Of a DNA stretch of 26,045 nucleotides, positions 1-26,045 are shown piece by piece (the first letter of the stretch is position 1; each line of letters opens with the position of its first letter). The stretch lies in the IMG/VR virus record IMGVR_UViG_3300031774_000130, positions 1-26,045 of that record, one strand, 5' to 3'. The position numbers were made by a program, and so were the translations under genes. The notes beneath the pieces were generated by a model that was not told the DNA's origin, did not search any database, and was given only the letters and a program-made list of their open reading frames with translations. Source of the stretch: a virus.

Positions 1-162
1 GACGATGGATTAAGAACTTTTACACAACAGGATGAAATAAGAGCAAGATCAATATTAATGGAAACTGATTATTCTAATGCTGACCATAATATTTTAAGAG
101 GTGATCCAGCGTCTACTACTGTCTTTAACACGTATTCACCTGCTAGTGCTTTAATTCGTTAA
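1..162 (+). CDS. Tail tubular protein A (T7 gp11-like), C-terminal end only
   Basis: An open frame enters from the left edge and ends in TAA at 160-162, giving the last 53 residues of a protein. The segment contains a charged stretch (RARSILMETDYSNADHN) and ends in SALIR. It lies two bases upstream of the tail tubular protein B gene, the place held by gene 11 in T7-like phages, where gp11 forms the upper ring of the tail between the portal and the gp12 nozzle. The assignment rests mainly on position, because too little of the protein is visible to show a domain. The true start lies outside the window. Confidence 0.72.
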   Translation, partial: DDGLRTFTQQDEIRARSILMETDYSNADHNILRGDPASTTVFNTYSPASALIR

Positions 163-164
163 TC

Positions 165-3100
165 ATGGGTCTTATCACTCAATCTATACCTACTCTTTTA
201 AGAGGGGTATCACAAGCTTCTGACACACAACAACAATCAGACCATGCTTGGATGCAATCTAATTTTGTTAGTAGTCCTACAGAAGGATTAAAGAAAAGAT
301 CAGGAGCACAATATGTAGCAACATTACAATCTTCAACGATGGGTAATGTACATATACAAACAATTAATAGAAATGAAAATGAAAGTTATATAGCTGTCTT
401 TGGGAACAAATCAATTAAAGTTTTTGATGCTAAAGATGGCACTGAAAAAAATATAGTTTTTGACAATACTTCTGCTGATAATTTTAATTATTTGATAAGA
501 GATGCTTTGCCAAGTCAAGAAGAATTACTTAGTGGTAGTAACTTTATAGCAGGTACATATAGTCAATCAGGAACAACAGTTACAGTAACTTCTAATAGTC
601 ATGGATTAAAAACTGGAGATGCAGCAGGAATAGATATTACTTCTGGTACTGGTGTTGATGGTGATTTTACTATTACAGTTACATCTGCAAATACTTTTAC
701 TTATACAGCCGCAACTTCATTAACTACAAATGGTATTGTTTATTTTTGGACATCAAACCCAAAAGAAGAATTTAAAACTATTAGTGTTGCTGATCATGCA
801 TTTGTTTTAAATACAAATAAAACAGTAGCAATGACTGCTGATGTCAGTACTGGTGCAAACAATGGAGCATTAGTTTTCTTTAATCAAGTTTCAGATAACA
901 CTAATTACACAATAACTGTAAATAATACAATAGCTGTACATCCTACAAGTAGTGATAATCCATTAAGCACAACTACAATAGCAACAGGAATAAAAGATAA
1001 ATTATTAGGTCAAAACGGTAAAAGTCCTGATACTGGAAGTGCTTTAACAGGTTTTACTATCTCTCAAAATGGACCTGTTTTATGGATAAAAAAAGACGAT
1101 AGTACTGATTTTGGTATTGATGCAAATGACACTCAAGGTGACTCACAGATAACATTAGTTAAAAACTCTACTCAAAACTTTACTGATCTTCCTGTTGTTG
1201 CTCCTAATAACTTTGTTGTTGAAGTCAAAGGAAGTGATAGTACAAAGTTTGATAATCATTATGTTAAGTTTGTAACAAATAATGGTGGTACTTTTGAAAA
1301 AGGTCAATGGGAAGAGACTGTAAAACCAGGGATAAGTTATAAATTTGATTACGCAACAATGCCATATGTTTTAGTTAGAAAACGTGATGGTGATTTTATT
1401 TTTTCACAAGCTGATGGAGGTCAATATTCAATCTTAGATAAAACAGTTACATATTCACTAGCAAATCATGTAGTAACTGTTACTTCTACTGCTCATGGTC
1501 TTTCAACAGGAGATCAAATAGAATACAAAGTTCTTTCAGGAAATATAGTTAATGTAAGTGCAATTAAAACAATTACAGTAACAAATGCAAATACGTTTAC
1601 TTTTCCAGAAACTTCTGGAAATTTCAGCGTAAACCAGTCTCTTTCTTATGGATTAGCAAATACTGAGACTTTACCTAAATGGGGAGAAAGAACAGTTGGT
1701 GATTTAGACACTGCTCCTAATCCTTCTTTTGTAGGTCAAAAAATAAATAACATTTTCTTCTTTAGAAATAGATTAGGTGTTCTTTCTGATGATGACGTAA
1801 TTCTTTCAAGAGTTGGAGACTATTTTAACTTTTTTCCTGAAACAGTAACTACAGTTTTAGATAGTGATCCTATTGATATAGCAGCTTCTCATACAAAAAT
1901 ATCTATATTAAAACATGCAATAACAATGGGAGAAGAATTAATACTTTTTTCAGAAAAAGCACAATTTACATTAAAAGCATCTGATGATACTTTGACACCT
2001 AAGACAGCATATATAGTTGTATCTACAGAGTTTGATAGTAATACAAAAGCTAATCCTGTTAGTTCAGGTAATAGCATTTATTTTTTAACACAAAAAGGTG
2101 AATTTTCAGGAATAAGAGAATATATAAAACAACCAGGAGTTGAAATAAAAGATGCAAGTGACATAACAATACATATACCTGCATATATACCTAGTAGTGT
2201 TTTCAAAATGACTACATCTAGCAGTGAAAATCTTCTTGCATTATTACCTCAAGATTCAAATGACATTTATATAAACCGTTGGCTATATGGTGAAGACTTT
2301 AATAAGGTTTTAAATTCTTGGTTTGCGCTAAATTTTTATACGGATTACAATATTCTTAATATAGACTTTATTGGGTCTGATTTATTTCTTGTTGTAGAAA
2401 GTGCTACTGAAACAGTTTTATTAAAATTACCATTTAAATCTAAACATGTAGAACCTTATGCACCAGGAGGAGAAGATAATAGTTGTGAATTTCATTTAGA
2501 TTTTAAAGTAACAGAAGCAACTACAGGTGTTTCTATTACTTATGACAGTAATACTAAACTTAGTACTTTTACTTTCCCTTATAAGTTATATGGAACACCT
2601 AAAATTGTAGGAAGATTTTTAGATAGGATATTCCTTGGTGGTACAGATGAAACAAGCACTTATGTAGATAGTAAAGGTAATACAAAGACACTTGACGTAG
2701 GTGAAACAATTGAAACTTCTACTATTGCTTTCAACGATAAAGGAACTACTTCAGTAGTAACAGCAACAGGTGACTATAGAAATTCAAAAGTAATCATGGG
2801 ATATGAATTTAGTTCAATGTATGTTTTTAGTACACAGAAATTAATAGATCAAAAAACTAATGCTCCAATATTAGGAGGTAGATTTCAACTACTTAATTTT
2901 TATTTAAAGTATGAAAGGACTGCATTCTTTGAAACAAGTGTTTCGTCTCCTAATGGTGGGTATAGCCGTTATAAATTTACTCCAAACCTTTTAGGTGTAA
3001 GGCATTCAACAGGTTCAACAGGTTCAGCAACTCAACCATTAAGTAAATTAAGAACACAAAAAGGAGTTTTTAAATTTCCTGTAATGGCTAAAGCAGATAT

Positions 3101-3197
3101 GACTAGTATTGAAATTTCTAACCGTTCTTTTTTACCAGCACAGTTTCTTAGTGCAGAATATGAAGCAATGTACCATTCAAGATCTAGAAGAATTTAA
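165..3197 (+). CDS. Tail tubular protein B / tail nozzle (T7 gp12-like) with two inserted beta repeats
   Basis: The 1010-residue product has the N-terminal signature of the T7 gp12 family: SIPTLLRGVSQ, then a conserved stretch with DHAWMQSNF, SSPTEGLKKRSG. In T7, gp12 forms the nozzle at the tail tip through which DNA leaves. T7 gp12 is 794 residues, so about 200 are extra. Much of the excess sits in two related inserts, residues about 133-194 and 426-500, each with a VTVTS..HGL.TGD core followed by a TITVT.ANTFT strand. The pattern resembles repeats that phage annotations call FCCH-like. Middle segments such as IFFFRNRLGVLSDDDVILSRVG and ITMGEELILFSEKAQFTL look like the conserved nozzle core. 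The ATG lies two bases after the upstream stop, and the TAA overlaps the next ATG (TAATG). Confidence 0.93.
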   Translation: MGLITQSIPTLLRGVSQASDTQQQSDHAWMQSNFVSSPTEGLKKRSGAQYVATLQSSTMGNVHIQTINRNENESYIAVFGNKSIKVFDAKDGTEKNIVFDNTSADNFNYLIRDALPSQEELLSGSNFIAGTYSQSGTTVTVTSNSHGLKTGDAAGIDITSGTGVDGDFTITVTSANTFTYTAATSLTTNGIVYFWTSNPKEEFKTISVADHAFVLNTNKTVAMTADVSTGANNGALVFFNQVSDNTNYTITVNNTIAVHPTSSDNPLSTTTIATGIKDKLLGQNGKSPDTGSALTGFTISQNGPVLWIKKDDSTDFGIDANDTQGDSQITLVKNSTQNFTDLPVVAPNNFVVEVKGSDSTKFDNHYVKFVTNNGGTFEKGQWEETVKPGISYKFDYATMPYVLVRKRDGDFIFSQADGGQYSILDKTVTYSLANHVVTVTSTAHGLSTGDQIEYKVLSGNIVNVSAIKTITVTNANTFTFPETSGNFSVNQSLSYGLANTETLPKWGERTVGDLDTAPNPSFVGQKINNIFFFRNRLGVLSDDDVILSRVGDYFNFFPETVTTVLDSDPIDIAASHTKISILKHAITMGEELILFSEKAQFTLKASDDTLTPKTAYIVVSTEFDSNTKANPVSSGNSIYFLTQKGEFSGIREYIKQPGVEIKDASDITIHIPAYIPSSVFKMTTSSSENLLALLPQDSNDIYINRWLYGEDFNKVLNSWFALNFYTDYNILNIDFIGSDLFLVVESATETVLLKLPFKSKHVEPYAPGGEDNSCEFHLDFKVTEATTGVSITYDSNTKLSTFTFPYKLYGTPKIVGRFLDRIFLGGTDETSTYVDSKGNTKTLDVGETIETSTIAFNDKGTTSVVTATGDYRNSKVIMGYEFSSMYVFSTQKLIDQKTNAPILGGRFQLLNFYLKYERTAFFETSVSSPNGGYSRYKFTPNLLGVRHSTGSTGSATQPLSKLRTQKGVFKFPVMAKADMTSIEISNRSFLPAQFLSAEYEAMYHSRSRRI

Positions 3198-3649
3198 TGG
3201 CATATCTAAGAAAATCTAATTTATCTGACCTTACTTACGTCTGTAACCATTTAAGAATTTTAGATAAAATAGAAGCTTGGTATCAAACAGGTCAACAACC
3301 AGAAGAAGCACTAAGGCTTACTTATTTATTTACAGAAAAGAATTTAGCTATTGCTGGTGATGAAGATCAAGCAATAGGTTTATGTGGTGTATGCAGCGAT
3401 GGAACTATATGGATGGTTGGTACAGATGAACTAACAAGTAAAAGAAGTTATAGGGTTGACCTAATTAAAAAAGGAAGGGAATGGGTAGACAGTCTATTGA
3501 AAACTTATAACGTCTTATATAATTATGTATATGCGGAGAATACTTCTGCTATCAAATGGTTAAAGGCTTTAGGGTTTACGTTTATTAAGTTACACCCTGA
3601 ATACGGCCACCTAAAAAAACCGTTCTATGAGTTTGTGAGGATCGTCTAA
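3197..3649 (+). CDS. T7 gp13-like virion assembly protein with GNAT-like fold
   Basis: The 150-residue product resembles T7 gp13 (138 residues), which is needed for assembly of the internal virion proteins. The C-terminal half gives the best match: an LLKTYNVLYNYVYAENTSAIKWLK segment aligns by eye with T7 gp13 MLEKYDTLWNYVWVGNTSHIRFLK, followed by a GF/GA turn and a closing acidic-basic strand. The spacing (helix, strand, N-T-S, helix, G-F) is that of the acetyl-CoA-binding end of GNAT acetyltransferases. Many such phage proteins are therefore labelled acetyltransferases, although no reaction is established. The start overlaps the gp12 stop by one base and the gene ends directly before gene 14, so translation is probably coupled. 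Confidence 0.8.
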   Translation: MAYLRKSNLSDLTYVCNHLRILDKIEAWYQTGQQPEEALRLTYLFTEKNLAIAGDEDQAIGLCGVCSDGTIWMVGTDELTSKRSYRVDLIKKGREWVDSLLKTYNVLYNYVYAENTSAIKWLKALGFTFIKLHPEYGHLKKPFYEFVRIV

Positions 3650-4306
3650 ATGTGTTTTCTTACAGCCCTTACCGCTCTTGGTGCTGGTGCTGGTGCTACT
3701 ACTGCTACTGCTGCTACTACTGCTGGTGGAGGAGGTTTATTTGGAACAAGTTTTTTAAGTGGTTTAGGTTTAGGTACAGAAGTTACTAATGCTCTTGTTG
3801 CAGATCTGGTTTTTACTGGAACAAAAAATGTTGTAGATACAAGAAGGTTAAATGCACAAGCTAAGTTTGAAGCAACACAAGCAGCAAAAGAAGCAGAAGC
3901 TGCTGACTCTGCTTTAGCTATAGAGCAAGAAGGACTTGCAGCTAGACTTAAAGAAGAAAGAAAAGCAAACGCACAAGAACAATTAGCATTAGCTAAGAGA
4001 GGAGCACAAGCAGCAGGAGCAATAAGAGCTAGTGAAAGAGCAGGATTAACAATTGATATGTTGCTAGGTGATGTAGAAAGACAAACAGGTGAAGCTACCA
4101 ATTTATTAGATCAAACATTAGCTTCAACAGTTCAACAATATAGAAGGAATACTTTAGGCTTAGACGCTAAACGAAAAAACAGACGTAACATAGCTGAAAG
4201 TAAACGTAACCAAGCACTAGGAAAGACAAGAGGAAATTTAGATATTGCTCTAGGTACACTTAGCAGTGGCCTTTCTAGTTACACCAGCCTTTTAGGTCAA
4301 GCTTAA
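3650..4306 (+). CDS. Internal virion protein B (T7 gp14-like)
   Basis: The 218-residue product begins with a small-residue, hydrophobic stretch rich in Ala, Gly and Thr (residues 1-45), which could insert into a membrane. A long Ala/Glu/Lys/Gln-rich helical region follows (about 60-140, coiled-coil character), and the C-terminus is basic with Gly and Ser. T7 gp14 is 196 residues; it is ejected first and forms a pore in the outer membrane as part of the gp14-gp15-gp16 ejectosome. Length, composition and position between the gp13-like and gp15-like genes all fit. Sequence identity to T7 is not evident by eye, so the call relies on architecture and synteny. The ATG follows the previous stop directly and the TAA shares a base with the next ATG. 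Confidence 0.82.
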   Translation: MCFLTALTALGAGAGATTATAATTAGGGGLFGTSFLSGLGLGTEVTNALVADLVFTGTKNVVDTRRLNAQAKFEATQAAKEAEAADSALAIEQEGLAARLKEERKANAQEQLALAKRGAQAAGAIRASERAGLTIDMLLGDVERQTGEATNLLDQTLASTVQQYRRNTLGLDAKRKNRRNIAESKRNQALGKTRGNLDIALGTLSSGLSSYTSLLGQA

Positions 4307-6558
4307 TGACTAACAGTTTTCGCCCACAAGCAGCACCAGTAGATACATTTGTACAACCTGTTAGTGTTGCACCTCCTAGTGACTTAGATGTTTTAGCAAG
4401 AGCTTTAAAAGCTGTTAATCCTGGTATTGAAGCTTTCCTTGATAACAAGATGGATGAAGCAATTGAAGCAGAAAAAGCAGAAGGGATGGAATTAGCTATA
4501 GAAGATTCTTTCAGTGATTTTAAAAATGTTGTTAGATCTGTTGGGAAAAAAGATGGTGAAGCTGCTGCTACACAATTAATAGGTGGAAGTATTTTTGCTC
4601 AAAAAGCTTATGAAAAACAAAAAGTTGAGATATTAGGTAATAACGTTCTTAATAAATTTAGTAATAGTTATGAAACAACATTAATTAATGATAGACCTTT
4701 AAGCTCATATACTTTTGAATCTCCAGAATTTCAAGGTTGGTTAGAAGAACAACGAAATGAATTTGTCAATCAATTAGGTGATATTAATCCTACCTATGTT
4801 AATAAATATTTTTTACCAAAATTAGCAGCAGCTACAGGACAAATCACAAGTTATCAAATTAAACAACATAAATTATATAATGTTGAACAAATTAAAAAAT
4901 TAACTGTTCCTACAGTTGAATCACTTGTTTTAAATATTGATGATGGGGCAAAGATAACAGAAATAATTAAACAGTTTGAAATTGACATGAATAATGCAGG
5001 AATATTTGGACAGCAGAGAACAGATCAACAAAATTTAATTATTGAAACAATAGCTGATTTTGCTGAAGAAGCAGGAATGAATGGTGACTTGTCAGATGCT
5101 GTAAAAATATTAGATTTAGCAAAGCTATTTCCTTCTGGACCCGATGGTAAATTATCTCTTGAAGATAATCCAACTTTTCTAGATGAAAAAAATAAAGTTA
5201 TAAAAGTCATTAAAAATAATGACTATAACGATGTGATAAGGAAAGAAAAATTAGAAGACATAGAAAAAACAAATGAATTAGAAAAAACACTAAAAGATAT
5301 TAATGAAATAAATAAACAGATAAACAACACTGAAGACGAAGCTGAGAAAAAAGTTTTACAAAAAAAATCACAAACACTTCTAGAAAATTACAAAGCAAAA
5401 TATCCAGAAATGACTCCAAGACTTAATACAATATTGTCTAATATAGATCAAAATATGGCATTAGATTATGGAGAAATTTTAATAAAAATTAGAGGTGGTG
5501 GTTATGATTCCAAGCAACAAGCATTAGATGCTGCTTATGCATTCTATGCTCAAGATCCAAAAAGGAATCAACCACAGTTTGATACATTAATGAGGGCTAT
5601 AAACGATGTTGAAACTGGTAGATATACATATGCAGGGCAATTACTTGGAACACTTAAAACTCAGCTTAAGAATGAACTATCTAATATCAAAGGAGCTATA
5701 TGGGCTGATTCTGGTGATTTAAGAGGCTTTACCGCTAGTGAACTTAACAGATTAGACATTGAGGCTAATGATCTTTTCTTTAATTGGCTAGATTCTTTTA
5801 TTAAAGAGAAAGGAAGAGAGCCTTCTCAAATGGAACAAAGAAATTGGTTTAACGACAACGTTAGAGATGTGTATTTAGAAGAAGCAAAGAAATTCAAGCC
5901 ACCAAAACCATCAGGAGCAAGCAACGTAAATTCATCACAAAATAACAATGATCAAGATTTTGATCCAAATAAAAACAATCAAGATTTAGAAGGTGATTTA
6001 AGTTCCAATCCAGTAGTTAACACACTTAATCAAGTTGCTAATGCTCTTACAGGTACGAGACCAGCAGCAGCTGGAACAATAGAAGAAGCACAAGAACAAG
6101 GACAATTAAAACCAGTAAGTAAACAACAATCATTACGTGATGGTGCTAATGAATTAGGAGTCAAGCCAGAAGATTTAGCAGCTATTATTTCTTATGAAAC
6201 TATTGGTAGTTTTGATCCGCAAATAGTAGGAACAGATAAAAATACAGGTGATACGTATCAAGGGTTAATTCAATTTGGTCCTTGGGAAAGAGAAAACTAC
6301 AACATTACTACTGAGATGTCTTTTCAAGATCAAGTTAAAGCTGTTGTTCAATTTCTAAAAGATCGTGGAGTTAAACCTGGTCATGGTCCAAAAGAAATAT
6401 ACGCTGCTGTATTTACTGGTCATGTAGGAAATATTGAAAATGGTGGATTAGATTGGGTAGATGCTAATGGTACTACCGTTAACAAAGCCCTAAAAGATCT
6501 ACTACCTGGTGGTGGTCATTACGAAAAAGCTGTTCAGTTCCTTCAACAAAAAAGTTAA
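4306..6558 (+). CDS. Internal virion protein C (T7 gp15-like) with C-terminal lysozyme-like domain
   Basis: The 750-residue product matches T7 gp15 in length (747) and position. Residues 1-600 are mainly helical, with a strongly charged Lys/Glu/Asn/Gln-rich coiled-coil region near 300-365 and a low-complexity Asn/Gln/Asp linker near 540-570. Residues about 610-750 form a separate domain resembling soluble lytic transglycosylases: LAAIISYET with candidate catalytic Glu631, then TYQGLIQFGPWE (Gln652-Glu661), where SLT enzymes have their G-L-x-Q motif, and a closing helix. In T7 the transglycosylase domain is the N-terminus of gp16, so here it occupies the same genomic spot but is joined to the other protein. 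It would cut peptidoglycan locally during DNA entry. Activity is inferred. Confidence 0.85.
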   Translation: MTNSFRPQAAPVDTFVQPVSVAPPSDLDVLARALKAVNPGIEAFLDNKMDEAIEAEKAEGMELAIEDSFSDFKNVVRSVGKKDGEAAATQLIGGSIFAQKAYEKQKVEILGNNVLNKFSNSYETTLINDRPLSSYTFESPEFQGWLEEQRNEFVNQLGDINPTYVNKYFLPKLAAATGQITSYQIKQHKLYNVEQIKKLTVPTVESLVLNIDDGAKITEIIKQFEIDMNNAGIFGQQRTDQQNLIIETIADFAEEAGMNGDLSDAVKILDLAKLFPSGPDGKLSLEDNPTFLDEKNKVIKVIKNNDYNDVIRKEKLEDIEKTNELEKTLKDINEINKQINNTEDEAEKKVLQKKSQTLLENYKAKYPEMTPRLNTILSNIDQNMALDYGEILIKIRGGGYDSKQQALDAAYAFYAQDPKRNQPQFDTLMRAINDVETGRYTYAGQLLGTLKTQLKNELSNIKGAIWADSGDLRGFTASELNRLDIEANDLFFNWLDSFIKEKGREPSQMEQRNWFNDNVRDVYLEEAKKFKPPKPSGASNVNSSQNNNDQDFDPNKNNQDLEGDLSSNPVVNTLNQVANALTGTRPAAAGTIEEAQEQGQLKPVSKQQSLRDGANELGVKPEDLAAIISYETIGSFDPQIVGTDKNTGDTYQGLIQFGPWERENYNITTEMSFQDQVKAVVQFLKDRGVKPGHGPKEIYAAVFTGHVGNIENGGLDWVDANGTTVNKALKDLLPGGGHYEKAVQFLQQKS

Positions 6559-6561
6559 ATC

Positions 6562-9500
6562 ATGACAAACAAAAATTCAGAAACTCCTTTTGAGAATATT
6601 CACTCAAGGATAGTAGATTTTGCTGACAATACTTTTTTAGGAGACAAACGAACTTTAGAAGAAATAAGAAAAGATAGACAGCAAATTATTGATGAAGCAA
6701 AAAGAAAACAGGAAGAAGCTACAGAAGAGTTGAAGAAAACAACAACTAGTAAAGTTCTTAGAGGTGCTATTAGTGGTCCTATAAAAGCTGTTAATGAAAC
6801 AGTTGAATTTGCTGATGATATATATGATCACTTTGCAGGTAATCCTTATGACAATAACGATTTAATTGATTTAAAAGAAATTGGTCTTGAAGTTGAAGGA
6901 GATAAAGAAGACTGGACATACACAATGCCACAAGCAGTATCACAATTTTTAATTCCTATGGGATTAGTAAGTGGTACTACTAGAAAGGTAATAACAAATC
7001 CTTGGGTTAGAGGAGCTGTTGCTGGAGCTGTTGCTGACTTTGTTGTTCAAGATCCTTATGAAGAAAACTTGTTCAATATGCTGGATAATCATCCAACATT
7101 AGCCAATCCAATAACAGATTTATTAAAAGCAAAAACAGAAGAGGAAATAGGAGTAGCAGAAGCAAGATTAAGACAAGCAGCTGGTGGAATGGTTATTGGT
7201 GAAACTCTTACAGGATTAATTAGAGGAGCAGGTAAAGGATTTACAAAACTTTCAAAGGAAACACAAAAAAGGATTTTAACAAGATTAACTAATGATCAAA
7301 ATACCAAGCTTGTTTATGCAGCAAACGATGATATTGACAAGCTTGGTGATGAAATAATTCCTAATGTTCCTTTAACTCAAAGGCAAATACGAGATCGTTT
7401 AGCAGACTTTGATATTGAACAAGCAACGATTGCTAAAAAGCTAAGTCAGATTGGTCCAAGCATTGAAGATGCAAGAAAACTTGGAAAACAAGAAGAATTT
7501 AGAGAACTTGCACAAAGAAATTTTGATATAGGTAATGAAAGAACTTTATTAAAGAAACAACAAGCCACAGCACCAACTGGAAAGATATCTGAACGGTTAA
7601 GAGAAAATTTAAAGAACGTAGCTCAATCAGATGCTAGAGCTTTAAAAGAAACAGATGAAGTTCTTCAAGATGCTACTAAAGCAACAGGAAGACAAAAGAT
7701 CTTACCTGGTACTGCTCATCCAACTATCCCTGGAAAAGTTAGAGGATATGACGGTAGATGGGTAACTAAAAAACACTTTGAGCAAGTTACTGAATCAATA
7801 AAAGGTGCTAATGAAATTAGAGCACAATTTGATCAGCCAGTAAGGGAAACAGTAATTCCTGATTCTCCAAGGATAGGTACAGAGATTCCAAGAGGTGAAA
7901 CAGCACAATCTGGTGCAGTCTTTATTGAAAGAGTAGATAAAGGTACAGGTCAAACAGGTCCAATAGCAAAAGCTTTTAATCTTCCTAGATCTTATGATTT
8001 AGCTGTTCTTGAATTACAAGAATTAAACGCTACACAGTTAGCAGAATTAGGTATTAAAAAAGCTGATATTGCAAAGCTAACTCCAAGACAAACTATTAAT
8101 CTTTTAAAGAAAAACTTTGATAACGTCCGTAAAGACTTACTTCCTGGTGAATACAGGATGGAAGGTTATTCAGAATCAAGACGTAAGTTATATAAGAAAT
8201 GGTTTAAAGATGATTCTGATGTTATTTGGGTAGATAGACAAACAGGAAAAGCATCAACAATAGATGATGAGATGTCTATACCGTATTTAACAGTTAAAGA
8301 ACCAACATTTGAAGAGTGGGTGAAGAACCCTCCAGAAGAATACAAAGCATTATTTAAAGAGATTGAAGAAACAAGTAAATCAGCTAAGGAAAATATTGCT
8401 AGATCAAAACAACTTTTTAAAGAGATAAAATCAGGTCTTGATGAACAAGACAAACTCTTAAAAGAAGGAAGTCAGTATGATCAGCTGTCACCAACAGATC
8501 AAAAGAAAGTTGATCTTGAAGTGAGTCTTCGTGGTAATGCTCCACAAAAGTTAGATTTAACAACAGATACCAGAGGTAAAGGTGAGTTCTATCATGGGGC
8601 TGCTGATGAATTTGAATTAGATAGTTCTAGTCATTACGCAGAACGAGGTCTTTATGGGCAAGGATTATATACAACTGATGATCTAGTTACAGCAGGTAAA
8701 TATCAAAAGAAAAACAAAAAAATTGTTAAAGCAGATGCAAAAGAAACTATTTATAAAATCACAGAAAAACAACCAGTTAAATTTTATGATTTAGATCAAT
8801 CAACACCAGCTAATTTAATTGAAGAATTAGAAAAAATTTCAAGTCAAAATGAATATTATGATGAATTAATAGGAAGAACTTTAGATGACTTAAATATTGG
8901 TTCATGGAATAAATCAATAAATAAAAATCCATCTTTAAGTAAAATTTTTGATGAATTAAAAGCTCAAAATAGATCTAATGAAATAATGCCTATGGATAGT
9001 TTAGATAATATTATTTCAGATGTTGAAAGTAAATTAAGAGATCAAGGTTTTGGTGGTTTTACTCATCAAGGAGGAAAGAAAGCAGGTAAAGGTAAACGTC
9101 TTCATCAAGTAAAAATCTATTGGGATCCTCAAGATCAACTAAACGTAAACAAAGTAGATGTAGGTGGTGGTGGTGGAGCAGTTCCTCCTAGAAAACCTCC
9201 TTCTGGTTCATCAGGTGCTGATGTTCCTCCTGTAGATCCAACTGATCCAAAAGTTCAAACTACCTTTAACCCTAAATTTGTTGTAAACAATCTAATTCTT
9301 GAAGAAGCTGAAAAAATAAAAATTGCTGATGCTTCTGGTCAATGGCCTCTCAAAAGAACTTTTAAAGATATAAGCAACAAAGCTAACAAACAAACAATTC
9401 AAAAAACAATAGCTACTGCAACTGAATTTAATAAAGAATACGGAAGAACAGGTGATAAAGATTTAGCTGCAACAGTAGTAGCAATGAACAGACTATTAAA

Positions 9501-12069
9501 TAAAAATGCTCAAGATTTACATAGATTGAGTACATCAATGAGTCAATCTTTAGATGCTAAGAACATAGAAAGTTTTAAATCTATTAGAACAGATTTTGAA
9601 AATCAAATTGCCATAATAGATGGTCTAATTACTCTTAATAAACCACTAAAAACAATACCTGCTCAAACATTAGCTGCTAATAAAATTGGTGGTGGTGTTG
9701 CTGATACAGCCGCAACTATTGATGATTTAGCTAAAAGGACACCAACAGATAAAGCTGTTAATCAAGCTTCTGATTTAAGAGGTGTTGTTGATGAAGGTAG
9801 TGAAGAGACAATAAAAGACGAAACATTCAAAGAACTTCTTGACCTTGTTGAGAAAGGTGATAAAGCAGCAATAAAACAAGTAAGAGTGCTTACAAATAGA
9901 CTTCAAGCTCTTAGTGGTAATCCTGAAGGACTAAGAAGAATGATGGCAGAAGGAATTCCTCTTAAAGCTCTACGAGTATTTAATGAAGTATGGATTAATA
10001 ATATTCTTTCTGGTCCAGCAACTCATGCCGTTAATATTCTTTCTACTGGAATGAATACTATTGCAAGACCATTTGATCAAATAATAGGTGCAGGAAGTAT
10101 TCATTTTAGAAAAGATATAAATATTGGGTTTAAAGAATCTTTATTTAAAAATAGAGGTAATTTAACATTTAATCCTCATTTTGATACAAAAAAAGCAGTA
10201 AGAGGTGGCAAGGAATTGATTTATTTAATGAGTTCTATTGGTGACTCATTAAAAATGGCTAGAGCTGCTTTTCGTATTGAAGATAATATTACTGATCCAG
10301 GCAGAATGATTCAAGACGGAGGATCTAGATTTGCTATTCGACATGATGGAGAAGGAGCAATTGCTGGTTTAGTTAATGGTTTCGGATCAACTGTTAGGTT
10401 GTCAGGTAGGCTTTTACTTTCTGAAGATGAGTTCTTTAAAAGTTTAAATTTCAGAGCCTATACAAAAGCTAGTGCATGGGAAAACGGTGTAAATAAAGGA
10501 CTTAAAGGTAAAGAATTAACAGATTATATCCAAGATCAATTTGATAGAACTATTGCAATTGTTAACACAGGAAGTATGAAAAATACTAAGAGTATTGAGA
10601 TAGCTGAGTTATACGAGAAAGCAAAACAATATGCAGCTGACGTTACATTTACTTCTGACCTGCAACCTGGATCATTAGGAAGCAAAGTACAAAACTTAGC
10701 CAGTCATCCAGTAGCTAGACAATTCCTTCCATTTGTAAGGACACCAATGAATATTTTTAAAGCTCAAGTAAGAAGAACACCTGGTTTTAATTTAATGCTT
10801 CAGGAATATAGACAAGCTTTAAAAAGTTCTGATACTGCTGTTGCTGCAAGAGCTAGAGGAGAAATGATTACAGGTGGAGCACTTTGGAGTGTAGGAGCAT
10901 TAGTTGCTGGAAATATTGATGATGATTTTGCTGAATTTACATTTACAGGAGGTGGACCAAAAGACTTTGATCTTCTTAACCAACGAAAAGAAACAGGTTG
11001 GCAACCTTATAGTTTCAGAACCATTTTAAAAGACAAAGATGGAAACATTAAAATGGGTAAAGATGGAAAGCCTAGATATAAATATGTAAGTTTTAAACGT
11101 TTTGAACCGTGGGCTTCTCACTTAATGCTAATGGCTGACTTTGCAAGCATTATTGGTCAGTTACATCCACAAGACAGGATGGATGTAGGAACAGCTATTT
11201 CTGCTGCTATAGGAAGAAACCTTACAGATAAAACTTATCTTCAAGGAATTACTGAACTTGGTTATCTGCTTAGTGATTTTGATTATGGTCAGAAATGGTT
11301 AGCAAGAAGAGCTGCTCAAACAATTGTGCCGTTCAGTGGTTTAGCTAAAACTGTATCAAAAACATTAGATCCTAGAATTAAAGATACAAGACCCAAGGCA
11401 GGAGATGAAGAAATGCTTATTATTAGACAGTTCTTTAATGAATTAAAAGCAACAGTTCATGGTTATGGAGATTTAAAACCTCTTCGTAATTTTATAACTG
11501 GTTCAATTATTGATTATCCACCTGGATTTGGACCAGATATTTTTAACTTTATGAATCCTATTAGGGAAACTAAAAGTCGTAACCATGCAGTTTTAACAGT
11601 TCTTGATGATGTAGGAATTATTATTCCAAAGCCATCAGACACAATCAAACCTATTCAAACAGGAGGAATACAAATAGAAGGTGGGATTAAATTAGATCAC
11701 AATCAATATGCAGATTATCTTAAAGAAATTGCATCTATTAAAGGTTCAGATGGCATAACACTTGTTAGAGCTTTATACAACAAAATGCAAAACCCACAAA
11801 TCAAAGTTCTTATAAGCACTGCCAAGGGAGAAGACATAACAGGTGAAAACCAAGATACATCTGTTGAATTAAGAGAAATTGCTAGAGATACATTAGATAG
11901 TGAATTTAAAGAAATTATTGCTCGCTATAAAGATGCTGCTAGAAAATCTTTCTTAAGGAAAAACCCTGATATTTTAGTAGACTATGAAAAATTAAGAGCT
12001 GAACTCAACAACAAATTTCAACAGTCATCTCTTGAAAAACTTGAAAAGCTTACAGGTGTCTCTAATTAA
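6562..12069 (+). CDS. Internal virion protein D (T7 gp16-like ejection protein), giant form with embedded ADP-ribosyltransferase-like domain
   Basis: The 1835-residue product is in the gene 16 position; T7 gp16 is 1318 residues and lines the ejection channel through the inner membrane. The N-terminus (1-90) is charged and helical, with no lysozyme motif, because that domain is on the preceding protein. Residues about 672-866 look like an ADP-ribosyltransferase fold of the polyvalent-protein type: EFYHGA (His678), YGQGLYTTDD (Tyr703), a distal GFGGFTHQ segment and a VKIYWDP strand. A Gly/Pro linker follows (about 868-890). The C-terminal half has NNILSGPATHAVNILS (near 1150) and QFLPFVRTPMNIF (near 1392), motifs seen in large phage ejection proteins. 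The ATG is four bases past the previous stop. The overall role is well supported; the enzymatic function is not. Confidence 0.88.
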   Translation: MTNKNSETPFENIHSRIVDFADNTFLGDKRTLEEIRKDRQQIIDEAKRKQEEATEELKKTTTSKVLRGAISGPIKAVNETVEFADDIYDHFAGNPYDNNDLIDLKEIGLEVEGDKEDWTYTMPQAVSQFLIPMGLVSGTTRKVITNPWVRGAVAGAVADFVVQDPYEENLFNMLDNHPTLANPITDLLKAKTEEEIGVAEARLRQAAGGMVIGETLTGLIRGAGKGFTKLSKETQKRILTRLTNDQNTKLVYAANDDIDKLGDEIIPNVPLTQRQIRDRLADFDIEQATIAKKLSQIGPSIEDARKLGKQEEFRELAQRNFDIGNERTLLKKQQATAPTGKISERLRENLKNVAQSDARALKETDEVLQDATKATGRQKILPGTAHPTIPGKVRGYDGRWVTKKHFEQVTESIKGANEIRAQFDQPVRETVIPDSPRIGTEIPRGETAQSGAVFIERVDKGTGQTGPIAKAFNLPRSYDLAVLELQELNATQLAELGIKKADIAKLTPRQTINLLKKNFDNVRKDLLPGEYRMEGYSESRRKLYKKWFKDDSDVIWVDRQTGKASTIDDEMSIPYLTVKEPTFEEWVKNPPEEYKALFKEIEETSKSAKENIARSKQLFKEIKSGLDEQDKLLKEGSQYDQLSPTDQKKVDLEVSLRGNAPQKLDLTTDTRGKGEFYHGAADEFELDSSSHYAERGLYGQGLYTTDDLVTAGKYQKKNKKIVKADAKETIYKITEKQPVKFYDLDQSTPANLIEELEKISSQNEYYDELIGRTLDDLNIGSWNKSINKNPSLSKIFDELKAQNRSNEIMPMDSLDNIISDVESKLRDQGFGGFTHQGGKKAGKGKRLHQVKIYWDPQDQLNVNKVDVGGGGGAVPPRKPPSGSSGADVPPVDPTDPKVQTTFNPKFVVNNLILEEAEKIKIADASGQWPLKRTFKDISNKANKQTIQKTIATATEFNKEYGRTGDKDLAATVVAMNRLLNKNAQDLHRLSTSMSQSLDAKNIESFKSIRTDFENQIAIIDGLITLNKPLKTIPAQTLAANKIGGGVADTAATIDDLAKRTPTDKAVNQASDLRGVVDEGSEETIKDETFKELLDLVEKGDKAAIKQVRVLTNRLQALSGNPEGLRRMMAEGIPLKALRVFNEVWINNILSGPATHAVNILSTGMNTIARPFDQIIGAGSIHFRKDINIGFKESLFKNRGNLTFNPHFDTKKAVRGGKELIYLMSSIGDSLKMARAAFRIEDNITDPGRMIQDGGSRFAIRHDGEGAIAGLVNGFGSTVRLSGRLLLSEDEFFKSLNFRAYTKASAWENGVNKGLKGKELTDYIQDQFDRTIAIVNTGSMKNTKSIEIAELYEKAKQYAADVTFTSDLQPGSLGSKVQNLASHPVARQFLPFVRTPMNIFKAQVRRTPGFNLMLQEYRQALKSSDTAVAARARGEMITGGALWSVGALVAGNIDDDFAEFTFTGGGPKDFDLLNQRKETGWQPYSFRTILKDKDGNIKMGKDGKPRYKYVSFKRFEPWASHLMLMADFASIIGQLHPQDRMDVGTAISAAIGRNLTDKTYLQGITELGYLLSDFDYGQKWLARRAAQTIVPFSGLAKTVSKTLDPRIKDTRPKAGDEEMLIIRQFFNELKATVHGYGDLKPLRNFITGSIIDYPPGFGPDIFNFMNPIRETKSRNHAVLTVLDDVGIIIPKPSDTIKPIQTGGIQIEGGIKLDHNQYADYLKEIASIKGSDGITLVRALYNKMQNPQIKVLISTAKGEDITGENQDTSVELREIARDTLDSEFKEIIARYKDAARKSFLRKNPDILVDYEKLRAELNNKFQQSSLEKLEKLTGVSN

Positions 12070-12071
12070 TC

Positions 12072-14657
12072 ATGGCTACTAACACTGCTGCATCTTTTAC
12101 TAGTCACACTGGCAATGGTGGTGCTGGTCCCTTCTCTATCTCTTTCAGTTACCTTTCTGAAGATGAGATAGATGTAACTGTTGATGGTGTCTTAAAAACT
12201 AAAACTACCCACTACACCTTTCCATCAGCTACTACCATTTCCTTTACTTCAGGGAATCATCCAGCAAACAGTGCTGCAATTAAGTTCCAAAGAGATACAA
12301 ATATAAGTGCTAAAAAAGTAGATTTCGTAGATGGAGCAATCTTAACTGAATCTGATCTTGATACAAATACTGAGCATTTATTATTTGGTCTACAAGAAGT
12401 TCTTAATCATGTAGATACAAAAGTTTTTACTTCTAGTCAAATAGCTGCTTCTGCAATTACAGCAACTGAAGTGGCTGATGCTTCTATTACTACAGCAAAA
12501 TTACATGGAGATACTGTTGTAATTAATAGTGAACAAGCAGGTGCTACAGCAAATGACACTTCTTTCTTTACAACATTAGCTTCTGATAGTCGTTATTTTA
12601 GACAAGATAGTTCTGAAACTATTCTTAGTGGAGCTTCTTGGAGTTCAGGTAATACTCATATAGCAACTACAGCAGCTATTGATGCTCGTATTGTTGATTT
12701 AGTTGATGATGTAGGTGGTTTTGTTCCAATAGCAAATGAAACATCTTTTCCTGATGCAAACCCTGATGTTAACAATGGTGCTGGTACTTTAATTAGTATA
12801 AAAGCTCTTGCTTCTAACCTTACTTCAAATGGTAGTGGAGTAGCAACAATATCCAATGGTAATGCATCTAATAATGCAACTATTACTATTAATGGTTTAG
12901 CAAATAGTACAACTTATGCAGCTGGTTTTGGAATGATTGTAGAGACAACATCTACACTTCATACTTATACATTTCATAGACAAACACCAAAAGCAACAGA
13001 AGTAACAACAGTTGCTGGAATATCAGGAAATATAACTACAGTTGCAGGTGCAGTAACGAATATTAATACAGTTGCAACAAACATAGCAGCAGTTAATTCT
13101 TTTGCTAATACATACAGTATTGCTAGTACAAATCCCACATCAGGACTGAATACTGGTGATCTTTACTTTAATACTTCAAGCAATGAATTAAGAGTATATA
13201 ATGGTAGTTCTTGGCAAGCAGGTGTAACAGCTACAGGTGATTTAGCCAGCTCGTCAGGAGCTACATTTACAGGCGATGTAACTCTTAATGCTCAAAAAGA
13301 TTTACGTTTTGCTGATGCTGATAGCTCGCATTATGTAGCTCTTCAATCACCTGGCACGATTGCTAGTAGCTTTACTCTTACTCTTCCTGCTACTGATGCT
13401 GCTGTAGATGGATATGTCTTAGCAAGTAATGGATCAGGTGTTTTGTCTTGGGTCGATCCAGGTTCTAGTTCAAGTCCTACTTTTACAGGAGATGCAACGC
13501 TTACAAATGATGGAGCTTTAGTTGGGTTTTCAAGTTTAAATGCAACTTATACAGGCAATGTCAAAACGTTTACAGTTACTGTTGCAACTAAGACTGCTGC
13601 TCATAGATATAACGGGACTGGATCAAGTTCTGGATACAAAATTGATGGTAAAGAATCTCCTTTTTTAACTCTTACTCCAGGTCGTACATATAAATTTGAC
13701 CAAGCAGATAATACTAACTCAGGTCATCCACTTGTTTTTTACCTAGATGCAAATAAAACTACTGGTTACACAACAGGCGTTACTCTTAGTGGTACTCCTG
13801 GTTCAGCTGGAGCTTATACACAAATAGTTGTTTCAGATACGACTCCACAAATATTGCATTATCAATGCTCATCTCATGCGTCGATGGGTAATAGCGTTCA
13901 AACAAATAGCAATATTATTAATATATTAGATGAAGATAATTTTGCTTCTAACAGTGACACCTCACCCCCTAGTCAGCAATCAGTTAAAGCTTATGTAGAT
14001 ACTGCTGATGCTTTAAAAGCTAATCTTGCTAGTCCAGCTTTAACAGGTACAGCAACAGGAGTTAATCTCACACTGTCAGGAAATTTGATTGTAAATGGGA
14101 CCACGACTACTGTAGCGAGCACAAATACGACTATATCGGACAATTTATTAGAATTAAATAGTGGAGCGACTAGTAATGCTAATGATTCTGGAATAATTAT
14201 TGAACGTGGTTCTACTGGCGATAATGCAATATTTGCATGGGATGAAAGCGCAGATAAGTTTATAGTTGGAACAACAACAGGAACAGCAGATGCAACAGGT
14301 GATATAACCATTGCAGCAGCTACTCTAGTTACTTCAACAATAGAAGATTCAAAAGGTGATGTAAGATCTATTCCTCAAAATACTCAAGGTTCTGCTTATG
14401 AGTTATTAGCTTCTGATGCTGGAAAACATATCCTTGCTAGTGGAAATATAACATGGGTAGATAGCCGACATGTTGCTGGTGATGCAATAACAATTGTCAA
14501 TAATACGGCTGGAAATATAACAATTATAAAAGGAACAACGATGTATAACACAGCAGATGGCAATAATGCGAACCGTATTTTAGCAACAAGAGGAATGGCT
14601 ACTATCTTATGGGCTTCAGGAACAGTTGCCTATATCTCAGGATCAGGTCTTAGCTGA
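12072..14657 (+). CDS. Tail fibre protein with T7 gp17-type N-terminus and cupredoxin-like insert
   Basis: The 861-residue product opens with the T7 tail fibre N-terminal domain (about residues 1-150): GPFSISFSYLSEDEIDVTVDG, THYTFPSATTISF, IKFQRDT and LLFGLQEVLN. This domain attaches the fibre to the tail. The rest is Thr/Ser/Asn-rich beta repeats typical of trimeric fibres. Residues about 496-615 form a distinct domain with a His552 in SGHPLVFYL and a Cys599-x2-His602-x2-Met605 loop in HYQCSSHASMG, the ligand order of type 1 copper proteins such as amicyanin. The C-terminus (DVRSIPQN, ELLASDAGKHIL, AGDAITIVNN) resembles the end domain of many marine phage fibres. T7 gp17 is 553 residues. ATG follows the gp16 stop by two bases. 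Confidence 0.88.
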   Translation: MATNTAASFTSHTGNGGAGPFSISFSYLSEDEIDVTVDGVLKTKTTHYTFPSATTISFTSGNHPANSAAIKFQRDTNISAKKVDFVDGAILTESDLDTNTEHLLFGLQEVLNHVDTKVFTSSQIAASAITATEVADASITTAKLHGDTVVINSEQAGATANDTSFFTTLASDSRYFRQDSSETILSGASWSSGNTHIATTAAIDARIVDLVDDVGGFVPIANETSFPDANPDVNNGAGTLISIKALASNLTSNGSGVATISNGNASNNATITINGLANSTTYAAGFGMIVETTSTLHTYTFHRQTPKATEVTTVAGISGNITTVAGAVTNINTVATNIAAVNSFANTYSIASTNPTSGLNTGDLYFNTSSNELRVYNGSSWQAGVTATGDLASSSGATFTGDVTLNAQKDLRFADADSSHYVALQSPGTIASSFTLTLPATDAAVDGYVLASNGSGVLSWVDPGSSSSPTFTGDATLTNDGALVGFSSLNATYTGNVKTFTVTVATKTAAHRYNGTGSSSGYKIDGKESPFLTLTPGRTYKFDQADNTNSGHPLVFYLDANKTTGYTTGVTLSGTPGSAGAYTQIVVSDTTPQILHYQCSSHASMGNSVQTNSNIINILDEDNFASNSDTSPPSQQSVKAYVDTADALKANLASPALTGTATGVNLTLSGNLIVNGTTTTVASTNTTISDNLLELNSGATSNANDSGIIIERGSTGDNAIFAWDESADKFIVGTTTGTADATGDITIAAATLVTSTIEDSKGDVRSIPQNTQGSAYELLASDAGKHILASGNITWVDSRHVAGDAITIVNNTAGNITIIKGTTMYNTADGNNANRILATRGMATILWASGTVAYISGSGLS

Positions 14658-14658
14658 T

Positions 14659-15882
14659 ATGACACCAATTCAACAAATGTTTTTAGGCGGGGGTTCTATT
14701 CCAACCGCAGAAGCTCCCACCAATTTAAGCCTATCTTTAGCCACAGCAACAACGCTTACAGCAACGTACTCCAATACAACAACATTAGGAGCACCTCTTA
14801 CTTTTGGAGTTAATTATTCAACAACAAATAACGCTACAACAATAAAAAATTCAGGAACTAGTGTTACAGGTAATTCAACAACTACAACTACAGGAACTTT
14901 AACGGCAAGCACTACCTACTACTTTTTAGCATGGGCTAATAGTGGTACAGAAAAAATATACTCATCTAGTATTGTTTCTATTTCAACTATTGCTGCTGGC
15001 ACGTTTCTTGCTGCTGGAAGTACAACAAATGCGTCGGGTACATCTTGGGTTGAATATCTTGCTCCTACAGATAAGTTAATTTCTTTCTATGCCGTAGGTG
15101 GGTCTGGTGGGTCTGGTGGAGCTTGGAATCAAACAAACTCTAATGGTGGAGATAGTGGAGATGCTGCGGCTAGTTACACTTTCGCGTCAGGAACACACGG
15201 TTCAAATATTTATTTACGTGCATGTGTAGGAGGAGCAGGGACATATCTTGATGATGGATCAGCGGCTTATGCCTGTCCCTCTCGTGGTGGTGGGGCAAGT
15301 GCTTGGCAATATAAAGACACTTCAAACAATTGGCAGGATGTAATAGTCGGAGGTGCTGGAGGTGGTGGCTCTTCAGCTTGGAATAATGTTCCTACTGATG
15401 CAGGTGACGGAGGTCATGTTAATTCAGGTACCACAAGTGACACTAATAATTTGGTCTACGCTGCAGGAGGAGATGGAGGGAACGGCAGCGAAGGAGGCGG
15501 TGATAATAATGCTGGTGTAAATGCTAGTCATAGCAATAGAAATGCTTATGAAGGTGGTGGTGGATACGGTGGTAGTTCTACCGGAAGCTCAAGCTATAAA
15601 ACTCAAACTACTGGAGGTGCCGGCAACTCCGCTAGAGGAACAGGAGGCAATATAGAACCTGAATATTACGGAAATGGCGGAGGTGGTGGCGGAGGCTACT
15701 TCGGAGGAGCTGGTGGTGCTTACCCAAACGGTGGCTCTGGTGGTTCAAGCATGAAGATGGCAGGCGCAGCACCTATAGCTCAAGTATTAACTGTTCCAAC
15801 TGGTCATACTAATACTGGGAGTCATGGTACACATGGAAGCAGTGGAACAGTGGGAGCAGCAAGAGTTGTAGTAGCGTCTTAA
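14659..15882 (+). CDS. Glycine-rich tail fibre tip / adhesin-like protein
   Basis: The preferred ATG at 14659 lies two bases after the fibre stop and gives 407 residues; an in-frame TTG at 14626 would overlap the fibre gene. Residues about 10-112 look like a fibronectin III-type beta domain (APTNLSLSLATATTLTATYS). From residue about 147 the protein is dominated by glycine runs (VGGSGGSGGAW, GGAGGGGSSAW, YGNGGGGGGGYFGGAGGAY) mixed with Ser, Asn and aromatic residues. In the adhesin gp38 of Salmonella phage S16 such runs fold into packed polyglycine II helices at the fibre tip. Position straight after the fibre gene suggests a receptor-binding tip or fibre-associated protein. Structure and role are inferred from composition and place. 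Confidence 0.72.
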   Translation: MTPIQQMFLGGGSIPTAEAPTNLSLSLATATTLTATYSNTTTLGAPLTFGVNYSTTNNATTIKNSGTSVTGNSTTTTTGTLTASTTYYFLAWANSGTEKIYSSSIVSISTIAAGTFLAAGSTTNASGTSWVEYLAPTDKLISFYAVGGSGGSGGAWNQTNSNGGDSGDAAASYTFASGTHGSNIYLRACVGGAGTYLDDGSAAYACPSRGGGASAWQYKDTSNNWQDVIVGGAGGGGSSAWNNVPTDAGDGGHVNSGTTSDTNNLVYAAGGDGGNGSEGGGDNNAGVNASHSNRNAYEGGGGYGGSSTGSSSYKTQTTGGAGNSARGTGGNIEPEYYGNGGGGGGGYFGGAGGAYPNGGSGGSSMKMAGAAPIAQVLTVPTGHTNTGSHGTHGSSGTVGAARVVVAS

Positions 15883-16008
15883 GAGCAATCACTATTAGTT
15901 GCACATTAATAGGTACTTTATTTACTACTTCTACGATTAGCCTAGTACTAGCCAAACATGACTAACTAAGACTTCCTAAGTATTATAAATACAGCCCAAG
16001 AATTTTTT
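15883..16008 (+). other. Intergenic gap between fibre and envelope modules
   Basis: This 126-bp gap breaks the otherwise gapless late operon. It holds a 10-bp perfect palindrome CTAGTACTAG (15942-15951) and an AT-rich stretch TATTATAAATACAG (15981-15994) before the next ATG, which could serve as a promoter for the following three genes. No close match to a T7-type phage promoter was seen. An open frame encoding a hydrophobic peptide (ITISCTLIGTLFTTSTISLVLA, 15888 onward) is present but has no ATG, GTG or TTG start. Confidence 0.4.
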
Positions 16009-16206
16009 ATGGTTAAAATCCTAACCTATGTCAATACTGCTGTTCTTTTAATAGCAGTTGGTGGAGGAGGTTTTGTTTACATGAAAAGAGCTGAATTTGT
16101 AAATGACATGATCTTTACAGTTCAAGATCAATTGATTAAAAACATTCAAAGTCAAATACAAATTCCTTCTATTCCTAATACAACAGGACCAGTTTTTAAC
16201 AGATGA
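16009..16206 (+). CDS. Small single-pass membrane protein of the cyanophage envelope module
   Basis: The 65-residue product has one hydrophobic segment at residues about 5-24 (LTYVNTAVLLIAVGGGGFVY), a positive KR pair just after it, an amphipathic middle (FVNDMIFTVQDQLIKNIQSQ) and a Pro-rich tail. No catalytic motif is visible. From memory, similar short proteins stand at the head of a gene set in marine cyanophages that also includes the next two genes; they are usually labelled hypothetical. The gene overlaps the next by four bases (ATGA), so the two are translationally coupled. CCCAAGAA 14 bases before the ATG resembles the leader box seen before early genes, and no strong Shine-Dalgarno is present. 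Confidence 0.75.
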   Translation: MVKILTYVNTAVLLIAVGGGGFVYMKRAEFVNDMIFTVQDQLIKNIQSQIQIPSIPNTTGPVFNR

Positions 16207-16757
16207 TCCAATTTAAATCATTTAATGGCCTAACTTCTCTTGTGTTAGGTGGAGGTTTAATAGCAAGCAATTTTATGGCTTTAAGTATGCTATCTCAGAA
16301 AAATGGCATCCCTAATATTGCTAACCTTCCAAGTACTCCTTATTCATCTTTTTCTATTCGCAGCAACAAAGCTGCTGATGGATCAGAAGAATGGACAATG
16401 GCACAACGTCAGCATGACCCAAAGACAATGCTCTCATACGAGGATTCAGAGCAACCTACATTCAATAAGGGCGTTAAAAAGAAATACATTCATAAGGAAA
16501 GCGTTGCTCAATTTATTACATATCCGCAAGGTATAGATGGAAAATTAACAGCAAAGCAAATTGAATGTATAGAGAAACAAGCTCAAGGTAGAAGTAATGG
16601 AATGATGATTGCAGATGCTGGATCAGTCCAAGTAACACCAGCTATTGCAGGGATTCCTATTGTAGGACCAGTATTAGCAGGAATATTCTTTGGTCAAGCT
16701 AGGAAGCAAGTAGGAAATGCAGCTAGTGATCTTGCTGGTCAATGGAATGATTGCTAA
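16203..16757 (+). CDS. Membrane-associated protein of the envelope module, unknown function
   Basis: The 184-residue product has an N-terminal hydrophobic segment (residues about 10-31, LTSLVLGGGLIASNFMALSML), which could be a signal anchor. It then has a polar region with Lys- and Gln-rich stretches, a short TAKQIECIEKQAQG motif, and a second Gly/Pro-rich hydrophobic segment (about 147-169, TPAIAGIPIVGPVLAGIFFG) near the C-terminus. It ends in a Cys. The arrangement suggests a two-pass or hairpin membrane protein. It does not match a family I can name with a function, but similar proteins seem common next to the neighbouring genes in marine cyanophages. It overlaps the preceding gene by four bases and is followed with no gap by the next gene. 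Confidence 0.75.
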   Translation: MIQFKSFNGLTSLVLGGGLIASNFMALSMLSQKNGIPNIANLPSTPYSSFSIRSNKAADGSEEWTMAQRQHDPKTMLSYEDSEQPTFNKGVKKKYIHKESVAQFITYPQGIDGKLTAKQIECIEKQAQGRSNGMMIADAGSVQVTPAIAGIPIVGPVLAGIFFGQARKQVGNAASDLAGQWNDC

Positions 16758-17576
16758 ATGGAAATAGAAGATATTTCTGTTAGAGAGATACCTGAAGCTT
16801 CGATAGATACAACAATAATTCCTACACCTAAAGCTGTATTACCTAACAACATAGGCTTTCCAGTTATTCAAATGCCTGGTTGTGTAAGGGCTAGAACGTT
16901 AAAAAATAAGAATTTAGTAACCTCAGATCCCAAAGGAAATTTCTATGTCTGTGATGGAAACGTACCAACACTTGAAAGCATGGCTGTTGATTGGGACGGG
17001 CTATCTGCTGTTGGACCTGTAAAAGCAGATGAGCCGGAAATAGTTCCACCTATTCCAAAGCTAAAAGGGAACCAGAGAAAGAAAGTGAAAGAAAAGAATA
17101 GCTCCAATAACGAGAAGGGAGATACCGATATAGGGCAACAAGATTTTAAAGTTCCAGGTATTGATGGAGAGTTTATTGCAGATATACTTCCATGCCCACC
17201 TTTAGACACACTTGCTAAAACTCCTGTTGGTTCGTTAGGTAAAGGAGGACTTGCAAGGATTAAAGGTTGGAAAAGAGATGTGCTTACAGGTAAATGTGAA
17301 ACAGTATGGGAAGGCTTGAACCCACTAGAGATTGCAGGTAATTACGCTCCACAACCCACAGTTTTAGTAAATACATCTGCTATTGCTATCACATCAGTTG
17401 TTGGTGTAACTGTTATTGGTCAACCCATAGCTAAGTTTTTTCAGAAGCAGCTAAAAGGACAAGTAAAATCATTTTCTAAGAAGATTACTAAGAAGTTATT
17501 AGCTATTCGGGGGAAGAAGCCTCCTGTAAAGTCCCTTTCTGAAAGGAAAAAGGAACAGAGGTTGTCTCGGAAATAG
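16758..17576 (+). CDS. Envelope-module protein with Pro/Lys-rich linker and C-terminal membrane segment
   Basis: The 272-residue product contains a short domain with two cysteines and a conserved-looking core (MPGCVRARTLKNKNLVTSDPKGNFYVCDG, residues about 37-65), a charged Pro/Lys/Glu linker (about 95-125), a second cysteine-bearing region (ILPCPPLDTL; GWKRDVLTGKCETVWEGL), a hydrophobic segment (about 200-225, LVNTSAIAITSVVGVTVIGQPIAKFF) and a very basic tail. The layout suggests a membrane-anchored protein with its Lys/Arg-rich tail inside the cell. From memory it belongs to the set of marine cyanophage proteins of unknown function. Its start abuts the previous stop. Its last 74 bases overlap the end of the convergent gene on the other strand, and the reading frame there codes for the basic tail. 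Confidence 0.75.
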   Translation: MEIEDISVREIPEASIDTTIIPTPKAVLPNNIGFPVIQMPGCVRARTLKNKNLVTSDPKGNFYVCDGNVPTLESMAVDWDGLSAVGPVKADEPEIVPPIPKLKGNQRKKVKEKNSSNNEKGDTDIGQQDFKVPGIDGEFIADILPCPPLDTLAKTPVGSLGKGGLARIKGWKRDVLTGKCETVWEGLNPLEIAGNYAPQPTVLVNTSAIAITSVVGVTVIGQPIAKFFQKQLKGQVKSFSKKITKKLLAIRGKKPPVKSLSERKKEQRLSRK

Positions 17577-18345
17577 AATGTTTATGATCTGGCAATGTAT
17601 TAGGAGGATTTACAAGTCGTACATCTTCACAGACAACATAACTAGGACTATTTTTTGCATAAACAACGCCGAGCCGCATCTGCTCAGCACATACTTTTAA
17701 ACGCCCAAGAGCGTAATCTAATTTTTTGGCTTTGTAGGCTTGTTCTAAATATCTAACACGTGTATTCATAGCCGCCACGCACCTGCTAGTCATGCGGCGA
17801 TCTAGTGGTACTGCCACGGTTGCAGTTATACCGTAATTGAAGCTTAAGTTATTTTTGGCTTGTCCAGTTCTAATTGGTTTGGTGTATAAAACTCCACCAG
17901 GGTTTAATAAATTACCATCTGCATCTGTACTATCGTCATATACATTTTCAAGGTACGTTGGTTCAAACGGATCTTTCCAAGTATTGACTTTTGAAATGAA
18001 AGGATTAATGGTTAAAGTTGTGCCACTGCAACGGATTCCATCACCTACTTCTTGAAACATAAAGCTTCCCGACTGCACCTGGATACCTTGATTGATTACG
18101 GAACCTTGGGATGTTGCAGATGGAGAGGCTATAGTCGTAGCGTTTGCAAATACTGGTTGACTAAATGTTATTGAGTAAAGACAGATACCGATTCCACAAT
18201 AGATTCTGTTGTTGTGGTTCGGTTGATTGTAGTTACGTTTGAAAGGCCAGGATTTGATAGGGTTTCTGTGAATGAGAAAGCGTTGCCAGCAGTTTTTATT
18301 CCCCAGTCGGGTTTGTTTGCTGGTGTTACATCTACTGATGTCCAT
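17503..18345 (-). CDS. Secreted-type cyanophage module protein; true start unresolved
   Basis: The frame is open from an ATG at 18345, but its first 46 residues overlap the conserved end of the upstream gene in another frame and look unlike a protein. A signal-peptide-like segment starts at about 18207 (RIYCGIGICLYSITF then SQPVFA, cleavage before NATT), yet no ATG, GTG or TTG lies near it in this frame. The mature part (about 213 residues) has ANATTIASPSATSQGSVINQ, a Cys in GIRCSGTTL, a FEPTY acidic region and a DRRMTSRCVAAMNTRVRYLEQ helix. Similar proteins are, from memory, common in marine cyanophages, with no known role. Options are an unusual start codon, a -1 shift from the upstream gene, a long leader, or a base error. 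The 3' end overlaps the convergent gene by 74 bases. Confidence 0.7.
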   Translation of the reverse strand: MDISRCNTSKQTRLGNKNCWQRFLIHRNPIKSWPFKRNYNQPNHNNRIYCGIGICLYSITFSQPVFANATTIASPSATSQGSVINQGIQVQSGSFMFQEVGDGIRCSGTTLTINPFISKVNTWKDPFEPTYLENVYDDSTDADGNLLNPGGVLYTKPIRTGQAKNNLSFNYGITATVAVPLDRRMTSRCVAAMNTRVRYLEQAYKAKKLDYALGRLKVCAEQMRLGVVYAKNSPSYVVCEDVRLVNPPNTLPDHKHSISETTSVPFSFQKGTLQEASSPE

Positions 18346-18614
18346 GTAAAGGTGATGTTGTCAACGGTTTGAGGTGCATTTAATACAGCTTTAGGTGAAA
18401 TAGCGTTTGTATTTAGTGGTTCGATGTTATGACCAGAGACAACGTATTCATACCCTGATCGGTAATCTACTGATGTAATAGTTTCGGCTACTACAGTTTT
18501 AGTTTCCTGTCTGCTGTTTAAAGTACCAGTTGAGAATGTGGGGACGACGGGAACAGCAGAAACGCTAGTCCCTGTAAAGGATATAAGCAGTAATAACTTA
18601 CATATTTTACTCAT
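18168..18614 (-). CDS. Secreted envelope-module protein with signal peptide
   Basis: The 148-residue product has a clear signal peptide: MSKICK, hydrophobic LLLLISFTG, and a cleavage site after TSVSA. The mature part is Thr/Ser/Val-rich and likely all beta. Near residue 112 it has TAGNAFSFTET, almost the same as TAGSAFSFSES in the neighbouring 165-residue protein, so the two share a motif and may be diverged copies. It is polar and has no Cys in the mature part. The gene starts six bases after the stop of its upstream neighbour (reading leftward), so it belongs to the - strand operon. Its last 178 bases are also open in the frame of the next gene. Function is unknown; periplasmic or outer-membrane placement is inferred from the signal peptide. 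Confidence 0.78.
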   Translation of the reverse strand: MSKICKLLLLISFTGTSVSAVPVVPTFSTGTLNSRQETKTVVAETITSVDYRSGYEYVVSGHNIEPLNTNAISPKAVLNAPQTVDNITFTWTSVDVTPANKPDWGIKTAGNAFSFTETLSNPGLSNVTTINRTTTTESIVESVSVFTQ

Positions 18615-18620
18615 TAAGTA

Positions 18621-19118
18621 TCATTTAACGGTAATTTCTGATGAATACTGAGCGGTCCCAGTTGTACCCGCCCCTCCAGCAACGGTTGTTGCAATTCCAG
18701 CAGAAGTAACCGTACCAGCAAGGTTTCCAGCAACTCCGCCTGAAGTAACTACGGTATTTCCGAAGGCTGGCATGTCAGCAACAACTCCAGCAGAAACATC
18801 CACTCCTGAACCTATCGCTGGAATAGCGTCACCTTGAAGCCAGCTCTCAGAAAACGAAAATGCAGATCCAGCCGTATTAACTTCATAAACACCAACATCA
18901 AGTGTTGCTGCTGCCGAAGCCGAACCTGCTGTTAATTTTCCAAAGTGTTCTCCAGTCGTAACTTTCATGTTTGAGCCTGACACCGCATAGGTGCTTGGGA
19001 CTCGTATCGCCTGCACTGCTGCTCCATCAACTTTCAAGCTTGTTGAAGCTGTGTGTTTGATTGCTATGTCAGCTTGAGCTGGAGCCGCCAATAAAAGCAG
19101 GAAGAGGAAGTGTTTCAT
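18621..19118 (-). CDS. Secreted Ala/Gly/Thr-rich envelope-module protein
   Basis: The 165-residue product begins with a textbook signal peptide (MKHFLFLLLLAAPAQA, cut before DIAIKH). The mature protein is rich in Ala, Gly, Thr, Ser and Val with alternating beta pattern, contains VNTAGSAFSFSESW, and ends in a repetitive Gly/Ala/Thr stretch and SSEITVK. No cysteine is present. From memory, proteins with the same start, the same SAFSFSES motif and the same end are very widespread in marine cyanophages. Base composition is richer in G+C than the neighbours, which follows from Ala and Gly codons. The gene begins two bases after the stop of the 186-residue gene. The role is unknown; export to the periplasm or surface is inferred. 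Confidence 0.8.
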   Translation of the reverse strand: MKHFLFLLLLAAPAQADIAIKHTASTSLKVDGAAVQAIRVPSTYAVSGSNMKVTTGEHFGKLTAGSASAAATLDVGVYEVNTAGSAFSFSESWLQGDAIPAIGSGVDVSAGVVADMPAFGNTVVTSGGVAGNLAGTVTSAGIATTVAGGAGTTGTAQYSSEITVK

Positions 19119-19120
19119 GG

Positions 19121-19681
19121 TTAGTCAGGCAGCAAGTAAAGCGTTTCGCTGATTTTCTTTGCTGTTACATTAGCTATTTTATCTACTGGCCCCTGTTCGT
19201 AAGTAACAACTAAAACGCCCCAAGCATCTTCTTTACCTGTAATAGGACAAGCAACATTAATAAATGCCCTATCTAACTTGGTGCATTGAGCTAATACAAA
19301 ATGACCTATCACCTGTTCATCTCCTGGCATCCAATAACCAGTAGGCACTGGATCTATTGATGTTCTAGGGAAGTTGGCAATAGGAACAATATTTCTAGCG
19401 TCAGGCCAGTCATATAACCAGACAGAACTTATATCTCTGTTTTTTGCGAGGATTCCATTTAACAACGCTTCTACTTTTAGTTTCTTGCTTGGATCTTCTT
19501 CAAATAGAACGCTGATTTCTTTGTCGCCTCCATCATCAACAATCTTTGATTCATTATAAGCCTTGAAGCCAATTAGACCTATTGCTGAAATAGCAGATAG
19601 GCCAACGATCTTCATTAAAAACTTACTCCAGTTTTGCTCTGGAGAAATAATATTTTTAACGGTTTCTATTGCGGCCTTCAC
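19121..19681 (-). CDS. Membrane-anchored protein with soluble C-terminal domain
   Basis: The 186-residue product has one N-terminal membrane segment (residues about 22-40, FLMKIVGLSAISAIGLIGF) followed by a soluble domain of about 140 residues. The domain has a KVEALLNGILAKNRDISSVWLYDWPDARN stretch, a GYWMPGDEQVIGHFVLAQC region with a Cys, then ACPITGKEDAWGVLVVTYE and a closing helix. The alternating strands and the WGVLVV strand resemble a GAF/PAS-like alpha-beta sensor fold, but no ligand residues can be named, so this is a guess. Similar proteins appear next to the same neighbours in marine cyanophages as far as I recall. Its ATG overlaps the stop of the 153-residue gene by four bases, showing coupling. 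Confidence 0.75.
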   Translation of the reverse strand: MKAAIETVKNIISPEQNWSKFLMKIVGLSAISAIGLIGFKAYNESKIVDDGGDKEISVLFEEDPSKKLKVEALLNGILAKNRDISSVWLYDWPDARNIVPIANFPRTSIDPVPTGYWMPGDEQVIGHFVLAQCTKLDRAFINVACPITGKEDAWGVLVVTYEQGPVDKIANVTAKKISETLYLLPD

Positions 19682-20139
19682 GTTAGTTTTCCTGTTTGTG
19701 GATCGATTTCCTTGCCAGAGATAGGATCAATTTTAGCTTTCTCAGGAACAAGCTTTATAGGAGTTTCAACCCTAACGATTGTGTAAGGAACTCCATTAGC
19801 AAATCCTCCTGCTGCTTCTGCTTTTTTCTTTTCTTCGTCAGCTTTATACGTTCCATCACCTCTCTTTTTTGCTGTCTCAAGCCCGAATGAAGCGAGTGCT
19901 CCCGTAAATACACTCGCAATGAAAGTTGGATCTATACGTTCTTGCTCACCTAAACCTGGGATAGTTACATAATTAAGAGTCAGAATAAAACCACTCCAAA
20001 CGACAACTCCTAAACGCACAAATGTAGACAAGACTTGCAGTTGTTCTTCCTTATCATCCAATCCTTCTTTTAACCTTTGTATTGGGTTTTTTTTGTTTTC
20101 TTTTTTGGCTTGGGTTTCGCTTTTGGTTTCGTCATTCAT
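19678..20139 (-). CDS. Two-segment membrane protein, holin-like candidate
   Basis: The 153-residue product has a highly charged N-terminus (residues 1-35, Lys/Glu-rich, coiled-coil character). Two hydrophobic segments follow, about 39-62 (LSTFVRLGVVVWSGFILTLNYVTI) and 70-88 (DPTFIASVFTGALASFGLE), then a Lys/Glu-rich segment and a polar Pro-rich tail. Two closely spaced membrane segments with charged ends are compatible with a holin, but holins are diverse and no endolysin gene was recognised beside it, so this is a possibility rather than a call. From memory, a protein with a similar NYV.IPG...E..DPTFIAS core is common in marine cyanophages. It is the first gene of the gapless - strand run and has no clear Shine-Dalgarno. 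Confidence 0.75.
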   Translation of the reverse strand: MNDETKSETQAKKENKKNPIQRLKEGLDDKEEQLQVLSTFVRLGVVVWSGFILTLNYVTIPGLGEQERIDPTFIASVFTGALASFGLETAKKRGDGTYKADEEKKKAEAAGGFANGVPYTIVRVETPIKLVPEKAKIDPISGKEIDPQTGKLT

Positions 20140-20177
20140 AAAAAAAATACAAGCTTGCCAAACTAAGATAAGACAAA

Positions 20178-20360
20178 TTGCTTAATCCGTCAGTGCCTGA
20201 AGTTATTGCTGCAACTATTGGTGCTGTTATTAGTATCTTTCTTATGACCGTTGGAAGTATTAATAGACGCAGAGAAAAAGATATTATTGAAATATTTAGA
20301 CGCCTAAATCAATTAGAAAAATCTGTTGTCAGACTAGAAGAATCTAAAAAATATCATTGA
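20178..20360 (+). CDS. Small membrane protein with C-terminal coiled coil
   Basis: The 60-residue product starts at TTG (20178); a GTG at 20193 gives 55 residues and is equally possible, since neither has a strong Shine-Dalgarno. A hydrophobic segment spans residues about 8-27 (EVIAATIGAVISIFLMTVGS), followed by a charged helix with heptad character (RRREKDIIEIFRRLNQLEKSVVRLEES). One membrane pass plus a basic cytoplasmic helix is seen in small holin and antiholin proteins, but no specific family is recognised. The gene lies on the + strand between two - strand genes. Its start is 38 bases from the divergent 153-residue gene, and its stop overlaps the stop of the - strand 54-residue gene. Confidence 0.65.
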   Translation: MLNPSVPEVIAATIGAVISIFLMTVGSINRRREKDIIEIFRRLNQLEKSVVRLEESKKYH

Positions 20361-20518
20361 CTCATAATCCTTCTAATCAACTCTGTTTTTGAATAATGTC
20401 CTGTTGTTTCAGCTAAACTCATTAATTTTCTAGATGATAAATATCTTAAAAAATGTTTATATCCTTCCCTTGGTTTAGGACTTTTATAAACAAATAATGA
20501 TCCAATAGCTTTAAACAT
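20354..20518 (-). CDS. Small basic protein of unknown function
   Basis: This short frame encodes 54 residues beginning MFKAIGSLFVYKSPKPREGY and ending in HYSKTELIRRIMSQ. It is basic, with a helical KHFLRYLSSRKLMSLAETTG middle. An AGGA lies about 8 bases before the ATG on the - strand (ATAGGATTCTACTATG), supporting the start. The C-terminal part (SLAETTGHYSKTELIRRI) resembles a small helix-turn-helix or SAP-like module, but it is too short for a firm call. Its stop and that of the convergent + strand gene overlap in the sequence TCATTGA (20354-20360). It is the rightmost - strand gene, next to a hairpin terminator. Confidence 0.6.
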   Translation of the reverse strand: MFKAIGSLFVYKSPKPREGYKHFLRYLSSRKLMSLAETTGHYSKTELIRRIMSQ

Positions 20519-20544
20519 AGTAGAATCCTATTTATAGAAACAAC

Positions 20545-20574
20545 AAAGCCTCCCTTATGACCAGAGGAGGCTTT
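20545..20574 (+). terminator. Hairpin terminator between envelope module and terminase genes
   Basis: AAAGCCTCC (20545-20553) and GGAGGCTTT (20566-20574) form a perfect 9-bp stem with a 12-base loop. On the + strand it is followed by ATTGGGCTTTT, an imperfect T tract, and on the - strand by GTTGTTTC. It could stop transcription from either side, shielding the terminase genes from + strand transcripts of the 60-residue gene. It also lies directly upstream of the - strand gene at 20518, so the promoter for that gene, if any, must sit in the 26 bases between. Confidence 0.7.
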
Positions 20575-20644
20575 ATTGGGCTTTTAATGGGGACTCTTAA
20601 GCCAATCTAACCCTAACAACAATCTTATTTTTTGCAAATTACCA

Positions 20645-20812
20645 ATGCTTAGTTATAAACCTGAATGGAGAAAAGCAGATGAAGAACGTGTTTTAAGAAT
20701 GGAACGTTTATATATTCTTGACGGTAGACATAGACCTGATCATAAACTTCATGGCCTTTATACCGGTCTTAACGACAAAGCAGAAGAATTAGAAAACTAT
20801 ATGGCTGCTTAA
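20645..20812 (+). CDS. Small charged protein before the terminase genes
   Basis: The frame encodes 55 residues (MLSYKPEWRKADEERVLRM, then ERLYILDGRHRPDHKLHG, ending ELENYMAA). It is rich in Arg, Lys, Glu and His and contains no membrane segment. It reads like a real protein in codon use and charge pattern, and lies between the terminator and the small terminase gene, separated from it by 39 bases. I do not recognise a functional family, though small proteins of this kind occur beside packaging genes of marine cyanophages as I recall. The ATG has no strong Shine-Dalgarno. Confidence 0.65.
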   Translation: MLSYKPEWRKADEERVLRMERLYILDGRHRPDHKLHGLYTGLNDKAEELENYMAA

Positions 20813-20851
20813 TTAACGCTATCCTGTTAACTAAATACACTTAAGGAACCT

Positions 20852-21073
20852 ATGGAAGATAATAAAAAAGCCTTAGAAAGCCTTCATACAGTACTTGTAC
20901 AAGAATTATTAGACAGAATTAGAGCAGGTGATGCTAAACCTTCTGACTTAAATGTTGCTAGACAGTTTTTAAAAGATAATGGTATTGAATGTTTACCAGT
21001 ACCAGAATCACCCTTTGGAGATTTGATGGCTTCTTTACCTGACCTAGAAGCTATTCATCCACTAGAAAGATAA
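20852..21073 (+). CDS. terS: Terminase small subunit (T7 gp18-like)
   Basis: The 73-residue product has LHTVLVQELLDRIRAGDAKPSDLNVARQFLKDNGIE, a pattern typical of T7 gp18-type small terminases (T7 gp18 is 89 residues). This subunit recognises concatemeric DNA and directs the large subunit during packaging. The C-terminus (SPFGDLMASLPDLEAIHPLER) is the acidic region expected to contact the large subunit. An AAGGA five bases upstream supports the ATG. The stop codon is followed with no gap by the TTG start of the large subunit. Confidence 0.9.
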   Translation: MEDNKKALESLHTVLVQELLDRIRAGDAKPSDLNVARQFLKDNGIECLPVPESPFGDLMASLPDLEAIHPLER

Positions 21074-22783
21074 TTGCAACCTTTACCAGAGAAATTACAA
21101 GACTTTAGATACTTTCTAATTCTTACTTGGAGGCATTTAAATCTTCCTGATCCAACACCAGTACAACTAGAAATAGCTGAATACCTTCAACACGGACCTA
21201 GAAGAAAAATAATTCAAGCCTTTAGAGGTGTAGGTAAATCTTGGATTACTTCTGCCTATGTAGTTTGGAAACTACGCATGGACCCACAACTAAAGTTCCT
21301 TGTGGTCTCTGCTTCAAAAGATAGAGCTGATAATTTCTCTACCTTTACTATGAGACTGATATCTGAAATGGATATCCTTGCTCCATTACGTCCAGATGGT
21401 AACCAGAGAAACAGTAAAATAAGTTTTGATGTAAGACCTGCTAGAGCTGACCATGCTCCTTCAGTTAAATCTGTGGGTGTACTAGGACAAATGGCAGGTT
21501 CTAGGGCTGATGAAGTTGTAGCTGATGACGTAGAAGTTCCTAATAACTCCTTCACTCAACCGATGAGAGACAAACTTAGTGAAGCAGTAAAAGAATTTGA
21601 CGCAATCCTTAAACCTAAAGGCAAAATTTGTTTCTTAGGTACACCGCAAACAGAACAAAGTCTTTATCTCACCTTAGAAGAAAGAGGATATGAAACATGC
21701 ATATGGCCTGCTAGATATCCAAACCTTAAAAACAATTACGGAGATAGACTTGCTCCTAAAGTTGCTCAAAGGCTCCTAGATGAGGTTGTAAAGCCTAAAG
21801 ATCCTGTTGATCCAGATAGATTCAACAGTGTTGACCTAATGGAAAGAGAAGCTTCCTATGGTCGCTCTGGCTTCTCCCTCCAGTTCATGCTGGATACCTC
21901 CCTTTCAGATCAAGATAGATATCCTCTTAAACTTTCTGACCTAATAATTTCTTCAATTAACCCTGAACACGCTCCAGAAAAAGTCATATGGTCTAATTCT
22001 CCTGAATACTCCCTACCAGATCTCCCATGTGTAGGTTTTAATGGAGACCGCTATTACAGACCTGCACAAGAATTTGGTGACTGGATTGAATACACAGGTT
22101 CAGTTATGTCAATTGACCCTTCTGGTAAAGGAAAAGATGCTACTGGTTATGCAATTGTCAAGATGCTTAACGGAAACCTATTCGTATCAGATGCAGGTGG
22201 CCTTGTTGGTGGTTATGACGACAGAGTTTTAGAAAGACTTTCCAAATTAGCTAGAGATCACAAAGTTAATACCATCATCTGTGAAGAAAACTTCGGAGGA
22301 GGCATGTTTGCTGAACTTCTAAAACCTTACTTAATGCGATTTCATCCCTGTCAAATAGAAAACGTACGTAATAACAAAACTAAAGAGTTCAGAATCATAG
22401 ATACCTTAGAACCTGTAATGAACTCTCACCGATTAATCATTGATAGGAAAGTCGTAGAAAAAGACTACAGATCCAATACAAATGAAGCACCAGAAAGAAA
22501 ACTAAAACTCCAGCTTTTTTATCAAATGTCCCGCATAACACGTCACAAAGGCTCCTTAGTCCATGACGATATCCTAGATGCTCTATCTGGTGCTGTCTCC
22601 TATTGGACTGATTTCATGTCTGCTGATGAAGATCGCAACATAAGATCTAGAAAAGATGAACTCCTTAGACTTCACCTAGATGAATGGGGTTCCTCCATAA
22701 ACAACACCATTACCCAAACAGCTATGGGTATGTCTATGGACCAAATTAAACAAACTGACCATTCCAATGCTTCTATGTTCTGA
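21074..22783 (+). CDS. terL: Terminase large subunit (T7 gp19-like)
   Basis: The 569-residue product is the packaging ATPase and nuclease; T7 gp19 is 586 residues. The ATPase half has the Walker A motif FRGVGKS (residues 50-56, Lys55) and a Walker B strand VVADDVE with Asp151 and Asp152. A coupling motif follows in FLGTPQTEQS. The nuclease half has Asp348 in MSIDPSGKGKDATG, Glu/Glu in IICEENFGGG and the metal-binding HDDILDA (Asp498, Asp499, Asp502), the RNase H-like arrangement of large terminases. All key residues appear present. The start is TTG directly after the small-subunit stop, the only start fitting the full N-terminus. A strong terminator follows 65 bases after the stop. Confidence 0.96.
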   Translation: MQPLPEKLQDFRYFLILTWRHLNLPDPTPVQLEIAEYLQHGPRRKIIQAFRGVGKSWITSAYVVWKLRMDPQLKFLVVSASKDRADNFSTFTMRLISEMDILAPLRPDGNQRNSKISFDVRPARADHAPSVKSVGVLGQMAGSRADEVVADDVEVPNNSFTQPMRDKLSEAVKEFDAILKPKGKICFLGTPQTEQSLYLTLEERGYETCIWPARYPNLKNNYGDRLAPKVAQRLLDEVVKPKDPVDPDRFNSVDLMEREASYGRSGFSLQFMLDTSLSDQDRYPLKLSDLIISSINPEHAPEKVIWSNSPEYSLPDLPCVGFNGDRYYRPAQEFGDWIEYTGSVMSIDPSGKGKDATGYAIVKMLNGNLFVSDAGGLVGGYDDRVLERLSKLARDHKVNTIICEENFGGGMFAELLKPYLMRFHPCQIENVRNNKTKEFRIIDTLEPVMNSHRLIIDRKVVEKDYRSNTNEAPERKLKLQLFYQMSRITRHKGSLVHDDILDALSGAVSYWTDFMSADEDRNIRSRKDELLRLHLDEWGSSINNTITQTAMGMSMDQIKQTDHSNASMF

Positions 22784-22848
22784 TTACACTGAATTTGTAG
22801 TTTATTTATGCAATCTATTTATTAAACAACTTTAATTAGGTATCTACT

Positions 22849-22886
22849 AAACCCTTTGGCTTTTAGAGGAGGTCAAAGGGTTTTTT
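22849..22886 (+). terminator. Strong intrinsic terminator after terminase
   Basis: AAACCCTTTG (22849-22858) pairs with CAAAGGGTTT (22874-22883) to form a 10-bp stem with a 15-base loop, followed by further T residues (TTTTTT at 22881-22886). This is a classical factor-independent terminator on the + strand and would end the late transcript. In T7 the late terminator lies within the late genes and transcription can run to the genome end, so this site marks the right end of the coding part. The loop contains GAGGAGGT. Confidence 0.85.
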
Positions 22887-22904
22887 AGATCCCTACATTA
22901 TTAA

Positions 22905-22941
22905 GGTCACCCATAAATTGACAATAGGGTCACCCCTAAAT
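22905..22941 (+). repeat. Direct repeat GGTCACCCnTAAAT, two copies
   Basis: GGTCACCCATAAAT (22905-22918) and GGTCACCCCTAAAT (22928-22941) match in 13 of 14 bases and lie 23 bases apart start to start, about two helical turns. The arrangement suits a pair of protein-binding sites on one DNA face, shortly after the late terminator. Confidence 0.65.
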
Positions 22942-22989
22942 CATCTTTAAGTACACTACCTTTTTTCCTTTAAGGTTCCTCCTGCTTTT

Positions 22990-23026
22990 GCCCAAGGGCC
23001 CATCTACGGAGTAGACCCCAGAGGGG
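22990..23026 (+). other. Three consecutive mini-hairpins
   Basis: Three short inverted repeats follow each other: GCCC-AA-GGGC (22990-22999), CTAC-GGA-GTAG (23004-23014) and CCCC-AGA-GGGG (23016-23026). The second and third have 4-bp stems with three-base purine loops closed by C-G, a type known to be unusually stable in single-stranded DNA. Confidence 0.55.
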
Positions 23027-23074
23027 AGAAACAAAGAAAGAAAAAAGAAAAGTAACAAAAGAAAAAAGAAAGAA
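23020..23074 (+). other. Homopurine tract
   Basis: Of 55 bases, all but three (23032, 23053, 23056) are A or G. A pyrimidine-rich stretch (TTCTTCCCTTTCTTCC, near 23123-23138) follows about 50 bases later. Such tracts can bend DNA or form triplexes, but no function is shown. Confidence 0.6.
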
Positions 23075-23152
23075 CCCCAAAAGACTTCAAAGGTTTCTAA
23101 CAAAAGAAGAAGCTGCTACAGATTCTTCCCTTTCTTCCTAACCAAAAGCCCT

Positions 23153-23206
23153 CTTATAACCTTCCTATAACAACCCTTATGACCTCTTATAGCTAACTCC
23201 TATAAC
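23153..23206 (+). repeat. Five helically spaced CYTATRRC repeats
   Basis: CTTATAAC (23153), CCTATAAC (23164), CTTATGAC (23176), CTTATAGC (23186) and CCTATAAC (23199) follow one another at steps of 11, 12, 10 and 13 bases, so all five lie on roughly one face of the helix. T7 DNA carries arrays of a short repeat (CCTAAAG) beside its terminal repeats; this array could be the counterpart, or a binding array for a regulator. Confidence 0.65.
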
Positions 23207-23214
23207 GTCCCATT

Positions 23215-23235
23215 GGGATCATTCTGGGCGATCCC
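23215..23235 (+). repeat. Inverted repeat GGGATC/GATCCC
   Basis: GGGATC (23215-23220) and GATCCC (23230-23235) flank nine bases, directly after the repeat array. A short hairpin or a dyad protein site is possible. Confidence 0.5.
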
Positions 23236-23290
23236 TTTGGGGCACCCTCTCCCTACCTGTTGTCTCCTCCTTTGTTTTGACGCAAAAATT

Positions 23291-23334
23291 TGAAGGGGTA
23301 TCGCATGTATGAAATCCAAAAAATCACCCCTTCA
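23291..23334 (+). repeat. Inverted repeat TGAAGGGGT/ACCCCTTCA
   Basis: Two perfect 9-base arms (23291-23299 and 23326-23334) are separated by 26 bases. No T tract follows, so it is not a typical terminator. It could be a dyad operator or a cruciform. Confidence 0.6.
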
Positions 23335-23358
23335 TGGTCAATTTTCTAGGGTAAAAAG

Positions 23359-23423
23359 AGCCTTTTTGCTGTAGAAATCTTGCATAACTGCTTAGAAGAC
23401 AGTTAAGCAGACTCTAAAAGGCT
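23359..23423 (+). repeat. Nested inverted repeats
   Basis: An outer pair AGCCTTTT (23359-23366) and AAAAGGCT (23416-23423) encloses an inner pair CTGCTTA (23388-23394) and TAAGCAG (23404-23410). The whole 65-base unit could fold as one branched or two-level stem. It lacks tRNA features. Confidence 0.55.
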
Positions 23424-23458
23424 AGTGGTAGCAGTCTATTAGTAATTAATAAATACCA

Positions 23459-23477
23459 TTTGGACAAACTTTGGACA
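23459..23477 (+). repeat. Direct repeat TTTGGACA, two copies
   Basis: TTTGGACA occurs at 23459-23466 and 23470-23477, 11 bases apart (one helical turn), upstream of the early promoter. This is a plausible pair of regulator half-sites. Confidence 0.5.
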
Positions 23478-23523
23478 GGATAGGGGAGGTATAGCCACTA
23501 AATAGGGTCTAATAACTACATTT

Positions 23524-23537
23524 AGTACATTTGTACT
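23524..23537 (+). repeat. Dyad AGTAC-ATTT-GTACT
   Basis: Two 5-base arms around four bases form an operator-like dyad about 120 bases upstream of the early promoter -35 box. Confidence 0.4.
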
Positions 23538-23656
23538 TGTCTTTTTATTTCATCGATAAGCCTCCTAAACATCTTAACAGAGTGAAACAAAAGAAAGAGT
23601 AGTAAGTAATAGCAAGGGAGGAAGCCTCAACAAAGAACTAATAACACTAGGAAACA

Positions 23657-23684
23657 TTGAAAAAACACTAGGTAGATGTATAAT
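23657..23684 (+). promoter_or_regulatory. Sigma-70 type early promoter
   Basis: TTGAAA (23657-23662) and a perfect TATAAT (23679-23684) are separated by 16 bases. Transcription would start near 23691, giving a leader of about 48 bases before the ATG at 23739. This matches the T7 scheme in which host RNA polymerase reads the first genes. Confidence 0.8.
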
Positions 23685-23719
23685 CAAGTTTAGGTAGCAA
23701 ATTTTATTTGTTATCTAGT

Positions 23720-23726
23720 CCCAGAA
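23720..23726 (+). promoter_or_regulatory. Leader box CCCAGAA (copy 1)
   Basis: CCCAGAA starts 19 bases before the ATG at 23739, within CCCAGAACCTTTAAAAC. The same box recurs at matching distance before two later early genes. No Shine-Dalgarno is present in this leader. Confidence 0.5.
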
Positions 23727-23738
23727 CCTTTAAAACTT

Positions 23739-24266
23739 ATGTCTACTAGATCAAGGATTGGAATCCTAAACGCTGATGGTTCCATTGATTCTGTCTACCA
23801 TCATTTTGATGGTTATCCAGAATGGCTAGGAGTCAAATTAAATAGGAATTATACGACTTCAGCAAAAGTTAGAAAATTGATTGAAGGTGGTGACATTTCT
23901 TGTATTGAATCAGATTCAGACTGGAAAAGAAACAAACTTGAAAAACCAATTGTTCTTACTTATGCGATGAGAGGTGATGAATTAAGAACTGCTCACCATG
24001 AAGATCTAAAAGACTTTTTAATGTATGACACTTGCCAGATAGAATATTCTTATTTGTGGAATGGCTCTTTATCTATTCTTAATTGGAGTTGTTGGAAAGC
24101 TAATTATAACTACGAATGGATGATCCCAGAACCTCCTGAAGTAGTTCAAATACCTGCTCTAACAAATGAAGAAAAGGAAGGAGATCAAATAGCTCTTTTT
24201 GCAGAGAAGAAAGCAATGAAAGCCTTAGGAGTAGGAGAAAAATCCCTTAAAGCCATTTATGGTTAG
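23739..24266 (+). CDS. First early gene, conserved phage protein of unknown function
   Basis: The 175-residue product starts MSTRSRIGILNADGSIDSVY, then HHFDGYPEWLGVKLNRNYTT and KVRKLIEGGDISCI. This pattern (MSTRS, a (H/Y)-x-H-x-DGYP motif, a KV..LI..GD.S motif) belongs, as far as I recall, to an uncharacterised family found in many phages and mobile elements. The middle is rich in Trp, Tyr and acidic residues (about 100-140) and the C-terminus is a charged helix. The start is supported by the family pattern at residue 1. As the first gene after the host-type promoter it would be made immediately after DNA entry, when T7-like phages act against host functions, but no role is shown. Confidence 0.82.
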   Translation: MSTRSRIGILNADGSIDSVYHHFDGYPEWLGVKLNRNYTTSAKVRKLIEGGDISCIESDSDWKRNKLEKPIVLTYAMRGDELRTAHHEDLKDFLMYDTCQIEYSYLWNGSLSILNWSCWKANYNYEWMIPEPPEVVQIPALTNEEKEGDQIALFAEKKAMKALGVGEKSLKAIYG

Positions 24267-24276
24267 ATGATCCTAT

Positions 24277-24321
24277 GCAGGGCTTACGAGCCTTGCACAG
24301 GCTCTTCTTATGAAGAAGCCT
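24277..24321 (+). promoter_or_regulatory. Early intercistronic tandem hairpins, copy A
   Basis: Hairpin A1 is GCAGGGCT-TACG-AGCCTTGC (24277-24296) and A2 is AGGCTCTTC-TTAT-GAAGAAGCCT (24299-24321, one bulged base). The unit recurs at 24780 with base changes that keep pairing, which supports a selected RNA structure. It may be an RNase III site, as between T7 early genes, or an attenuator. Confidence 0.7.
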
Positions 24322-24330
24322 ATTAAGTGT

Positions 24331-24337
24331 CCCAGAA
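24331..24337 (+). promoter_or_regulatory. Leader box CCCAGAA (copy 2)
   Basis: CCCAGAA starts 19 bases before the ATG at 24350, within CCCAGAAACTTTAAAAC. This agrees with copy 1 in 16 of 17 positions, which is far above the similarity of the surrounding sequence. Confidence 0.5.
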
Positions 24338-24349
24338 ACTTTAAAACCA

Positions 24350-24622
24350 ATGCCAACAGTTAAAGAGAGTCTCAAGATTCTAGAGACAATAAGAAAACAA
24401 AAAAATGCTTTTATTGGTGCTTTAGTTTTATCAGCTACGGCATCAAACAAAAAGAAATCAGATGATTGTATTCCTTTAATTCAATCATTTGGATCAGGTC
24501 TTACAGAATTTGAGATTGAAGAATGTATGCAGATGGTAGAAAAAATATTAGGTAATGATTCATTGCTTAATAAGTTTTTTAATTCGTCTGTAGCCATGCA
24601 AGATATGGAATGGGTGGTTTAA
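24350..24622 (+). CDS. Early protein of unknown function (90 residues)
   Basis: The product begins MPTVKESLKILETIRKQKNA and is predicted to be mainly helical. It has a hydrophobic stretch of small residues (FIGALVLSATAS, residues 20-31), a Lys-rich SNKKKSDDC, and an acidic C-terminal half (LTEFEIEECMQMVEKIL). No known domain is recognised. It is preceded by the hairpin pair and the CCCAGAA box in place of a Shine-Dalgarno, and the next gene starts three bases after its stop. Its place in the early region suggests a host-directed or regulatory role, which is inference only. Confidence 0.72.
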   Translation: MPTVKESLKILETIRKQKNAFIGALVLSATASNKKKSDDCIPLIQSFGSGLTEFEIEECMQMVEKILGNDSLLNKFFNSSVAMQDMEWVV

Positions 24623-24625
24623 CTA

Positions 24626-24769
24626 ATGACTGAAAAAGAATTATTCCAGGGTTATGGGCTTAAACATAAAAGCCCATACGAAATAGAAGAAGAAAAGTTA
24701 AAACAGTATCGACAAGCAAAGCTTTTTGATGACTGGTTATTCAATGACTCTGATTCTTTACCTGAATAA
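24626..24769 (+). CDS. Small acidic early protein (47 residues)
   Basis: The frame encodes MTEKELFQGYGLKHKSPYE, a charged helix, and an acidic end DDWLFNDSDSLPE. The ATG is three bases after the previous stop, so translation is probably coupled. The mix of a Glu/Lys-rich helix and acidic tail is typical of small phage proteins that bind host factors, but no family is recognised. Confidence 0.62.
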   Translation: MTEKELFQGYGLKHKSPYEIEEEKLKQYRQAKLFDDWLFNDSDSLPE

Positions 24770-24779
24770 ATGAACCTAT

Positions 24780-24849
24780 GGAGGGCTCTATATGGGCCTT
24801 CCACAGGTTCCTTTTTATAAGGAGCCTACAAGTAGTGCTTTAGCGCTAC
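24780..24849 (+). promoter_or_regulatory. Early intercistronic tandem hairpins, copy B plus a third hairpin
   Basis: B1 is GGAGGGCTC-TATAT-GGGCCTTCC (24780-24802), B2 is AGGTTCCTT-TTTAT-AAGGAGCCT (24805-24827) and B3 is GTAGTGC-TTTA-GCGCTAC (24832-24849). B1 and B2 align with A1 and A2 of the earlier copy, including CACAG between them. GCA/TGC in A1 has become GGA/TCC in B1, and CTTC/GAAG in A2 has become CCTT/AAGG in B2, so changes are compensatory. Confidence 0.72.
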
Positions 24850-24855
24850 ACAAGC

Positions 24856-24862
24856 CCCAGAA
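24856..24862 (+). promoter_or_regulatory. Leader box CCCAGAA (copy 3)
   Basis: CCCAGAA starts 18 bases before the ATG at 24874, directly after the third hairpin. Only the seven-base box, not the TTTAAAAC part, is shared with copies 1 and 2. Confidence 0.45.
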
Positions 24863-24873
24863 ATGTATTTGTT

Positions 24874-25035
24874 ATGTCTAACAACATCACAGAGTCATCT
24901 TTAAAAGATGATATCTCTACTGCTGCTCTTGAATATGTTGAATATCAGGAGGGAGTGGTTCAAACACTAAGGGAAAGACAACTTGTCTTAATATCCCTAG
25001 CTGGATTTTTATTTATTATCCATTTGCTTTTTTAA
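24874..25035 (+). CDS. Small tail-anchored membrane protein (53 residues)
   Basis: The frame encodes a polar, acidic N-terminal helix (MSNNITESSLKDDISTAALE, then YVEYQEGVVQTLRERQ) and ends in a hydrophobic segment LVLISLAGFLFIIHLLF (residues 37-53) directly at the C-terminus. This is the layout of a tail-anchored inner-membrane protein with its bulk in the cytoplasm. It stands two bases before the zinc-ribbon gene, so the two are probably coupled. No family is recognised; an early membrane protein could block other phages or alter host physiology, but this is inference. Confidence 0.65.
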   Translation: MSNNITESSLKDDISTAALEYVEYQEGVVQTLRERQLVLISLAGFLFIIHLLF

Positions 25036-25037
25036 AT

Positions 25038-25391
25038 ATGCTTAAGTGCCCTTCTTGTGGCTCTGTAAGTTTTGTATCCACTGGAGCAGGTCAGGAAAAA
25101 ATTCCTGATGCTCCTTCAGTGGAAACAAGAAATACAAACCAGACACCTTATATCCGTAGGAGGAGGAGGTGTTCTAAATGCAAGCACTTGTTTTCTACTA
25201 GGGAATATGAGGTAGAAGAACTTCAAGCAATCATGCTTGGAGTAAAGAAAGAATCAGGAAATCTAGAAGGAAGTGAAAAACACTTAACTTCTATTGCTGC
25301 TGAGGTATCAGATTTACTAGAGGAGCTCCTTTCATGGGCTGGTCAAGTAAATAAACATAAGAAACAACTCAAAAAGAGGAAAGACTTATGA
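25038..25391 (+). CDS. NrdR-like zinc-ribbon protein without ATP-cone
   Basis: The 117-residue product has Cys4-x2-Cys7 (LKCPSCGS) and Cys45-x2-Cys48 in YIRRRRRCSKCKHLFSTREYE, nearly the zinc-ribbon signature of the bacterial repressor NrdR (IRRRR.C..C..RF.T.E), which binds boxes upstream of ribonucleotide reductase genes. The loop between Cys pairs is longer (37 residues between Cys7 and Cys45, against about 24 in NrdR). The C-terminal half is a charged helix (VSDLLEELLSWAGQVNKHKKQLKKRKDL) and lacks the ATP-cone that senses dATP in NrdR. It may therefore bind DNA constitutively or act as a new regulator. The ATG lies two bases after the previous stop, and the stop overlaps the next ATG (ATGA). 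Confidence 0.78.
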   Translation: MLKCPSCGSVSFVSTGAGQEKIPDAPSVETRNTNQTPYIRRRRRCSKCKHLFSTREYEVEELQAIMLGVKKESGNLEGSEKHLTSIAAEVSDLLEELLSWAGQVNKHKKQLKKRKDL

Positions 25392-25591
25392 CTTATTTAG
25401 ATCCAAATGATTGTCCGTGGACACCTGAATATCAGATGTCACAACCAGGCTATAAAGCTGAATTAGCACAAGACATGATCAAGAACCTAAGTAATTTTGG
25501 GTTAGCACAAGATGAGCCTTGGGATCATGAGCTGATAGAGGCGTTAGCTGAAACCATTACCAACTACTACACAACAAAGGAGGAAAACTAA
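25388..25591 (+). CDS. Small acidic early protein (67 residues)
   Basis: The product begins MTYLDPNDCPWTPEYQ and is rich in Asp, Glu, Trp and Tyr, with a helical middle (KAELAQDMIKNLSNFGLA) and a second helix (HELIEALAETITNYY). It is acidic overall. No known domain is recognised. It overlaps the zinc-ribbon gene by four bases and the next gene by one base, placing it firmly in the operon. Confidence 0.7.
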   Translation: MTYLDPNDCPWTPEYQMSQPGYKAELAQDMIKNLSNFGLAQDEPWDHELIEALAETITNYYTTKEEN

Positions 25592-25827
25592 TGGACTTGC
25601 AAACATCATCCTTTGATTTAAACATTCTCAAAGGAGCACTATTAACTAATCCTCATGGTGCTGAATTTCGTATTACTGGATTTCATTTTTATGCTAATGA
25701 TCCAACTAATGTTTATGTAAGTATTCGTGAGTACAACGAAGATGGAGAACTTTTAGAAGGTGTTACAGGTTTATCTTGGGCATCTCTAAGTGAGTGGAAT
25801 CTTCAAGTACAAGGAGGTAGCAACTAA
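25591..25827 (+). CDS. Small beta-type early protein (78 residues)
   Basis: The product begins MDLQTSSFDLNILKGALLTN and continues with alternating strands (EFRITGFHFYA, VYVSIREYNEDGELLEGVTGLSWASL). This resembles a small beta barrel or SH3-like fold, but the family is not recognised. A perfect AAAGGAGG (25576-25583) lies seven bases before the ATG, unlike the leaders of the earlier genes. The start overlaps the previous stop by one base. Confidence 0.72.
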   Translation: MDLQTSSFDLNILKGALLTNPHGAEFRITGFHFYANDPTNVYVSIREYNEDGELLEGVTGLSWASLSEWNLQVQGGSN

Positions 25828-26018
25828 TGCCAATTAACAAAGAAGAATTTAACGGCATCTCTAACAAAGTTAAGGAATGCTTAGGCGTTCTTAGCGAGCT
25901 GCCAGACAGTGAGAAAAAGCAGTTGGCGATTCTTATGATTGCTCAAACTGTGTCTCCTAAGTTTGCTGCTGAGACAGCTAACTTTATGCTTGACTTAAAT
26001 GAGTGGGAGAATATTTGA
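25827..26018 (+). CDS. Small helical early protein (63 residues)
   Basis: The product begins MPINKEEFNGISNKVKECLG and is helical throughout (LPDSEKKQLAILMIAQTVSP, then FAAETANFMLDLNEWENI). It has one Cys and a slightly acidic charge. AAGGAGGT (25811-25818) lies eight bases before the ATG. The gene shares one base with the previous stop and one with the next ATG (TGATG). No family is recognised. Confidence 0.7.
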   Translation: MPINKEEFNGISNKVKECLGVLSELPDSEKKQLAILMIAQTVSPKFAAETANFMLDLNEWENI

Positions 26019-26045
26019 TGTCCTATCATTCTTTTTCTAGTGCTT
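26018..26045 (+). CDS. Start of a further gene, cut by the window edge
   Basis: An ATG at 26018 overlaps the previous stop (TGATG) and the frame stays open to the edge, giving MSYHSFSSA. The tight overlap is the pattern of the preceding genes, so this is probably the next operon gene. Nothing can be said about its product. Confidence 0.5.

What the first reader, a model, noticed from the sequence alone, without database searches (positions are those of the whole stretch)
8575..9160. ADP-ribosyltransferase-like domain inside an ejected virion protein
Seen: residues 672-866 of the gp16-like protein contain EFYHGA (His678), about 25 residues later YGQGLYTTDD (Tyr703) followed by an A-x2-Y, and later GFGGFTHQ and VKIYWDP. 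Known: ART-fold domains of phage and plasmid polyvalent proteins (ART-PolyVal, described by Aravind and colleagues) show an H-G-(T/A) strand, a G-x-G-(I/L)-Y motif and a final strand carrying a Glu. Inference: because gp16 is ejected with the DNA, this phage may deliver an ADP-ribosylating activity into the cell before any phage gene is transcribed. The third catalytic residue is unclear: Gln849 stands near where Glu is expected, so the domain may have changed specificity or be inactive.
Basis: partly seen in the sequence, partly recalled or inferred. Interest (0 to 1): 0.78.

Follow-up and report, generated by a model that had tools for sequence, protein, structure and literature searches.

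The report
Swappable ADP-ribosyltransferase cargo in gp16
A marine T7-like phage carries, inside the large protein it is expected to inject with its DNA, an enzyme-like domain related to ADP-ribosylating enzymes, and closely related phages gain, lose and swap this domain at one fixed spot, as if the injected protein were a holder for exchangeable weapons.

Summary
All 17 aligned members match DUF3990 (Pfam's ART clan; the window's below the curated cut-off). The AlphaFold model (pLDDT 83) best matches the cyanophage A4 pre-ejectosome protein, then RES toxin. In 70 distinct homologues His678 and Tyr703 are invariant. Gln849 is not (53/70). The residue in the third catalytic position is His848, also invariant: an unusual H-Y-H signature where polyvalent-protein ARTs have H-Y-D. 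Homologous gp16 proteins show that the ART is a cassette at one slot between gp16's N- and C-terminal parts. Near-identical gp16s (99.6/98.3% aa flanks) have or lack it. ART alleles move between backbones (dS 0.05 in the ART against 1.2 in the backbone). The same slot can hold an HExxH metallopeptidase-like domain, and one ART-less gp16 keeps the tail of a lost ART. Likeliest role: an accessory effector delivered with the DNA. Activity, target and entry into the cytoplasm are inferred. Injected ARTs are known (T4 Alt, polyvalent proteins, freshwater cyanopodophages); new here are the gp16 slot, the H-Y-H family and the observed swapping.

The parts
6562..12069 (+). gp16-like ejection protein (internal virion protein D), 1835 aa
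   Evidence: ORF; PHROG 6651 internal virion protein E=8.4e-48 over aa 1278-1671; follows gp12 nozzle, gp13, gp14, gp15 and precedes the T7-type tail fibre; homologous to gp16/'internal virion protein D' of Roseobacter, Pelagibacter and Synechococcus phages
6682..7326 (+). conserved N-terminal part of gp16 (aa ~41-255), followed by the slot motif LGDEI
   Evidence: shared with relatives at up to 71% identity and weakly with isolate gp16s
7360..9261 (+). cargo slot of gp16 (aa ~267-900), between LGDEI and TTFNPKF; only 17-30 residues long in ART-less relatives with the same anchors
7582..7850 (+). module A (aa ~341-430), unknown function; 85-93% nt identical pieces in other gp16 slots
7840..8295 (+). 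module B (aa ~427-578), unknown function; absent in L019, where the neighbouring stretches are joined; 88-97% nt identical copies in L011 and L003
8566..9171 (+). ART-fold domain (aa ~669-870): strand 1 YHG (H678), strand 2 GxG[LF]Y (Y703), strand 5 H848-x-V-[KR]-I-Y
8593..8595 (+). His678, motif I
   Evidence: 70/70
8668..8670 (+). Tyr703, motif II
   Evidence: 70/70
9103..9105 (+). His848, motif III position (D in most cyanophage ARTs, E in PARP1)
   Evidence: 70/70; position by alignment with PfWMP3_26/A4L_27 and PARP motif III (PMC7955679)
9160..9231 (+). Gly/Pro-rich, probably flexible linker after the ART (GGGGGAVPPRKPPSGSSGADVPP)
   Evidence: sequence
9862..11661 (+). conserved C-terminal part of gp16 (aa ~1101-1700)
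165..6558 (+). gp12-like nozzle, gp13-like, gp14-like and gp15-like genes: the T7-type ejection block that sets the context
   Evidence: Pfam Phage_nozzle, Phage_T7_Gp13, T7_gp14 (just below cut-off); gp15 C-terminus matches phrog_4928

Best explanation
The domain is an ART-fold effector of the H-Y-x type carried as exchangeable cargo in gp16, the largest ejection protein of a marine T7-like phage. Shown here: the fold (predicted), homology to ejectosome-borne ARTs of freshwater cyanopodophages, strict conservation of His678/Tyr703/His848, purifying selection, and presence/absence plus allele swapping at one slot of gp16. Inferred: gp16 leaves the virion with the DNA, the slot lies just behind the N-terminal part and so is carried to the inner membrane or cytoplasm, and there the domain uses NAD+ to mono-ADP-ribosylate a host molecule (defence component, RNA polymerase or another early target) before phage genes are expressed. 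Patchy, recombining occurrence fits an arms-race role better than a part needed for ejection. Confidence by step: ART fold 0.95; optional swappable cargo 0.9; delivered with gp16 0.85; reaches the cytoplasm 0.7; catalytically active ADP-ribosyl transfer 0.65; counter-defence rather than another early role 0.5.
For: Fold: AF2 pLDDT 83.4, pTM 0.81, ART-like strand order; top PDB hit 9k3a_B, cyanophage A4 pre-ejectosome (E=1.2e-5, TMq 0.57), then RES toxin (E 1.3e-2); ParT and PARP10 follow without significance; viral hits include proteins named ART-PolyVal, and Pf-WMP3_26. 9k3a_B is A4L_27; it and Pf-WMP3_26 show HGT...Y...DT[TV]x[VI] motifs. Profile-profile match with seven cyanophage ARTs: probability 95%, E=3e-8, local alignment ending before motif III. 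Invariance of H678, Y703, H848 in 70 sequences. Cassette: 40 ART+ and 52 ART- gp16s; L066/L144 flanks 99.6/98.3% aa and 97.5/96.1% nt identical; 13 changes of ART state on the gp16 C-terminal tree, 8 forced by starred branches; L001/L002 ART dS 0.047 against 1.217 in the backbone, ART dN/dS 0.06-0.32 in six related copies. Rival cargo in the same slot: HEL[WS]H...FAEN domain. Polyvalent kinship: L013 protein has LPD22 + ART-PolyVal + this ART. Delivery: T7 gp16 is ejected and its C-terminal part assigned to the cytoplasm (PMC8954989).
Against: No activity data. The third active-site residue is His, not among the E/D/Q of the H-Y-[EDQ] clade nor the I/L/Y of mono-ARTs listed in PMC7955679, so catalysis is not assured. 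Pfam matches of the window domain lie below curated cut-offs. Membrane topology of the slot is not established: hydrophobic segments are weak. No phage record in the annotated collection was found to carry this marine domain.
Confidence: 0.68

Rival explanations
1. Pseudo-ART: the fold is kept but the H-Y-H pocket binds NAD+, ADP-ribose or a nucleotide signal without transfer (for example sequestering a defence signal).
For: Motif III is non-acidic; pseudo-ARTs with degenerate motifs exist (PMC7955679); in the freshwater ejectosome ARTs position III also drifts (D in five, R or K in two).
Against: All three positions are invariant over 70 sequences and H-Y is intact; PARPs with I, L or Y in position III are listed as mono-ARTs.
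Confidence: 0.2
2. NAD-consuming or nucleic-acid-modifying ART: His848 tunes the pocket to NAD+ hydrolysis or to a nucleotide, DNA or RNA acceptor rather than a protein. (A variant of the best explanation: same fold and delivery, different chemistry.)
For: A conserved unusual third residue suggests altered specificity; a RES-domain toxin is the second structural hit, and RES toxins are known as NAD+-degrading (own knowledge).
Against: Nothing here identifies the acceptor; RES similarity is fold-level only (TMq 0.40).
Confidence: 0.25
3. Structural insert: the domain is a spacer or assembly element of the ejection core and its ART features are ancestral baggage.
For: The related domain is seen within a pre-ejectosome protein in cyanophage A4.
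Against: Near-identical gp16s exist without it, alleles swap between backbones, and the three pocket positions are invariant.
Confidence: 0.05
4. The domain acts in the periplasm rather than the cytoplasm.
For: The slot follows directly behind the N-terminal part, whose T7 counterpart (aa 1-228) is periplasmic (PMC8954989).
Against: NAD+ is mainly cytoplasmic (general knowledge), and gp16-C of T7 is assigned to the cytoplasm.
Confidence: 0.12

Closest known systems
Large ejection protein of Saffermanviridae cyanophages (A4L_27 / PDB 9k3a_B, PfWMP3_26, PfWMP4_32, Pbo-yong3 'mono-ADP-ribosyltransferase-like protein')
   Same: ART domain in a large protein encoded between the M23-peptidase internal protein and the next tail protein; best structural hit; significant profile-profile match
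   Different: In A4L_27 and PfWMP3_26 the ART lies near the C-terminus and not between gp16 N and C parts; third residue mostly Asp; not detected by the marine sequence profile alone
ART-PolyVal / Tox-ART-HYD2 clade ARTs of polyvalent proteins (Iyer et al. 2017, PMC5512222)
   Same: Predicted phage-delivered ART in a giant multidomain protein; H in strand 1, Y in strand 2; weak ART-PolyVal matches in 9/17 members; co-occurs with LPD22 and a true ART-PolyVal in L013
   Different: Third residue His instead of Asp; DUF3990 fits better; carrier is a T7-type gp16
DUF3990 (PF13151, Pfam ART clan)
   Same: Best Pfam model for the window domain; matched by all 17 members
   Different: Window domain below the curated cut-off
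Phage T4 Alt
   Same: ART carried in the virion and injected with DNA (PMC5512222, PMC9503650)
   Different: R-S-E active site, separate protein, contractile-tailed phage (not compared by sequence here)
T7 gp16
   Same: Gene position after gp12-gp15, ejection role of the family
   Different: T7 gp16 (1318 aa) is described without an effector cargo and has the transglycosylase in its N-terminus; here a hydrolase-like domain may sit in gp15

Membership tests
ART superfamily (fold) | split beta-sheet ART fold | tested here: met
   AF2 model and Foldseek: 9k3a_B, then RES; predicted, not solved
ART superfamily, H-Y-[EDQ] clade | His in strand 1 and Tyr in strand 2 | tested here: met
   H678 and Y703 70/70
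ART superfamily, H-Y-[EDQ] clade | E/D/Q at the start of strand 5 | tested here: not met
   His848 70/70 in that position. Filed as an ART-fold H-Y-x relative, not as a member of this clade as defined
ART-PolyVal (PF18760) | score above Pfam gathering threshold | tested here: not met
   not hit by the window domain; weak (best E=0.0012) in 9/17 members
ART-PolyVal / Tox-ART-HYD2 | H-Y-D active site | tested here: not met
   H-Y-H; definition from PMC5512222
DUF3990 (PF13151) | score above Pfam gathering threshold (32.2 bits) | tested here: not met
   28.4 bits, E=1.5e-6 for the window domain
Polyvalent proteins | several effector domains in one giant virion-associated polypeptide | tested here: inconclusive
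   window: ART plus two modules of unknown function; relative L013 has LPD22, ART-PolyVal and this ART
T7-like gp16 / internal virion protein D | homology and gene order gp12-gp13-gp14-gp15-gp16-tail fibre | tested here: met
T7-like gp16 | present in the virion and ejected into the cell | not testable with these tools
   known for T7 (PMC8954989), inferred here
ADP-ribosyltransferase (activity) | transfer of ADP-ribose from NAD+ | not testable with these tools
   needs purified protein

The most novel reading that the evidence does not exclude
gp16 of marine T7-like phages is a docking site for interchangeable injected effectors, kept in flux by recombination within phage populations, and its commonest recognised cargo here is a new H-Y-H class of ART that modifies a host defence or early target before any phage gene is expressed.
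Probability: 0.35. Interest if true: 0.88.

Novelty: new variant of a known kind. Interest (0 to 1): 0.72.

Why it matters
Injected effectors of podoviruses are mostly predicted from single proteins. Here natural near-identical gp16 proteins with and without the ART give a ready-made comparison, show which stretch of gp16 tolerates cargo, and suggest that marine T7-like phages change their pre-transcriptional weapons the way other phages change tail fibres. The invariant His in place of the acidic residue poses a clear enzymological question. The A4 structure places an ART-bearing protein inside an ejectosome, so the idea can be tested.

Tried and rejected
Gln849 as the third catalytic residue: rejected, it varies. 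Asp855 as the third residue: less likely, D/E in 63/70 and other residues in the rest, and it lies past the strand start. Membership in ART-PolyVal: not met. Sequence search of the PDB with the profile: only chance-level matches to helical and designed proteins. Marine profile against A4, Pf-WMP3 and RPP1 proteins by HMMER: nothing; profile-profile comparison was needed. Cellular origin: no match in genome contigs by the pattern scan (a limited test). Other cargo by Pfam in large relatives: only L013 informative. Structure of the HExxH cargo: model poor (pLDDT 64), fold search empty, so that assignment rests on the invariant HELxH and FAEN motifs alone. The PNAS paper on cyanophage A4 is not held. 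No phage record carrying the marine ART was found with four query members. A first attempt to delimit slots by regular expression missed most proteins and was redone.

Full report
OBSERVATION. The ORF 6562-12069 (+) encodes 1835 aa and sits behind nozzle (gp12), gp13-, gp14- and gp15-like genes and before a T7-type tail fibre. Its C-terminal half is homologous to internal virion protein D (gp16) of Roseobacter, Pelagibacter, Synechococcus and other phages. The window is a whole 26-kb IMG/VR record; its terminase is closest to that of Prochlorococcus phage P-SCSP2 (75.6%), so a marine host, perhaps a picocyanobacterium, is likely but not shown.

THE DOMAIN. A pattern scan found 20 viral loci encoding the domain, and an alignment-based scan found 82 (80 kept). 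The domain matches DUF3990, a family of the Pfam ART clan (PMC7955679), in all 17 aligned members, and ART-PolyVal weakly in 9; the window domain stays below the curated cut-offs. AlphaFold2 on the 17-row alignment gave pLDDT 83 and pTM 0.81 with an ART-like order of strands. Foldseek against the PDB gave one match with E<0.001: chain B of 9k3a, the cyanophage A4 pre-ejectosome (E=1.2e-5), followed by RES toxin (E about 0.01-0.04) and, without significance, ParT and PARP10. Against predicted viral proteins it hit several named ART-PolyVal, and Pf-WMP3_26.

LINK TO EJECTOSOMES. 9k3a_B is A4L_27, the 1717-aa 'tail protein' next to the internal M23 peptidase gene. Its sequence shows LYHGT, GSGTYF and GDTTLVINPD; Pf-WMP3_26 shows FHGT, LGTAIYL and ADTVAIYNPD. 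The same ART is found in other freshwater cyanopodoviruses, one already annotated as mono-ADP-ribosyltransferase-like. Profile-profile comparison of the marine set with seven of these gave probability 95%, E=3e-8; the local alignment stops just before motif III, and a global alignment places the last strands together. So an ART in a podovirus ejection protein has a structural precedent; the paper on it could not be read here.

ACTIVE SITE. Over 70 distinct domains, H678, G679, G699, Y703, Y731, G829, G831, G832, H848, V850 and Y853 never vary. Gln849 varies. In the cyanophage ARTs the last strand reads D-T-V-A-I-Y, which lines up with H-Q-V-K-I-Y, putting His848 where those have Asp and PARP1 has Glu (alignment read by eye; PARP motif III). 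The polyvalent-protein ARTs are described as H-Y-D (PMC5512222). The marine family therefore has an H-Y-H signature. In the cyanophage set the position is D in five and R or K in two, so position III seems evolvable; PARPs with I, L or Y there are listed as mono-ARTs. I judge activity likely but unproven.

THE CARGO SLOT. Ten gp16 proteins from isolates or complete environmental genomes lack the domain. A scan with the gp16 C-terminal alignment returned 80 of 447 relatives regardless of ART. Of 92 distinct gp16 ORFs with both conserved parts, 40 have the ART and 52 do not; the ART-positive ones are over-represented because many were recruited by the ART itself. Among loci recruited by gp16 alone roughly 13 of some 65 with a complete slot carry it (my count). 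In the relatives that share the anchors, the ART sits at one place: after LGDE[IM] of the N-terminal part and before TTFN of the C-terminal part, where ART-less relatives have 17-30 residues. L066 and L144 are 99.6% and 98.3% identical on the two sides and differ by the ART (97.5 and 96.1% in DNA). L128 (empty), L070 (short ART) and L090 (ART with a ~90-aa insert) share about 94-95% identical flanks. L169 lacks the ART but keeps QIDINKVDLDALADPK, the end of the cassette, as a scar. On a quick tree of the gp16 C-terminus the ART state changes 13 times, 8 of them forced by well-supported branches.

SWAPPING. Divergence of ART and backbone disagree: L001 and L002 differ by dS 0.047 in the ART and 1.217 in the gp16 C-terminus; L066 and L071 by 0.10 and 1.03. 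Within six related ARTs dN/dS is 0.06-0.32, so the domain is maintained by purifying selection. The window's own slot holds three pieces: module A (aa ~341-430), module B (~427-578) and the ART; module copies at 84-97% nt identity lie in gp16s that are otherwise far more diverged, and L019 shows the arrangement without module B. The functions of A and B are unknown.

OTHER CARGO. L170 and L172 carry in the same slot a different domain with invariant HELxH and, about 97 residues on, DE[FY]FAEN, the signature of a gluzincin-like metallopeptidase; metallopeptidases are also listed among polyvalent-protein domains (PMC5512222). L165 (empty), L170 (HExxH) and L071 (ART) form one tight group by their gp16 C-terminus. 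The structure prediction for this cargo failed, so this rests on motifs. A 3031-aa relative (L013) bears LPD22, a true ART-PolyVal and this ART in one chain, tying the family to polyvalent proteins.

MECHANISM. Established for T7: gp14, gp15 and gp16 leave the virion; gp16-N lies in the periplasm and gp16-C is assigned to the cytoplasm (PMC8954989). Inferred here: the marine gp16 does the same and carries its cargo along, and the ART acts on a host molecule before phage expression. An optional, recombining enzyme-like domain kept by purifying selection fits an accessory arms-race role. The side of the membrane is not settled.

VERDICT. It is a new variant of a known kind (phage-delivered ART), with three points I have not found described in the papers searched: the fixed cargo slot in T7-like gp16, the H-Y-H family, and gain, loss and exchange of cargo between near-identical gp16s. 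The literature library is partial.

Noticed in passing
window 7840-8295 (gp16 aa ~427-578) and 7582-7850 (aa ~341-430): Two further modules of unknown function in the gp16 slot, with 85-97% nt identical copies in otherwise diverged gp16s; module B is absent from close relative L019.
   Followed up: partly
L170:4650-5714, L172:2848-3924, L193-L209: HELxH...FAEN metallopeptidase-like domain, in L170 and L172 in the same gp16 slot; structure prediction was too poor to confirm the fold.
   Followed up: partly
L013:2600-11692 (also L012, L014): 3031-aa protein with LPD22, a true ART-PolyVal and this ART; it lacks a detectable gp16 C-terminal part.
   Followed up: partly
L169, slot of the gp16 ORF starting at 2326: Scar of a lost ART: 16 residues of the cassette's end remain.
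   Followed up: partly
window 4306-6558: gp15-like protein whose C-terminus (aa ~573-712) matches phrog_4928 and a baseplate-hub family; it may hold the peptidoglycan hydrolase that T7 has in gp16.
   Followed up: no
L018, L087, L088, L090, L091, L095: ART variant with a ~90-aa insert (RLRDLA[KN]QARQFPIDNP...) between strands 2 and 3.
   Followed up: no
L022 (FR719956, protein CBX87992): The N4-like RNA polymerase protein with ART-PolyVal seems to have E, not D, where motif III falls (GLDGEIMVV); read by eye only.
   Followed up: no

Follow-up and report, generated by a model that had tools for sequence, protein, structure and literature searches.

A cupredoxin domain with a conserved type 1 copper ligand set in a T7-type tail fibre, and its spread among marine phages

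In the tail fibre of a virus known from an IMG/VR record, one histidine is followed by a cysteine, a second histidine and a methionine in a pattern that recalls the copper sites of plastocyanin and amicyanin, and we asked whether this stretch is a genuine cupredoxin domain and, if so, what it might do on a virion. The sequence that we analysed, referred to below as the window, is the whole 26,045-base virus record IMGVR_UViG_3300031774_000130. The fibre is an open reading frame of 861 amino acids on the plus strand (positions 12,072 to 14,657), and we call it a T7-type tail fibre because its residues 4-137 match Phage_T7_tail (PF03906) at 59.8 bits against a cut-off of 25.2. The gene order of the window is T7-like as well, with a tail protein, an internal virion protein, large proteins, the fibre and, later, a terminase. 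The nearest relative of this terminase in the phage collection belongs to Prochlorococcus phage P-SCSP2 (75.6% identical), and a 79% identical relative of the fibre domain lies on a 41,291-base contig of the Prochlorococcus genome assembly AG-418-M08. From these two matches we infer that the host of the window phage is likely to be Prochlorococcus.

The original prediction had located His552, Cys599, His602 and Met605 within fibre residues 496-615, with about 47 residues between the first His and the Cys; translation confirms the residue numbers, and the spacing is indeed 47. On the evidence of conservation, profiles and a structural model, we place the cupredoxin-like domain, with its full type 1 copper ligand set, at residues 496-619 (13,557 to 13,930, plus strand), and the translation of that interval contains both GHPLVF and HYQCSSHASMG. 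All four ligand codons lie on the plus strand. Conservation and profile alignments identify the first ligand as His552 of GHPLVF (13,725 to 13,727), which pairs with the PHN of plastocyanin, the thiolate ligand as Cys599 (13,866 to 13,868) and the second His ligand as His602 (13,875 to 13,877); conservation counts identify Met605 (13,884 to 13,886) as the axial ligand that completes a C-x2-H-x2-M loop. Fibre residues 481-617 (13,512 to 13,922, plus strand) constitute a mobile module to which blast similarity to most other carriers is confined, the matching stretch of the window fibre being 481-617 for phage Bellamy and 481-613 for P-SSM2.

Other features of the window were recorded alongside. 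A glycine-rich open reading frame of 418 amino acids directly 3' of the fibre (14,626 to 15,882) has no Pfam or PHROG match and is possibly a second adhesin. Two adjoining small proteins with signal-like starts, one of them a DUF6322 protein, are encoded on the minus strand (18,168 to 18,614 and 18,621 to 19,118) and share similar stretches (KTAGNAFSF and NTAGSAFSF). A 117-amino-acid protein (25,038 to 25,391) carries an NrdR-type zinc ribbon (PF22811, 32.3 bits against 27.2), and a PADLOC scan returned no match.

Conservation of the four ligands

Free variation of the four residues among homologues would have refuted the proposal of a copper site, and the relatives contradict such variation. 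When the window domain was aligned with 16 fibre, connector and structural-protein relatives (17 sequences, the relatives being 30-83% identical to the window), the only invariant columns were Tyr540, Phe542, His552, Tyr597, Cys599, His602 and Met605. A larger set of 143 domains sharing less than 90% identity, from which five fragment rows had been removed beforehand, keeps Phe542 in 143 cases, His552, Cys599 and His602 in 142 each, and Met605 in 141; the four ligands are among the five best-kept columns. They are retained even though relatives differ in His-Cys spacing (41 to 56 residues) and in His-Met gap (2 to 3). The window domain meets the definition of a type 1 copper site that we applied, namely two His, a Cys and an axial Met at equivalent, conserved positions.

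A referee may object that peptides containing the motif would retrieve only sequences containing the motif. This retrieval bias was considered and ruled out: when only the rows from four scans containing a ligand-free search peptide were counted, 166 had all four ligands, one had Leu for Met and three were truncated at contig ends. Because these rows keep the ligands too, the choice of motif-containing peptides is not the cause of the conservation.

We then made a wider count, examining the loci of 322 unique matches at E values up to 0.01. The His/Cys/His/Met set was complete in 300, and one further match had Leu for Met. Nine matches were cut at locus ends and two rows were the first half of one split domain of phage S-SSM4, leaving 311 assessable rows, of which the 300 are complete. 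The other ten are degenerate and retain no more than one ligand each (the second His only in three, the first His in one, the Cys in one from S-PM2, and none in five); judged by eye they fall into about five protein lineages, and so represent about five events rather than ten. No copy holds two of the four ligands, and only the Leu case holds three. Since intermediates are otherwise absent, the site appears to be kept or lost as a unit. This all-or-none pattern is an observed one, and it is what a joint metal site predicts, although the metal itself is inferred. The persistence of ligand-less copies, for its part, disfavours a purely structural need for metal.

Cys599 is the sole cysteine of the 861-residue fibre, so that a disulfide within one chain is impossible, and exactly one Cys is present in 270 of 285 unique domains.

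Two observations on unusual copies may be added. In a baseplate wedge subunit of S-SSM4 (L089:4238-7702), the cupredoxin domain is split by an insertion that lies after the first His and ahead of the Cys loop; the second half holds the C, H and M, and all four ligands are still present. Six loci (L370, L397, L400, L368, L379 and L398) hold cyanophage cupredoxin-like domains nearly devoid of the ligands, and these form a natural metal-free control set.

Sequence homology and predicted fold

A search of the PDB with the single window sequence found nothing relevant, and the matches came from profiles only. The profile built from the 17 sequences gave five sub-threshold PDB matches (all at E of 0.12 or more), of which three are to copper proteins. 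With a profile built from 125 relatives, the search returned copper nitrite reductase (E 4.6e-5), plastocyanin 1b3i (8.3e-4), pseudoazurin (1.1e-3) and several further plastocyanins. Copper proteins made up most of the 60 rows shown of 68 in that search; no phage chain was among those 60, and hence no solved virion structure of this domain. In the plastocyanin alignments His falls on His, and the C-x2-H loop and the Met are in register. The ligands are again in register in a profile-profile comparison by hhalign with seven cyanobacterial plastocyanins (probability 92.9, P 3.8e-7). The sequence criterion that we set for the cupredoxin superfamily, profile similarity across the ligand regions, is satisfied.

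Evidence from Pfam is weaker. The window domain alone gave no row for PF00127 (Copper-bind) at E up to 1 and did not reach its cut-off of 21.2 bits. Its best single Pfam match is the At5g54830-like domain (PF25489), a family named after a plant protein, at 19 bits over residues 6-115 of the segment; this is below the cut-off of 27, and membership is not supported. PF00127 is nevertheless the most frequent Pfam family among the 125 relatives, 29 of which match it at E up to 0.1 (best 3.5e-5), and 20 also match the Ig-like family PF23616, so that the Pfam evidence is not one-sided.

The phage profile was also run against 194 cyanobacterial genomes and found matches in six: the Prochlorococcus assembly introduced above, a genome in which the match is a large protein, and four genomes whose matches are true plastocyanins, found at E values of 1e-4 to 1e-6. 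One of the two matches in the Prochlorococcus assembly is the phage contig already described. The other (assembly G001, L335:1441-1845) is a protein of 134 residues with a signal-like start and a cupredoxin domain with C-x2-H-x4-M; it is not petE. It matches the phage profile at E 1.8e-15 and PF00127 at 33.8 bits against the cut-off of 21.2, and these scores show that it bridges the phage family and the plastocyanin/azurin family (Pfam Copper-bind). Weaker PF00127 matches of this kind occur in 5 of 21 genomes of the same genus. It is possible that this protein is the host counterpart, or the source, of the phage module. Recent fusion of a host plastocyanin to the fibre was considered separately and is unlikely, as the phage domains are a divergent family of their own; Prochlorococcus petE itself matches the phage profile merely at E of about 0.002-0.004.

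Comparison of a predicted fold with known cupredoxins had been suggested as a check on the original prediction, and the models match mainly copper proteins of that fold. An AlphaFold model of fibre residues 490-624 (pLDDT 86.5, pTM 0.81) has rusticyanins as its best Foldseek rows in the PDB (E 2.1e-4); of the 50 rows shown, 49 belong to copper proteins with a cupredoxin fold. By VIA it aligns with Hyphomicrobium nitrite reductase over 103 residues (Z 9.2, rmsd 3.9), a Z that is moderate alone, given that models without a clear match typically score 7-8. The model of a second family member, from the P-HM1 group, is more confident (pLDDT 95.9); VIA gives Z 11.4 and rmsd 2.8 over 100 aligned residues, and each of the 50 Foldseek rows shown is a copper protein of the cupredoxin fold; plastocyanins, rusticyanin and nitrous oxide reductase are among them. 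These lists show the best rows only and do not exclude families absent from them. By fold, both models belong to the cupredoxin superfamily. Placed on the strands of the window model, the first His comes ahead of strand 65-68, strand 105-110 terminates in the Cys, and strand 117-122 follows the loop that contains the His and Met; blue copper proteins have this arrangement of strands and ligands. A fold that set the ligands apart in space would have counted against a copper site, and neither the fold nor the register bears this out (ligand distances were not measured). We also observed that three small giant-virus proteins in BFVD described as beta-sandwich proteins, A0A481Z6J5, A0A481Z7Q7 and A0A481YVH3 (Pithovirus LCPAC302/304 and Marseillevirus LCMAC201), resemble the model.

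The claim that the domain is cupredoxin-like and has the ligands of a type 1 copper site is therefore supported by ligand conservation, by the PDB profile match, by the profile-profile match to plastocyanin and by the fold. Computation shows the segment to be a genuine cupredoxin domain that shares ancestry with plastocyanin, with pseudoazurin and with the cupredoxin domains of nitrite reductase.

It is nonetheless distinct from each of its known relatives. With plastocyanin (PF00127, plastocyanin/azurin family) it shares a Greek-key beta sandwich, a His on a strand and a C-x2-H...M loop before the last strand, and the profile match is significant across most of the phage domain; plastocyanin has a His-Met gap of 4 rather than 2, however, and the phage domain lies inside a tail fibre and is not a free lumenal or secreted electron carrier, so that it cannot be called a plastocyanin proper. 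The original prediction likened the loop to that of amicyanin, and the C-x2-H-x2-M loop is confirmed in the phage domain. The ligand loop of amicyanin is C-x2-H-x2-M, and the profile matches to amicyanin are sub-threshold (E 0.15-1). Unlike amicyanin, the phage domain belongs to a structural protein without a methylamine dehydrogenase context, and the requirement for a periplasmic partner is not met. The folds nearest to the two models, the N-terminal cupredoxin domain of the Hyphomicrobium copper nitrite reductase and rusticyanin, come in contrast from cellular electron-transfer proteins, and their identity to the models is low (12-29% in the listed rows). Cyanophage genomes also carry the auxiliary gene petE, a plastocyanin (PMC3037559, PMC2984593), but this is a separate small gene thought to serve host photosynthesis.

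Spread among marine phages and their tail proteins

Similar segments in many marine phage fibres had been mentioned in the original prediction, and searches of phage records bear this out. Among 50,697 phage records the window domain found 148 at E up to 0.01, of which 137 are named Synechococcus, Prochlorococcus or Cyanophage and the rest are methylophilales, Pelagibacter, marine, uncultured or unassigned phages. With the P-GSP1 copy as query, 349 records matched at E values no higher than 0.001; 337 are cyanophages, 338 have at least 80% cover, and most of the rows shown were gp9-type "baseplate wedge tail fiber connector" proteins. As a yardstick, querying with a T4-type terminase at E 1e-50 finds 461 records bearing the three cyanophage names; the records of the two sets were not paired one to one.

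Of a panel of 11 phages, three (P-HM2, Syn9 and P-SSM4) show five domain matches each and S-PM2 has one weak, degenerate match; the domain is absent from the other seven (P-SSP7, Syn5, P60, HTVC010P, HTVC008M, T4 and T7). The domain is therefore dispensable for infecting Prochlorococcus, Synechococcus or SAR11. Fourteen other records, picked as carriers, have one to six matches each, with 6 in P-HM1 and 5 in P-SSM2.

The proteins that carry the domain include the fibre, the gp9-type connector, other baseplate wedge proteins and giant structural proteins, and 290 of the 322 domain-bearing proteins share with the window fibre the domain stretch only. Moreover, the proteins resembling the window fibre in P-GSP1 and P-SCSP2 lack the domain, which in these phages begins a separate downstream protein. 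Both the domain-only similarity and this relocation indicate that the domain moves between tail proteins, and the computation shows it to be a mobile module of marine, mostly cyanobacterial, phages. We infer that such mobility, with the metal site mostly kept, favours a function of the domain on the particle over a feature of one fibre design.

A related annotation deserves comment. Synechococcus phage S-SCSM2R encodes a 168-amino-acid "PetE" (L349:4815-5321). Among the relatives of this protein are gp9 connectors that bear the cupredoxin domain of tails, and the label is likely to be misleading. A DUF6322 gene lies two genes downstream of it, and the window also has a DUF6322 gene.

Possible roles of the inferred metal site

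Homology, fold, the all-or-none retention of His/Cys/His/Met and the spread among unrelated tail proteins are computational results; the reading that we favour goes beyond them in inferring both copper binding and a role. In it, the segment is a copper-loaded cupredoxin serving as a host-contact module on the tail; our confidence in the reading as a whole, the mobile cupredoxin module included, is about 0.7. The site would take up one copper ion, probably after lysis, where the fibre meets copper outside the reducing cytoplasm. Fibres fold in the cytoplasm, where free copper is normally negligible, and so copper loading must come later, or the metal must be another one. We regard copper in the native virion as likely, an inference made without metal data. 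Each trimeric fibre would present three loaded domains at the surface of the tail, and these would help the virion to hold on to or recognise some host-surface component; the metal would lock an outward-facing loop, and contact could depend on copper or redox state. On the host side, Prochlorococcus itself encodes the related cupredoxin with a signal-like start. That host contact is the main role is inferred without receptor evidence, and on this part we lean slightly to the negative. It also counts against our reading that ligand-less copies keep the fold family, from which we infer that the fold can serve a virion without metal. The suggestions that the fibre binds copper, is stabilised by it or contacts a copper-related receptor, all present in the original prediction, are thus still only inferences, and there are no experimental data.

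The main rival, which remains possible, is that the domain is only a structural copper lock, an Ig-like spacer or tail decoration stiffened by copper in dilute, salty, sunlit seawater and making no receptor contact. Its occurrence in very different virion proteins, in several copies per genome, suits a generic building block, as does its position outside the fibre, in a separate downstream protein, in P-SCSP2 and P-GSP1. However, the ligand-less copies imply that metal is unnecessary for keeping the module, and a pure spacer leaves unexplained an exact redox-type ligand set in so large a share of the assessable rows. One might instead suppose that the site binds zinc or no metal and that the four residues are kept for core packing. 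Cupredoxins can bind Zn in vitro, the cytoplasm is low in copper while the fibre folds, and the module survives in the ten degenerate copies; but a Cys-2His-Met set typifies type 1 copper and is unusual with zinc, residues kept for packing should be replaced step by step whereas the loss seen is all-or-none, and the sole single substitution, Met to Leu, is one tolerated in known type 1 sites. We consider this explanation unlikely. Chance resemblance, or a motif based on a disulfide, is all but excluded: short Cys/His motifs are common in isolation, but the single Cys of the fibre and of nearly all unique domains, together with the conservation, profile and fold evidence, rules both out.

Two further proposals give the copper a more active part, and we think both very unlikely. 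In a copper or redox gate, copper reduction at the lit host surface would switch the loop and adsorption, making attachment light-dependent. Adsorption of P-HM2 fails in the dark and P-SSP7 infects in the dark (PMC7112961), and the former has five domain matches and the latter none; the spread of the domain is also strongly biased to cyanophages. Against this, the comparison rests on two phages only, the domain also occurs in SAR11 and methylophilales phages, and S-PM2, whose adsorption is reportedly light-dependent (Jia 2010), has no intact copy, its one weak match lacking the ligand set. A bolder version holds that many marine cyanophage virions are blue-copper particles whose fibres and baseplate bear anything from several to dozens of redox-active type 1 centres, and that these centres form a redox- or copper-gated sensor of the photosynthesising host surface and are the cause of light-dependent adsorption; taken jointly, these claims are hardly probable. 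The other proposal is a copper "Ferrojan horse", in which the tail would offer bound metal to a host uptake receptor, or the phages would act as marine copper ligands. It has a precedent in iron-bearing phage tail fibres with HxH motifs (T4 gp37 and marine fibres) and the Ferrojan horse hypothesis built on them (PMC11705849), and the related Prochlorococcus cupredoxin with its signal-like start also speaks for it. Yet no receptor is known, these cyanobacteria are poisoned by copper more than they are limited by its supply, and the window fibre is without an HxH motif, no two His among all of its His positions being two apart.

Those iron-bearing fibres resemble the phage domain in placing a metal on a tail fibre, copper being inferred in our case, and differ in that they bind iron through HxH whereas the window fibre has an entire cupredoxin domain whose site includes a Cys thiolate. 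We found no description of a cupredoxin domain in a phage structural protein in the open-licence literature searched. Within that literature, cupredoxins, cyanophage petE and iron in phage fibres were already known, and the cupredoxin domain in a phage tail is new.

If copper is bound, tail proteins in many ocean cyanobacterial viruses would belong to a class of metalloproteins familiar chiefly from electron transfer in cells, and copper would be added to the debate on metals in virions. Several "hypothetical" structural and baseplate proteins of cyanophages could be given names, and the phage tail would carry a coloured, EPR-visible handle. Copper binding would also suggest testing whether attachment to the host depends on copper or on light.

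Follow-up and report, generated by a model that had tools for sequence, protein, structure and literature searches.

Marine cyanophages of three unrelated lineages share a convergent gene cassette that probably acts on the host envelope late in infection, a role predicted from sequence. We describe it from a T7-like phage, in a window of 26,045 nucleotides (the whole stretch analysed, positions 1 to 26,045 of IMG/VR record IMGVR_UViG_3300031774_000130). Here genes A, B and C on the plus strand meet D, E, F, G and H on the minus strand tail to tail at 16,009–20,518, with two tiny genes, I and J, at the block edge. Leaving its purpose aside, we regard it as likely (probability about 0.8) that the block encodes a late, exported envelope module. 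Helping progeny to exit the picocyanobacterial cell is our tentative proposal for what the cassette does.

Gene content and layout of the block

All ten ORFs proposed by a sequence-only reading of the window were confirmed at their coordinates, including its three membrane-protein genes converging on five opposed genes and the two small edge genes. PHROG families were matched by seven of the ten proteins (weakly by A), two of which also match Pfam DUFs; together with the recurrence of the same order in many distinct contigs, this indicates that the genes are real. As that reading had placed it, the block lies between the fibre side, with a gp17-like fibre gene (12,072–14,657) and a glycine-rich ORF (14,659–15,882), and the terminase genes TerS (20,852–21,073) and TerL (21,074–22,783). 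Membrane and signal segments were called by hydropathy and motif inspection, not SignalP. PHROG, Pfam, PDB and fold searches gave a recognised fold or function for no member. The window holds no tRNA, and scans for sigma-70 promoters and terminators gave chance-level results only.

Gene A (16,009–16,206) encodes 65 residues with one N-terminal membrane segment and a proline-rich C-terminus, and belongs to the Syn9 gp162 family. Alone it matches phrog_568 ('plasmid stability') weakly (E 0.0016), and all 31 scanned members of its family match this PHROG, with a best E of 7.6e-40. B (16,203–16,757) is a 184-residue membrane protein of the Syn9 gp163 family (phrog_605, E 1.1e-15) that has two hydrophobic segments and ends in cysteine. 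C (16,758–17,576; 272 residues; phrog_570, E 1.2e-31; T4-GC 234; Syn9 gp164 family) has a membrane segment near its C-terminus, four invariant cysteines and a basic tail. Its end overlaps that of D tail to tail (17,503–17,576), an arrangement found in 84/84 T7-like and 113/136 T4-like C/D pairs.

On the minus strand, H (19,678–20,139; DUF6450, phrog_2714/721; T4-GC 218) has two membrane segments and charged hydrophilic ends. Between F and H lies the optional gene G (19,121–19,681), which encodes 186 residues with one membrane segment and matches no known family in PHROG or Pfam. G is a lineage-specific insertion that also occurs in other contexts, and the suggestion that all eight genes form one module does not extend to it. 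At the edge, I (20,178–20,360, plus strand; 60 residues) has a membrane segment and a coiled-coil-like tail by inspection, and is present in T7-like relatives; both A and I combine an N-terminal membrane segment with a helical-looking tail, again by inspection only. J (20,354–20,518, minus strand), an ORF of 54 residues, differs in strand and position among relatives, and its membership in the block is doubtful.

Exported proteins and a nested start codon

The two clear signal peptides noted earlier belong to E and F, the signal-like segment lacking a normal start is that of D, and the remaining minus-strand membrane segments are those of G and H. E (18,168–18,614; phrog_650, E 1.3e-37; DUF6322, E 4.6e-29; Syn9 gp166 family) and F (18,621–19,118; phrog_564, E 6.2e-43; T4-GC 237; Syn9 gp167 family) are, by sequence comparison, paralogues. 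Both are beta-rich and predicted to be exported, with ordinary signal peptides that end in AxA-like sites; signal peptides are present family-wide in both. F is annotated 'OMP1' in some phages.

D (17,503–18,345; phrog_848, E 9.7e-68; T4-GC 235; the 'gp165' family) has a beta-rich domain followed by a long helix, and four invariant cysteines. Its export-signal-like segment (18,145–18,207, residues 47–67, with Ala67 nearly invariant) is hydrophobic and carries an AxA site, ...ICLYSITFSQPVFA-N. It is preceded by a long basic leader of 46 residues encoded inside E, in the -1 frame, across a dual-coding overlap at 18,168–18,345. The start codon of D arises from xxA|TGG of E, and it is kept in frame in 198/198 sequences with the nested arrangement; in P-SSP7-type phages it is likewise nested in E. 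In variants lacking the nested start, D has its own signal peptide at the stop of E. The nested start is a clean example of an overlap gained or lost with the product still exported. The -1 overlap had raised the idea of a programmed frameshift from E to D; no classical slippery heptamer was seen by eye near the end of E, and the conserved in-frame start makes a frameshift unnecessary. Initiation of D at an ATA overlapping the stop of E was also dropped, as that codon varies among relatives.

Searches of the PDB by sequence (D and E) and searches by fold (D and F) gave nothing significant; D and F were modelled as monomers, at low confidence, and the models match no PDB entry. In a viral library the significant matches of D, where named, are members of the D family or further proteins of cyanophages.

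Distribution and earlier description

The gene-neighbourhood search found the families together and in one order. Of the contigs with sufficient sequence around D, 45/45 T7-like and 78/89 T4-like ones carry D-E-F facing an opposed C; the unrelated myovirus S-TIM5 has the same convergent block. Recurrence in unrelated marine cyanophages, stated in the sequence-only reading, thus holds for T4-like, T7-like and S-TIM5 phages. D, E and H are jointly present in P-SSP7, Syn9 and S-TIM5 and jointly absent from Syn5, P60, S-PM2, PSS2, S-CRM01, Pf-WMP3 and Ma-LMM01; C follows this pattern where tested, with a fragment only in P-SSP7. As S-PM2, S-CRM01 and S-CREM2 lack D, the function of the cassette is dispensable or replaceable. 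D and F match cyanophages only, and among the records tested the module is restricted to phages of picocyanobacteria. With matches to D in >440 phage records and >500 stretches of a viral contig collection, this unexplained set of genes is very common among ocean viruses. A host origin was considered: the genome scan gave seven matches. Each has cassette genes beside it, and most come from MAGs or single-cell data, so that they are probably phage sequence.

The block had been put forward as the best candidate for an undescribed system, a claim that an earlier report overturns. Sullivan et al. (2010) described a 'mobile cassette' of T4-GC 218, 219, 234, 235 and 237 in 15 of 16 T4-like cyanophages, accompanied by a 'plasmid stability protein' that was suggested to move it (PMC3037559). 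In GenBank, S-SSM7 carries the tags T4-GC 237 for F (by direct match of the window protein) and 235, 234 and 218 for D, C and H (by position and order); T4-GC 219 was not seen in the S-SSM7 stretch. On the agreement of families, clustering and 'plasmid stability' protein, the window block corresponds to this cassette. New here are the complete convergent block in T7-like phages, the E/F paralogy, the conserved start of D inside E, the variants of D with their own signal and, in T4-like phages, the late promoters before F and H.

Divergence between phage types is uneven for F and D, a mosaic pattern that points to transfer. With so few T7-like rows, and with long branches among which that of P-SSP7 stands out, the trees of D and F do not allow the transfers to be dated. 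Together with the co-occurrence and the three export signals, the mosaic pattern bears out the idea of a transferable envelope module. Conservation in three phage lineages and the conserved nested start imply a function under selection.

Late promoters in T4-like relatives

Upstream of F, the T4-type late promoter motif NATAAATA (PMC2984593) occurs within 100 bp in 40/118 T4-like relatives (7.1 expected), and upstream of H in 40/106 (3.8 expected); the usual distance to the start codon is about 29–35 nt, and the test included a position control. The inner genes B, C, D and E show no such enrichment in these relatives. For timing in the T7-like phage of the window these T4-type promoters are no direct evidence. 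They favour a late role, in exit or in progeny protection, over early exclusion. A T4-type motif also precedes A in the window (TATAAATA at 15,984); as it occurs there in only 9/74 T7-like relatives, we make no promoter claim for A.

Possible roles of the cassette

Beyond the features read directly (the module and its co-occurrence, export signals, E/F paralogy, nested start and T4-like late promoters), we infer assembly into a single complex, its location and its part in exit. A, B, C and H would sit in the inner membrane, and D, E and F would be exported through Sec into the periplasm or as far as the outer membrane. There the beta-rich paralogues E and F may assemble with D, a disulfide-capable protein made of a beta domain and a long helix, and the complex would open or link the envelope layers as holin/spanin sets do, with unrelated proteins. 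In T7, the holin gene 17.5 lies in the fibre–terminase interval, which the block fills in T7-like phages, in support of exit. H has the two membrane segments expected of class II holins (present in 142/173 family members). The co-occurrence and order of the genes, the late promoters of T4-like relatives, the export signals, the invariant cysteines of C and D and the lack of virion labels for these proteins in the Syn9 and S-TIM5 records also speak for exit. Counting against it, no member has a convincing lysis-family match; a holin PHROG was matched by only 1/27 proteins of the H family (E 0.026) and 1/31 of the A family (E 0.049). The existence of phages that do without D and the low confidence of the D and F models count against it as well. 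Another holin candidate exists, since in NATL1A-7 the module is accompanied, in the fibre–TerS interval, by a short protein that by eye looks like gp48 of Syn5, a phage without the module.

The sequences cannot settle the choice among the lysis, exclusion and remodelling that were originally suggested. Instead of opening the cell, E and F might arrive in the outer membrane late in infection and mask or modify receptors there, their assembly being aided by D and the membrane proteins. Progeny would then be spared loss to infected cells and debris, or other phages would be excluded. T5 Llp provides such receptor masking elsewhere. We consider this somewhat unlikely. The three proteins with export signals, the confinement of D and F matches to cyanophages and the existence of phages that do without the module all fit it, and late promoters are compatible with progeny protection. 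Classical exclusion, however, is usually the work of one small lipoprotein or membrane protein produced early, and in this cassette conservation extends to six or seven proteins as a set; no block protein of the window has a lipobox under the pattern used, and none of the ten proteins matches a PADLOC model at E up to 0.1, in a library that covers host defence, not phage exclusion. It is improbable that the products are minor structural or injected particle proteins, as the late promoters of T4-like relatives and the position of the block, beside fibre and terminase genes in the window and virion genes in S-TIM5, would allow. In Syn5 the same interval is occupied by gp53, gp54 and gp58, which we take to be horn and knob genes. 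Yet the Sec signals of E and F and the export-like segment of D would take the products out of the cytoplasm, where virions assemble. Moreover, the records of Syn9 and S-TIM5 label virion proteins, none of them from the block, which goes against the ordinary tail parts considered at the outset; the cryo-EM model of P-SCSP1u names no block component, and its relative P-SCSP1a has homologues of D, E and H.

An envelope or thylakoid complex that alters transport, secretion or photosynthetic membranes late, unrelated to exit, is similarly improbable: restriction to picocyanobacterial phages and the hsp20 gene that adjoins the block in Syn9, S-RIM8, P-RSM6 and S-TIM5 would suit it, but PHROG and Pfam searches match no block protein to an enzyme, transporter or photosystem family, and psbA and hli, genes that do serve physiology, are recognisable in the same phages. 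We find it very hard to credit a selfish mobile cassette, moved by A and kept by transfer without benefit. In its favour are the variable place of the cassette in genomes, the name given to A (PMC3037559) and the mosaic divergence of F against D. Against it, A is small, anchored in the membrane and matches no nuclease or recombinase, and selection for a function is implied as above.

Returning to exit, little is known of how marine cyanophages break open their hosts, and none of the papers found gives them a holin by name. The cassette could be a new type of phage-only machine in the host envelope, spanning inner to outer membrane, passed among three unrelated lineages of marine cyanophage, serving progeny release or protection and including an exported subunit whose long leader is nested in the gene of another subunit; in this full form the proposal is unlikely. 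H, E and D, along with C, form the core common to T4-like, T7-like and S-TIM5-like phages and make a small first set for deletion; a gene-editing method is available for T7-like cyanophages (PMC8776855).

Comparison with known systems

In Syn9, gp162–gp167 converge in the same order, with A-B-C facing D-E-F. Unlike the T4-like cassette, that of the window lies between fibre and terminase genes, has H on the minus strand behind F and the extra gene G, and belongs to a T7-like phage, in which T4-type late transcription machinery is not expected. In P-SSP7-type phages, PSSP7_042–045 correspond to a truncated C, H, E and D (D is named gp165 in NATL1A-7); the homologues of H, E and D likewise lie between fibre and terminase, but all are on the plus strand, and A, B and F were not found in the region searched. 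The horn and knob genes of Syn5, a rejected lead for the identity of the block, share its interval between fibre and TerL; their products have no N-terminal signal-like segment, and no homologue of D, E, C or H was found in Syn5. Holin/spanin lysis cassettes, such as T7 17.5, 18.5 and 18.7 or lambda S and Rz/Rz1, have in common with the block small membrane and exported proteins, overlapping genes and, in T7-like phages, the genomic interval. The block differs in having no lipoprotein signal and in exported proteins that are more numerous and larger, and, unlike those cassettes, its overlap joins the end of exported E to the leader of exported D.

Results

The window, a virus record of 26,045 nt, comes from a T7-like phage: genes for the tail, internal virion proteins, fibre and terminase lie in T7 order. 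Between the fibre genes and TerS, the eight genes and two small edge genes described in the sequence-only reading were recovered where it had placed them (16009-20518). On the + strand are A (phrog_568, a family named 'plasmid stability'), B (phrog_605) and C (phrog_570). Converging on C from the - strand are D (phrog_848), E (phrog_650/DUF6322), F (phrog_564), G (19121-19681, a membrane segment and a soluble domain without known family) and H (phrog_2714 and 721/DUF6450), and the small genes I and J lie at the block edge. Neither PHROG nor Pfam gave an informative function for the cassette proteins, PADLOC models had zero matches among them, and G and four relatives scanned with it had no PHROG or Pfam family. 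G is an optional insert in the F–H gap of some T7-like contigs; in other contigs (L111, L114), G and a gp12-like gene have a locus in common.

Elsewhere in the window, a glycine-rich ORF of 407 aa (14659-15882) directly follows the fibre gene. It has no PHROG match, and its runs of GGG blocks resemble, by eye, polyglycine adhesin tips (T4-type gp38). An internal virion protein at 3197-3649 belongs to phrog_308 and is weakly similar to acetyltransferases. The C-terminal part of the gp15-like internal virion protein (4306-6558; residues about 573-712) matches baseplate-hub PHROG 196 and resembles, by eye, a lytic transglycosylase domain, whereas in T7 this domain sits in gp16.

Relatives of C, G and D from a viral contig collection, and relatives of T4-like D, were searched with profiles. 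The recurring order was A B C converging on D E F (G) H. Among contigs with sufficient flank around D, many of them closely related so that counts are not independent events, E and F shared the strand of D with C opposed in 45 of 45 T7-like and 78 of 89 T4-like contigs; 'T4-like' denotes contigs retrieved using D of T4-like phages as query, together with a few loci that were named or plainly similar; typing by marker genes did not cover every contig. The 3' ends of C and D overlapped in all 84 T7-like pairs (median 74 nt) and in 113 of 136 T4-like pairs. The block is a module.

The cassette occurs in the T4-like phages Syn9, S-RIM8, P-TIM68 and P-RSM6, and the same convergent block is present in S-TIM5, a separate myovirus lineage. 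In the classical cyanopodoviruses P-SSP7, NATL1A-7 and P-SCSP-R27W, H, E and D occur with a C that is shortened, all on a single strand; in P-SCSP1a, H, E and D face a membrane protein resembling C that is encoded on the opposite strand. Across ten tested records, D, E and H were all present or all absent; D was also missing from S-CREM2 but present in S-SCSM1. S-CREM2 is a T4-like cyanophage from whose virions a Cas9-annotated nuclease and a kinase-like protein are reported (Table 3, PMC10665884). All seven matches in bacterial or archaeal assemblies lie beside other cassette genes and appear to be phage sequence within MAG, single-cell or contaminated data. Two contigs of T4-like phage size with the cyanophage cassette, one of 188 kb from a Nonlabens xiamenensis assembly (L366) and one of 189 kb from Prochlorococcus AG-418-C09 (L363), are probably phage genomes inside bacterial assemblies.

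D and E overlap, D being read in the -1 frame relative to E. Among nonredundant sequences whose overlap is long and open, all 198 have an in-frame start codon inside E (194 ATG, 3 TTG, 1 GTG). Because an ATG in the D frame is hardly possible except at xxA TGG of E, its location at a Trp codon is expected. Not expected is that A is the last base of the preceding codon in 194 of 198 sequences, although that codon encodes seven different residues: elsewhere in E, A-ending codons make up 28-36% for Thr, Ser and Gly and 52-68% for Gln, Lys, Glu and Arg, and A precedes just 5 of 201 other Trp codons. The start at this Trp is GTG in P-SSP7 and P-RSP2 and ATG in Syn9 and S-TIM5. A divergent set of 20 sequences provides a natural control; in most, the D frame is closed 4-70 nt upstream and D begins at the ATGA of the E stop or just after, with an ordinary signal peptide. 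Four-fold-site diversity of E is somewhat lower inside the overlap (0.36 to 0.27 in T7-like, 0.51 to 0.47 in T4-like sequences), so constraint on the D leader's own sequence is no more than weak. We conclude that translation of D probably begins inside E, which would give the protein a long basic leader followed by a late export segment. Annotated D starts are truncated, with loss of the export segment, in P-SSP7 (PSSP7_045, L006 13616-14236) and S-TIM5 (gp062, L385 9648-10600), apparently because the nested start was overlooked.

Profile comparison of E with F (probability 97%, E 1.7e-11, signal peptides contributing part of the score), and matches of the F profile to E proteins, indicate that the two are paralogues. 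F of the window is 62% identical to F of T4-like P-RSM6, and D about 37% identical to T4-like D; in quick trees, rough and with long branches flagged, F of the window lies 0.74 from its nearest T4-like row and D lies 4.9 from its own. The greater closeness of F suggests that it was exchanged more recently than D.

Allowing one mismatch, we located a late promoter motif in T4-like relatives 26-38 nt ahead of the gene in 41 of 118 F sequences and 49 of 106 H sequences; a shifted control window gave 4 and 1, respectively. The motif is seldom seen ahead of C and never ahead of E. Since F and H are each first or near-first within their strand's set, both halves of the cassette look late in these phages. 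No promoter could be assigned to the cassette in the T7-like window. A T4-type late promoter core, TATAAATA, lies at 15984-15991, 25 nt before A of this T7-like phage, and 9 of 74 T7-like relatives have the late motif within 100 bp before A.

In the D model (60 sequences, mean pLDDT 61) the leader is disordered, residues at about 96-180 form a beta domain, and a helix spans 183-224. The model had no significant PDB match; wherever its significant viral matches carried a name, they were all members of its own family or other proteins of cyanophages. The F model (mean pLDDT 67) is rich in beta structure, its first and last strands being long, and had no fold match. These models cannot support a mechanism.

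Discussion

The suggestion of a module acting at the host envelope gains support: the export signals and membrane partners, the paired cysteines that are invariant in C and D, and the late promoters of T4-like relatives fit a late complex that would be assembled in the host envelope from cassette products. This complex may act in exit of progeny from the cell, the role we rank first at a probability of roughly one in three, in view of the late timing, the place of the cassette in T7-like phages and the holin-like build of H. Counter to this, there was no convincing lysis-family match among the cassette proteins, a second holin candidate occupies the equivalent interval in NATL1A-7 and Syn5, and some phages manage without the cassette. 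Protection of progeny or exclusion ranks second, at a somewhat lower probability. That the products are virion parts is disfavoured by the Syn9 and S-TIM5 records, which give cassette proteins no virion label, and by the Sec signals.

The cassette, put forward as a candidate undescribed system, had in fact been described before. Sullivan et al. 2010 found five hypothetical families, T4-GC 218, 219, 234, 235 and 237, clustered together in 15 of 16 T4-like cyanophages, often accompanied by a plasmid stability protein, and proposed a functional, perhaps mobile, cassette (PMC3037559). The phage named there as lacking the cluster, S-PM2, likewise had no D, E or H in our search. Tags in the S-SSM7 record link the families: F is 237 by direct match, and D, C and H are 235, 234 and 218 by position and order. 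Beyond that description, the analysis adds the convergent form seen in T7-like phages, occurrence in a third lineage, the paralogy of E and F, the late promoters, and a D start nested in E for which nature supplies a control.
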